Origin: Ptychodera flava
Lineage: Eukaryota; Hemichordata; Enteropneusta; Ptychoderidae
Reading direction: 5' to 3'
Assembly: GCF_041260155.1 (NCBI RefSeq)
Contig: NC_091933.1
Location: 31,427,933-31,491,932, forward strand
DNA: 64,000 bases
Both the position numbers and the translations under genes were made by a program. The notes beneath the pieces were generated by a model. It ran no database searches, had not been told where the DNA came from, and saw only the letters and a program-made list of their open reading frames with translations. Below, one piece after another: positions 1 through 64,000 of this stretch. Every line of letters begins with the position of its first letter. Positions within the stretch are counted from its first letter, which is position 1.

Positions 1-893
1 TTGTAATTAATTATATTACACCAAAGTAAAAGCATTAAAATTGATGAAACGTGCTACAAATGTTGATCTGATAGATATCTAATTGTCCCATGAAGAATTG
101 AGCAGTGCCAAGTAAACAAAAATCTCATTTTCATATTAAATAAAGTTTTGTAATTAGTGATTTAACTCTGAGAGTACTGTGCATAAGTTGCTTAAACCTG
201 CTACATATAATGTAACAGATACCTGATTGTTACGTGAAGTATACTACCATTAATGAACCAGTTGTAAAACACGTGAGCACATTCAGTTCACATCTGGTAG
301 TGTGATTGCCGGGACTTTACCGCGTTCATGTAATTCTGTGACATGGCGCCCTCTTACTACTATTTTGATAGGTTTATATATCATGTCATCGTGAACACTA
401 CAGTTGTAAACGAATAGCTAGGTCAACGCACTGTCGAGGAGTCCATCTGACATTAAGGATTTATGCCCGATAATATTACCTGTGTAAGCGATTTTGCGTC
501 AGCAACACCAATTTTCGTGGCTTAAACGCCTCTCAAATATGCCATTCAGGGCGGAGGGATGCAATAAGCAAACAATAGCATGCACAGTGAACGCACTTTT
601 GAGAGTAGGTTCTTGCATGTGTGCACAAAGCAATCCGCCGATTTGGCGCTGTTTTTTAAACGTGGCGATTTCACTTTCCCTTATTTTAAGTTTCTGTAAG
701 CCATTCTCCTGACTTCAATAAGCATGTTACATATTGTGTCATTGCGAGCTCTACGGTAGTTTGAATATCAGACGTCGGCAAAAATTAAAGCCCAAAACCT
801 GTTAGCAGATATTTTCAGTTGGCATATTAGTTTTTTTAACCATTCATTGCCTTTTTAGCATATCTAAAGATTTATTGTGGCAATTTTGCAAGC
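1..893. other. Upstream flank of LRR exon A
   Basis: No gene is supported. From about 300 onward the sequence can be matched piecewise to 53200-53700 upstream of LRR exon F (for example 390-450 with 53245-53310, and 570-630 with 53395-53470). This is the 5' flank of a duplicated receptor unit. Bases 1-300 show nothing I recognise. Confidence 0.5.
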
Positions 894-903
894 GTCATGT
901 GAC
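894..903. promoter_or_regulatory. E-box upstream of LRR exon A
   Basis: GTCATGTGAC lies 176 bp before the ATG at 1070. It is a one-base variant of GTCACGTGAC, the site class bound by USF and MiT/TFE bHLH-ZIP factors. Five other receptor exons have a related site at nearly the same distance. Binding is inferred, not shown. Confidence 0.45.
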
Positions 904-1069
904 ACCAACGTCCCATGATAACTCACTGACCAGAAGCATCAGTGAAGCAGAACCGTTGCACTAACGGCACAGTCATACCAGCAAGCGATCAGAAACACTT
1001 ATTTGAAGGTATTTATGTGATTACTGAGAAAAATATCTGATTTGACAACGGTAGTGTGCAGACGAAATA

Positions 1070-2056
1070 ATGGCACTTGCTGGCTATCTCTTCTGCCTTC
1101 TTGTTTTTGGTAACTTCCTGTATGCCCAGGGTGTGGTATGTAAACCTGCGAAAAATGTAACCTGTCCCAGTGTCTGTCTCTGTCAAATGTGTCAGACGGG
1201 CCATGGTCGTCCGGTTAAAAAGCTTTGGGTCGACTGTGGATTTAAGAAGCTGACTTCTATACCTGCAAAGATACCACAAGAAACGTGGCGCTTGGACCTG
1301 TCTAATAATAGAATTGGTAGGCTCGACGCATTGGAGTTTTCACATCTTGCGAATCTTACTGTTCTCGACCTGAGCAACAATTTGCTAGACGCCAATCAAA
1401 TGGACCCTCGGATATTCGAAGGTCTAGGGAACTTGAATTATCTGATCCTGAAGTACAATAGAGCAATCAGTACGATTAAGAGTGAGTGGTTCCGTCCTCT
1501 GCAGAACCTGTCGAAAATTGACCTAATGCGAGCTAATGTGGAAACCATTTCTGAAGACGCCTTCAAATACCAGGTCAAGCTCCAATATGCACGTCTCATG
1601 GAGAACCGTATAAAGAAGATTGAACCGGCACTGTTTCGGAATTTACCTTCCCTGAAAAAGGTATTGCTTCAAAGGAATCAGTTGGAATATCTGCCTCCTG
1701 ACATGTTCAATGGATCAGTGAACACTGACGAACTGAATGTGTATAACAATAAACTCACCACCATCTCTTCGACGACTGGTCTTCAAAATATGAAGAACCT
1801 GAAACGACTGTCGGTGTACCAGAATCCCTTAGACTGTGGTTGTGATCTGGTTTGGTTTCGCCAGTGGATTGACACCAATGACATCATCGTGAAACCTCAG
1901 AATACAACATGTGCATCGGGAGTAAACCTGATGAAGTTCAATCCTGAGGATTTGCAGTGTGAATTTCCTGTTGTCATGGTGACTGTTTGGCACGACAGCG
2001 TTTCTTATCCTATGCTTATTAATTACACTCATTGTTACTAATAGGTGGAGGATCAG
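1070..2056 (+). CDS. LRR receptor exon A (type I), frameshifted before the membrane helix
   Basis: First coding exon of a TLR-like receptor. The ATG at 1070 opens a signal peptide (MALAGYLFCLLVFGNFLYAQ). Then come a Cys-rich LRR N-cap, about seven LRRs of 24-26 residues, and an LRR C-cap with NPLDCGCDLVWFRQW and the later TTCASG and LQCEF cysteines. The reading frame stops at 2039-2041 with an odd 17-residue tail after V-T-V. The membrane segment is still present in another frame from 1989 (FLILCLLITLIVTNRWRI), so relative to exon B the spacing is 2 nt short. A good donor (AG/GTGAGT) follows 2056 in phase 2, matching the acceptor at 4799. As read, the product is a secreted LRR protein without a TIR domain. 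A sequencing error, a recent null allele or a true soluble form all remain possible. Confidence 0.85.
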
Positions 2057-3339
2057 GTGAGTACTTATTTACATGTCAAGCAGCATGACATATATGTGGG
2101 TTGACAACATGTTCGTAATGAAATGATTTCGGAGATATCAATAATGATACAGTTCAGAGTTTTCTAACATCCTAAGACATAGTGTCAATCATTTTATATT
2201 CTATTTATTCTATTCTAGTATGTGTACCGCGAACGGACTTTCTGTAAACATTTTCCTGGTTGACGGTTGGATTACATTAAATTACACGTTGGTTTCGATC
2301 TAAGGTCAGAACATTAATTTCACATTGGACGCCATTATTTATCACATACATTACTGGGATGTACCCGATCAGTGCATTCACCGTCATAATATTTGCGAAG
2401 CCGTTTTGCCCCTATTCAACCAGTTTTAGTTTGTGCCCTAGCGTTGTTGACAGATGTTTGAACCTTCACCAGCCAGACCAGAGTTTGTTAAACATTACAT
2501 ATATATACAACGGATACATAGATATACAATGCACCAATCCTAATACTAAACGTGGTGAATTGAACAATCGCCTCTCCCGCATGATTCTCCCTGTAACTGC
2601 TGAATTGACCATTGGATATGTCGAGCTATCGCAGCATCACTGATGAGATTTCCGATGACTCACTAGTAGACGCACCGCAAAACTTCCCTTGGCATTCAGT
2701 AATTTTGCTTTCGTATATCCTTAGCAATAATTCAGGATTTACTATTTTTTCCGGACAGTACAATAAGATATCTTTATGGTGGCATATGCTTGATTTACCT
2801 AATATTAAATATGTGATCATAGCATAGGGGATTGCACAAATGTCCGTCCCCATGGGCGGGGTAGGGATGTCTATGGTCTCAGCACAGGTTTCTCCTTGCT
2901 ATGGTTTATGTTTTACTGTGATATGTATTGCCAATAAAGAATACTGCCAACATTTGGTGTCTTGGTCTTATGTTAGCACTGGTTTTGCAACAAGTTCTTT
3001 TTTTCTCCTTCGCTGTGTCACTATTTATTTGTATTTTGACGAAGTGGAAATCCTATGCGAAGTTTTGTCACTGTATTGCGTCTATTATCTGATTTGTTTG
3101 ATTGCCTAATGCACAAAAGCAAGCAAGGGCAAATTACTAATCTGTGGACGCTGTTACCAGATTATTACCTGATTAACTTTAACGAAGTCAACAACGAACG
3201 CACCATCAAGCTGTTATACTTTGCTGGCGAGTTCGTTGTTGTTATGTAACGAGTTAAATCGTCGTTCGTCAATTACTTCACGTCTCATATCCACATTGTG
3301 AGAGTTCATTTAACTTTGATAAAGTAGATCAATATAATA

Positions 3340-3415
<76 letters not shown>

Positions 3416-4799
3416 GTGAAAGTTCGTTAAATATTCAATTGAGCGGTGTCAATATCTTTAATACGATTCGTGAGATCTGATGCTTTCATTTTGCGAAAGT
3501 ATATTTTGTGAACAATTAGTTCTGCAAGTTAGCATTAAGTATGCATGCTATGTCCATTATTATTTATTTTCGTCCGATGAGCCGTTCTTGAGATATTTAG
3601 AGTTTCAGAGTTGCAGTCGTGAGTAGAAATTACATGGCTAGAAAATGAAGACGCAATTTGGAACGTACGGGAATAGAACACAGTCGAAAAATGCGGTTTA
3701 TAACGAAATTAAAATGTTATTCACAATATTCTGTCTCCTGTTTGACCCTTGATACCAGCGTAGGCGTATATGCATATTGTAGATGTACATGTACATTTGA
3801 TGCTCAAATTGTGTTCTTTCGAGTATTTCGAGGACATTTGGTTTTAAATTAATATTGTCTTCTCACTGAGTAAACAGTTAATCAGTCCTTACATCAGAAG
3901 GTTGCTACGTTGTCATTGGCTGTGAGTGTGGTTGATGGGCTCTTGTGGTGATGAAAACGTATATGGTAGGGTGGTGGTGAGAAGCATAATTCCTTTCAGT
4001 ACGGTGCCATATTACAGAATATACAATCGTTCGTAAATTGTGCCGTTTATGTATGTCCAAGAAATACGTAAGAGAAAAATGTAATACATAAAACTCTGGT
4101 TGAAGAATGCCGTTCAGAACCACTACATGTCCATTGAATATGGCGAGTCCAATGGAAGTTCAAGAGTTTTGAACTGTTATTATGTTGGTTTGGTTGATGT
4201 CTGATAAGTACCACAAATGTCTGGTCGAATTGTTTTGACAGACAGCTATAATGGCGACCTGTGGGTCTCTTGCCAACTAAACGAGCCACATTTAACTTTA
4301 TATTGTGTAAGTGTTAGCCAGGACATAAAATCAAACGTCTGCACAGTTCAAGAAATGGTTTAATGTTGCAATATAGGTCAAGCAAGGCAATACAGGTCAA
4401 GCTAGGCAACATGGTGTCACGATGGTATTTACAATGTGTTCTTCGTGTGAAAGCAGTGAGGTTTGACTCTTATGCCATTGATATGTATACCATTTATTTA
4501 CTTCATAAAGCTTACAGTGATCTAATCAGCAGTTATAACTATAATAGTGAACCTTTTGCTCATTCAAATTCCGCTTTTAATCGAACCACTCTTTTAACCG
4601 AGCGGTTTTGATTGTGATGACTTCGTTGGGCGACTGAGTGACTGTGAGTTCGAATTTACCAAATGAATAGGACGTGTAATATCTCATCAGGATGAGAAAT
4701 CATTAAAAGGTAAGCGAGACTTTGTTACGGGTACAAGCACCATACGGAAGACTTCTGTAACATAGTTTTATTCTTTTCGTCTGTTTTATTCACAAATAG
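2057..4799 (+). other. Intron between LRR exon A and TIR exon a
   Basis: About 2.7 kb, GT-AG, phase 2. It contains a non-coding block (2360-2640) that recurs near 6800, 12570 and 20460, a (TA)n tract at 3344-3410, and a stretch near 3700-3780 that recurs in the introns before TIR exons b and c and near 46680. No gene is supported inside it; the short open frames look like chance. Confidence 0.65.
3344..3410. repeat. (TA)n microsatellite
   Basis: Uninterrupted TA dinucleotides inside the intron of gene A. Confidence 0.95.
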
Positions 4800-5325
4800 G
4801 TACAAGTTGTATCTTCTCAAACTCTTCTGCAAGGGATACATTCCTATCGGCCATCAGGAGGAACCCATAGGCGAATATAAGTACGACATTTTTATTTCTC
4901 ACTCAAGAAAAGACGAAAATTGGGTTCTCAACGTCTTAAGACCAACCCTAGAAAACCCTCCCTACAACTACAAGCTATGCCTGGACTTCCGAGATTTCAT
5001 CGTAGGCAGCTGTATTTCAGAAAACATCATCGACGCCATCAACGAGAGCCGGAAGACTGCTTTCGTTGTCACCAAGGACTTCATTGAAAGTGAATGGTGT
5101 TACTTTGAGCTGGAGATGGTTCGTCAGAAGATGTTTGAGGAGCACCGAGACATCGCCATATTGATTCTCAAAGAAGACGTCCCCGCGAACAAAATGCCTG
5201 GACTACTGCAGTATTTAATGAGGCGAGGCAATCACATTGAATGGAGTGACAACAGGCAGGGACAGAAACTCTTCTGGAAGAAGATGGAGAACTCTGTTAA
5301 GAATACAGCAATCAATATGGCTTAG
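4800..5325 (+). CDS. TIR-domain exon a (terminal exon of gene A)
   Basis: Terminal exon of 526 nt after the acceptor AG at 4798-4799. Joined to WRI-AG it reads R-YKLYLLKLFCKGYIPIG, a juxtamembrane stretch, and then a complete TIR domain: box 1 YDIFISHS, box 2 CLDFRDFIVGSCISENI, the SEWCYFEL segment, and box 3 with LFWKKM. TIR domains of TLRs recruit adaptors such as MyD88 beneath the membrane. The BB-loop residue that is Pro in most TLRs (RDFIPG) is Val here. The stop is at 5323-5325. The exon is intact although its nearest upstream LRR exon (A) is frameshifted. Assignment as a TLR-type TIR is firm; signalling competence is unknown. Confidence 0.93.
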
Positions 5326-6445
5326 AGGCCAATCAGCATTGCTCAAAGTTGTACAAAAAAACCTGCGTGATTTTGCGTTTGCATATTATCCTTTCCTTCA
5401 CTCTAAAAAGTAGCAGAACTCTAGTAATGCTTACAATGCAGCTGTAACTAGATATTATGACGTGATTATCACATTAGTAAAGCAAAACATATTGTGGTAC
5501 AGAAAGAATAGGGATGGGCTCAAATCCGTCTTGTTTGTATTGTATGACACAGCATATTATACTTACTTTTCTTGAGCGCAGGAATAAGGTTTATGCTGAT
5601 TTAGGGAAACCAGTACAAAGATACGTTTTACGCTCATTTGCATATTGCCTTGGAAAATACCGAAATTCCTCGGTCCATATGACGGGCATGTCGGCCATCC
5701 ACATCGTAACAAGTTTAAAAGCCTAACGTACATGACAACATAGTATCCAAATGAAAGAATAATGCAGAAAAGTATGATTTTGATTTGATTGGTATATATA
5801 AAAGTTGTGAACTTAAGTTTTCTAACCTGAAAGAATTCGAATGTGATATAAGGCGGAAATATTTATGTCCAGTGTAAGCCTTGAAGTCGTAGAGTGTTGT
5901 CATGGGTATGACCTTGTAATTTCGGACTCAGAAATAAACATGGAGCATTACTCACTGAGGATAAAGAATTTCAAACGACATTTGACATACAATTCCCTTT
6001 TCATGATCATTTCTTATGTTACGTAAGACCCAAGTGTATCACTATTAATTTACTCTGAAGACCGATTTAGAAATTATGTATGCAAGTTTCCTATAGCAAC
6101 AAATAATGTACCTACGGATCAAAGTACGCTTTGTTCACGCGAGATAAATTGTAAATATGTTCTTAGTAGTAATTTCTTTACAATAAAAACAATTTGCTCA
6201 ATCGAAATTTGCATGTTCAAAGCTTACTTTGAACACATTTTTGTAAATTTTAATAGATTTTGCTTTGATCTTTGTGCATTGTATCTCTTTTCGGTACAGT
6301 AGATCAAACACATATTTGAAAGAGATGCTTTTGTTTAGTTAATTCATATAGTAGCCATTACAAAGGATTAACTTAGTTTTTGGTTTTACGTTACCTACTT
6401 GACTCCCATAGCACGAACATACCAAGCCAAGGTACTAACTTTCTG

Positions 6446-6451
6446 AATAAA
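6446..6451 (+). terminator. Candidate poly(A) signal for gene A
   Basis: AATAAA in the context TTTCTGAATAAACCATGTCT, about 1.12 kb after the stop. The same 20-nt context is kept behind TIR exon b. Earlier AATAAA copies (5933, 6181) do not look conserved, so this is the better candidate. Confidence 0.4.
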
Positions 6452-7519
6452 CCATGTCTTTTTATATATTTGATATCAAAAAAGTCTCATTGCTTGTTGC
6501 TGAAGTGTCGCATCTTCCTTTCCTTAAAATTTTAAATCGTGTAAAACGCGCTTGTGCATTTTTTGCCATATTACACACATTGTCCATTTAGGTCTAAAAC
6601 CATGACTATTTAAATTTTCTTTAATTTGAGTTTATAGATCAGAGTTTCTCAGTCAATCTATAAAGTAGTGCTATACTGAAAAAGAAACTGACCTCGATCT
6701 AAGTTCAATACGTGTGTCTCAGAAGCTTTCATCGATGAAAATTCTAAATTAATGACACCAGTAGTTTCACGTAGACGTCGTGTCAATCATTGTTTCATAG
6801 ACTTTCCATGACAGTTTGCGTATTCGTCCAGTACATTCACCATCGTAACGTTTTCGAAGTTGATGTTTTGCACTCTGTATTCTACGATTGGTGCTTTAGT
6901 GTTTGGGACAGGTATTTGAATGTTCAGCAGACTGACATGTGTTACTTACACATACCCCGACATACAATACTAAAACCCTAACACTCAAAATCAATTGGAA
7001 TTACCCTGTTACCTCTCGCTCTCGTATGATTCCTCCGTAATTGTCGAGTTGACTCTCGGTAACTTGATAAATTGAACTATCACAGTGTGACAAAAAAAAC
7101 TTAAGAGCCCATTCGACCGATAAGATTTTCTATGACTAATTTGAACAGCATTCAGGCGAGCGCGTGGCGTGGCTTGCTTTGATTTGCTTGATTTTCGCAA
7201 TATTTCACTATTTATTCTATCCTTAGACATTAATGGTGTTGCAGGCATGGTGTCGTGATCAAATGCATTATCTTGTCGAAACAAGTGAATTGAAAATAGT
7301 TAAATCGGGAATCGAAAGGATAAGACCCTGGGGAAATTATATTTTAAAAGCGAATGTAGGTGTAGATATTTTCGATATGCATTGATGGTGTAACTGCATG
7401 CAGGCGTGCGATAAGTGGGTATTTAATAGTTTGTTTGCATGTACAATGGTACGATTTGCTATCGTCAATACGCTCATTGTCCATCACATTCTGTATTTAT
7501 ATTTCATGGATATTTGATA

Positions 7520-7950
7520 TTCTTCTTCTTTCAACAGGAAGACACATCTAGGTCACGTCCGGAAGGTTTTGTGGCCAAGACTTTACTTTATTTTATGCAA
7601 AATATTACAGTCATACTGATCATATTTCATCTCATATCCTTTTGAGCAGACTCCTTCAGAAGTCTGTGTGATTCTCTCCTAGGGAGTCAAAAAAGCATAT
7701 CGCCTCTACACATCGCTAAGCCATAGCTGTTTTTTTAAACGCGTTCCATCTTTGTAGTTCAGATGACGCGAGTATCAGCCCAATCTTCGGAAATTAACAT
7801 TGACGGCCGCAAGTTAAAAAAATCTCAGAAAATACTATCATTTTTTTCTCGGTTTTGCGGATGTCTTTCCCGCTCAACTGGCAGGTCAAAACATTGACCG
7901 TGAGCATCCAAATAACATTGCTCAAATTGTCACAAAACGGTAGTACGAAA
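7520..7950 (+). repeat. Inverted segmental repeat, left copy
   Basis: Matches the reverse complement of about 13970-14385 over some 430 bp, including the stretch with AGACTCCTTCAGAAGTCTGTGTGA. A shorter, diverged copy in the same orientation as this one lies near 30190-30290. The pair brackets LRR exon B. Confidence 0.7.
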
Positions 7951-10639
7951 ATATTACCGCTATGATAAACGAGTCATATCGCTAACAAAAAATTGTGTTA
8001 AGGGTACCCCTTACAGTCATATCAGTGAACGTTTTTTATGGTTCCTATATAGGATGCATCAAATGTTGTTAATAACTAATCAAATGAACTTAAAGGTACT
8101 AATTCTGAGGCTGTTGGTCAATCTGACAGCCAATGTCAAACATGCCAACTATACCAGAACAATAGTACCAAGTCCTAATCTACATCATACTCATAAGTTC
8201 CATAGTGACAAACTCGATATAACAAACACAAACAGCACAGCAAAGACAGACAACAAACAAGTACCGGTACATACAACACAGTCAAATCTGTACAAGAAAA
8301 ATATATGGACCTCCGGTAAAGACAACCGAGAAAGTAATGTCAGGTGTTTCGAAATAGTAAGCACATTCTGCCCACAAATGTGGCACCTGCCATATATCAA
8401 TCTGTGAGTCAAAATAAGTAGTGGTCTCAATCTACAAACAGATGTCACCGATGCCATCAGTGATCATTTGTTTAAGTGATACATCATACTTATTTATCAG
8501 TTCATGACATGTGGAAAAAAAACGTTTGAATGTAGAGAAAAGCCTTTTTCTTGAGTAACCTCGATTTACAAGCTTGCAAGAGAATGGCTTCGTCGCTCCA
8601 CAAAATCACTATGCCGTAACGTACGCTTCCACAACATCTCAGAATTTGTCTCCCGACGACTAACAACTCTTCTTACATATGCTTGCTCCTTTGTGAGAAG
8701 TTGGTTTTGTCATCTTATCTGTGCAATTTGTAAACTGAAATCATTAAGGCCTAAGGAGTGATTTTTTTTAAAAATTGATTAGCACTTAACCCCTTACTCG
8801 TTAGATGTTCCCAGTTCGTTTAAGGAACCGTTCTTGAATCGCGCCACTGAAATAAACTTACAGAAATGTTGCTCACTGACAGGCATCGGCAACACTAATA
8901 GAAACATATTAGCAGACTGGGAACGTTCATGGTTCACGCACATACTGGTGAAATCAGGTAGGTTCTGAAAAAAGAAAGGAAAATATTTACACAATGAGAG
9001 GCGGTCATTATTCAATTCACAGTAATGTCTGATAGACGGTTACCGAACGTGTTATGTGTAATAAGGTAATGGAAATCTAGTTTTACTGCTATGATTTGCT
9101 AACATACAAACTATTCGTATTCTCACATAACATCATTTCCCACGAAGAAATGCAATGCCAGCATAAAAGGATAGAGTTTTCTTTGATGAAATTGTCCGTC
9201 AAAATTAACCACAATATACTTCTTACTTGACACTCAGGCCTACATTTCATTTTTGTTTAGCATTTGCATACCAAAGATGACTTGCACGATTAATACGCAC
9301 TCGTCAATGCAGTTTGTTTGGGAAATCCCCGCACAAGGACTTAAGGTAAAGGGCGACGAATTCGGACGCGCACACGCTTTAGAACGTTTCTGCGCAGATT
9401 TAACTCCAGCCTGCCGCAAATGGGTTATTTTGTAGAAATGTATTTAACATCCCCTGTCATTATTGAAATTGCGCTTTTACCAAAATTTTTGACCCAGTCT
9501 CTTAGAAAATACATGTGACCTATATCCTTGTCATATTTTGACCCCCTAGGAAGCTGGTTTTTATTCAATATGAGCGAAAAATTAACATTTCTCTCCCAAT
9601 TACATGGCGCACATTACCCATCACCTGGAGATATTGTAAAAAGTAGCGTGGTGACACCCTTTTTATTAAAAGTGTAAACAAAATGGTATTATGTTAGGAT
9701 TTTATTCGCCAAGTTTGGTCAAAATGACACCATCAAAGGGCAGGAAGAAAGTTCGAAAATTATGTAGTGATATAATTTCGATATCGTCATTTTGTAATCG
9801 ATACTTATGTTAAAATTTCTTTACAAACATCATGAAAGTCATACATTCGATACATATGAATCTTAAGTCTTTGTATTTATTAATTAACTCATTAACTCAT
9901 TTGCTAAGCGTTTTATAATTGCTTTCTTTAGTTTAAGTGAATTATATCATGTTATTTATTTCTAACGACGCCATTTTAACGACCGTTTCCATTGAAACGA
10001 GCGTGGTGACTCCATTTTTATTTCATTTTTGCACTTGCACAACTTCCAAGAATATTTGTGCAAAGTTTCAAGAAAATGACACCACAACCTAATTTGACGT
10101 TATTCGAAATACTTCACCTTAAATGATATACAAAGACTGAGTTATCGATCCAGTACTTCTGTGTATCTCCTGTCGACAAGAACAGAGGTTTCTCCGAGTT
10201 GTATCATCTTGTAAACGATTGGAAATTTATTCTGTTTGTCGACAAGTTATGCCTTGTTCGAATTTCATCCATATCTTCGATGTGCCGTAGTAGATATACT
10301 TGAATGCACCCCATAATTCTGTACAGTTTCAACAATTATGTTGTCAGCCGCACGCAGGCAATATTTGCTGCTACGTTGACAATAAAGTGAAATCGGACAT
10401 TGTCAATTTGGCTAAATTTTACTCTAGATTTCCTCACTCGATTTTTATGAGCATTTTGCGATGTCAGCTCTTAGGCCGTCGTAATTTTCATATGACCCAC
10501 CCTTAGAAGATTGCATTGACATCCTGAGAAAGAAATGTGCGTTCCTATACCAATTTAATAGTGCACTTACTCCCGTATACATCAACACAAAGGTAACATG
10601 TGCCGCACGGACCACTCAAAAGAGCCATGCGTCATCAAA

Positions 10640-10649
10640 GTCACGTGGT
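10640..10649. promoter_or_regulatory. E-box upstream of LRR exon B
   Basis: GTCACGTGGT, a perfect CACGTG core, 190 bp before the ATG at 10830. The surrounding 10570-10660 sequence is also conserved upstream of LRR exon D. Confidence 0.5.
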
Positions 10650-10829
10650 TACCCACAGCCTGGAGTCATCAGTAGATCAGGGGTCAGTGTGTTATATACA
10701 ATAGGCAGCCAAACGACAGATCCATACTGCCAAGATATATCAGGACTGGCGAGTCTTCAGGTATTTGTCCTGCTTCTTTTTGAAAATACACATAGTAACG
10801 GAAGTGTCCGAGCAAAATATCGTAACAAG

Positions 10830-11812
10830 ATGAAACTTGCTGGCTATATGCTCTGCGTTCTTGTTTTTTGCCGCCTATCGTATGCTCAGGGTCATGGATG
10901 TGTACCCGCGAAAAATGTAACTTGTCCCAGTATCTGTATCTGTCAAATGTGTAATTCGCCTAAACCGGCAAAAAGGCTTTGGGTCGACTGTGGATTTAAG
11001 AAGCTGACTTCTGTACCTGCAAAGATACCTCACGAAACGTGGAGCTTGGATCTATCTAATAATAGGATTGGTAGGCTCAATGCATTGGCGTTTTCACATC
11101 TGACAAATCTCACTCGACTCGATTTGAGCTACAATTTGCTAGATTACAATGAAATGGACTCCCGGATATTCGAAGGTCTGGGTAATGTGGATTACTTGAT
11201 TCTTAAGTACAACAGAGCCATTAGTACGATTAAGAGTGAGTGGTTCCGTCCTATGTACAGTATGTCGAAAATTGACCTGCAACGGGCCAATGTGGAAGCT
11301 ATTTCTGAAGACGCGTTTAAACATAATATCAACCTACGATTTGTGCGTCTCATGGAGAACCGTATAAACAAGATTGAACCAGCACTGTTCCGAAATTTAC
11401 CTTCCCTGGAGAAGGTATTGCTTCAAAGGAATCAGTTGGAATATCTACCTCCTGACATGTTCAATGGTTCAAAGAACACTGACGAACTGAATGTGTATAA
11501 CAACAGACTCACCATAATCTCTTCCAGTACTGGCCTCCAATATATGGAGAACCTGAAGCGACTGTCAGTGTACCAGAATCCCTTAGACTGTGGTTGTGAC
11601 CTGGTTTGGTTTCGTCAGTGGATTGACACTAATGACGTCATCGTGAAACCTCAGAATACTACATGTGCATCGGGAGTAAATCTGATGAAGTTCAATCCTG
11701 AGGATTTGCAGTGTGAATTTCCTGTTGTCATGGTGACCGTTGCGGCTGCTGTTGGATTTCTAATCTTATGTTTATTAATGACACTCCTTGTTACCAACAG
11801 GTGGAGGATCAG
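10830..11812 (+). CDS. LRR receptor exon B (type I), intact
   Basis: Intact ectodomain and membrane exon. I chose the ATG at 10830 because it gives a compact signal peptide (MKLAGYMLCVLVFCRLSYAQ) aligned with exon A; in-frame sequence upstream has no ATG. The LRR N-cap has Cys 24, 32, 36, 38, 41 and 54. About seven LRRs span residues 66-245. The C-cap has Cys 254, 256, 279 and 295, and N-glycosylation sequons include NVT and NTT. The membrane helix is at about 303-322 (AAAVGFLILCLLMTLLV), followed by a stop-transfer NRWRIR. The donor AG/GTGAGT follows 11812 in phase 2. No TIR exon lies before LRR exon C, so the next usable acceptor is TIR exon b at 18490, giving a 502-residue receptor over a 6.7-kb intron that contains exon C. 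If the intron is read through, the frame stops at once after WRIR. Confidence 0.9.
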
Positions 11813-13969
11813 GTGAGTGAGTTTTTCATACCATAACATACCGGATTGAAAACGTTTTCATATAATGTAATGATTTTAGCGATATCAATAAACATGATTT
11901 TTAGAGTTGTTAATCCCACATCTTCGCACACAGTGTTTGTCATTTAGGGCCTATTTGTTCAAGTCTAGTCAATGAAGTAACTACTTGTCTGTCCAAAAAC
12001 CCTCATTTTCGGAAGTGAATTAGATTATACCAGAAATGACCCACTGGCTGTGACGGTCAATGGTTTTATATTTCAAAGTAATTTCCTTGAGGACGTACAC
12101 CTCGCTTATTTGCCCTACTGTTTAACTAGTCAATAGCATCAGTGTGTATATACTAGTAATGTGCACTGCCGTTGAACTCCCTTGTCATCAGAAAACAATT
12201 GTTTAGTATTATTAATACGCTTGGATGACAGGATTAATTGACTGTACCACTATATATGAATACTTGGCAAAAATCATAAGCAAAATGTCGTTTTTGTGAA
12301 GACAAATAATGACATAAGTACCAACAGTTACTAATGCCTCTTAAAAGGGGCTAACACTAAGGCAGTATTAAATGTTGTAAATTTGAGTTGGGGGAGCAGG
12401 GTCCAAGTCGATTGTTGAAGTACTTCTGTATAGAATTCAGATTTCATCTGGATCTAATGTCAGTGCGTGTAGGTCATCGGTATTTATTGGTGACATTTTA
12501 ATAGTATCACACAGTGTCTCATCGAACGACAATTTAATCATGATTTACAGTAATTTTACTGGGCTGTTTTCGTATCCGTGCAGTGCATTCAGTGACATAA
12601 TATGGTTGTGTGTGGGTGTTCTGCACTTTGCATTTTGTCATCGTTCGATTTCTGCCCCATTCAGCCGAGCGCTAGTGGTAGGTATTTGAACTTTTATAGA
12701 ACCGACCAGTGTTAGGTGCACACTACCCCCATACATAATACACACAATCCGGACACTGAATCCATACCAGAGGACGACCTTTTACCTTTCGGCCCACATA
12801 GGCCTAATTCCTTCCTAGCCATGTTGACAAGGCAGATGTATAGTCTCGACTATGCCATCAGCGATTCAATGATTCATACGATCGACAAGGTTTTCGATGC
12901 CTTGTTAGCATCGCCATTCCGAAAGACGCGTTGGTTACTTGGTTTTGACGTTCACGATTCTTAATGTCATTGATCTTGTGCATTACTAGTATTTCAGAAT
13001 TTGTTGTATCCCTAGACAGTAGCAAAATGACTGTCTTGGACGGTAAATGCACGGTGTATTGCATATTACACTGCAATCATAGCAATAACTTTGACCTAAA
13101 AGGTCAATGGATATCCGTGAAAATCGGGAATCAGAAGGATAAGATCCGGCAAAATTAGGTTTTACAGGATAATATTTGCGTTGATATGTTTGCAGTGTTA
13201 CCATACAATACATACACAGCAGGCGTGTGATAGATTGGTATTTGAAAGTGTAGTTGAAGTGTGGAAGTGGGTGTTGGAAGTGAAGCTTGCTCATCAAGCC
13301 AAGTTTTGCCGGTACATGTTGTCCGTGCTGACGCAAAAACAATTATGTGAAGTTCATAAACGTTCCATTATGCGAATATTTCGAATCCACTGACGCCTTG
13401 GCTTGTAACCCCGTGAGGAAATTGCTGGACACCAATACCTGGCATTGTGATGCTAATTTTTCTACATCCCGGCATAGACAGGGCAAAGTCTACACCAGCA
13501 GTGTATCTCCAGTCAATAGTTTGTTTGTATATACAATGGTACAATGTACAACTGTGAATACAAGCTGCAAGCATTGTTCATCATTAGATGTATCTATGCT
13601 GTATCGATATTTGATATTTTCCTACTTCTATCAAAAGGGACATTCAGGTCATCTCTGGGAGGTAACCACAGTCTATACGCTAAATTTGAGTGTTAGCTTA
13701 CCCCACGATGGGGTATATCTCAGAACTGCTCTTATACCCGTGCAGTTTGTACAATAACACGTCATAGACCTAAGAGGCAAGAAGCATTTTTTCGATGATT
13801 GAATAGATCTCATCCCTCGCCCTCAGGTGTTTTTGTTCACCAGGGACCGCATCAAAACAGTACACTGAAATAAACTTACGGACGTGTTGCTTAGGCATCA
13901 ACATATGAGTTTTTAAGGAGAACCCATAAGCGGTTTAAAGTTTGGTGCTGTATTTTTGTGGCATTTTAA

Positions 13970-14385
13970 ACAGTGTTATTTGGATGCTCACTGTCAACAT
14001 TTTGTCCTGCCAATCAAGCGCGAAATCACCCGCAAAACGTGGGGGGAATGATAGTATTTTCTGAGAATTTTGTAACTGGCGGTCCGGAAAATATTAATTT
14101 CCGAAGATTGGGCTGATACTCTCGTCATCTTAGCTACGAAGGTGGAACGCTTTTCGAAAAAGACTAAGTGCGTGGCTTAGCGATGTGTACAGGCGCCATG
14201 CTTTTTGTGGACTCCCTGGTAGAGTATCACACAGACTTCTGAAGGAGTCTGCTCAAAAAAAAAGATATGAGGGGAAATATGATCGGTATGACTGTAATAT
14301 TTTGCATAAAATAAAGTAAATCTTGGCCAAAAACCTTCCGAATGTGACCTAAATGTGTTTTCCTGGTAGAAGAAGACTAGCGTGA
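13970..14385 (-). repeat. Inverted segmental repeat, right copy
   Basis: Reverse-complement partner of 7520-7950. The orientation differs from the related 30190-30290 segment behind LRR exon D, so this copy may have been flipped after the unit duplicated. Confidence 0.65.
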
Positions 14386-14920
14386 AATCAAATTTTAAAA
14401 AATCAAATCAAATCAAATCAAAGTGGACAAATTATTCCTATGTGACGTATCTAAACATCGGGGATTTAAACTACGTTCAGAATGTCATTTCTAACCCTTT
14501 CTCCAAAAACGTTGCAAGCTTCTTATTATTTGCGATGGATCGGATTCATTATAACGCTTTTGTCAAATTTTAATGCTGCCTTTTGTATATGTATTGTATT
14601 GAGTACTTTTGCAATGTTCAGTGCCATTGGTGAATCACACAGTGCATCGAAAGGAAAACCAAAACTGAAGTATTATTGTTCAAGGGTCACAGCTACTATA
14701 CCTTGAATACAAGTCAGCAGGATTTCTGTCTCACAGACACGTCGCCCCTTTGGAATCCGCTCCAACATTGCGAAAATACCTGACTCACTGTTAGAGGCGG
14801 ATGAATTTTAAACCATAGTACGGTGATGAGCCATCCAAGACACGCACTTTCCTCCTCATTTACGTATCGGGTTATGGGTACAAAATTCTGCTGAAGGGCT
14901 TGACTCATTCATCCACTCAT

Positions 14921-14963
14921 AAATGAATAAATAAATAAATAAATTAATTAATTAATTAATTAA
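14921..14963. repeat. Tetranucleotide microsatellite
   Basis: Runs of AAAT then AATT-type tetranucleotides upstream of LRR exon C. A related but shorter tract lies at 34820-34855 upstream of exon E. Confidence 0.8.
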
Positions 14964-15458
14964 ATACTATCACTATAGTCTTTGTCGTGATAAGACTTTC
15001 ACGACCATGAGAATATTATTCACTTGAGCAGCAAACTGCGCTGGTCAAAGAATATTTCATCTGCTGATCATTATTGTGTATTCGTTATTATAAACATTTA
15101 CAATAAGAGTTCGTAGTTTAAATGCCCCATAATTTGAGACTGATGTAGTCTAACATATTCTTGCCATGGTCGGCAATTTTAATTCAACTTGAAATTCCTA
15201 AGACCGTTGATATATTTGATTGCGAGAAAAGGTGAGGGGCCGTCAGCCGAACGTTATTTTGCCTTTCTCTATACTGCTACTAAATGTAGCAACCGTGGTT
15301 TCACGATTTTCCATGTTACCGCCCTCGAACGTTCACACTGGTCAATTGTATTCAAATTGTGTAATTGATATGCACCCACGCAAGACGGAAACTTCATGCA
15401 GTATAAGCATTCATTTAAAAATCAATCAAGGTGAAAGGTTGTTTCGTAGTTCAAAATA

Positions 15459-15499
15459 TCACATGATATTTAAAAACGAGGTTTGAAATATCACATGAT
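15459..15499. promoter_or_regulatory. Two E-box-like sites upstream of LRR exon C
   Basis: ATCACATGAT occurs twice (15459-15468 and 15490-15499) in a short tandem duplication. The second copy is 180 bp before the ATG at 15670. It aligns with the GTCACGTGAT site upstream of LRR exon E, sharing the following GATCGTG-GGCCGAA. Confidence 0.45.
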
Positions 15500-15669
15500 C
15501 GTGTGGCCGAACCAATTATCGTACGGACGTACGTATCGTACGTACAAAACAGCAGCGTCTGCGTAAAGTAAGTATTGCATTGTGCCTACGTCTGTATGAG
15601 AAGTCCTTTGCTTACGAGGCAGAAGAGCAACCGTTCGCTGTTCGAGTACACAATACCCTTCACGTCAAA

Positions 15670-16652
15670 ATGTCGGCAAGCAAAAGTAACGCAGCCCTGG
15701 TACGCCTGATGGCCATTGGTTTTTACACGATGTACATGTTCACTGGTAGCTGTGTTACCGCGACGAATGTATCCTGTCCCGATGTGTGTATCTGCAAGTA
15801 CGGTGATGAAAGGTTGAGAGTCAGCTGCGACTCCAAGAAGTTGAACTCTGTACCCCAAGACATACCTCTGGAAACAATATCTCTCAACCTTGCTAAGAAT
15901 AATATTGGAATGCTGAGAAGACCCGGAGAGATTTCATATTTGAAGCGTCTTTATCGACTTGATCTTAGCTACAACCAGCTGGATAGCAACTACATTCATC
16001 CTAAGACGTTTGATGGACTTGAAGAGTTATATAACTTAATTCTCAAATTCAACAGAGCTCTTAAAACAATTCCCAGTGAGTGGTTCCGTACTCTGAAAAA
16101 TCTGTGGAAAGTAGATCTGGAAAGAGCTCACGTGGAAACAATTTCTGAAGACGCCTTCATATTTAACACAAAGTTAAAGTTCATAGTGCTACGCGATAAT
16201 CTGATCAAAAATATTGAACCAGGATTGTTTCGAAATTTACCATCGCTTGAGAAAGTGCTCCTTCAAACAAACCAGTTAAAGCATTTGCCACCCGACATGT
16301 TTAATGGATCAATTAAAGCCAACGAACTGAATGTCTATAGCAACAAGCTCAGCACAATCACACCTATGTCCGGTCTTCAAAATATGGAGAACTTAAAACG
16401 ACTGTCGGTGTACCAGAATCCCTTAGACTGTGGTTGCGATCTGGTGTGGTTTCGTCAGTGGATCGAAACTAATGACGTCATCGTGAAACCTCAGAATACT
16501 ACATGTGCATCGGGATTAAATCTGATGAAGTTCAATCCTGATGATCTGCAGTGTGAATTTCCTGTCGTCATGGTAACCATTTTAGTCAGTCTCGGTATTA
16601 TTCTTCTGTTCGCGGTGATTGCACTCTTGGTCTCTAATAGGTGGAGGATCAG
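15670..16652 (+). CDS. LRR receptor exon C (type II), intact
   Basis: Intact exon of the second ectodomain type. The ATG at 15670 aligns with exon E, and the signal peptide is MSASKSNAALVRLMAIGFYT plus a few residues. The LRR N-cap has Cys 36, 40, 42 and 53. Seven LRRs run from residue 68 to 245 (for example LYRLDLSYNQLDSN). The C-cap has Cys 254, 256, 279 and 295. The membrane helix is at 302-322 (VSLGIILLFAVIALLVSN), then RWRI. From about residue 240 the DNA is nearly identical to type I exons, while upstream it is strongly diverged. The donor AG/GTATGT after 16652 is phase 2, and joining to 18490 gives 502 residues. Unspliced reading gives a short tail YVAESQQC and a stop at 16678-16680, also found in exon E as YVAKSQQC. 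Confidence 0.92.
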
Positions 16653-18489
16653 GTATGTTGCGGAGAGCCAACAATGTTAAATACGTCACGATTAGTGATT
16701 TCAATCACACATGAAACGGAGAGTTATCAATCTAATGTCTATAGAACAATTTAGCATGGTTATGCTAATGTATTGAAAAGTTTTGTGTAATTTCGTCACT
16801 GTGACCTAACACTGTAAAATTAGAAATAACATACATGACAGAAAGTAAAATTACAAAAGGAGAAGATATACGATACCTTTCGGTTTTCGGTGTTCAATCG
16901 AACTTCTTACATGTCGATGTCCCAGTATAGCTGCAAAATTATTACAATGGGTGAGTTGGCCTGTCTATCAACCGCGTTTTTCGTGATCAAAGGATAATCA
17001 TTGTCAAGCGTGATTTCTCTGAGGTTGTAGTCCTGAAAACACTCATTGTTCTGCATTCTACTGTTATGGAGAATCATAAAGAACTGCTGGCGAAAGAGTC
17101 AATGTTCTTCGAGAGTGTTAAACGATAAATCACAAAGTGTTTTCCCCCAAAGCTTGTATCACTGTCCTAATGTTTTATACCCCAAATGAAAATACTGGTC
17201 GCCTGAGCTGTTCAGAAACCACTGACAAATACCACTTTTCGTGACCTTTCGCATAACTTTCAAATGAGAAAAAACAGGGTTGGAGCAGCGCAGGGTTAGT
17301 GGGCGAGTTGCTTAAATCTGATTCATCAAGATTCGCACACAATGTGCAAATCGTAAATAGAGCGACTCTTAAATAGAGTCATGTAAGGAGAAACTTTGTG
17401 TTTAATAATTACAGCAGACTATTGCCAACTACGTCTTTGCAGAGAGATACTATTTTCTATAGCCAGTCTCTTAAGAGACCACTGTTCCTCCAAAATAAAC
17501 AAGAGGCTAATCACTTCAGGCATTCACCCAAGGTAAAGAAATTACCTAGACGGTATTATGAATTGGATAAAACTAGTTCGTTAAATTACCATGCTTTGTT
17601 TTGTCGACAACGCATTAATTTGTAATTATTATTATCCAAGAAGGGTATAGGTATTAGCATTTATTATATTTTCAATTATTAACCAATGTAGCGATATGCT
17701 GTGCGATCAAATAGAGCTCACGTGTTGAATGTGTGCATTGTGTGTTTCATATCGGTGTCACAATAGAAAATTGAAGTCTTTCCGTGCATCAGCGACTTCT
17801 ATGAGAATATGTCCGTCTCTCTTCTGTTTGATAGAAAGCAAATCGTTCGAGAGGTGCAAATGTGGATTGTCTTAGGGTTGTAGTTAGGCTATATGGTTGA
17901 GATTAAAAATCTTACTAGAGTGAAGATAGCCTAAATTCCGAGCCTGAAACGTACCGAATTTGTACTAGCATGGGCGTCAACACATATTGGGGATAGAGTC
18001 GCGGCGGCGACTTTGAATCATACTACGGGTTCACAGTGTCGCTCAAAGAGTACACCAAAAACATCTACAGAAAACAGTTAAAACATGTAATTGAGTGAAT
18101 AAATTATCGTGCTGTCACCAAGTAAGTATCTTAAATAGGTCAAGACTCAATGGCTGTCTAGGGCTGTGTTTGTGGGTGTTGTCCGCGGAGGTAGCGATCC
18201 GGATGGGGATAGAGGTTCTCCAAATTTTTCGAATGTGGTTTGAAACCCAAGTTTAAAACACCTCCCTGTAAATCCATACCAAGGTCTATTAAAAATCAAA
18301 CACTATTAAAGGCTTCAACTGTAAACCTTATGAAACCAAAATTCAAACTAACCTGATTATTTGCCTCGAGAAAGCTGAAGTAAGTAAAAGTAATTGTAGC
18401 ATTTTTACAAAGCACTTCCTTGTCGTCCAGTCAGTGTCAACACAAACAACGCGATTTAATTCTTTGCTTTCTGCTTTATTCACAATCAG
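16653..18489 (+). other. Intron between LRR exon C and TIR exon b
   Basis: About 1.8 kb, GT-AG, phase 2. It aligns along nearly its full length with 36398-38202. No gene inside. Parts near 17680-17960 also recur in the ghost loci at 46480-46640 and 62020-62110. Confidence 0.75.
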
Positions 18490-19015
18490 GTACAGGTTGT
18501 ATCTTCTGAAACTCCTCTGCAAGGGATACATTCCTATTGGCGATAAGGAGGACCCCGTAGGCGAATACAAGTATGACATTTTTATTTCTCACTCCAGCAA
18601 AGACGAAAATTGGGTTCTCAACGTTCTAAGACCAACCCTAGAAAACCCTCCCTACAACTACAAACTGTGTCTAGACTTCCGAGATTTCATCGTAGGCAGC
18701 TGTATTTCAGAAAACATCATCGACGCCATCAACGAGAGTCGAAAGACTGCCTTCGTTGTCACCAACGAATTCATCGAAAGTGAATGGTGTTACTTTGAGC
18801 TGGAGATGGTTCGTCAGAAGATGTTTGAGGAGCACCGAGACATCGCCATATTGATTCTCAAAGAAGACGTCCCCGCGAACAAAATGCCTGGACTACTGCA
18901 GTATTTAATGAGGCGAGGCAATCACATTGAATGGAGTGACAACAGGCAGGGACAGAAACTCTTCTGGAAGAAGATGGAGAACTCTGTCAAGAATACAGCT
19001 ATCAATATGGCTTAG
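18490..19015 (+). CDS. TIR-domain exon b (terminal exon shared by B and C?)
   Basis: 526-nt terminal exon after the acceptor AG at 18488-18489 (tract TTTATTCACAATCAG). It encodes the juxtamembrane YRLYLLKLLCKGYIPIGDKE, then a TIR domain: box 1 YDIFISHS (about residues 356-363 of the joined protein), box 2 RDFIVG (392-397), SEWCYFEL, and box 3 LFWKKM, ending NTAINMA. Residue 396 is Val, not Pro. It can be joined in frame to both exon B and exon C, each with its own candidate promoter. Compared with exon a the changes are few (SSKD for SRKD, NEF for KDF), and the core from WVLNVLRP to KTAFVVT is identical in all four copies. Confidence 0.93.
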
Positions 19016-21477
19016 ATGCCAATCAGCATTGCTCAAAATTTTACAAAGAAATCCTGTGTAATTTTTGTTTGCACAACCTTTCTTACACTCCAAATAGTTG
19101 CAATACTCCAATAATGCTTACAACTCTGCTGTCACTTGTCATTATGACGTGATTGTCACAATTAGTAGACAAAACAGATTAATGTTGTACGAAAATAAGA
19201 GGGATTGGCTCAAGACAGTCTTTTTTCGTGAATGATGCAGCATAATCTATGTACTTTTCTTGGGTGCAGGAATTGAGAGTTACGTTGATTTAGGGAAAAC
19301 CAGAACAAAGATACGTTTTACGCCCTTTTGCACGTTGCACTCAAAAACAATGAAATTTTTCGGGCCACCGGTAAAGCGGCCATACACACTGTAAACAGTT
19401 TAAAAGTATAGCGTACGTGTATGATAAGATGCTTGTATCAAAAATAAAATAAAAATGCAATAGTCTGTGTTTTTAATTGATACATACAGTATCTCGCGGA
19501 AACATGTGAGCCAAAGTTTTCTAACCCGAAAGAACCTCAATATAAAAAGGTGGAAGTATCCATGTGCAGTATAAGCTTTGAAGTTGTAGTGTTTTGTCAT
19601 GAGGCATGCCTTGTAATTTCAGACTCAGACAAATAACTGGAGCATTATTCACTGAGATTAAAGAATGTCAAAAGACCTTTGACAAACAATGCTCTTTTCA
19701 TGAGTGCTTCTCATGTTACGTCACAAGTGTATCACTTTGTCTACTAATATAATGTGAATACAGGTTTAGAAATTATACTGATTTGAGATTTCTTGCTGCA
19801 AAAAAATAATGTAGCTATAGATCATAGTATACGAGGCAGACTAGATATGTTCTCAATAGTGTTTCTTTTTCAATAGAGACTTTTCACCGAATCAATAATT
19901 GCATGTTCAAAGACTCCTTTAAACAAAGGTTTTAGTAAATTTAATAGATTTTGCTTTGATATATGTGTATTATATCTCGTTTGTAGTATATCTCTTTTCG
20001 GTAAAGCAGATTAAAAGAATGTTTGATAGAGATACTCCTGCTTAGTTGAATCATATATTTAAGCCACGTCCTGAGGACTAACGTAGTTTTTATTCAGCGT
20101 TGGTTACTCGACTCTCATAGCAAGAAAACATCAAGCCGACGTCTAAACTTTCTGAATAAACCATGTCTTTTTATATACCATATAATAAAAGTTTCATTGC
20201 TTGACGTCATAACTGTCGCATCTTTTCTACGTAAAGTTTTCCATTTTCACATTGACAAGCCCACTTGCCAACACTATGATGCTTTAATTGTCTCTAATTT
20301 GAGCTTAAAGATCACCATTTCAAAGCCAATCGATAAAGTAGTATGACCTCGATCAAAGTTCAATGTATTTGTATGACCAGATTTAATGGATAAAATCTAA
20401 ATTAATGATATCATTAGTTTCACGTAGACGCCGTGTCAATCATTATATCATATATAGTTTACAGAGTTTTTATTGTATTCGTCCAGTGCATTCATCATCT
20501 TAACGTTTTTGAGTGCTAGGTGTTTTGCACTTTGTATTTTACCATGTTTTGATTGGTGCTCGAGTGTTTATGACCAGTATTTGAACTTTCAGCAGACTGA
20601 CGTGTACTAATTACACCCTATACCCCCGGTGCGGTATGATACTCAAATCCCTGACACTCAATGGAATTACCTTTTACCTCTCGCTCTTGTGTAATTCATC
20701 CTTCAGTGTCGAGTTGACACCTGGTAACTTCATATTTCGAACTACACCAGCGTCACCATTCGACCGACAAAACTTTCGATGACTAATTAGAACAAAATTC
20801 TGGTGAACAGGTGGAATGGTTTGCTTTGATTTAACATTTCAGTATTTATTGTATCTTGAGACATTAGAAAAAGGCTGTCAATACTGGTAGTACAGGCATG
20901 ATGTCTTCATCGAAGGCGTTGTCTTGTCGTAAAAATTCAATGGAAAACAGTAAAATCGTGAATCGAAAGGATGAGATCCCGAGGAAATTTTGTCTGCATT
21001 TTTTAAAAACGTAACTTACGTTTCCGCCAAATTTCGGAATACCACTCCCCACGACTAGTAACTTTGGGCATATGCTCGCTTCTTTATATCTATGCAGTTT
21101 GTAAAATGAAATCATCATTTCCTGTATGGAGTGATATATTTGAAAACTGAATAGCTCTTAACCACTCGCCTGCCAGCCCTAAGTTCGTTTAAGTAAGCGT
21201 GCTTAAATCGCTCCACAGAAATAAACTTACGAACATGTTGCTCACTGGTATGCATCGATGTCAACATTTTAGTACGGAGACATATTAGCAGACTGGGAAC
21301 GGTGATAGTTCATGCACAACATGGTGAAATCAAGTAGGTTCTGAAAAAAAGAATGGAGATTATTTACACAATAAAAGGTAAGCATGTTTTAACTCACATT
21401 TATGTCGTATTGAGGATTACCGAACATATACGTGTATAGTAAAATCTACTTTTACTACAATGATTTACTGAGATTAC
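19016..21477. other. 3' flank of TIR exon b
   Basis: Non-coding and collinear with 5326-9100 behind TIR exon a. It includes a copy of the recurring block near 20460-20760. The homology stops at about 21477, where the 6.3-kb inverted-repeat element begins. Confidence 0.6.
20155..20160 (+). terminator. Candidate poly(A) signal after TIR exon b
   Basis: AATAAA in TTTCTGAATAAACCATGTCT, 1.14 kb after the stop, in the same conserved context as the site at 6446. Confidence 0.4.
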
Positions 21478-21536
21478 AGACAAGAAATTGACCTTTTTCA
21501 GCTAACAATTCTAGTGGTTAATAAGCTCAGAACCCG

Positions 21537-22068
21537 CGTAAATTATATATTTTCGGAAAGCCTAGATATAGGGAGCATTTTGGTTACCATAGTATCACCA
21601 TTGTTTACATAACTATCACGTGACAAGTAATTTGCATAACCTTTCAAAAATGTGTTTTCCCTAAATTTTGTTACAATGCTTTGAGATATGTGGCTTAAAT
21701 TAGTGTGAGTGCAAGCTGTCATAAGGATCTTCCAAAATGTGTCTTAGATTGTTTTTAACCTTCTTAAACAATTTTCATGCCAGAAAAACTTGCAGAGCGG
21801 TGAATTTATTCCGAGTTGATTTCTCTAAAATTGTGCTCAAGAAAAAAACTAAGCAAGAAATAAAAAATCTGAGACACTTTTTGGAAGACCGTTGTGACAG
21901 CCTGCATTCCAGCAAGTTTGAGTCAGATATTTTGGAGTATTGAGACAAAACATAGGGAAAACCTATTTTTGAAAGGTTATGCAAATTACCTGTCACTTAA
22001 TCAATGGTGACACTGTGGTTACCAAAATGTTTCCCTGTATCAAGGCTTTTAGAAAATGAATAATTTAC
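21537..22068. mobile_element. Nested MITE-like element in the left inverted repeat
   Basis: Roughly 140-bp inverted arms: the left arm begins GTAAATTATATATTTTC and the right arm ends GAAAATGAATAATTTAC. It interrupts the left terminal repeat of the 6.3-kb element; the right repeat at 27670-27690 lacks it, giving an internal empty site. It has a 69-codon open frame of no recognised family. Confidence 0.6.
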
Positions 22069-23949
22069 CACAGCGTGAAAAGGTTAAAATACTGAATGTA
22101 TTGATCCTGTATTTTGGCTGTATTTGCTGCAAATTCAGACAGATACAGGTAAATACAGTCATGTATTTATGGTAAATACAGGGCAACTCAGCCTGTATTT
22201 ACCTGTATATGCACTATTTATACATGTAAATACATCTCCTGTATTTGCCTATATTTACTCTAAGTAAAGGACTACATTTGCCTGTATTTACATGTATTTC
22301 CAGCCAGTGTGCTGGCAGTGCCTCCAGCTTATTTTTCAGGATTTACATAAATTCCGGTTAATACAGTTCTGTATTTATATTCCAACGTTACCATATGGCA
22401 TCTGTAATTATTCATATTTGAGCTTCTCAAAAGTTAGAATGCTGGCAGTGAACAATACTGGATTTCACGGAATACTTTAGCCACTGAATCAATGAAAGCC
22501 CACTGAGAGACGTGTACCAATCTACTAGGCACATGATTTCATTTCACCAGATTAGGACAGTAATTGAGTTACTGCTACAAATAAAAACATAGCATCCGAT
22601 TTTAAACTGGGGGATCGCCGTTATGATTTGATATTCAAATGATGTTAGGGCAAGACGAACTCATCTAGGTTAAAAGTTGTCTATATTTCTATAGACCTTT
22701 TACCAACATAATGACATGATATTGTCTCTACTAATCACTAAATAGCACGACGTAGTGTCACTTATCACACACATTCAACAGATATTTTACACAACAAATA
22801 TTTACCAAGAAAAATTAAAAAATTAATTTCCAAACTAGAATTTAATCAGAGCTTTGAAAATAAATACACAATGGAATGAAAAGAGCCACTGAAACTGTAA
22901 ACAATACTAAAACAGTTGTATGTTGCACAGATTTTGGAATTACTGCACTGACCTTTTGGAATTTTTTCTAATCTAGTATAGCATATGTTCTTTTTGTTTG
23001 GAAAGAAAACAACCAATGTTGCAGCTGAGAGATCCCCTTCGCGATATTGGCATGCATACAACACATCTTTGGGGATAAACATATATCAGAAGACAACTTA
23101 CTCAGATCACACGTGGCAACTTGCGTGCATAATTTGAAAGCAATCAGTCGAGTGGCAGTTTCTCAGAAGGTATTTTTTCCATTAAAAAGGCAGAACTTTC
23201 ACCAAAATTCAACTACATGCAAACTTCACCATAATTTGATCAAAATCTTACTCGGTTGTTTTGCTTCATTAACCTGCCTCATAAATCTCAAAGCAAATTG
23301 ACAAGTGGTCTGAGAGAACATTCCCTGTATACCAAAGTTCACAACAAGTTAATTGACAAGTGGTTTTAAGGAAAGTCAACTGTGGAGGGACAGGTGAAAG
23401 GCTAAGAGATAATCGGCTATTTGAAAACTTTGAGTCAACTGTGGTGGTGAAAACTGGGCAATCATAATGCGTTGATGAGATGAGATCTGCTGCGTATTTC
23501 CTCAATGTATTCAGGTGCAATGAGTAGAATGACTGCCTTCCTCTTAGAATTTTTAAATACACTTTTTCCGTTAGACAGGCATCTAATGTACATAATAGTT
23601 TATTCAACAGGTTTGCTCTTCAAGCAGGAGACCACAAGATGACAAATCCACCCTCCTCTTCCTCAGGAGTAAACCCGTCAAAAGAGTCATGTTGTCATAT
23701 TCAGAAGCACACGATGAATCGTCTTCATGGCCTGCGAGACAAAATAGAAAGCATGTATTCTCGCTTACTTCTCGCAAAAAACGAGAAAGTGTCCATTCCT
23801 CGCAAATTTCTGGCAAATCATTGTACTAGTGTAATTCGACCGTTAATTTCCTATTAAATTCGATCCGACGATTTAAACTCATAATCATTTTTGTGCTCGA
23901 AATCATGGGTTTTTACGGTAATATTAAGATCCCGTACACATTGACAACG

Positions 23950-24420
23950 CTGGGTTTTTACTAGACTCTCCACAGTCGCTGTGCCTTGTTTTTTGTGCGC
24001 GCCGCGATGGGCGGGGGCTGTGCAGCTGTGAGCACGCGCTGCCAGACACAGCGACTGTCGGTTCTTGCAAGTATATGAATATTCATAAGGGTAGTGACGT
24101 CAAAAGAAAAACCTATCTAACTGGGCGGAGATAATATATACTAGTAGCTGGTAGACCTATATACGCGGTATGTTTTTATTTTTCATTTTTAATTTTATTT
24201 GGCCATGCTACCTGTCATTTTTGTTTTGATTAACGGATGTGTGGAGTTCTATAAAGTACCCGGATCAGGCAGAAATCCGACCGGTCGCTTGCAAGAACGT
24301 CCAGACCCTGGGATTCGCGTCGCGTCTCTGAAGGGCGCGCGCGTACGCGTGTTCCAATATAGGGAAGAACGCGAATCGCAGGGTCTCTGCCAGACTAGGT
24401 TTTTACCTGCAATTTGGCAA
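23950..24420. other. GC-rich foldback block with a CRE site
   Basis: A local GC-rich island in AT-rich sequence. Inverted arms: CAGTCGCTGTG (23973) with CACAGCGACTG (24047); GTTCTTGCAAG (24061) with CTTGCAAGAAC (24288); AGACCCTGGGATTCGCG (24303) with its near complement at 24370-24386. A full TGACGTCA lies at 24095-24102 and GGGCGG at 24123. It could be an old promoter or the core of a nested element; I recognise no gene. Confidence 0.4.
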
Positions 24421-24788
24421 TTGAGTGAACAACTGAAGTGCGTCCAGCACATGCCCAATTTTCAGTCTTGAGACAGGAAGCTGAACAAGCGCACGGTCCG
24501 ACAAACAAAACTGGCATGAAATGGCTGTGCATGTGGCTTCGAAACCTGCCTTTATCACGATCACTCGACACTCCCTGCGGACTAACCGCCATGTGCTAAC
24601 AACATCGTAACCACAATTTGTATATTGCGTTGATTTGGGTCACCTGGTCCTTAGCCTTTACAGTGGACGGTGTGAGGGTAATAGCACCATAGACCCTCGA
24701 GAAAACTCATGGCCTGTGACATTTTTGCCAGGGGCGTTAATAAAAGTTGGGTTGGTCACTGTGTATGCTGTGGGTTGGTGTTGACCTG

Positions 24789-25165
24789 GTTGGTTAGGCA
24801 AAAAATGAATTGTGCAGTTCCGATGACATGGTTTTCAATAATAGGGTAGGGAGGTCGGCAGGAATTTTTTCCAAGGCATTTTTAATTTTAAATATGCATT
24901 TTCAGGGGTTCAGGGTGGTCAAACACTGGCCACAACATTTCAAGAAAAATGTATCATACATGTAAAAGGAAAAACGAAACATAAAAAACATCTTTGTTCA
25001 AGCAAAACTCAAATGTCAAGTGACGAATGCGTGATTTTGAAGATTTTTTCCTTCTTTTTTTTACTTCCGTGTTTACGTAGCTCTAAAAAGTTAAGGGTCA
25101 GCACTTAAAAATAGGGTAGGTCGGGCTATCGGAACAGCACAATTTTTTTGTTCGGCCTCACCAAC
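24789..25165. mobile_element. Small foldback (MITE-like) element
   Basis: About 380 bp. The left arm GGTTAGGCAAAAAATGAATT continues to TGTGCAGTTCCGAT. It is mirrored by the right arm ATCGGAACAGCACAATTTTT, which ends CGGCCTCACCAAC. No coding capacity. Nested in the 6.3-kb element. Confidence 0.5.
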
Positions 25166-26833
25166 TGTCAAATGTGGTTAGTGCCAGGGCCTGTACGGAG
25201 GTTTGCGGGCTTGTCAAACACCTACTAGTGTCAACAGATTAGTCAATTAGCGAGCGTTATCTATTAACAGGTAGCTGTTGAATAAAAACAATACATTGAT
25301 TATAATAGGAAGAGTGGTAAATTAGGTGGCAAGGTGGTTTTTCCACAGATCACAGATCCGTGATGGAGGGACTCTACACACAGTGCAGACTGCATTTCCA
25401 GGAGGACATCAAAATATGGTCTGAGGTTGACACAGTATAAACACATTACAGCAACAGAATACAAATCTGTGTTGGGAATTGTGTATTTTCTCTCCAATAA
25501 AGCCTTAAAACATTTCTGGTCAGCGTGTTCGCTTTTTTACCTCCATGCACACGGGACCGTGACGTACACTCAGTGTATCGTGTCTGGTTGAACAAATTCC
25601 CTAGGCTGCCGGTGAATCCCTGTCCTGCCAAATATATATATTCTCTTCGGTTTTTTTAATGACAAAATTCTTTCAGTACATGTAGGAACGTGGTGAAATA
25701 ATTTGACAGGGTGAATAGATTGTGGCATGGTCCTTGTGGCGTGACATTTCTCATTCATAATACCGATAACGGCTCTTCAAAAATTTAAAAACTATGAGCG
25801 TATAAACCGGTGAAACTATGACAGCCAATGATGATCACAGAAGCAAGGCTTGGTCACCCGTCCGTGCATGGGTGGAGGGACTGTGGCTTGGTACATTGGT
25901 TTGGGACAAGGTGACCAAGTCACAGTCATCTCGACCACAAACATCTCTTTTTTAAATCAATGCTCATGTCAACCCTCATTTTTACGCCCATGATCAGATC
26001 TCCAATCACTGAACAGATTTTCTGCTACTCTTTCCATGTTTAAATATACCTCATTCTGCCGATCTATGCCCCAAATTCCAAGACTGACTGGCTCAAAAAT
26101 ATAATGTGATGAACAATGCAAGCTATGAGTCTCCATTGTGACAAATGACGGCTGGCATGCGGATGTACCCCCAAACAGTGATAACGAGTGAAGCCAATTT
26201 ACGGCTTCTGTATTGCAGTTTAGCTACACCATGGAGGTCTGCCCGTACCTTGATGGCTACATCAAGCCTAAGAACAGTGAATAAAAATTGTACATTTTAC
26301 CAAGACCGCTAGGTTCATTAACATTTATCTGAGATAAAATATCTCCGTAACACTCTCCGTCTTTCAAGCAATTCGTCCCGCGTTGTTATCCATAAACTAG
26401 TTACATCTTAAAGTGTAAAGAAAGGTAGAAGTCGTATACATTTACAATAAGTTTTAAAGTATTTAAAAAAGCGAAAAATTACATATTAAATTCCTTCTTT
26501 ACATCGAGTTTTAAACGGCATAAAGATGGCCATCCTCGCAACTCTGAAGAAATTAAGTGTACTTTTTTTTCATTTCCCTTACTTCGTCATCATCACATTG
26601 TATTCTCACTATGACAATACCATCTATTCTTATATTCAACTTAACTGTTTTCTTACAACTTAATTGCGCATATTCGTCATTATATGAGGCAGAGTGGGAT
26701 AATCGCCTATTTCTCATATCTGTTTCAGAGATTGACGGCTTAAATATTCCCGTCCTTTTTTACCTCGTTTGGCTCCCTTTAGGGGGCATAATTATCATAA
26801 ATTCTCATTTATCTGTTTCTGTCCCTTTTTTGA

Positions 26834-26868
26834 ATTTCTATAGAATTTCTATAGAATTTCTATTTGAA
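26834..26868. repeat. Short tandem repeat, 11-bp unit
   Basis: Three copies of AATTTCTATAG-type units. Nearby, GAGATAAAATATCTCCGTAA occurs twice (about 26332 and 27174). Confidence 0.6.
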
Positions 26869-28022
26869 TAGAATAAAGAATGGGCAACTTGAATCGCAAC
26901 ATCGTAATACGCATTCACTTTCTGTATAAATAATGCTCAAATGGAAAATATCTCGGTTTCGTAACACCGATGCTCCCATACATTGTCATTATAACTTAAA
27001 TAAAATCATCTCTACGATATGAAGTTTTCGCATTACTTCGTACGTAAAAGCCACTTTTATTCATCGTGACTACATAAAATTCTCGTAAAACTCGTCTTCT
27101 CACACATATGTTGACATATGTTGTTTTAATTAACCATTTTACTGGTGTCGATGACCGTGAGGTTCATTGTCTGAGATAAAATATCTCCGTAACACAATCA
27201 GTTATCACTTTTATGTCATACATGTCCGTTTCTGTCTCAAGGCATTGGCAGGATAAGTCCACACATGCCTTGTGAATGTTCAATTCTACAATGCGTCAAG
27301 CCATTTAGCCAAATGGTTCACTCAGGTTTATTTTGGACTAAGAAATTCATGGCAATCTAGGCATAATACATGGTAAATTCAAGCCATGGAAATACATCCC
27401 AAATACAGGAATGAATATAGATGAATTTAAACCATACAAATTCGTGGCAAATACATGATTGATACAGATTGTATTTGTAATCAGTATTAATCTTTATTTA
27501 CCTGTATTTACAATGTATTTGTAAGAGTGCATATACAGGTAAATACAGGCAAAAATACAGGGCCTGTATTTGTGTTTCCTGTATTACTCTCTATTGCTCT
27601 TTATTTACATGTATTTACCCTAAATACAGCCTAAAATACATGCCTGTATTGACCTGTAAGAGTTTTCACACAGTGTACGGGGGTTCTGAGCTTATTAACC
27701 ACAAGAGAATTGTTAGATTAAAAAGGTCGATTTCTTGTCTTGGAACCTTAAACTATTTGAATTCTAATATAACAGCTTTTTTCAACATTTCTCGGACTTC
27801 AAACAGTTCCACGTGCTCTGGATGTCCAGTGATTGCTCCCGGTTTTTCTACAAAGATCAGAAATTTGTAAACCCAAACCGCTCAAGCAGTCGTTTTCAGG
27901 CTACGCATCTTTTACTACTAGATAACTTTCGCGTTTTATGGCACACTTACTTCCGTATATATATATCACACAAAGGTAAATTGTGTCGCAGAGACCATTC
28001 GAAAGTGTCGTACGTCATTAAA

Positions 28023-28032
28023 GTCACATGAT
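28023..28032. promoter_or_regulatory. E-box-like site upstream of LRR exon D
   Basis: GTCACATGAT, 169 bp before the ATG at 28192. It aligns with the GTCACGTGGT site of exon B within a conserved 100-bp block (27940-28075). Confidence 0.45.
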
Positions 28033-28191
28033 ACTACTAATAGACTTGAGTCATCGGTGGATCAGGGGGTCATCTTGTTATGCACAATAGGCAGCAGAGT
28101 CGCAGATTCATACCGTCAGGATATCTAGAACGGCCTATTTTCGAGTATTTTCGTGTTTTCGGGGGAAAGACACTTATTTAGTAACGGCAGT

Positions 28192-29200
28192 ATGCAAGCA
28201 AGATACCGTAACACGATAAAACTTGCTAGCTATATGCTCAGCGTTATTATTTTTTGTCGCTTGTCGTATGCTCAGCGTCATGGATGTGTACCCGCGAAAA
28301 ATGTAACTTGTGCCAGTATCTGTGTCTGTCAAATGTGTGATTCGCCTTATCCAATAAAAAGGCTTTGGGTCGACTGTGGATTTAAGAAGCTGACTTCTGT
28401 ACCTGCAAAGATACCACAGGAAACGTGGAGCTTGGATCTATCAAATAATAGGATTGGGAAGCTCGATGCATCGGTGTTTTCACATCTGACGAATCTCACT
28501 CGACTCGATTTGAGCTACAATTTACTAGACTACAATGGAATGGACTCCCGGACATTCGAAGGTCTGGGAAATATGGATTACTTGATTCTTAAGTACAACA
28601 GAGCCATTAGTACGATTAAGAGTGAGTGGTTCCGCCCTATGTACAGTCTGTCGAGCATTGACCTACAACGGGCCAATGTGAAAACCATTTCTGAAGACGC
28701 GTTTAAATATAATATCAAACTACGATTTGTGCGTCTCATGGAGAACCTTATAAACAAGATTGAACCAGCACTGTTCCGAAATTTACCTTCCCTGGAGAAG
28801 GTATTGCTTCAAAGGAATCAGTTGAAATATCTACCTCCTGACATGTTCAACGGATCAGTGAACACTGACGAACTCAATGTGTATAACAATAAACTCACCA
28901 CAATCTCTTCGACGACTGGTCTTCAAAATATGGAGAAACTGAAACGACTGTCAGTGTACCAGAATCCCTTAGACTGTGGTTGTGATCTGGTCTGGTTTCG
29001 CCAGTGGATTGGCACCAGTGGCGTCATCGTGAAACCTGAGAATACTACATGTGCATCGGGAGTAAATCTGATGAAGTTCAATCCTGAGGATTTGCAGTGT
29101 GAATTTCCTGTTGTCATGGTGACCGTTTCGCGGCTGCTGTTGGATTTTTGCTCTTATGTTTCTTAATCACACTCATTGTTACCAATAGATGGAGGATCAG
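28192..29200 (+). CDS. LRR receptor exon D (type I), frameshifted before the membrane helix
   Basis: Closest relative of exon B. The Met that starts exon B is Ile here, so I use the next upstream ATG, at 28192 (MQARYRNTIKLASYMLSVII, then FCRLSYAQ). N-cap, seven LRRs and C-cap match exon B. After V-T-V two extra bases (29128-29129) shift the frame, giving a tail of 12 residues and a stop at 29164-29166. The membrane helix is readable in the other frame (AAAVGFLLLCFLITLIVTNR, then WRI), and the donor AG/GTCAGT after 29200 is kept, with weaker consensus. As read, the product is a secreted LRR protein. It lies upstream of LRR exon E with no TIR exon between. Confidence 0.83.
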
Positions 29201-32200
29201 GTCAGTGATTTTTTGCCTACTAACCGCCATAACATAACTGATTTACAACGTTATTCTATAAAATGCGGTGATTTTAGCGATATCAATACTTAAAATGTTC
29301 AAGTCTTAGAGTTTTCTTGATCCCACATCCTCAGATAAAGTTTTGACATTTAGGGCCTATGTGTTTTAGTCTTGTCAATGTAGTACGCTCTCGCAGTCTT
29401 TAAATATGAGCGTGTACTGTAGAAAACCCTTGTTCCCTTGTCATCAAAAATAATCGCACAGTGTCATCAATGCACTAACTAGGCTAACATTATGTCGTTA
29501 ATTTTAATGGGGAATCAGTTTTCAAGTCGATGGTGGAAGTACAAATTTAGTGAATTCAGTTTATAATATTTGAGTGTAGATGTTTTGCACTTTCTACTTT
29601 GGCATAGTTTGATTGCTGCTCCTGTCAGCCGAGCGCTAGTGGTAGGTATTTCAACTTTTTAAGGATCGACCGGTGTTCGGTACATGTCCCACAATACCCC
29701 ATATACAATACACACAATCCCGACACTGAAGCCATACAAAAGGACGACCTTTCACCTTTCACACCATATAATTCCTTTGTAGTTGCCATGGCAGATCCAT
29801 TTCATGGATCTTTTGAAATATTTCAGGATTTGTTCTATCCCCAGACGGTAGGAAAAAAACGAATGTCTAGGGTGGTAAATGCACAGTTCATGCGTATAAA
29901 ATTGTGATCATAGCAAGAACTTTGACCTAAATCTCCAATGGATATCTGTGAAAGGATAAGATCCGGCAAAATTATGTTTTAAAGGATAATATTTGTGTTG
30001 ATATGTTTTTCGATGTAGCATATGCCTACACAGCATAGCGTGTGAAAAGTTGGTATTTTGAAAGTGTAGTTGAAGTGTGATAGTAGACGTTTAAAGAAAT
30101 AAGAAAGCTGCTATTATTTAACTTCATATGAAGTCAATGCTAATACAGATCATATTCCCATTCTTCCCGGTTTTGAACCAACGTGTTCTGACTGAAGTCT
30201 GATTGATGATTTTTCAGGGAGTCTTCAAGACGTTAAGCGCTCGCCAGGACATATACATACATGTTTTTCTAACGCATCCTATTTTTGAAGCTCAAAGTGC
30301 AAGTGCAAGTGTCACCACATGTTGCGAGTGTCATTTGCGAGTGTCAGTTGCGAACTCCTGATCTTCTGAACTAACCATTCACATTACAAAACAGCATTGC
30401 CCAGATTACCACTTTAAAGCACCGCATGTTACGCAAATTATAATGTAGCGGCCTAGTCAAACAACAGAATATGCTTGAAACACACTGGACCAGTGTTTCA
30501 TTTGAAATCGTGTGAAAAAATGAATTAAGCGAGTCCTCTTTCTACAAAACAGGGAGAATAGCCCGTATTGGATGTATCAAAGGTTGAAGTTGAATGCATT
30601 ATTTCTCAATTTTGCAGTTGTTCTTCCACAGTCTATACGCTAATTTTGAATCAGCTTAACCCACGATGGGGCATTAATTCAGAACTTTTGTTACCTGTGC
30701 AGTTTGTAAAAGAACATTTCATAGACCTAAGAAGCATGTGTGTCTCCTGTCGAAAAGAGAAGAGATTTCTCTGAGTTATGCAAATCCTGGCATTGTGCGC
30801 ATACGAGATCAAACTTTATCCGCCAAACCAGGACTTCCACTTGTCAAATCTGATTTGTTTTCATCGTGACGTTTGCAAATATTGATAATTTATTCTTTCT
30901 TCAACTTACTCCCGTGTTCGATTATTATCCATTTGAGTTGCACCAGATATACAGATACACATCCTAATTGTGCAAAATTTTGACATCGTTGTCACCTGTG
31001 TTTAGACAACGGCTGCTTGTTCGTTGGTAGCATAGTGAAATCTAATCGTGGTGTCGCGAGTGGGCACAGGAGACACAGAAAACGCTTACGTATTTGTATA
31101 TGTGTCCGTCTATATGCATGGTGTATACTGTTTAACCGAACAACTCTTGGATAAGTCTAAATTTTCATATAGATAACCTTGGGTAAAGGAGAATGAAATG
31201 TGCATTAATACCAACTCCTTATTTAATGCTGCTTATAACAATAATTCGCTGTAGTGCTTATATTTGTGGAATGAAAAATGCCCTTGTGTGAATTGCACCA
31301 CATTTCTATATGACCTCGAGCCTGCACGTCTGTGATGAAAATACAAACCCTAACAGCCCACACAAAACACTCTGATGAGTACATAATTTTGATCAATTCT
31401 GCCACTTGCAAGCATTATTTTGAAAACATAAAACCATCAGAGACCGCAGCAATGTTGCACGTATCCCTGCACATAGATCGTTAGAAAACCAAAGCTCAGA
31501 CTACAAAGATTACTTCAACACCATGTATGAACGACTGACTACAAATGTTTGTAATACGAGGGACTCAAGCAATGCATGTGCATGTTTTTATGTATTTCCG
31601 GGATCACAGTCGGGTTATGTCGTCCAAAGATAATTAGAAATACCTTGCTTATCCTCTAAGAGAAGAAAAGCAGTCTCGAAAATGAATGTGCCTTGCACTA
31701 TGTCATTTGCGTGAAGGACATACCTACGCGGTTTCGAACAAAGAGTTATCGTTAAAGAAAGAGCTTTACGACACACATCTTTCGTATTGGATTTTGTACT
31801 TGTCAAAGGTACTGCTCGGTAGGCGTAAAGGCAGACAGGGTCTTCGTACCATATACCATTGTTATCACCGGATTTGTCAGGACTGTAAAGTAAATTTATG
31901 CCGCCATTGTTGTCGCTGAATACCGCCGCAGTAACAACACGCATTGTAAATACTTTCATGATGACATCATAGCCTATTTTACTCGCAATGGGTTCTGCTA
32001 TCGTTCTTTATTCAATTTTTTAAAAGCTTTATTTCTTAAAACTGAACTTTCGGACTATTTCGTTCTTCAAAATCAAATATATATTATCAAAAATGTAAAT
32101 CAAAAATACTTTATTTCATTCTTCGTCTGCAGAATCATGTGCATTCCACGAGCTTTCTTTTAATGTCTAGCGGGCCGCATTGCTTGTGACTCTAGTATCT

Positions 32201-33225
32201 AAAAAAACTCGCATGCGTATATCGTTGTATCGTTTCAACTTGAGAGCCCGATCGTAACGAGTGTACTGTAAAATCTTTTAAACTACCCTCAGATCAGGCA
32301 CACTTAACCTGTTTGCCCGAATTAGGTCAAACTTGCCGCACCCTGAGGTATATCTTATTTATCAACTGTGTACTACTCTCCAATGATTACAAAAGTCTTT
32401 TGTTGAAAACACCACTGAATGCTCAATCAAAACTGTTTTAAATCGATAACTCCTCACGTTTTTTACACATATTTATGCAGAATGCCTGACATATTTAATG
32501 ATACCTGATACATGTAGATGTCAACTGGACTGCAGGACCGAAGTTCCGCAAAGCTCATATACACCTTAAAAATAAAACGGCGTAATACAATGTAACGGTA
32601 AACTGACGTCACATTCGGAACGGTGTCGCATTTTTCGTACATATATCTTCGGAGTTGAAATTGCGATGCAGTTCCCTTCCGTACAATATCGTCGTTGCTT
32701 TAGGATGTGGCTGTATGTTGATTTCTTTTCTGAGGCATCGAGGGTATGTATTTGTGGTGTTGATTGAGGGGGCGGTAAATGTGTTGGAAGAAGGAAAATG
32801 GCAAAATTGGCTCAGTGTATTGTTGGTTTATGGGAGTTCATACGAACAAGCAAGAATCTCGGATATATACAGGCCGGTTAATGGCCGATCTATGCGTAGC
32901 AATGTTTTAACTTACCCTGAAAACATACGATGAAAAAACCATGGTTTGTTTGTCATATCATTTTCAGTCGCGAATACACTCATCCATGATCAATCGGACC
33001 TGAAGTGTGAAAAAACATACTTTATGCCTGATTTTGCGTTATTATTTAACCTGATTCCTTATCAAGTTATCCAGACAATTGCACCGTACAATAAAACGTC
33101 TAGTTCCATCAAATAGCAGATTGGACTTATGTATTTTCCAGTATATTTCTTGTGTTTGAAATCTACAGTGTCAAGTGGACATCGCAATTCCTAGCTTTCA
33201 ATGTGTCAACACAGCTTGTATGTGT

Positions 33226-33456
33226 GTAATGTCCAACATAATTGTTGTTACCTGAATTTTAGTCAGGGACTTGAATCCATATCAAAACAATAGCAGTCCT
33301 TGGTAATATCCAATATCATTGTTGTTAGCTAAATTTTAGACAGTGACTTGAATCCATGTCAAAACAATAGTAGTCCTCGGTAATATCCAATATCATTGTT
33401 GTTAGCTGAATTTTAGTCAGGGACTTAAAATTCATATCAAAACAATAATAGTCCTT
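33226..33456. repeat. Tandem repeat, 77-bp unit x 3
   Basis: Three consecutive units starting GTAATRTCCAAYATMATTGT at 33226, 33303 and 33380, with a few substitutions between units. Confidence 0.85.
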
Positions 33457-34857
33457 CTTGTAAACGACGCACAGTGTTTGCAGAGTTGTTATTCCAACAT
33501 ACTTTACAGTTACAGCACACTCTACAATTAGAACAGAATGATCGTATTTTCCAGAACAAAATGATTAAAATGTAACCTCAACAATCTGATATGTTAGTTA
33601 ATGCTAATATTTAGACGCCTCTGCAGTTAGAGTACCTCAGCTAGAGGCTTAAGGATTCAGCAGTGCATACGCGCCCGACACCTTGTGTGGGTGTCTTCTA
33701 ATGTTATAAACTTTTCAGCGTGGCCTTCTATAAACATCACATCATCGGGGGGTGTGTATAAGGGGAAAAGGTCACAGTTGCCACCCGTACTATTCACAAA
33801 ATTCTACGAAACTCATGGGGGAAAACCCGATGATGTCGTGCATGAAGGTAGTCAAAAGTTTCGCTTTCCTAGCTCACACACGATGACATCACATCTTTCA
33901 AATGTTAGTTTTGATGACTTTATTTCTGATCTTCAATTTTCTCATTCGAATAAAATAAAGAAGAGCATTTTAAATGAGATGCGTACACTAGTATTAACGA
34001 GGAATTACTTCTATTTATTGTAGTATATAAACGTTCAAACACTTTGAGGAATGATCCTATCACAAAGTTCCCTAGATTAGATAAAATTGATTATTACATA
34101 CGCCCACTTGAGCCTTTTCTGTGATTTTGTCGCACGAAGTATCTTGCAACGTTCTGTCACAATGTATAGTACACGGTGCATTTCTTGCTTCGGTTTCCCT
34201 GGGTCTATTGTGAGTGTACATAGCATGTTGTAATTTACATCCGTTCCAGTCGTTAAAGGCTATCACAGAGACGAGTTTAGCAAGGATGCAAAGCTAAAAC
34301 GAGATCTCTCATTCTGTAAAGACTCCCTAATCTTAACGTTGAGGCTGATCGATTCACTGCCTATGTCAACACAGAATTGAGACCATGAGAAGCACCCATG
34401 CACATCTACAGCGTTATGGTAAACGTCTACTAGCAAAAAAAGCAATCGTCCTTCGCATAATACAACTCATACAAACAGGAAATGTCTCTTAACAAAATGG
34501 CTGCTAAGCTCCAACAAAAGTCTGCATTGTGAAACAGATTGATCTGCATGTTCACTCTACCCCATGACATTACTCTCAAAAGTTTAAACGGCATCGGTGT
34601 ACAAAAAATTAAACCTTCCTAGTCTTGTTCTCCACAAGTCAGCAGGATTTGTCTCACAGACATGTCGCCTCTCGGAAAATTAGGAAAATTTCGGAGTCAC
34701 TGTGAGAGGAGGAGGAATTTTAAACCATAGCACGATGATGAGCCCTCGAAGGCAAGACACTTTCCTCCTCATTATAGTGGGTACCAAATTATGGAGAAAG
34801 GCTTGAATCATTCACTCACTAATTAATTTACTCACTAATCAATTAATTAATTAAACC

Positions 34858-34898
34858 ACGAAACTGTTATTGTTATTTACAATACAATAACAGTTTCG
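34858..34898. repeat. Perfect short hairpin
   Basis: Arms ACGAAACTGTTATTGT and ACAATAACAGTTTCGT around a 9-bp loop, upstream of LRR exon E. The paralogous site upstream of exon C (near 15100) has only the right half. Confidence 0.8.
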
Positions 34899-35238
34899 TA
34901 GTTTAAATGCCCCATAATTTGAACGGATCTATTCGAACATTTCTAACATATTCTTGCCGTCGTCGGCAATTTTAATTCTAATTCCTAAAACCGTTAATAT
35001 TTGATTTCGAGAAAACGCGATGGGCCGTCCGCCGAGCATTACTTGCCTTTCTCTACGGTTTCTAAATGTAGTAACTGCGGTTTCACGATTTTCCCATATT
35101 ACCGCCCTCGAACGTTCACACTGATCAATTATATTCAAATTATTAATTGATATGCACCCACGCAAGCAAGGAAACTTTATGCAGTAAGCATTGATTTCAA
35201 ATAAATCGAGGTGAAAGGTTGTTTCTTAGTTCAAAATG

Positions 35239-35248
35239 TCACGTGATC
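35239..35248. promoter_or_regulatory. E-box upstream of LRR exon E
   Basis: GTCACGTGAT, 161 bp before the ATG at 35400, nearly the full GTCACGTGAC consensus. It lies in a 200-bp block conserved with exon C and partly with the ghost loci at 46180 and 61745. Confidence 0.5.
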
Positions 35249-35399
35249 GTGAGGCCGAATCAATTATCATACACAAAAGAGCACAGGCCTGCGAAAAGTA
35301 AGTATTGCATTGTGCCTACGTCTGTATGAGCAGTCCTTTCCTTAAGAGGCAGAAGAGCGACCGTTCGCCGTTGCAGTGCACAATACCCTTCATGACAAA

Positions 35400-36397
35400 A
35401 TGTCGGCAATCAAAAGTAATGCAGCCCTGGTATGCCTAATTGCCATTGGTTTTTACACGATGTACGTATACGCTGGAAGCTGTGTTCCGGCGACGAATGT
35501 GTCCTGTCCCAGTGTGTGTATCTGTGAGTACTGTGATCTGCCGTGGCCAATTAAAAGGCTGAGAGTCAGCTGCGACTCCAAGAAGTTGAACTCTGTACCC
35601 CAAGATATACCACTAGAAGCAGTATCTCTCAATCTTGCCAAGAATAATATCGGATTGCTGAGAAGACCCGGAGAGCTTTCATATTTGAAGCACTTGTATC
35701 GACTTGATCTGAGTTACAACCAGCTGGATAGCAACAATATTCATCCTAAAACGTTTGATGGCCTTGTAGAGTTGAATAACTTAATTCTCAAATTCAACAG
35801 AGCTCTTAAAACAATTCCTAACGAGTGGTTCCGTACTCTGAAAAATCTGTGGAAAGTAGATCTGGAAAGAGCTCACGTGGAAACAATTTCTGAAGACGCC
35901 TTCAGATTCAATACGAAGTTACGATTCATAGTGCTACGCGATAATCTGATCAAAAATATTGAACCAGGATTGTTTCGAAATTTACCATCGCTTGAAAAAG
36001 TGCTCCTGCAAACGAACCAGTTAAAGAATTTACCACCCGACATGTTGAATGGGTCAATTAAAGCCAACGAATTGAATGTCTATAGCAACAAGCTCAGCAC
36101 AATCACACCTATGGCCGGTCTTCAAAATATGGAGAACTTAAAACGACTGTCGGTGTACCATAATCCCTTAGACTGCGGTTGCGATCTGGTGTGGTTTCGT
36201 CAGTGGATCGACACTAATGACGTCATCGTGAAAGCTCAGAATACTACATGTGCATCGGGATTAAATCTGATGAAGTTCAATCCTGATGATCTTCAGTGTG
36301 ACTTTCCTGTCGTCATGGTAACCGTTTTAGTCTGTCTTTGTATCATTCTTCTCTGCGCAGTGATTGCACTCTTGGTCTCCAATAGATGGAGGATCAG
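35400..36397 (+). CDS. LRR receptor exon E (type II), intact
   Basis: Intact paralogue of exon C, five codons longer in the N-cap (CEYCDLPWPIKRLRVSC). The ATG at 35400 gives the signal peptide MSAIKSNAALVCLIAIGFYT plus a few residues. Seven LRRs follow (LYRLDLSYNQLDSNNIH, LNNLILKFNRALKTIP and so on), then the C-cap NPLDCGCDLVWFRQWIDTND and the membrane helix VCLCIILLCAVIALLVSN, then RWRI. The donor AG/GTATGT after 36397 is phase 2, and joining to 38203 gives 507 residues. The intron-retained tail YVAKSQQC ends at 36423-36425. Compared with exon C the differences are spread through the LRRs while the cap is nearly the same. Confidence 0.92.
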
Positions 36398-38202
36398 GTA
36401 TGTTGCGAAGAGCCAACAATGTTAAATACGTTAAGAATAACGATTTCAACCACACATGAAACTGGGAGTTATCAATCTAATGTCTATGGAAAAATTGTGC
36501 ATTGATTGTAACGCTAATGTATTGCCAAGTATTCTGAAATTTCATCACTGTAACTTGATAGTGCAAAATTTATAACATCATGACATGACGTACAAAAGTG
36601 AAAAAATTACGATAATATCGTAAAAGAAACTTTCAGTTTTCGGTGTTCAATCGAACTTCGTACATGTCTATGTCCCAGTATAGCTGCAACAGTATTACAA
36701 TGAGTGCTTTGGCCTGTCTGTCAAACGTGTTTTTCCTGATGAAAGGGTCAGCAATTAAGCGCTTTATTTCTCTGAAGTTGTAGTATTGGAAATACTTAGC
36801 TCTGCATTCTACTGCTATGGAGAATCATAAAGAAATTCATGGCGAAAGAGGCAATGCTCTTTGAGAGTGTTACACGATACATCACAAGATATTTTCCAAA
36901 AGCTTGTATCCATCTTGATGTTTTAGGCTCCAATGAAAATACTGCTCGCCAGAGCTGTCCAGAAACCACTGACAAATACCACTTTTCGTGACCTTCAAGT
37001 TTTGCTCTATTATCAAATGAGAAAAACAGGGTCGGAGCAACGCAGGGTTAGTGGGCGAGCTGTTTTAATCTGATTCAGCAAGATTAGCACACAAAGCGCA
37101 AATCGTAAACAGAGCGACTCTTAAATAGAGTCATGGAAGGAGGAACTATGTGTTTAATAATTACAGCAGGCTATTGCCGACTACGCAGAGAGATACTTTT
37201 TTCTATAGCCAATCTCTTCAGGGACCACTGTTTCTCCAAAATAAACAATAGGCTAATCACTGCGGCATTCGTCCAAGGTAAAGAAATAACTTAGACAGTA
37301 CAGACAAAACGTAATTGTGATTTGGATAATAGTTCGTTAAATTTCGATGCTTTGTTTTGTCGACGACGCGTTAATTTGTATGCATTCATGTCCCAGAAAG
37401 GTATAGGTACTGCCGTTGATTGTATTCTGAATTATTAACATATGTAGAGATATGTTGCGATCAAATAGAGCTCATTTGTTGAAAGTGACTGTGTGTTTAT
37501 ATCGGTGTCGAAAAAATATTGGACTCTTTCCATGCATCAGTGTCTACTATCAATAGTGTCTACTATGAGAATATGTCGCGGTCTCGTATCTGTTTTACAG
37601 GAAGCAAAGCGTCCGAAGGATGCAAATGTGGGTCGTCTTTGACGAATATATGGGTGCGATTAAAAGTCTTACTGGAGGGAAGATAGCCTGAACTTCGCGC
37701 CTAAAACGTACTGAATATAAATGCGATTCGCCGTATTGCGTCTCCTGTCTGATCACTTGATGCCAGCGTGGGCGTCAACGCATATTGTGGATAGAGCCGC
37801 GGCGAGTTCGATTTTCTACGGGTTTATAGTGACGCTCAAAGAGTACACTAAAGACATCTAAATTCTCGAAAAATTTATCATGCTGCCACCAAGTAAGTAG
37901 CTTAGTGGTCCAAGACTCAATCGCTGTCTAGGGTTGTGCTTATTGGTGTTGGCCGCAGAGGTAGGGATCCGGTTTGGGTGGAAGGTATTCTCAATATTTC
38001 GGAATGGTGTGTGCAGTCCAAGTTTAAAACGCCTACATATAAATCCATTACCGGGTCTATTAAAACACTATTAAAGGGCTTCAACTGTAAGCCTTATGAA
38101 ACCAAAACTCAAACTAGCCTTATTATTTGTACACTTCCTTATCGTCAGCAGTATCAACCTCACAGTGCGATTTAATTCTTCTCCTGTTTAATTCACAAAC
38201 AG
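36398..38202 (+). other. Intron between LRR exon E and TIR exon c
   Basis: About 1.8 kb, GT-AG, phase 2. Aligns with 16653-18489 almost throughout. No gene inside. Confidence 0.75.
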
Positions 38203-38728
38203 GTACAGGTTGTATCTTCTGAAACTCCTCTGCAAGGGATACATTCCTATTGGCCGTCAGGAGGACCCCGTAGGCGAATATAAGTACGACATTTTTATTT
38301 CTCACTCCAGCAAAGACGAAAATTGGGTTCTCAACGTCCTAAGACCAACCCTAGAAAACCCTCCCTACAACTACAAGCTGTGTCTAGACTTCCGAGATTT
38401 TATCGTAGGCAGCTGTATTTCAGAAAACATCATCGACGCCATCAACGAGAGTCGAAAGACTGCTTTCGTTGTCACCAACGAATTCATCGAAAGTGAATGG
38501 TGTTACTTTGAGCTGGAGATGGTTCGTCAGAAGATGTTTGAGGAGCACCGAGACATCGCCATATTGATTCTCAAAGAGGACGTGCCTGCAAACAGAATGC
38601 CTGGACTACTGCAGTATTTAATGAGGCGAGGCAATCACATTGAATGGAGTGACAACAGGCAGGGACAGAAACTCTTCTGGAAGAAGATGGAGAACTCTGT
38701 CAAGAATACAGCTATCAATATGGCCTAA
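38203..38728 (+). CDS. TIR-domain exon c (terminal exon shared by D and E?)
   Basis: 526-nt exon after the acceptor AG at 38201-38202. It encodes YRLYLLKLLCKGYIPIGRQE, box 1 YDIFISHS, box 2 with RDFIVG, SEWCYFEL, NRMPG, and box 3 LFWKKM; the stop is at 38726-38728. Its 5' flank matches that of TIR exon b, but its 3' flank matches that of TIR exon d, and so does the NRMPG variant. The exon therefore looks like the crossover point of a chimeric unit. Val replaces the BB-loop Pro as in the other copies. Confidence 0.93.
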
Positions 38729-41011
38729 AAGCCAATTAGTATTCGCAAAACATTACATAAAAATGAAATCCCCTTTCCTAGCCTGCAAACAGCGGTAGAA
38801 CTATAATAATGGTTATAAAACTGCTATACAATATACAAAGATGCCGTGGTTTATATACCTCAATTATATAGGAAACATGCAATACGATGCCATAATATTG
38901 CCTTAAGTTCAGAAGCTTTGTCACAAGTGATACGGCATATTTTGCGGGGGTACCTTTACGAGCTCATAGAAAAAACCTTTTGATTGTTATGTTGACATAA
39001 AGAAAAATAGAACTGACATTATTTTATGCTCATTTCAATATAGCCTTAACGGGGAAGTTACAGGACCGTGGGCGCACAATAGGGGATTACCGGTGACGCA
39101 GCTATTTGCACACACTGGTCGGGAGTTTTTTAATCTTATAGCATCGCTTTGACCGCATGATAAATTTGAATAATCATGATCGGCACTTTCGTGACATACG
39201 TAATGCGTTTCTCCGACAAAACAGGAATAGTTTATTTTCTACTCAAGTTTAGTCGCTATATATTCACAGACATGGTATGCAAGATTCAATGACAATGAAC
39301 GCCTGAAACATGGCAAAATTATGGGATTCTACAGTCAAACGCGGCACGTCCGATCAGTAGTGTAACTATTTTAGATTTGCATAGATTTATGATAATTCAG
39401 CTTTTATAGGGCAAATTTATGTCTAAAGAATACAGAAATTTGTTGGTTCACCGGCAAGACAGCGGTAAACATGTTCACATTAGACGTGTAACATACAAGG
39501 TATCATGCTGCATATCGAAAATCCGAGAATGAGTCAAATAATATGCTTTTACTTCTTATGTATGATGATTGCAGGATGCTGAAACTTAACTAACATATAT
39601 CATTACTTTGTACTTGAAGTAATTTTGTGTTATGTAATTTCCCACGAGGACATCTGTATACTTACATATAGAAAAATCACTCAACTACGTCTGATTGTCT
39701 CTGCATTGTAATTGTTTGGGCTTGAAAAAAATGACCCCAGTAGGACTTGAACCCACTCTACCAACTGAGCTAATGGATGAGTTCAAGTTGGTGTGGACGT
39801 GCGCCGTCCTGTTGGCCTTTTCTCTTCCCCGAAATATGGAAATAGAAACGTGTTTGTAATATGACAGTTTCCCCAGTGTTGTGTAGCGTAGAAATGAATA
39901 ATTTCATATCCTTAGTTGTGAAAGATTGTCAAATATACACGTTAGTAATTGGCTTATGTAAAAATTCTGAATAACCGTTATATTGGTGTTATATGATTGT
40001 ATCTTTAATTGACATAACTAATTTCATCAACTTTGGTCAATTCGATTCAGCTGTCTAGTTTTATCAACTTTTGTGATTCAGAAGTTGATCCAGATTGTTA
40101 TCTCTACAGTTCGTTAAATATGCAAATGAACAATGCCATTCTCGTGAAATTGCTGTATGATCTTAAAGCGTGTCGTATATATTTTTCTTTGATCAACTTC
40201 GACACCAACAAGATTCAAAAGTTATGATTATGTAATTCTGAGAATATCTAATATCTGAGCAATTTATCATGCAAAGAGGCACTTCCATGAGCACCGAAAC
40301 TAGGCAGTTTTTACCATCACCAGGCGAAACCTATGTACACAATTTGATCCTTAACGAATGACTTCTGCTTTAGATATCGCTCTTGCACACAGATAGCAAA
40401 GACAAGCAGAAATTGGTACGACAATTGCTCATGTTTGCACTGGCATGTATAGCATCCTCGTCATTTTCTTTTGTGTTTTTACAATTTAGCTTCATGACCA
40501 GGATGACTTTCTAGATCTCATTGACTTCTATGGTGGCAAAATTTGCAGCATATGTTGGTAGCCTCATTATCACAAAACACATAGTATACCTAATCAATTA
40601 CAGCCACATAAAGTTTTTAACGTGTTTAAAAATGTAACGTCAACTCATTAGCCGTTTTGTATGTTTGACATAGGAAGACAGACTGGAGAAACAAAAGAAA
40701 ATATACTGCTTCGACATAAACTCATGTGTGTTTCTAAAAGGAGTAACAATGAATCCAATCTAACTTCCCCCGCATATTCAGCCGCCAATGATATGCAAAC
40801 GCTGCAATTGATGCGCGCCAACGCTACTTGGAAAGTTTATGTCGTAAGCCTCTTATTCCAAACCGATCGAGGTAAAGCTTATTCCAAAGTCAGCTCAAGC
40901 GACTTAAAATGTCACATTATTGTGTGTAAATCCGTTATTTGGTTACATGGTGCTCTTTCTTACAGTCCGTACTACGCCCTTCAAGCCAAACTGTTGGCAA
41001 GTAGCCGCGTT
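38729..41011. repeat. Segmental duplication, first copy, part 1
   Basis: Aligns with 56226-57073, 57794-57946 and 59756-61147. It lacks the LINE and the (TA)n-flanked block found in the second copy, so it serves as the empty site for both. No gene; the open frame at 40661-41029 has a degraded counterpart near 60935 and no recognised family. Confidence 0.75.
39731..39790 (-). pseudogene. tRNA-like remnant (pseudogene or SINE head)
   Basis: On the minus strand TTAGCTCAGTTGGTAGAG (A-box/D-arm type) is followed directly by GGGTTCAAGTCCTACTGGGG (T-arm/B-box type). The anticodon arm is missing, so it cannot be a working tRNA. A decayed copy sits at 59812-59868. Confidence 0.5.
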
Positions 41012-42724
41012 TCACCAGCATCATCGTGACTATCAACATTCAGCGCAAACCTCTCTACTATGCGGAGATGCATCGGCGCCCCGCCGGGCTACGTTGCCCT
41101 GGCCCAAATATCTACGACCCCTTATAAACAGGAAGTGAGACTGAATCTGAGACTCTCAAATTTAAGAAGATACTAAATGCGACCTCATTTGCGATTATAT
41201 CTGAGACTCTCATTCATTACAGTAAACAGTGAATGCGACTTGATCTGAGACTGTACCTGAGACTCTCAATTACCTTTCACATGACAAGTGCGCTTGGCGC
41301 TGAGACTAGAACAAGTAGCAATCGAAACATTATAGACCACGGTTTGTGGAAGGACCGTGCACAGGTCCTTGAAAAAAATGATCACGGAGTACGGCGTGTC
41401 GACATCGACGTATGCCTTACCTCAGCTTTCTTTCCCTTCATTTCTTATCTTCCTGTATATATGGAAAATAAAGGTCAATAAAACAAATACTCTTTATCAA
41501 TCATGTATATTCTCGAACTACGCTGTTGCATGACGCACCGTCCTGGAGGACCGTGGTAGGAGAGAGTAAGGCCTATGATTACGGAAAGTAAGTCAGTTCT
41601 TACAATCGATTTAGCTGGTGTATTTATATAAAACATTGAGAATATTGATAAAAATGGCGAATAAAACCGATAAATGGGTACTAAGACATAAAACTTGCGA
41701 AAATAGAGAAAGACTGGACTAAACGTCAGATACGCACACGTCGTATCGGCCATTGTTGATGCCATACTGTTTATCGAACCGTCAACGTCACGCCCAGTCA
41801 TGACGTACTTTTACCTTTGACCTTCATGAAGTTTCACATTCATTTGAAAATTTCGTATTACTTTTTGACTTCATGATGTCCAGCTTGCTTTGTAATTCGA
41901 AACATATTGAAACACTTGCTCATTTTGCTGTTGATTTCCATAACATTTCGAAGAATTCATACATCGACGAATTTGCAAATTTCGTGTCACGTCGAACAGC
42001 TGCAGTCGCGTCGACAGCTATCGAGCAATGAAAAGCCCGAATGTAAATGATGCGATTTTCAGTTGTGATTACAAACAAAATTTCATTTCTGTGAGAAACT
42101 CCACGATGACGTTTCGGAGATCAAATGGGAAATACCATATTCTCTTTGCTCCGATCGATCCGCCAATTTGAGTAGATTTTACCTCATCACATGTTCGGAA
42201 ATCTATCGTCAGTTCACGGAGCTTTTTTCGTCTTTTCATATTTCGAGTTGTATAAAGAGTACCAAGGAAGCGTGAAATCACATTGAGTGCGTTTTGTCAT
42301 CAGCTGTCAGCTAGTCGTTTTCCAAAAGTGGCTTTTTGGAGTACGTGAGCTTAAATACTAGAACTCTTTCGGAGGGCATGAAAAGGATAGGTGTGTATAA
42401 CTCTTGAACTATTCTATAACAGTTGTTAGTGTGAGAATGACGTGATATCAGCTTAAGCCAATCACTGATTGAGCGCATATTTTTCATATGGAAGGCCCGG
42501 CCCGGGAGGCTCAAAGAAAATGTACGTCATTCATTAACCTCAGTCAAAATTAGCACTTTCTCTTGTCAATGGACCCACAAAGCGAGACCGCCTGATCTGG
42601 AAGTGATATGTAAATGAGTATGACTCGATGACGTTCCCGTCGGCAAACATTTCATCTCACTTGTACCATTGCAGCTATAAAAATCTTTGTACCTCCATGC
42701 TCTCACTTTGTGTACAGAGTGTGA

Positions 42725-42900
42725 ATATCAATCAGTCAATCAATCTTTATTACATCACAGACCTTAGTTTTTCTCAAATGTTAAACTCAACTAACACTAT
42801 ATTCAAAATTCGACGAGGTACAAAATTAAAACATTCAAAAGGACAACAAACTATCCAAATGTACAATAACAAGATAATGAACTGTAAACTTTAATAGTGG
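42725..42900 (-). mobile_element. Probable LINE 3' tail
   Basis: On the minus strand the sequence ends TGTAATAAAGATTGATTGAT with a short TTGA-type tail (42730-42760 on +), the ending style of CR1/L2-like and related non-LTR elements. Only the 3' untranslated part is present, and no reverse transcriptase frame. Confidence 0.3.
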
Positions 42901-42934
42901 GGTCGGGTGACCTGACTAAGGCTTCATGCTGACC

Positions 42935-43096
42935 ATGTAGCTCAGCTAGCCCTGCGTGCAATGTGTGTTCCCGGCGTTATCGGCCTGAGGTATCTTGCTT
43001 GTGGTTCGATACGCGTACACACGGAGATGACCGCTGTGGTACGGTATACATATCGCAGCGGCCGTTGCGTCGCCGTGTATCGATCGAGCCACAAGC
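42935..43096 (+). repeat. tRNA-like A/B boxes and diverged palindrome
   Basis: TAGCTCAGCTAG (42938) and GGTTCGATACG (43002) look like polymerase III A and B boxes, though spaced wider than in a tRNA. The B box starts an inverted repeat whose arms lie at 42997-43023 and 43072-43096. The same GTGGTTCGATAC core heads the palindromes at 48576 and 50943. Confidence 0.35.
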
Positions 43097-44541
43097 GACT
43101 GTGCAATACATGTACTGAGTTGTCGCCAACTACATGGATTTACCGCTTATCTGAGAATATTTGAATCAATTCTTTTCCATTTCCTTTTCCATATTTTAGC
43201 CATTTGATTGCCGACATTTATTTAACGCTTCACGATCACCGCTCAATGTTAATGTCGATTTCGATCTACGAAGTTTACCGGGTAAACCGGGATCAATTAT
43301 ACCGACGTATTTTTCCTCACGCAGAAATTTTCAACCTGGTAAGTATTTAGCTTTGTCCCGTGTGCTGGGTTATGTACATGTAAACTAATAACAAAAGTTT
43401 AGTATTTTCTGCAAATCGATAAGCCTTTCGAACACGAAAGATTCGGATATCTGAACCTCAACAGTAGCTACGCAGCTCGAAAGTTATCCTCCGACAGGAC
43501 AGGAACATTGGTCAAAGCCGGATTTCGCATGGTAGCTATGGAAACAAGCTGTTCATTCTCAGAAAGCATGCAATGTACTTCGTACTGCTGATACTGTCAT
43601 GGTCCGTGGGCTGTTGCCGTCCCTACACACCGTCAATTGCCTAACAATCACAGGATTCAATCACGTGTGTCATCAAATTTTGATACATGAATTCTACCAA
43701 TCATCAACCCCTTAACACATTAAAAAAAACCAATGGTTGCGGCTACGGGTTCAAGGACATTCACGAGGAGGCACCATCATTGTCGCAGAATTGTTTTGAC
43801 TAGTTTTATATGGGCGATCTGCGTACGGTCGCACATCAAACCGACAAATGTTCGCTTAGATAAAAATATGATGTACGAAAAGTTTTTTTATTCAACTGAG
43901 TCATCGCCTTTGTTATCGCCTAAACATCCCCGGTTTTTTTTTTGAGAGACTGCAACATGGATATCCTCTAATCCATTGAGTACGGCTGTTCATCCAATAT
44001 ATTTATTCACTGTTTCGAAAAACATCTCGTCAGATATGTGCTTTGGCGATCGGACCAAGTTTTTGTACGTTGGTCAGAAATAAATGACAATATAGGTTTG
44101 GATATTACATCTGTAGAATTAGGACGGAGCATAGAGAAAATTACTTTCATCGATCGGTAAAGAAGGAAAGAATGAGTCAGTGAATATCGAATCATAGACG
44201 GGAGAATCAAGACAGGCCACTGTCTATAGTTTAATCAGTTGCGAACAAAAGTATTTCGATTAATTGACTAATGCAAACAGAAAGGAAATTTCATTCAACT
44301 TGAAAAAATCACCGCTTTTCCTTGACATCGGATTCCATGGCAATGGAGCAACACACGATGTCGTTTAGGTCCTCAAAAATCTTTTAAAACGGCAAGACGA
44401 TAATAATAATACTTTTCACGACAGCAAATCTAAAAGAACTTGAATCTGAACTTTACATGACAGTTCTGTGGAAGAAACGATTAGAAATGGTGGCGTTTCT
44501 TGGTACAGCGTCTACGCAAAAATGCGCTATGCTTGTCGATA

Positions 44542-44754
44542 CCAGCGGGCACAGGCGCTCGAATTGGGTAGTCTGTTAAATAGATCGCTTTTCGGCTCGA
44601 TCTATCGATCCCGTAGTCGACATGCCCGCACTGCAACCTAAATGAGTGTTTAGGTTGCAGTCTTGGGCATATCGACTACGGGATCAATAGATCGAGCCGA
44701 AAATCGATCTATTTAACAGACTACCAAGCTACAGAGCGCCTGTGCTTGCGGGTC
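44542..44754. repeat. 213-bp foldback (long hairpin)
   Basis: Two arms of about 100 bp meet at a 7-bp centre (44643-44649). Matching stretches include GGTAGTCTGTTAAATAGATC, GATCCCGTAGTCGA and CTGCAACCTAA, with few mismatches. No coding content. Confidence 0.85.
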
Positions 44755-45560
44755 TGCACCGCGGTCGCTCCATCTAAATTACAATGCTGTGCCGTATTTA
44801 ACATGTTTACATCGCAAACGTTTACCGATTCACACCTGTATCGCGTCCTTTTTTGATTTAAATCTTACAGACCTTTGTTATCCAGCAATCCCGCACCCCA
44901 CTCGTCTCTGATGGAAAGTAACTCAAATAATCACAGCAATTCCGACACGTCTGAGACAATTGCGAATCAAGAAAACGATCAAAACTTGTGAAACGCAGTC
45001 ACTACCCCACGTAATGCCTTCATGTTTGTGTTTTGCCGAACACTCAGTCCCCGGCAAAACTGATCTTTGGATGCGCCAAAAGGTGTTAACTTGCATGTTG
45101 TTTTAGGAAAGTATGTATATTATAAAATCAAAATGAATAGATGAGTATTTTCTATAAAAGCTCGGTTACATTTTAGCTTCGATCAGATCCCACCCGTCCG
45201 TTCAGACTGTTGTGAAACATTCCGATATTCGTCATGTCTTTTGAGCTGAACAAGGGTGAACTTTTGAGCTGGCAGGTTCTCCAACGTGTGCGATGCCACG
45301 CGAACGACGGACCTTCCACATTACGTCAGGAGTGAGTCAGTCACATGTCAGTCGCAAGAGCAGTCACACTTGCTGTTTGTACATTAAATGAGAGTCTCAG
45401 ACACGGTCTCAAATTCACTCGCAAATATACATCCCCGAGCGAAATGCGAGTCTCAATTACAGTCGCAAACGTGATCGCACTTTGACTCTTCTATGAACTG
45501 AGAGTCTCAGAATCACTCGTATTTCTTATTCATTTTGGGTCCTACATACCTCCCTGGCCG

Positions 45561-46660
45561 CTCCGTGGTCACATAAGCCATACTTGTGTTTGGTCATTGT
45601 TTTGAAATAGTTTTCGTGTACGGTTGTAGCTAAGATCCCGCAACAAATGTCTGGGATATGTACGGCCCTATAAGCAGTTAGAGCTCGCTGAATTATGTAC
45701 CCAAGACATACCACTCGAAACGGTGAAATGAGTGCACATCAAACCAACTGACCTTTAAGAGCAATGTTAATAGAGAAGGTCTGCATTAGTATACTAACAC
45801 AGGTATTCTAAAAGGCCAGCAATGCTGACGTTTGATGATTTTTTCGTTATATTGATCTTAAATGCCAATCACATATGTATCTACACATGATAAATTCATT
45901 GTTATTTGTTCACATTTGAAGTCTAGTCCAGATCAGAATTCATTAATCAACAATATAAACATGCTTTGGGAGTATGGTTAACATTCAAAGTAAACAAAAG
46001 TGAAAAAATCATCAAAAGTTAGCTTTACTATCCATTTACTGTAAATAGAATAAAATGCAAATGCCTCGTACGCTCACTAGTCGCCAATTATATGCAAAAT
46101 CCAGGTAAATTGACAACACCCATTCTTACTGCATGGTAAATTTTACGCTAGCGATGTGTGTCTTGTTTTTCACACAAATCAAGATGAAAGGTTGTCCTTA
46201 CTTGACAAGTTGAAAATAGCACGTGTTCGTGCCTGAGTCTACACGTAAAACAGTGCGGGCCTCTTCACTGACCATGCTCCCGCCACGCGAGAGACTAAGT
46301 ACACTAGCAACATTCATTTGGGTCGAGAAATAATTACTAAATCGACACGGACGATACTTCATTAAACATTCAATACAACCTGTTTTAAAACGTCGATGCT
46401 TACAAGAATTGTTCGTGTCCGATTCGCACTGGGGTAGATACTAGAGATTTCTTTAAGTTATATTTTTAAATAAATTCAGAGAGAAATGTTGTGATCAAAT
46501 TGAGCTTAGATGTTGAATCTGGGAATTGAGTATTTACGATCGTTGTCACACGGATGATATGTTGAGCTCTTTGCACGCTCTCTGACGGGAAACACATAGA
46601 TGCATGGAGATTTCGATTTCATTGCAACGTTCCGGGAGTTCAAGATAGCCGAAACCTGTG
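45561..46660. repeat. Segmental duplication, first copy, part 2, with ghost receptor locus
   Basis: Aligns with 61148-62160. 46171-46262 resembles the upstream block of type II exons (GGTGAAAGGTTGT-like start, E-box-like AGCACGTGTT at 46219), and 46480-46640 resembles the intron before TIR exons b and c. No LRR exon lies between them, so this is a receptor unit that lost its exon or never had it. Confidence 0.55.
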
Positions 46661-47334
46661 GCTTATAACGATGGTAAAGTGTTGTCAACAATATTCTGTC
46701 CCCTGTGTGACCCCTCACACTAGCGTAGGAGTGTCTACTAAGCTTATAGTACAAAAACGAAGAACATTGTATTGAGTGGATTATTGTCGTTTCATCGAGT
46801 AAAGGTTTAAACTGATCTTATATGGAAGACTACTATGTCGTGGAGGATTGTCCATGAGGGTGTTGGTAACTTTTGATGAATATGAGTTGCGTCACCAGAA
46901 CGTACATGTTACGGCTATGATTGTAATCGAAATATGTAGCTCGGGTAGCCGAAACCTGTGGCATAAGTTTAGAGCACACCCATGGAAAGACGGTCGGACC
47001 CTCAAACTTTCATAAGTCTTTTCTGATCTTCCACCCGTTGGGGTTTATTTCAAAGTTCTTGGTATACAAATAAATTTCACTTCCTTAGATTTCTTCATGG
47101 AATAAACACAGGAATGTCGACCATTTTGAATTTGAAATATCGGTAAATCGGGTAATTTGTTTCTCTAATACCAACGTTGGCACGATGACCCGATTGTTGT
47201 TCTTGATTTTTTAAGACATTGGTTAAAAATATTCCCGAGGAAACCTCGAGTAAAAATTTGTCTTTCACTTTCGGGTGCATACTACCTTAAAACCAAAGCA
47301 AAGCTGGCTATCAATATTCTGTCCCCTGTGTTGC
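46661..47334. other. Intron-like fragments beside insertion 2
   Basis: Contains two copies of the ATATTCTGTCCCCTGTGT stretch (46690 and 47314), also seen at 3727 and 37740 in receptor introns. It appears to be rearranged receptor-intron sequence. No gene. Confidence 0.4.
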
Positions 47335-48575
47335 CTACGGCGCGCCAAATGTTTCATAAATATTTATCGATTCAGTGCAAAAATAAACTGTCTTTCTCGA
47401 TTGAAATAAAAATTCGGTGTCATTAAGGAAGGAAATAAGTAAGAAAAGTATAATTAAAAAACAAAAGATAGAAATGTCCTTTAATACTTCATTTTAACTT
47501 GAGAATATTCTTTAAGGCGTAATTAGGAAATAAACAATTGTCAACGATTTGAAAAAGTCATACTTATCGACATACATACACATATAATAGTTCGCGTAAA
47601 AGGTGCAATGAGTGCTGATTTTACAAAACAAAAAAGTAAAATATATTATACAGTGGTACGTCTACAAAAATCACAAGAAAATCACTAAAAACCACCACTA
47701 CCACTCGGAAAAAATATTACAAAAAATTGAAATGTGAACCACATACAGAAAATCATTATAAAAGAATCAGACAAAAAAGCCATGCATACATAAAATTATT
47801 TATGTACTTAAGAAAATTAAAAAGCAGTACGTCTCATAAAAAATGTATTATAGAAAATCAAAAATATAATATGAGCCACCAGCCGCTTTGACAGTAAAGA
47901 GAGAAAATCAGAGAAAATCAGAGAAAAAATTCGGAAGTGATGGCTCTAGACAAAAGTGGACATCATCTACTAAAAAAATAAAAAATAAAATAAAATAAAA
48001 AAATGCCATGGACAGAGCAAATACAAAAAACGTGTGGGCCTGTGAAAAGAAAAAACAAATGAGCACTCGCCACAGCAAAAAAAAAAAAAAGAAAAAAAAC
48101 ACACAAAAACGAGCACTCGCCACAAAAAACCCAAACGCGCGAAATTACTATTAATTTATTCAAAACACTCATCGTTCACGTTTCCTTCGATCGATGAATC
48201 CCCAACAGCTGGGAATCCGATCACCACATACTCCAATGTTTGACGAAATATTAATTGAGCATTTCAGTGATAACTTTGACATCTTGAATCCTAGCTCTGT
48301 TTGGCTGGCCCTGCCACGCAGAGCTACTTGAAACCGTACTTGATGAAGTGAAGTGGGCAATATCACCTAAAGAACGTCCAGGTTAACAGCGAATAGTTCC
48401 AGAGAGTCAAGTTAACTGAGCCAATTTCAGACAGTCCACAGTTCAGATCACGAGCGAGACGTACAACCGCAACCCATGACCCTTCATAGCAACACTGCGA
48501 ACATTAGGTGCGGTATGGCAGGGAGCGAACTGCAAGCCTTCCACCGCTCTGTCATCACCGTTTATATGATTTCTT

Positions 48576-48667
48576 CACGGTTTTACGTGTGGTTCGATAC
48601 ATAGCGGCCGCCGCATGGTATGCATACCCCGCGTCGGCCGCTATGTATCGAACCACATGTAACCGTG
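48576..48667. repeat. Palindrome with GGTTCGATACATAGCGGCCG arms
   Basis: Arms at 48576-48610 and 48635-48667 around a 24-bp centre. Same family as 50943-51048; the two lie on either side of the nested 1.7-kb element. Confidence 0.8.
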
Positions 48668-49054
48668 GATTTCTACAATGGAATGAATTCAAATACGATG
48701 ATAATAAACCACCTTGTTGTTCGGTAATTCCTCGTCCATGTCGTCTATCCTCAAAGATCACCCAAAGCATTAAAAATGAATAGTTTTGAAGAAATCTGCC
48801 GCGCGTTGAGAGAACGTCCATCGTTTTCCGTGTTCGACAAGATGCAACCGCGATCCCGCAGGACCTCAGTGCACAAGCCTTACGAGTATGGCGAGAGTGT
48901 CCGGCCTTCGCAACGCCAGGCACTCTCACTATACTCGCAGGGCTAGACCGCGTCGACCGGCACATACAAAACATGTCGATTCCCATTGCAGAAAGCTTCA
49001 TCTCCACACAGTCCAATATATGGAGCTACGATATTTGTGCAGTAGCCTATACAT

Positions 49055-50790
49055 AGCTCTGGGTGGCAGGGCTGTATACGGCCTGGCCGTGTAACGCCGG
49101 TAAGGGGAGAACCATTTGATTTCTGGGGGGGGGTATGGAGGAAGTGGGTATGGGAGCAATTTTTCTTTTCCTGTCAGAGTGACAACAATTTTTTTTTCTA
49201 CTGTCAGACCTGCATCAATTTTTTTTCCAAATGGAGTAGCAGTGCAAATTATTTTTTATTGGTCATCAAGTTTGTAATGCGTTGTATATAAGGGAGTCGT
49301 CATTATTTACGACCTGAAACTCCGAAATTTCGAGTGACTCCCCCCTCGCCAACCATGATGAATTTTAGTAACCTCCCTCTCTAACTCTGAAATTTTGACC
49401 GATCCCCCCACTTAGAAAAGTTAAATACCAATACATGTAATTGTAAAATTCACAAAATACAGCAACAGTAAATCAAATCCTGATGTACCCTGCTAGACTA
49501 TCATCAGTTATCTCATGATGGTTAAAAAAGGTGAACACATCAAAATGAAATTCAAAGTCACAATAAAATAAAGATATAAAAGATCACGCAGTATCTAATC
49601 ATATAGTATTATTGTTTAATTTGGATGGATATTATGACAGGGTTTTCACTAGGATATCTGACCGGGCAGAATTTGAAAGTACAGGGGGAGAACATGAGAG
49701 AGGCTTAGGGGAAAGTGTCACAGGGGCTTTCCCCTATCTTGCATGGAAATGTTTAAGATATTGATGTGTGCAATGGTGCAGTCTGGTGCAATCTGAGAGT
49801 TTTTTTAATTTGTTTACTAAGTGAAACTGTTAGAATACCCCAAGGGGGAGAGCACGAAATTGGAAATTTTGGGAAATTGATGTGTTTAATGGTGCAATCT
49901 GAGAGGAGTTTCAGTTTATTTTGCGCTCGGTAAAACTGTTTGAAAATGACATTGAACACTGCTATATATTTTTTACATTTTATGCATGATCAGTTTTTGA
50001 GTCACAATATTCAACAACCAAACAATGACAATACAATTTGTGAAAAACAGTTCTGTTTGCCAGAGACTGAAGACAAATCAATATGGAACGTAAAATCTGT
50101 GACCTTCTTGTGTCATTTCTCCAGCTTCCAGCTTCTAATGAAAAGCCTGAATATGGTATGTTTGCGATCCGGTGTTTGTGGTCAGAAAAACAAGGCTCAC
50201 ACATTGTATTTCATTATATTTGTTGTTCCTCAATTTTTCATTGTCAAGGTACATCTTTCTAACAAATTTATTATATTGGTTTTAACACTAGTTTATTGAC
50301 TCCTGTCTTGTGTTTTAAATTTTCACAATTTACAGAAGTCAAATAGTCCCCTTTAGATAGTGCCTATGCCATTGAGATATTGCAACAGAAATCCTGAAAT
50401 ATGATTTCTTGGGTCAGAAAAGGAAGGAAAACATTGAGTGTACTGAGGTGTAAAGTAGACCTATGTAGTGCATGTTTATATCATAAGTGCTGGGAAAGAA
50501 ACATAAGAATTGCTTGTGGTAAAACTATTGCGCCGCCTATGGCGGCGCGCCGGCAAAGAATACATGAGAATAAGGTTCCAAATTTTGCTTATTTCTGGTA
50601 CATTGTGACAATTTTTTTTCTCTTCTGTCTGTTATGACAATTTTTTTTTTCTCAGGCCATGACAGCATCATTTTTTTTTTCCTTCTCTCTCACCTGGTGA
50701 CAATTTTTTTTTCTCAAAATCCTCCATACCCCCCCAGAAATCAAATGGTTCCCCCTAACTTACAGCTCTGCCACCCAGAGTTACAGTATA
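49055..50790. mobile_element. 1.7-kb inverted-repeat element nested in the 4.9-kb element
   Basis: Inverted ends: CTCTGGGTGGCAGGGCTGTA (49060) against the complement of 50762-50781, then GGAACCATTTGATTTCTGGG and GGTATGGAGGA on both sides, followed by T-rich blocks with GTGACAATTTTTTTT. Inside, a segment of about 115 bp (GGTGCAATCTGAGAG) is tandemly repeated near 49760-49920. No recognisable protein. Confidence 0.6.
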
Positions 50791-50942
50791 CAGAGAAATA
50801 GCGTCAGCTTGATCAGTGTTTGTCAAGTCGGGCGCGTTCGCGTTCTACATGTAGGTCCTACTGGTGAAAACGTTGCCTCGAATCTACGGAGTGTTTTAGC
50901 CTGAGTATTTTTGCCTTTGCCACACTCCGTTCAGAGGCTAAA

Positions 50943-51048
50943 CCCACGGTTACGTGTGGTTCGATACATAGCGGCCGCTGCGTGGCAGCAATTTTACTAT
51001 GCATACACACGGCGGCCGCTATGTATCGAACCACACGTAACCGTGGGC
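50943..51048. repeat. Perfect palindrome with NotI-type centre arms
   Basis: 36-bp arms (50943-50979 and 51012-51048) are perfect complements and include ACGTGTGGTTCGATACATAG and GCGGCCGC. The centre is about 32 bp. Confidence 0.85.
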
Positions 51049-51509
51049 TAGCGGCTAGCCATCGTATTGTTCGGGTAGGACTCCATGGTTTGGGCACAGA
51101 CTGTCTATGGTTTGGGAGAGGAGGGCCTACACTGGATCGCTGGTCGCCGGTGTGTACTGTACCAGCGACAGGACCGCCGGCCGCTGGCTAACAACCTCGA
51201 GTGTACATTGAGGCACGCCATGAGCGAGGGGACCGCTTGCAGCCGACGAACCACCACGAGTGTTTTGTCTACTTGTAACTGTTTAATATAGAATGGGACG
51301 TAACTTGGACGTCCATGAGATGATATTGAAGACTAGAAGCTCAGTGTTATCGCTGAAATACCCCAAATACCTTGTCCAACACCCAAGTGTGATGATCCAA
51401 AACCCTCTGGCATTAAACTGTAACAATCATGCCGTTGAGAATTATTCAATTTACACCTTGGGCTTTTCTGCGGGGTGTCCCACTCTTGTTTTCTTTTCTC
51501 GAGCGGGCC

Positions 51510-51547
51510 TCTTTTTTTCTACTGTTTTTTTTTTTTTTTTTTGTTAA

Positions 51548-51579
<32 letters not shown>

Positions 51580-51585
51580 GGTAAC
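51510..51585. repeat. Poly-T tracts
   Basis: Long T runs interrupted by GTTAACCTC-like units inside the 4.9-kb element. The open frames here are low-complexity. Confidence 0.8.
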
Positions 51586-52292
51586 CTCGTTTTGGGGATT
51601 TTTTTCAAGCTGACCTCGTTTTGGTTTCTTTTCAGCCTCAACGCCATGCCAGCGCGATCTCGGTCGACTTTTCAATTGTGATTCTCTTTCTTTTTTTAGT
51701 CAGACCTGATGATGGTTCGTTTTATTTTTTGTAGTAGTGAAAGTACTATTCGTTTTGTTTTTAATCATTTCAATATTTTTTGTGTGTGTGCTTGATTTTA
51801 TTTTTTGCTTTTTCCCTTATAATCAGCGTTCATTGCACTTTTATATCAAATACACGTGTATGTACGTCAATAAGTATGGGAGTGTGGTATTTCCAATTTT
51901 TTGCAAACAGTTTATCTTCTCATTACGGTTTAAAGAGTATTTTACAATTATGTATTAAATAACATTCTGCTCTTTTTTGCAGTTATACTTTTCTCGTTTA
52001 TTTTCTTCCGTAATGCCGTTGAATTTTTATTTCAATCGAGAAAGACGGTTGCACGTCATCTTTATCTGTACAGACACATTCAAATATTTAATGACACATA
52101 TTTTCAAATGAATGCTATTTTAATTTTACGAAAAGGTAGATATAAAATGCAAGACGAAAGAACTTTTTTATTATTCATACACGTTTAAGACTTTATTTTG
52201 ATTTGACAGTTTATTTTTACTCTATGACGATAAATATTTTTGAAACATTTGGCGCGCCGTAGTTACCAACCCAGGATAGAAAATACGGATAG

Positions 52293-53160
52293 TTTTCTGT
52301 CCACACCTGCGTGGAATTCCCATTACTCACTAGAAATGTGCAGTTCAACTGTTTTCATAATGAAAGCGGTGGAGATCAGAAGGCTGCATGCCATCTAACA
52401 GCTTCTGTTAACGAGTTGTGTAAATATATCAGGGGAGGCATAAAGTGCAATGAAGTAAAATGAATATTGTGGAACGCTAAAAACGTCTGATTGAAGAAGT
52501 TCAAATTAAATGGTTTTTATGTTTGTTCGAGACCATATGACAATAGCAGTATCGATACCGTGCTATTCGTGGACCATTGGTATGTAATGCAGTTATCTAC
52601 CATACTTTTATTAATCATCAGACAATCTGATCAGCCATGGTAACTGTAACGCCCAGTGAAAGACCGCTTGATTCAATACTTTCTCTTATCAAAAAGAAAG
52701 TATGTTACCAGTAATATCTAAGCTTGATAAAATTCCTTGCATTGTGAGAGAGAGTTTGCTATCAACACGATACGCAAGATTTCTGTTAAACTGTGAAATT
52801 AGGTAGCGTCTGGAATGAAATGAAATATTGGAACATTCTGAATATTTAAATTAAGTTATCTCGGATCAGGGTGGACTGACTGTAAATAATACCATAACGA
52901 AGTTAGGTGTGCGGTTTACGTACAACGGCTTGTTAACAGGTTCAGCAACTGATTTTCGCACGTGACACCCTTCCCGAGAGAAATGCGATGCAAACATAAC
53001 ATAGTAAATTTATCTTTTGCAAAATGGTCTATTAACAGTAGTTGCCATCATCTTCTCGGCAAATTATCCTCTGAATGGAGAAATTTCCTTCATCTGACTT
53101 GCACTACACTCTCCCATGTGACTTCAAGTTGAATGCATGTATGACGAAGAGACAACCTTA
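52293..53160. repeat. Segmental duplication, first copy, part 3
   Basis: Very similar to 62330-63185, with long exact runs such as ACACCTGCGTGGAATTCCCA. It leads directly into the promoter region of LRR exon F. No gene. Confidence 0.85.
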
Positions 53161-53639
53161 CATTAAGTGTGAATAAAACTTTATAATTTTCTTACATAGA
53201 GCCCTTTTACCATACTTTTGAAGTACATGAAGTACCAAGTCATCTCATTGTGAACAACCAATTTGTAAAGGAATAGCTTTGGCAACACAATGTCGAGGTT
53301 TCACTCTGACATCCACTTTTTCTGCTTTGTACTGTTTTTTTCAGTGAGCTGATGTTTGCACCGCATGTTTGTGGCCAATACAAAATAAGATGAACTTTGC
53401 ACTTTGAACGCGCTTGTGAGAGTGTAGATTCTAGTGGGCCTCCATTTGTGTTTGTGCATAAGGCAACCCTTTGACAGGGTTTAACTGTTAGTCATCGCTA
53501 TCGTTCTAAACAGTTGCTTGACTAAAAATGGTTCATTCTCTTTTGTGTGATTCACAGTGCCTTAATTTCTGCATGTATCACAAAAAGGTAAAATGTGTCA
53601 TGGGGAAAACATGTAAGGGACAATTGTCATAAACATCCC

Positions 53640-53649
53640 GTGACGTGAC
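53640..53649. promoter_or_regulatory. E-box-like site upstream of LRR exon F
   Basis: GTGACGTGAC, 169 bp before the ATG at 53809. One base from GTCACGTGAC; it also contains a TGACGTGA CRE-like core. Confidence 0.4.
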
Positions 53650-53808
53650 CGCCCACGGACTCGAAGTTTATTAGTCCAGGGGTGTTACACGCTATCAGCA
53701 GTCGGACTACAAGCTCTTATCGGAAAGCGATCAGGAGCACGTATCTTCGGATACTTCTGTGTTCGTAGATATAGGAACAGTAGTGTGCAAGCTAAATATC
53801 GTATAACC

Positions 53809-54738
53809 ATGGCATATGCTGGCTATCTTCTCTTCCTTCTTGTTATTACATATTACTCGTCGTATGCTCAAGGTAAGAAATGTGTCCACGCGAAGAATGT
53901 AACGTGTCCCGATGCCTGTATTTGTGATCTGTGTTATTCCCCCACGTTTAAAATAAATCTGTCGCTGACGCTCGACTGTGCATCCAAGCAGAGGTTGACT
54001 AAAGTACCTTCAAAGATACCAACAGCAACGGTATACTTGGATTTGTCGACTAACAAGATTGGTAGGCTCGGTGCTTTGGAGTTTGCACATCTAACAAAGC
54101 TTCATACACTCAACCTGGCCCATAATTTGCTAGACGGCAATCAAATGCATCCTGACGTATTCGAAGGTCTTGGGAATTTGGAGTATCTGCTTCTTCGGTA
54201 CAACAGAGCCATTACAACGGTTAGGAGTGAGTGGTTCCGCCCTCTGCAAAACCTGTGGAAAATTGACCTTCGAGAGTCTAGTGTTGAAATCATTTCAGAA
54301 GACGCGTTTAGATACAATGTCAAGTTATGCTATTTACTTCTCCATGGAAACCAGATAAAAAAGATTGAGCCAGCTATGTTCCGGAATTTACCTTCTCTTG
54401 AAAAGGTATTTCTTGAAACGAATCAGATAGAATATTTACCCCCTGACATGTTCAATGGGTCCACTAAAATTGACGAACTAAATCTATCCAATAACAAACT
54501 CACCACAATCTCTTCGACGACTGGGTTGCAACAGTTGGAGAATTTGAAACGACTGTACGTGCACCATAATCCCTTAGACTGTGATTGTGAACTGGTGTGG
54601 TTTCGTCAGTGGATTGACACTAATGACAACGTTATCGTGAAACCTCAGAATACTACATGTGCATCAGGAGTAAATCTGATGAAGTTCAATCCTGATGATC
54701 TGCAGTGTGAGTTTCCTGTCGTCCTAGTATCCATTTAA
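53809..54738 (+). CDS. LRR receptor exon F (type III), stops before the membrane helix
   Basis: The most divergent ectodomain. The ATG at 53809 gives signal peptide MAYAGYLLFLLVITYYSSYA. The N-cap is longer than in exon B (CICDLCYSPTFKINLSLTLD), followed by LRRs such as LHTLNLAHNLLDGNQMHPD and a C-cap NPLDCDCELVWFRQWIDTND, with TTCASG and LQCEF. The frame ends VVLVSI at a TAA (54736-54738), exactly where type I and II exons enter the membrane helix. No WRI codons or donor are visible afterwards, only a trace of an ATTATTCTT-like match to type II. The product would be a secreted LRR protein of 309 residues. AATAAA at 55148 and 55511 could end such a transcript. Confidence 0.85.
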   Translation: MAYAGYLLFLLVITYYSSYAQGKKCVHAKNVTCPDACICDLCYSPTFKINLSLTLDCASKQRLTKVPSKIPTATVYLDLSTNKIGRLGALEFAHLTKLHTLNLAHNLLDGNQMHPDVFEGLGNLEYLLLRYNRAITTVRSEWFRPLQNLWKIDLRESSVEIISEDAFRYNVKLCYLLLHGNQIKKIEPAMFRNLPSLEKVFLETNQIEYLPPDMFNGSTKIDELNLSNNKLTTISSTTGLQQLENLKRLYVHHNPLDCDCELVWFRQWIDTNDNVIVKPQNTTCASGVNLMKFNPDDLQCEFPVVLVSI

Positions 54739-55699
54739 ATTATTCTTGAACTTTAAACGGAATGATTATGTGAGCCTTTTACTATGATCAAAACATCATG
54801 GGATAGCATATGTACATCTGGTGAATATTACGTCAAAATGTCTAAATGTGTGAGTATGAGATATGTATCAAAATATAATTGGAATAATGGACAACAATTT
54901 GTTGTGTAAAATTGGATTAGAGTGAAGCTTTTTTCAAAAATATCTTACAACTTACTCGTTTAGGATGTTTTAAGTATTAAAAGAAGTTATTAATCGATTT
55001 TCAATTTAATGAATATTGAATTACATACGTTAACCAATGTTGAAATTCCCGCACTATGAGTGGCATGCCAACAATGTCGCGAGACCAGAATATTCTACAA
55101 ATACGTGAACATATGTGTACATGTGCATACATAATAGCATGCATATTAATAAAGTGTTTTGTTATTGGTTTGGACTGAAAATTCTTTACTGCCTGTATAT
55201 ATTCAGGCTGTTGACTGGGCATTGCAAAATATCTTTAACCGTTTTTTCATCAATGAGGACCTCTTCTGAGGAAAATGGTGTTTAAAGGTTCAGAGGGTGC
55301 GATACGCTGTGGTTAATATTGCAGACAAATATATAAAGATCTATTCTAATATCTTATAGCTACTATCCCTTAAAGGCGAACTAAGACGAGACCAGGGTAT
55401 AGCAGTTTATTTTCAATGACTATGCATTATTTCACTTGCCATTGTTCTTGTTTTCATATGGTGTATTCTACAGTATAAAGATTATGTATACAGCCTATTG
55501 TCCCATTCTCAATAAACTAATTGGCCAAGATAGCCTAATATATTGTTGAAATTGGTCAGTCGAATTCTTGTTTCTACAACATTAAGTAAAAGATGTGTAA
55601 AGTTAAAGTCAATCAGTTAAGTGGGAATTTGTACTCCACGATATGCAAAAATTGTCATTGAATCTTATTTACTTCTTCTTCTGTTTTATTCACAAACAG
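54739..55699. other. Interval between LRR exon F and TIR exon d
   Basis: Less than 1 kb, shorter than the other introns (1.8-2.7 kb). No membrane-helix codons or receptor donor found. It contains AATAAA at 55148-55153 and 55511-55516. Confidence 0.5.
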
Positions 55700-56225
55700 G
55701 TACAGGTTGTATCTTCTCAAACTCCTCTGCAAGGGATACCTTCCTATTGATGACAAGGAGGAACCAATGGGTGAATACAAGTACGATATTTTTATTTCTC
55801 ACTCAAGAAAAGACGAAAATTGGGTTCTCAACGTTCTAAGACCAACCCTAGAAAACCCTCCCTACAACTACAAACTGTGTCTAGACTTCCGAGATTTCAT
55901 CGTAGGCAGCTGTATTTCAGAAAATATCATCGACGCCATCAACGAGAGCCGGAAGACTGCCTTCGTTGTCACCAAAGAATTTATCGAAAGTGAATGGTGT
56001 TACTTTGAGCTGGAGATGGTTCGTCAGAAGATGTTTGAGGAGCACCGAGACATTGCCATATTGATTCTCAAAGAGGACGTGCCTGCAAACAGAATGCCTG
56101 GACTACTGCAGTATTTAATGCGGCGAGGCAACCACATTGAATGGAGTGACAACAGGCAAGGTCAGAAACTCTTCTGGAAGAAGATGGAGAACGCTGTCAA
56201 GCAGACAGCTATCAATATGGCCTAG
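55700..56225 (+). CDS. TIR-domain exon d
   Basis: 526-nt exon after the acceptor AG at 55698-55699 (tract TTTATTCACAAACAG). It encodes YRLYLLKLLCKGYLPIDDKE, then MGEYKYDIFISHSRKDENWV, RDFIVG in box 2, SEWCYFEL, NRMPG, LFWKKM, and an end changed to NAVKQTAINMA. It is intact although the exon in front (F) has no helix and no donor. An ATG just before GEYKYD (55767) could start a TIR-only protein if the locus has an internal promoter; there is no direct evidence for one. Val replaces the BB-loop Pro. Confidence 0.92.
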
Positions 56226-57073
56226 AAGCCAATTAGTATTCGCAAGCCTTAAATAAAAAGTGAAATCCCCTTTCCTACCCTGCAAATATCGGTAGAACTA
56301 TAATAATGGTTATAAAACTGCTACAATATACAAAGATGCCGTGGTTTTATACACCTCAATAATATAGGAAACAGGCAGATACGTTGCCACAATATGCTTG
56401 TTGCCTTAAGTTCAGAAGCTTTGTCACAAGTGATACGACATATTTTACGGAGGTACTTTTACAAGGTCATAAAAAAACCTTTTGAGGGTTATGTTGACAC
56501 AAAGGAAAATAGAACTGAAATTATTTTTATGCTCATTTCAATATAGCCTTAACGAGGAAGTTACAGGACCGTGGGCGCACAATAGGGGTATTACTGATGA
56601 CGCAGCTATTTGCATACAATGGGTGGGAGTTTTTGAATCTTATAGCATCGCTTTGACCGTATGATAAATTTGAATAATCATGATGGACACTTTCGTGACA
56701 TATGTAAAGAGAGTCAAATGGCCGTACAGGGAACAGTGCGTTCTCAGACAAAAACAAGAACAGTTTATTTTCTACTCAAGTTTAGTCGCTATATATTCAC
56801 AGACATGATATGCAAGATTCAATGAAAATGGACGCCTGAAACATGGCAAAATTATGGGATTCTAGAAGCAAACGCTGTACGTCCGATCCGTAGCGTAACT
56901 ATTTTACATTTGCATAGATTTATGATAATCCGGCTTTTATAGGGCGAATTCCCGTTTAAAGAATACCGAAATTTGTTGGTTCACCGGCAAGACAGCCGTA
57001 CACATATTCAAATTAGACGTGAAACGTACACAGTATCGTGCTGCTATCGAAATTCCGAGAATGAGTCAAAATC
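56226..57073. repeat. Segmental duplication, second copy, part 1
   Basis: Collinear with 38729-39540. AATAAA at 56252-56257 lies only 27 nt after the stop of TIR exon d and is CATAAA in the other copy. No gene. Confidence 0.8.
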
Positions 57074-57074
57074 C

Positions 57075-57793
57075 GCAAAATCCGCAAATTACCTGATAGA
57101 AGTACCACCGAGACATTGATCCATGCCTTCGTCACATCCCAACTGGACTACTGCAACAGTCCTTGTACGGAGTATCAAAAGAACAGCTTTCACGAATGCA
57201 GTCAGTTCAAAATGCTGCTGCACGTCTCGTCACTCAATCACGCAAATTTGACCATATTACACCCGTGTTGATCGACCTGCATTGGCTTCCAATCGAAGCT
57301 CGAATAAGATTCAAGGTTCTGTTAATTACTTATAAAATTATTAATGGTATTGCACCCATGTACTTGAGCGACTTAAATGAGTTGTATGTTCAGGCAAGAA
57401 ATCTCCGGTCCATGGAAAAAATACGTTTAGTCCCGCCTAAAGGGAAGTATAATAAGTCCTATGGCCATAGGGCCTTTTCTGTTCATGCTCCTTTCCTTTG
57501 GAATTCATTGCCATCAGAGATTCGCTCTGCAAAAATGTTGAATGTTTTAAACGTGCTTTGAAGACTTACCTTTTTACTGAGTTTTATCAACTGTGATTTT
57601 TAGCCATTTTGCTCATTTTACGCTGTTTTTACTTCCTTTCCAAATTTCTTTGTGATATTTGTGACTTTTTATTTTAAAAACTACCTTTGCTCTCATTTTA
57701 GTCATGTATTTGTTTTCTTAGTCATGTACAGCGCGCTGAGACGTATGTGTAGTGCGCTTTAAAGAAGTTTTAATAATAATAATAATAATAACT
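57075..57793 (+). mobile_element. 5'-truncated CR1/L2-type LINE, 3' end
   Basis: Encodes the C-terminal end of a non-LTR reverse transcriptase protein: HAFVTSQLDYCNS, then QSVQNAAARLVTQSRKFDHI, LHWLPIEARIRFKVLLITYK, and YGHRAFSVHAPFLWNSLPSE, followed by a frame giving KNVECFKRALKTYLFTEFYQ. Two single-base frameshifts (near 57160 and 57533) break it. The tail AGTGCGCTTTAAAG plus (TAA)n at 57772-57791 is typical of the CR1/L2 group. The first copy of the duplication has the empty site at about 39533, so the insertion is younger than the duplication. Confidence 0.88.
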
Positions 57794-57948
57794 AATATGC
57801 TTTCACTTCTTCTGTCTGATGATTGCAGGATGCACGAAACTTAATAACAGATATCATAACTTTGTACTTTAAGTAATTTGTGTTATATTTATAACGCTCT
57901 GCTTTAGCACCGAGCACTTTAATTTCCAACGATGACATCTGTATATAC

Positions 57949-57966
57949 TAATATATATAATATATA

Positions 57967-58056
<90 letters not shown>
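57949..58056. repeat. (TA)n microsatellite, left of insertion
   Basis: TA dinucleotides with a few interruptions. With the tract at 59661-59751 it flanks the 1.6-kb insertion. Confidence 0.95.
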
Positions 58057-58060
58057 TTAG

Positions 58061-58203
58061 GGGTTATTACACGAAGTTTGGGCGATACCGCGTCGTATTC
58101 GAGTGATGTGTCCGTATTTTGACGAGTTGCGCAGCAACGAGTCAAAATACGGACACATCACGAGAATACGACGCGGTATCGCCCAAACTTCGTGTAATAA
58201 CCC
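58061..58203. repeat. 143-bp near-perfect hairpin
   Basis: Arms of about 63 bp (58061-58123 and 58141-58203) match except for a small CGAG/CTCG-type swap. They include GGGTTATTACACGAAGTTTG, GATACCGCGTCGTATTC and GATGTGTCCGTATTTTGAC. The loop GAGTTGCGCAGCAACGA is itself partly self-complementary. Confidence 0.9.
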
Positions 58204-58205
58204 TT

Positions 58206-59660
58206 TATCATACATGCATGCTTTGGTATGACTGTTTTCCTACAGACGCTCCGAAATTAGCGACGAAATCAACTTGAAATCGACCTTGCTTCCTCCAGGC
58301 TGTACTTATAAAAAGTTGGTTGCTAAGGAGTGATGACAACCGTATCACTTCTTGATATTATTCCGCTGTTGGGCCATTCCACTTCAAAGGAGGGTTTATG
58401 GAGCACTTTTAAAGCGAACAATTTAAATATTACGATGTCGACACAGGTTTTCACAATTTGAAGAAGATTTACTTTTAGTTTATAATGACGGTGGATGTAA
58501 AACATAGGCGGGAGTTTGTAAATGGGTGTGTTTTCGTGTTTTGATACATAATCTCATCCCTGCGTGAAAGTTATGAGGCCGCCAAAATCGGGTCAAAATA
58601 CTCGCGCCACGCTCAAACTCTATCGAGTATGAACAGCTGAGAGCACAGAGCAAGCAGCTCTGCGACATCTATGAATGCACATACAGTGGATATAATACCC
58701 GTACCAGTCAGTTTATCTCGAAGAATTATACATGTTCCCAGACGTCAAATATGCCGAATTTACCATCTCAGTATAAGCGGATTAGTGAAAACATGAAGTG
58801 AGTACACTGTAAGCTGTAGTGTCGTAACTCGTTCGTGATTTTTATTTGTTGCTGTACGAATAAAACATTTCAAAGGTATTTCCGTCGTCTGCTCGTATAT
58901 TTTCGTTCCTGGCTTGCCTAAATAGAACTAAACTTCCTTTAACAACCTAAGCGAAAGTTTTACTTTCCTAGATGGTACATTGTATCTGAAACCCGCACCG
59001 CATCGGTGCCACCAGACACGAACATGACCTGTGCACTGACAGGTACAAATATCAAATATCATGTGCACCTTCAACCTTGTCTGTCGCGAGTATTTTCGTG
59101 CGATTGGATTTTCGTGGCTCATTTACGACTGTAAACGATGTAATTCACCGCTTGTAATTCAAGCTCATCAACAGGAAACTTGTCGTAAAGCGATTCTATC
59201 ATGATGCTCTGTCAACCGATATCTTTACGTGTAATCATACATCCATGGTGTAATCTTCAGCAGCGTAGACGACACGAAAACACTGCCGCCACGGGACCGG
59301 CCGTGAATTGACAGGTGTCGGCAAATTATACAAATTTTCAATACGTTTGTTTGTATGATTTTGGTACAACTGTACTTGTGCCTAAGTGTAATGCCCATAA
59401 AGTGACTGCAAACAACATAATTTTGACCATAATCATAATGACATTTCGGATTGTCATTTGTCTTATTCGATCAGCTGTTTTATATGTAGCCTACATATAC
59501 CAACGATGGTCATGCATACAGCGAAGGTCACGCGTACGCGTCGCTGTAAGTAGTTCGGTTACAGTGAAAATATAATCCATATTTTCACTAGTTAAAATAT
59601 GGGCTCATATCAGTACCGTCTGAACAATAGAAGAATGGCAATACAGGCATAGCATGTATG

Positions 59661-59662
<2 letters not shown>
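58206..59662. mobile_element. Possible inverted-repeat element inside the (TA)n block
   Basis: TATCATACATGC at 58206 is complemented by GCATGTATGATA ending 59662. The intervening 1.4 kb has no counterpart in the first duplication copy and no recognised protein. The adjacent 143-bp hairpin may belong to the same insertion. Confidence 0.4.
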
Positions 59663-59740
<78 letters not shown>

Positions 59741-59751
59741 TATATATATAT
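59661..59751. repeat. (TA)n microsatellite, right of insertion
   Basis: Second TA tract. The empty copy at 39651-39670 has only TATACTTACATATAG. Confidence 0.95.
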
Positions 59752-59755
59752 TTGA

Positions 59756-61147
59756 AACTAATGAGAAAAATCACTCACCTACATTTGATTGTCTCTGCAT
59801 TGGCTTGAAAAAAAACCCGTGTACGACTTGAACCCTCTCTACCAACTTAACTAACGAGTCAGATCAAGTGGTTTTGACCTGCGCTGTCCTATTTGCCTTT
59901 TTTTTTCCCGAACGAGACCTCAGATTTACAGTGATTATTCTCCCGAAGGAGTTGTTTTAAGGAACGTAAATATGTAACTAGAAACGTGTTTGTCATATGA
60001 CTGGTTACCCAGTGTTGTGTGGCGTGGAAATGTGTAGTTTTATATACCAAGATGTGAAAGATTGTCAAATATACACGTTAGTCATTGGCCAATGTGAAAA
60101 TTCTGAATAACCGTTCTACGGGTGTTATATGATTGTATCTGCAATTTGCATAACTAATTTCATCTACTTTGCTAAATTCGATCCAGCTCTCTAGTTTTAT
60201 TAATTTTGTGATTCAGAAGTTGATCCAGATCGCTATCTCTATAGTTCGTTAAATATGCATTTGAGTAATGCCATTCTCATTAAATTGCTGCATGATCTTA
60301 AAGCGTGTCGTATATTTTTCTTTGATCAACTTCGACACCAAGATTCATAAGTTATGATGATGTAATTCTGAGAATATCTAATATCTGAGCAATTTATCAG
60401 GCAAAGTGGCACTGCCATGAGCACCGAAACTAGGCAGTTTTTACCATCACCAGGCGAAACCTATGTACACAATATGATTCTTACCGAGTGACGTGTGCTT
60501 TAGATATCGTTCCTGCACACAGATACCAAAGACAGGCAGATGCAGGTACGACAATTGCTCATGTTTGCACTGGTATGCATAGCATCATCATCATTCTCCT
60601 TTGTGTGTTTATAATTTAGCTTCATGACATGACCTGGATATCTTTCTAGATCTCATTGACTTCTATGGTGGCAAAATTTGCAGCAAATGTAGGTAACCTC
60701 ATTATCATACACACGTACTCTGCCTAATCAGTTTCAGCCATATAAAGGTTTTTAACGCGTGTAAAAATGTTACGTCAACCTCATTAGCCGTTTTGTATAT
60801 CAATGACATAGGAAGACAGACGACAGAGAAACAAACGAAAATACACTGCTTCGACATAAGCTCATGTGTGTTTCTAAAAGGAGTATTACAATGAATCCAA
60901 TCTAACATCCCCCGCATATTCAGCCGCCAATGTTATGCAAACGCTGCAATTGATGCACGCCAACGCTATTTGGAAAGTTTATGCCGTAAGCCTCGCATTC
61001 AAAACCAATCGAGGTAAAGCTTATTCCAAATTCAGCTCCAGCGACTTAAAATGTCACGTTATTGTGTGTAAATCCATTGTTTTGCTCACAGGTTGCTCTT
61101 TCTTACAGGCCGTACTACGTCCTTCAAGCCAGAATGTTGGCAAGTAG
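59756..61147. repeat. Segmental duplication, second copy, part 2
   Basis: Collinear with 39670-41011, including the decayed tRNA-like remnant at 59812-59868 (minus strand). No gene. Confidence 0.8.
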
Positions 61148-62160
61148 CCGTGGTCACAAAATCCCTACTTGTGTTTGGTCATTGTTTTGAAATAGTTTAC
61201 GTGTACGGTTGTGGCTAAGATCCCGCAACCAATGTCTGGGATATGTACGGCCCTATAAGCAGTTAGAGCTCGCTGAATTATGTACCGAAGACAAACCACT
61301 CGAAACGGTGAAATGAGTGCACATCAAACCAACTGCGATAGAGAAGGTCTGCATTAGTATACTAACACAGGTATTCTAAAAGGCCGGTAATGCTGACGTT
61401 TGATGATTTTTTCGTTATATTGATCTTAAATGCCAATCACATATGTATCTACACATGATAAATTCATTGTTATTTGTTCACATTTGAATTCTAGTCCAGA
61501 TCAGAATTCATTAATCAACAATATAAACATGCTTTGGGAGTATGGTTAACATTCAAAGTAAACAAAAGTGAAAAAAATCATCAAAAGTTAGCTTTACTAG
61601 CCATTTATTGTAAATAGCATTAAAATGCAAATGCCTCGTACGCTCACCAGTCGCCAATTATATGCAAAAACCCGGTGAATTGACAACACCCATTCTTACT
61701 GCATGGTAAATTATACGCCAGCGATATGCGCCTTGTTATTAACACAAATCAATATGAAAGGTTGTCCTTACTTGACAAGTTGAAAATAGCACATGTTCGC
61801 GGCTGAGTCCATCGCTACACGTAAAACAGTGTGGGCCTCTTCACTGACCATGCCCCGGCCACGCAAGAGGCTAAGTAGTCTAGCAACGGTAACATTCACT
61901 GTCATCGAGAACTAATTACTGAATCGACACGTTCGACACTTCATTAAACATACAAGAATTGTTCGTGTCGCACTGGGGTAGATACTAGAGATTTCTTTGA
62001 GTTATATTTTTTCAATAAATTCAGAGAGAAATGTTGTGATCAAATTGAATTTAGGTTTTGAATCCGGATTTGAGTATTTAATCGTTGTCACACGATGATA
62101 TGTTGAGCTCTTTTCTAATTGCTCTCTGACTGGAACCACATAAATGCATGGTTGGCATGA
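61148..62160. repeat. Segmental duplication, second copy, part 3, with ghost receptor locus
   Basis: Collinear with 45565-46620. It carries the same promoter-like block (61741-61840, GCACATGTTC in place of the E-box) and intron-like block (62020-62110) without an LRR exon. It joins directly to 61147, so it is the empty site for insertion block 1. Confidence 0.7.
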
Positions 62161-62329
62161 TGTGTAGTGCCATGTGACAGAGTACGCAATCTTACGAAAA
62201 CTGTACTTTCTTGTACAGTATGCATACCTTTGAATTAGAAATATGTAAACTTGTGATTAGAACGGATACCAACGCGTCCCTTAGTTATGTTGTTGTCTAG
62301 TGAAAAGTCAAGAGATATAAGCTATATGT
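62161..62329. other. Segment specific to the second copy
   Basis: About 170 bp without a match in the first copy, at the place where that copy carries 46661-52292. I see nothing recognisable. Confidence 0.4.
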
Positions 62330-63185
62330 TTTTCTGTCCACACCTGCGTGGAATTCCCATTACTCACTAGAAATGTGCAGTTCAACTGTTTTCATAATGA
62401 AAGCGGTGGAGATCAGAAGGCTGCATGCCATCTAACAGCTTCTGTTAACCAGTTGTGTAAAAGCAGGGGAGGCATAAAGTGCAATGAAGTAAAATGAATA
62501 TTGTGGAAAGCTAAAAACGTCTGATTGAAGAAGTTCAAATTAAATGGTTTTTATGTTTGTTCGAGACCATATGACAATAGCAGTATCGATACTGTGCTAT
62601 CCGTGGACCATTGATATGTAATGCAGTTATCTACCATACTTTCATTAACCATCAGACAATCTGATCAGCCATGGTAACTGTAACGCCCAGTGAAAGACCG
62701 CTTGATTCAATACTTTTTCTTATCAAATGCAAAGTATGTGACCAGTAATATCTAAGCTAGATGAAATTCATTGAATGGCAAGAGAGACTTTGCAATGTAC
62801 ACGATACGCAAGATTTCTGTTAAAATGTAAAATTCGGTAGTGTCTGAACTGAACTGAAATATTGGAACATTCTGAATATTTAAATTAAGTTATCTCGGAT
62901 CAGGGTGGACTGACTGTAAATAATACCATAACGAAGTTAGGTGTGCGGTTTACGTACAACGGCTTGTTAACAGCTTTACAACTGATATTCTCGTGACACC
63001 TTCCCGCGAGAAATTCAATGCAAACATAACATAATTAATATAATTTACAAATAGTTTAACAGTAGTTGCCATCATCATCATCTCGGAAAATTATCCTCTG
63101 AATGGAGAAATTTCCTTCATCTGAATTGCACTACCCTTCCATGTGACTTCAAGTTGAATGCATGTATGACGAGCAGACGACCTTA
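62330..63185. repeat. Segmental duplication, second copy, part 4
   Basis: Very similar to 52293-53160. It breaks off after CCTTA, where the first copy continues into the promoter of LRR exon F. Confidence 0.85.
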
Positions 63186-64000
63186 AGGGGAAGTTAAATC
63201 GTAACTGAGTCATGCCACCTCGAAGATATCCCAGAATTCACCACTTCATCTTCGATTAAAACATGGCGGCCATCTAGCGATACAGCGGTAAAGACGCTAA
63301 ATTTTCAAACTAATGTTAAGTGCCACTATGTATTTTCTAGTAAACTCATTTTCACGCCAACGACGTTTTATTGCCTGATGTACAAGGCAGTGGCATTCTT
63401 TACGAATTTTCATTAGTTCTATACGCATGAATTTTTGGATCGAAAAATGATGCTTTGTAAAGTTTGGTCAAACATCCAATGCATTCATTTTTCTCGGACT
63501 TGTTAGATGAAAGTCGTATGGTCAACCCAGTCAATGTAGTATCATTCAACTCTTAATGGTTCGAAACGTGTCAAACTGTAAGGCGGCCCCTATCGACCCC
63601 TTGCGTTTTCACGTAATGGGGTTTTCTTTCTGCCTACTTTTAGCGATTTTTCTAAAATGTGGACGCCTTATGTAAACATAGCCAGGCCTGCAGCTTGGGG
63701 CCGGGGCAGCAGGAAACTTGACCCCTGTCCGTTTCGACTCAAGTAGTTCACACCCTCTTGTCGTTGGTTGTGGTCAGATCCATCCCGGTGCCTTAGTCAC
63801 TTCGACCTCAGTCACTTTTCATGTTTCCTGACAACGTTTTACTGAGTACGTTATGCAACTTTTTTTCTGTGAGAAAAACTGCTTGCTTCGCTACAACAAT
63901 CTGATACTTGTGGGAGGCCTGGGGGTACCCCCGGCCCATCGTCATTTACTGACTAGGGAACGTGTGTCACTGAAGTGGGGAAGGATAAGCATGTCATTCA
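63186..64000. other. Unassigned right edge
   Basis: Starts AGGGGAAGTTAAATCG right after the duplication breakpoint, possibly the end of an insertion into a TTAA-like site. No gene, repeat pair or receptor sequence is recognised before the window ends. Confidence 0.3.

Follow-up and report, generated by a model that had tools for sequence, protein, structure and literature searches.

Two intact LRR exons of different types, here called B and C, stand in tandem ahead of a single TIR exon, b. Our preferred interpretation is that this is a TLR locus of the variable-first-exon type in which B and C are both spliced to b, and we regard its truth as about evenly balanced. As read from the sequence, B, C, and b appear to form the defining arrangement of such loci, namely tandem paralogous first exons of the same phase followed by one constant exon. 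The arrangement of two intact, same-phase ectodomain exons and one TIR exon was pointed out in an initial annotation of this DNA; it holds, and it is further supported by a collinear copy of the arrangement (exons D, E, and c), by selection acting on B, and by the match of B to b in donor and reading frame. That annotation also proposed that promoter choice decides which of the two exons is used with b, and this part is a prediction. If the proposal is correct, transcripts starting upstream of B would use its phase-2 donor to splice past C to the acceptor of b, and transcripts starting upstream of C would join C to the same b. The products would be two 502-residue receptors that carry the same TIR domain and differ in their LRR ectodomains.

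Organization of the TLR exon array

The window, meaning the whole 64-kb stretch of DNA that was analyzed, holds six LRR exons and four TIR exons, all on the + strand and in the order A a, B C b, D E c, F d. The LRR exons are of type I (A, B, D, and F) or type II (C and E). The LRR ectodomains of B and C share 61% identity, and dS between their LRR bodies is about 2 or more.

1070-2056, + strand: type I LRR exon A, whose frame is lost where the TM begins; TIR exon a comes next
4800-5325, + strand: TIR exon a, intact
10830-11812, + strand: LRR exon B, 983 nt, with a type I ectodomain, TM, N-R-W-R-I, and phase-2 donor
15670-16652, + strand: LRR exon C, 983 nt, with a type II ectodomain, TM, N-R-W-R-I, and phase-2 donor GTATGT
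18490-19015, + strand: TIR exon b, candidate shared constant exon, including the stop codon
28216-29200, + strand: LRR exon D, duplicate of B, with an ATA start, a +2-nt frame break, and donor GTCAGT
35400-36397, + strand: LRR exon E, duplicate of C, intact
38203-38728, + strand: TIR exon c, duplicate of b, intact
53809-54738, + strand: LRR exon F, which reads VVLVSI-stop ahead of any TM
55700-56225, + strand: TIR exon d, intact

Only three of the six LRR exons, namely B, C, and E, encode a full membrane protein, because A and D lose the frame where the TM begins and F stops ahead of the TM. The earlier description of B and C as intact holds, since each is open from its ATG through the LRRs, LRRCT, TM, and N-R-W-R-I to the phase-2 donor. 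When joined in silico to b, each yields the 502 residues that had been claimed, with a terminal stop only. It had also been stated that no TIR exon or relic lies between B and C, and none was found there at E<=10 by tblastn or by nhmmer --max; a relic TIR in this interval is therefore rejected. The profile for this search was made from the four TIR exons, and its matches were those four (4/4), namely a, b, c, and d.

Dead type II relics are present at 45.6 and 61.1 kb. A search of Rfam gave no matches, and among pattern matches to TIR b, none of 59 in genome contigs and none of eight in viral contigs were confirmed.

Predicted receptors

The Pfam LRR_8 model matches both B and C with E values of ~2e-26, and LRRCT_2 falls below the cut-off in both exons (20.8 and 22.7 vs. 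23.8 bits). Exon b matches Pfam TIR (E 6.7e-20), and the best PDB sequence match of its TIR is that of TLR2 (2.6e-29). Maximum Kyte-Doolittle values over 19 residues are high enough to call a TM in B (2.85), C (3.09), and E (3.39), and too low for one in A (1.13), D (1.54), and F (0.49). A structure model of B, which has a mean pLDDT of 74.6 and is based on an alignment of only six sequences, includes a signal-like helix at residues 2-21, regular LRR strands, and a TM helix at 299-327. The LRRCT is poorly modeled, with pLDDT <50 in the region 254-301. The predicted proteins thus appear to have the LRR ectodomain, single TM, and TIR that define a TLR, with the joining of B to a TIR being itself a prediction.

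Candidate promoters and the proposed splicing of B and C to b

Several elements around B, C, and b bear on how transcripts from this locus might start, splice, and end.

10554-10829, + strand: 5' flank of B, candidate promoter/5' UTR, with homologous blocks before A, D, and F
11813-11818, + strand: splice donor of B (GTGAGT), where read-through gives an immediate in-frame TGA
12350-13900, + strand: spacer segment R, between B and C
13869-13874, + strand: AATAAA in the block AATAAACTTAC, a possible poly(A) signal for B transcripts
15085-15669, + strand: 5' flank of C, candidate promoter, resembling the flank of E
19443-19448, + strand: first AATAAA 3' of TIR exon b, 428 nt downstream, a likely poly(A) signal

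The 5' flanks of type I and type II exons are unrelated to each other, and each kind is conserved separately. An nhmmer profile built from the flanks of B, D, and F matches the flank of A at 884-1069 (E 6e-18) and has no further matches in the window at E<=0.01. The flanks of C and E are 87.1% identical (15099-15669 vs. 34883-35399), and their introns 82.0%. The flanks of B and C may function as promoters, and we infer that the two exons have separate promoters, that the B-b junction is made, and that signaling proceeds through b.

Splice sites were scored with PWM frequencies that are generic rather than fitted to this species, and on this scale the donor of B (CAG/GTGAGT) scores 9.14, a value reached by 0.05% of 4022 GTs, the donor of C (CAG/GTATGT) scores 5.62 (0.27% of the same GTs), and the acceptor of b, with the exon starting at 18490, scores 5.13 (0.7% of 3364 AGs). 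Judged by its letters, B has a perfect U1-type donor. Exon A has the same donor, and D has GTCAGT. Between the donor of B and b, 11 AGs score at least 3.2, and only that of b continues a long frame (175 aa, vs. 8-54 aa after the other AGs at or above this score). By the same generic PWM, no AG scoring at least 3.2 is present between 13843 and the ATG of C at 15670. Exon C would be skipped in B transcripts, since it is itself a first exon and has no recognizable 3' splice site.

Some of the same evidence could be explained if B instead encodes a TIR-less membrane LRR protein, perhaps a decoy or co-receptor, whose transcript ends in the spacer. This might come about in either of two ways: an unspliced transcript would stop right after N-R-W-R-I-R, given that AGG-TGA at the donor is an immediate stop, or B might be spliced to a short spacer exon. 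Two AGs in the interval outscore the acceptor of b (13826 at 7.26 and 17834 at 5.76), and the former is 43 nt ahead of the AATAAA at 13869, whose AATAAACTTAC block recurs at 8851 and 21220. Another AATAAA precedes C at 11887. Given the acceptor-like site at 13826 and these poly(A)-like signals, B transcripts might fall short of b, and the selection on ectodomain and TM described below is also compatible with such a protein. However, the donor that B retains ranks in the top 0.05% and matches b in frame, the acceptor-like site at 13826 scores poorly in the other two copies (3.12 and 3.55), and the AATAAA at 11887 may be due to chance because the motif occurs about once per kb (65 in 64 kb). We consider a TIR-less B unlikely, yet the stop after its donor, the stronger acceptors, and the poly(A)-like signals make this form a serious rival. 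The TIR-less and B-b forms could also coexist.

Duplication of the B-C-b unit

The proposal that B and C share b gains support from the neighboring D-E-c exons. The regions 10554-19130 and 27934-38825 are linked by seven collinear, same-strand blocks, which comprise B and its flanks (85.8%), the B-C spacer in five pieces, and C together with its flank, intron, and b (81.1%). Values of dS are 0.148 for B/D, 0.210 for C/E, and 0.114 for b/c. Because D-E-c is a collinear copy of B-C-b, the type I exon, the type II exon, and the single TIR exon must have been together before the copy was made, and B has had no dedicated TIR since that time or longer. A chance arrangement is rejected for the same reason, as the order I-II-TIR recurs in the copy. 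The B and D exons are 92.3% identical with one gap event, which is the insert in D; their flanks are 72.0% and 76.4% identical, with 18.9 and 24.2 gap events per kb.

Selection on B and decay of D

With A as the outgroup, synonymous changes on the B branch number 16 and nonsynonymous ones 13 (p=6.7e-5 vs. neutrality), compared with 8 and 22 on the D branch (p=0.50), where dN/dS is near neutral; the difference between the branches has p=0.035. Because the 3' end of the exon seems to have been homogenized between types, the count for B was redone without it, giving 8:8 (p=0.011). Removal of the conversion-like sites that match C, E, or F gives 9:10 (p=0.011). When F is used as the outgroup, the counts are 8:9 for B and 7:23 for D, with 21 changes unresolved (un-polarized, 11:10). 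On these substitution counts, which show purifying selection on B since the B/D split, the effect is significant for the ectodomain.

In the TM, the B branch alone has one synonymous and one nonsynonymous change, and on this branch the TM and donor together offer too few sites for significance. Across the 19 codons of the TM/N-R-W-R-I segment, comparison of A with B gives 6:3 (one-sided p=0.003), A with D gives 7:4 (p=0.001), and B with D gives 4:4 (p=0.07). Judging from these comparisons, the segment is constrained across the A/B/D clade.

Exon D has ATA at the canonical start codon, although an in-frame ATG persists upstream at 28192, and a 2-nt insert breaks its frame at the start of the TM. 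Its donor is also weaker than that of B. By all these signs D is decaying, which means that the two-head arrangement is not maintained in every unit.

History of the arrangement

Homologs of spacer R occur 1.25 kb downstream of TIR a and TIR b, behind D, and within the A-a intron. A tree of these sequences places (a,b) apart from (A,(B,D)) with support of 0.99-1.0. We lean toward a history in which the intron, TIR, and 3' flank that once belonged to B were deleted; otherwise, a type I exon would have been lost downstream of a and b. Within the A-a intron, the stretch 3699-3784 resembles a type II intron (E 1.6e-7), and another stretch resembles 62162-62820 (E 2.5e-13). These resemblances would fit if unit 1 once had a type II exon and lost it.

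A deletion of this kind raises the prospect that B is an orphan that lost its TIR and is heading for decay like D, so that any B-b transcripts would be read-through noise. The decay of its duplicate, the spacer that resembles sequence 3' of TIR a and b as if an intron and TIR had been deleted, and the dead type II relics at 45.6 and 61.1 kb are all in keeping with this fate. Nevertheless, purifying selection on the B branch (p=6.7e-5, and 0.011 in the two stricter counts) argues against it, as do neutral simulations (3000 runs per setting, with flank-derived rates and a substitution rate of 0.074) in which the frame of B survives in a fraction of only 0.0003-0.002 of runs with indels at 10 or 5 per kb, or 0.07 without any indels. 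An orphan B is therefore quite improbable, and B as a plain pseudogene is disfavored by the branch test and the intact frame. Least probable of all is that B is paired with an exon outside the window or, through long-range or trans-splicing, with another TIR of the array: TIR exons a and d are intact although A and F have no TM, and other pairings would be in frame too because intact LRR exons all have phase-2 donors, which each of the four TIR exons can accept, but b is the nearest downstream TIR and the sequence gives no preference for a farther one.

The preferred reading, with B and C as alternative first exons of b, can be extended to the array as a whole, and we hold this extension somewhat more tentatively. 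Two ancient ectodomain types would share one TIR by promoter choice in the manner of protocadherins, the I-II-TIR unit would have been duplicated, and its members would now be sorting. Unit 2 would retain both heads and unit 3 would retain the type II head. If so, ectodomain diversity at such loci would evolve uncoupled from the signaling domain.

If both B-b and C-b are made, this TLR gene would swap its recognition surface and keep its signaling domain fixed, and the swap would need just ordinary promoter choice and splicing. A pattern-recognition receptor would thereby join the variable-first-exon systems. A simple route to their origin would also be suggested, in which an ectodomain exon that has no TIR makes use of the one in the gene that follows. 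Moreover, TLR counts based on TIR domains would overlook receptors in such genomes.

Comparison with known systems

A search of the open-access literature, which covered titles and the openings of abstracts and is thus limited evidence, returned no TLR locus built as two ectodomain exons with one TIR. Amphioxus TLRs, an example of tandem invertebrate arrays, are likewise LRR-TM-TIR receptors of an expanded family, but they were counted as one ectodomain per TIR, and that text does not contain the words exon or intron (PMC6224433). UGT2A and UGT1 have tandem paralogous first exons that are spliced to common downstream exons, and human UGT2A, with just two variable exons that are 64% identical in nucleotide sequence, is a case close to B and C (PMC1885805). 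These genes encode enzymes and their splicing is demonstrated, whereas B, C, and b are receptor exons whose splicing is predicted.

Clustered protocadherins resemble the proposed locus in that ectodomain exons arrayed in tandem are joined by splicing to constant cytoplasmic exons, but they have tens of variable exons and are neural, whereas the TLR locus has two per unit and an immune-type TIR. In the sDscam genes of chelicerates, variable ectodomain cassettes are arrayed in tandem, each under its own promoter, ahead of a downstream part that they share, and sDscam-beta6 has two such cassettes (PMC4835542). They provide an example of an invertebrate cell-surface receptor with tandem 5' variable ectodomain units, whose upstream promoters also give transcripts in which cassettes farther downstream are spliced (PMC4835542). 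Their cassettes encode Ig domains with two to four exons each (PMC4835542), whereas each unit of the TLR locus is one LRR+TM exon and the constant part is the TIR.

Loss of the transmembrane segment

The transmembrane segment has been lost from three of the six leucine-rich repeat (LRR) exons, all of type I, at almost the same spot in each and with the ectodomain reading frame still open:

1984-2041: site of loss in LRR exon A (2 nt fewer than in exon B, breaking the frame)
29127-29166: site of loss in LRR exon D (2 nt extra relative to exon B, breaking the frame)
54721-54738: site of loss in LRR exon F (stop codon)

Purifying selection is evident on the branch leading to A (44 synonymous to 49 nonsynonymous changes, p=7e-9). 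A and F possibly encode secreted LRR forms. Retention of the intron after type II exons C and E would add similar short tails, with predicted translations RYVAESQQC (16653-16682) and RYVAKSQQC (36398-36427), respectively.

Similar exon ends and type II relics

The 3′ ends of the LRR exons look homogenised across types I and II (11553-11738 in B, 16393-16578 in C, and the equivalent part of the others). Synonymous divergence between B and C, ~2 over the exon body, drops to 0.14 in the final window of 40 codons, a pattern such as gene conversion would leave.

Weak type II exon relics, with E-values of 3e-4 and 0.005, lie close to sequence matching type II flank and intron. We interpret them as dead type II genes downstream from TIR exons c and d:

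45592-45723, 46258-46732, 61145-61307, 61962-62115: relic regions, including nearby flank and intron matches

Repeated or mobile-element-like sequences were also observed:

21537-22070: near-palindrome of ~530 nt, possibly a foldback element
33226-33456: a 77-bp unit repeated three times in tandem
57100-57561: ORF of 153 aa, which we take to resemble the terminal part of non-LTR reverse transcriptases; a Pfam search with this ORF gave no match

Comparison with TLR2

All four TIR exons (b, at 18490-19015, and a, c, and d) carry the BB-loop motif RDFIVG, whereas TLR2 has RDFIPG. Valine thus occupies the position of the TLR2 BB-loop proline, a residue whose role is described in PMC6224433.
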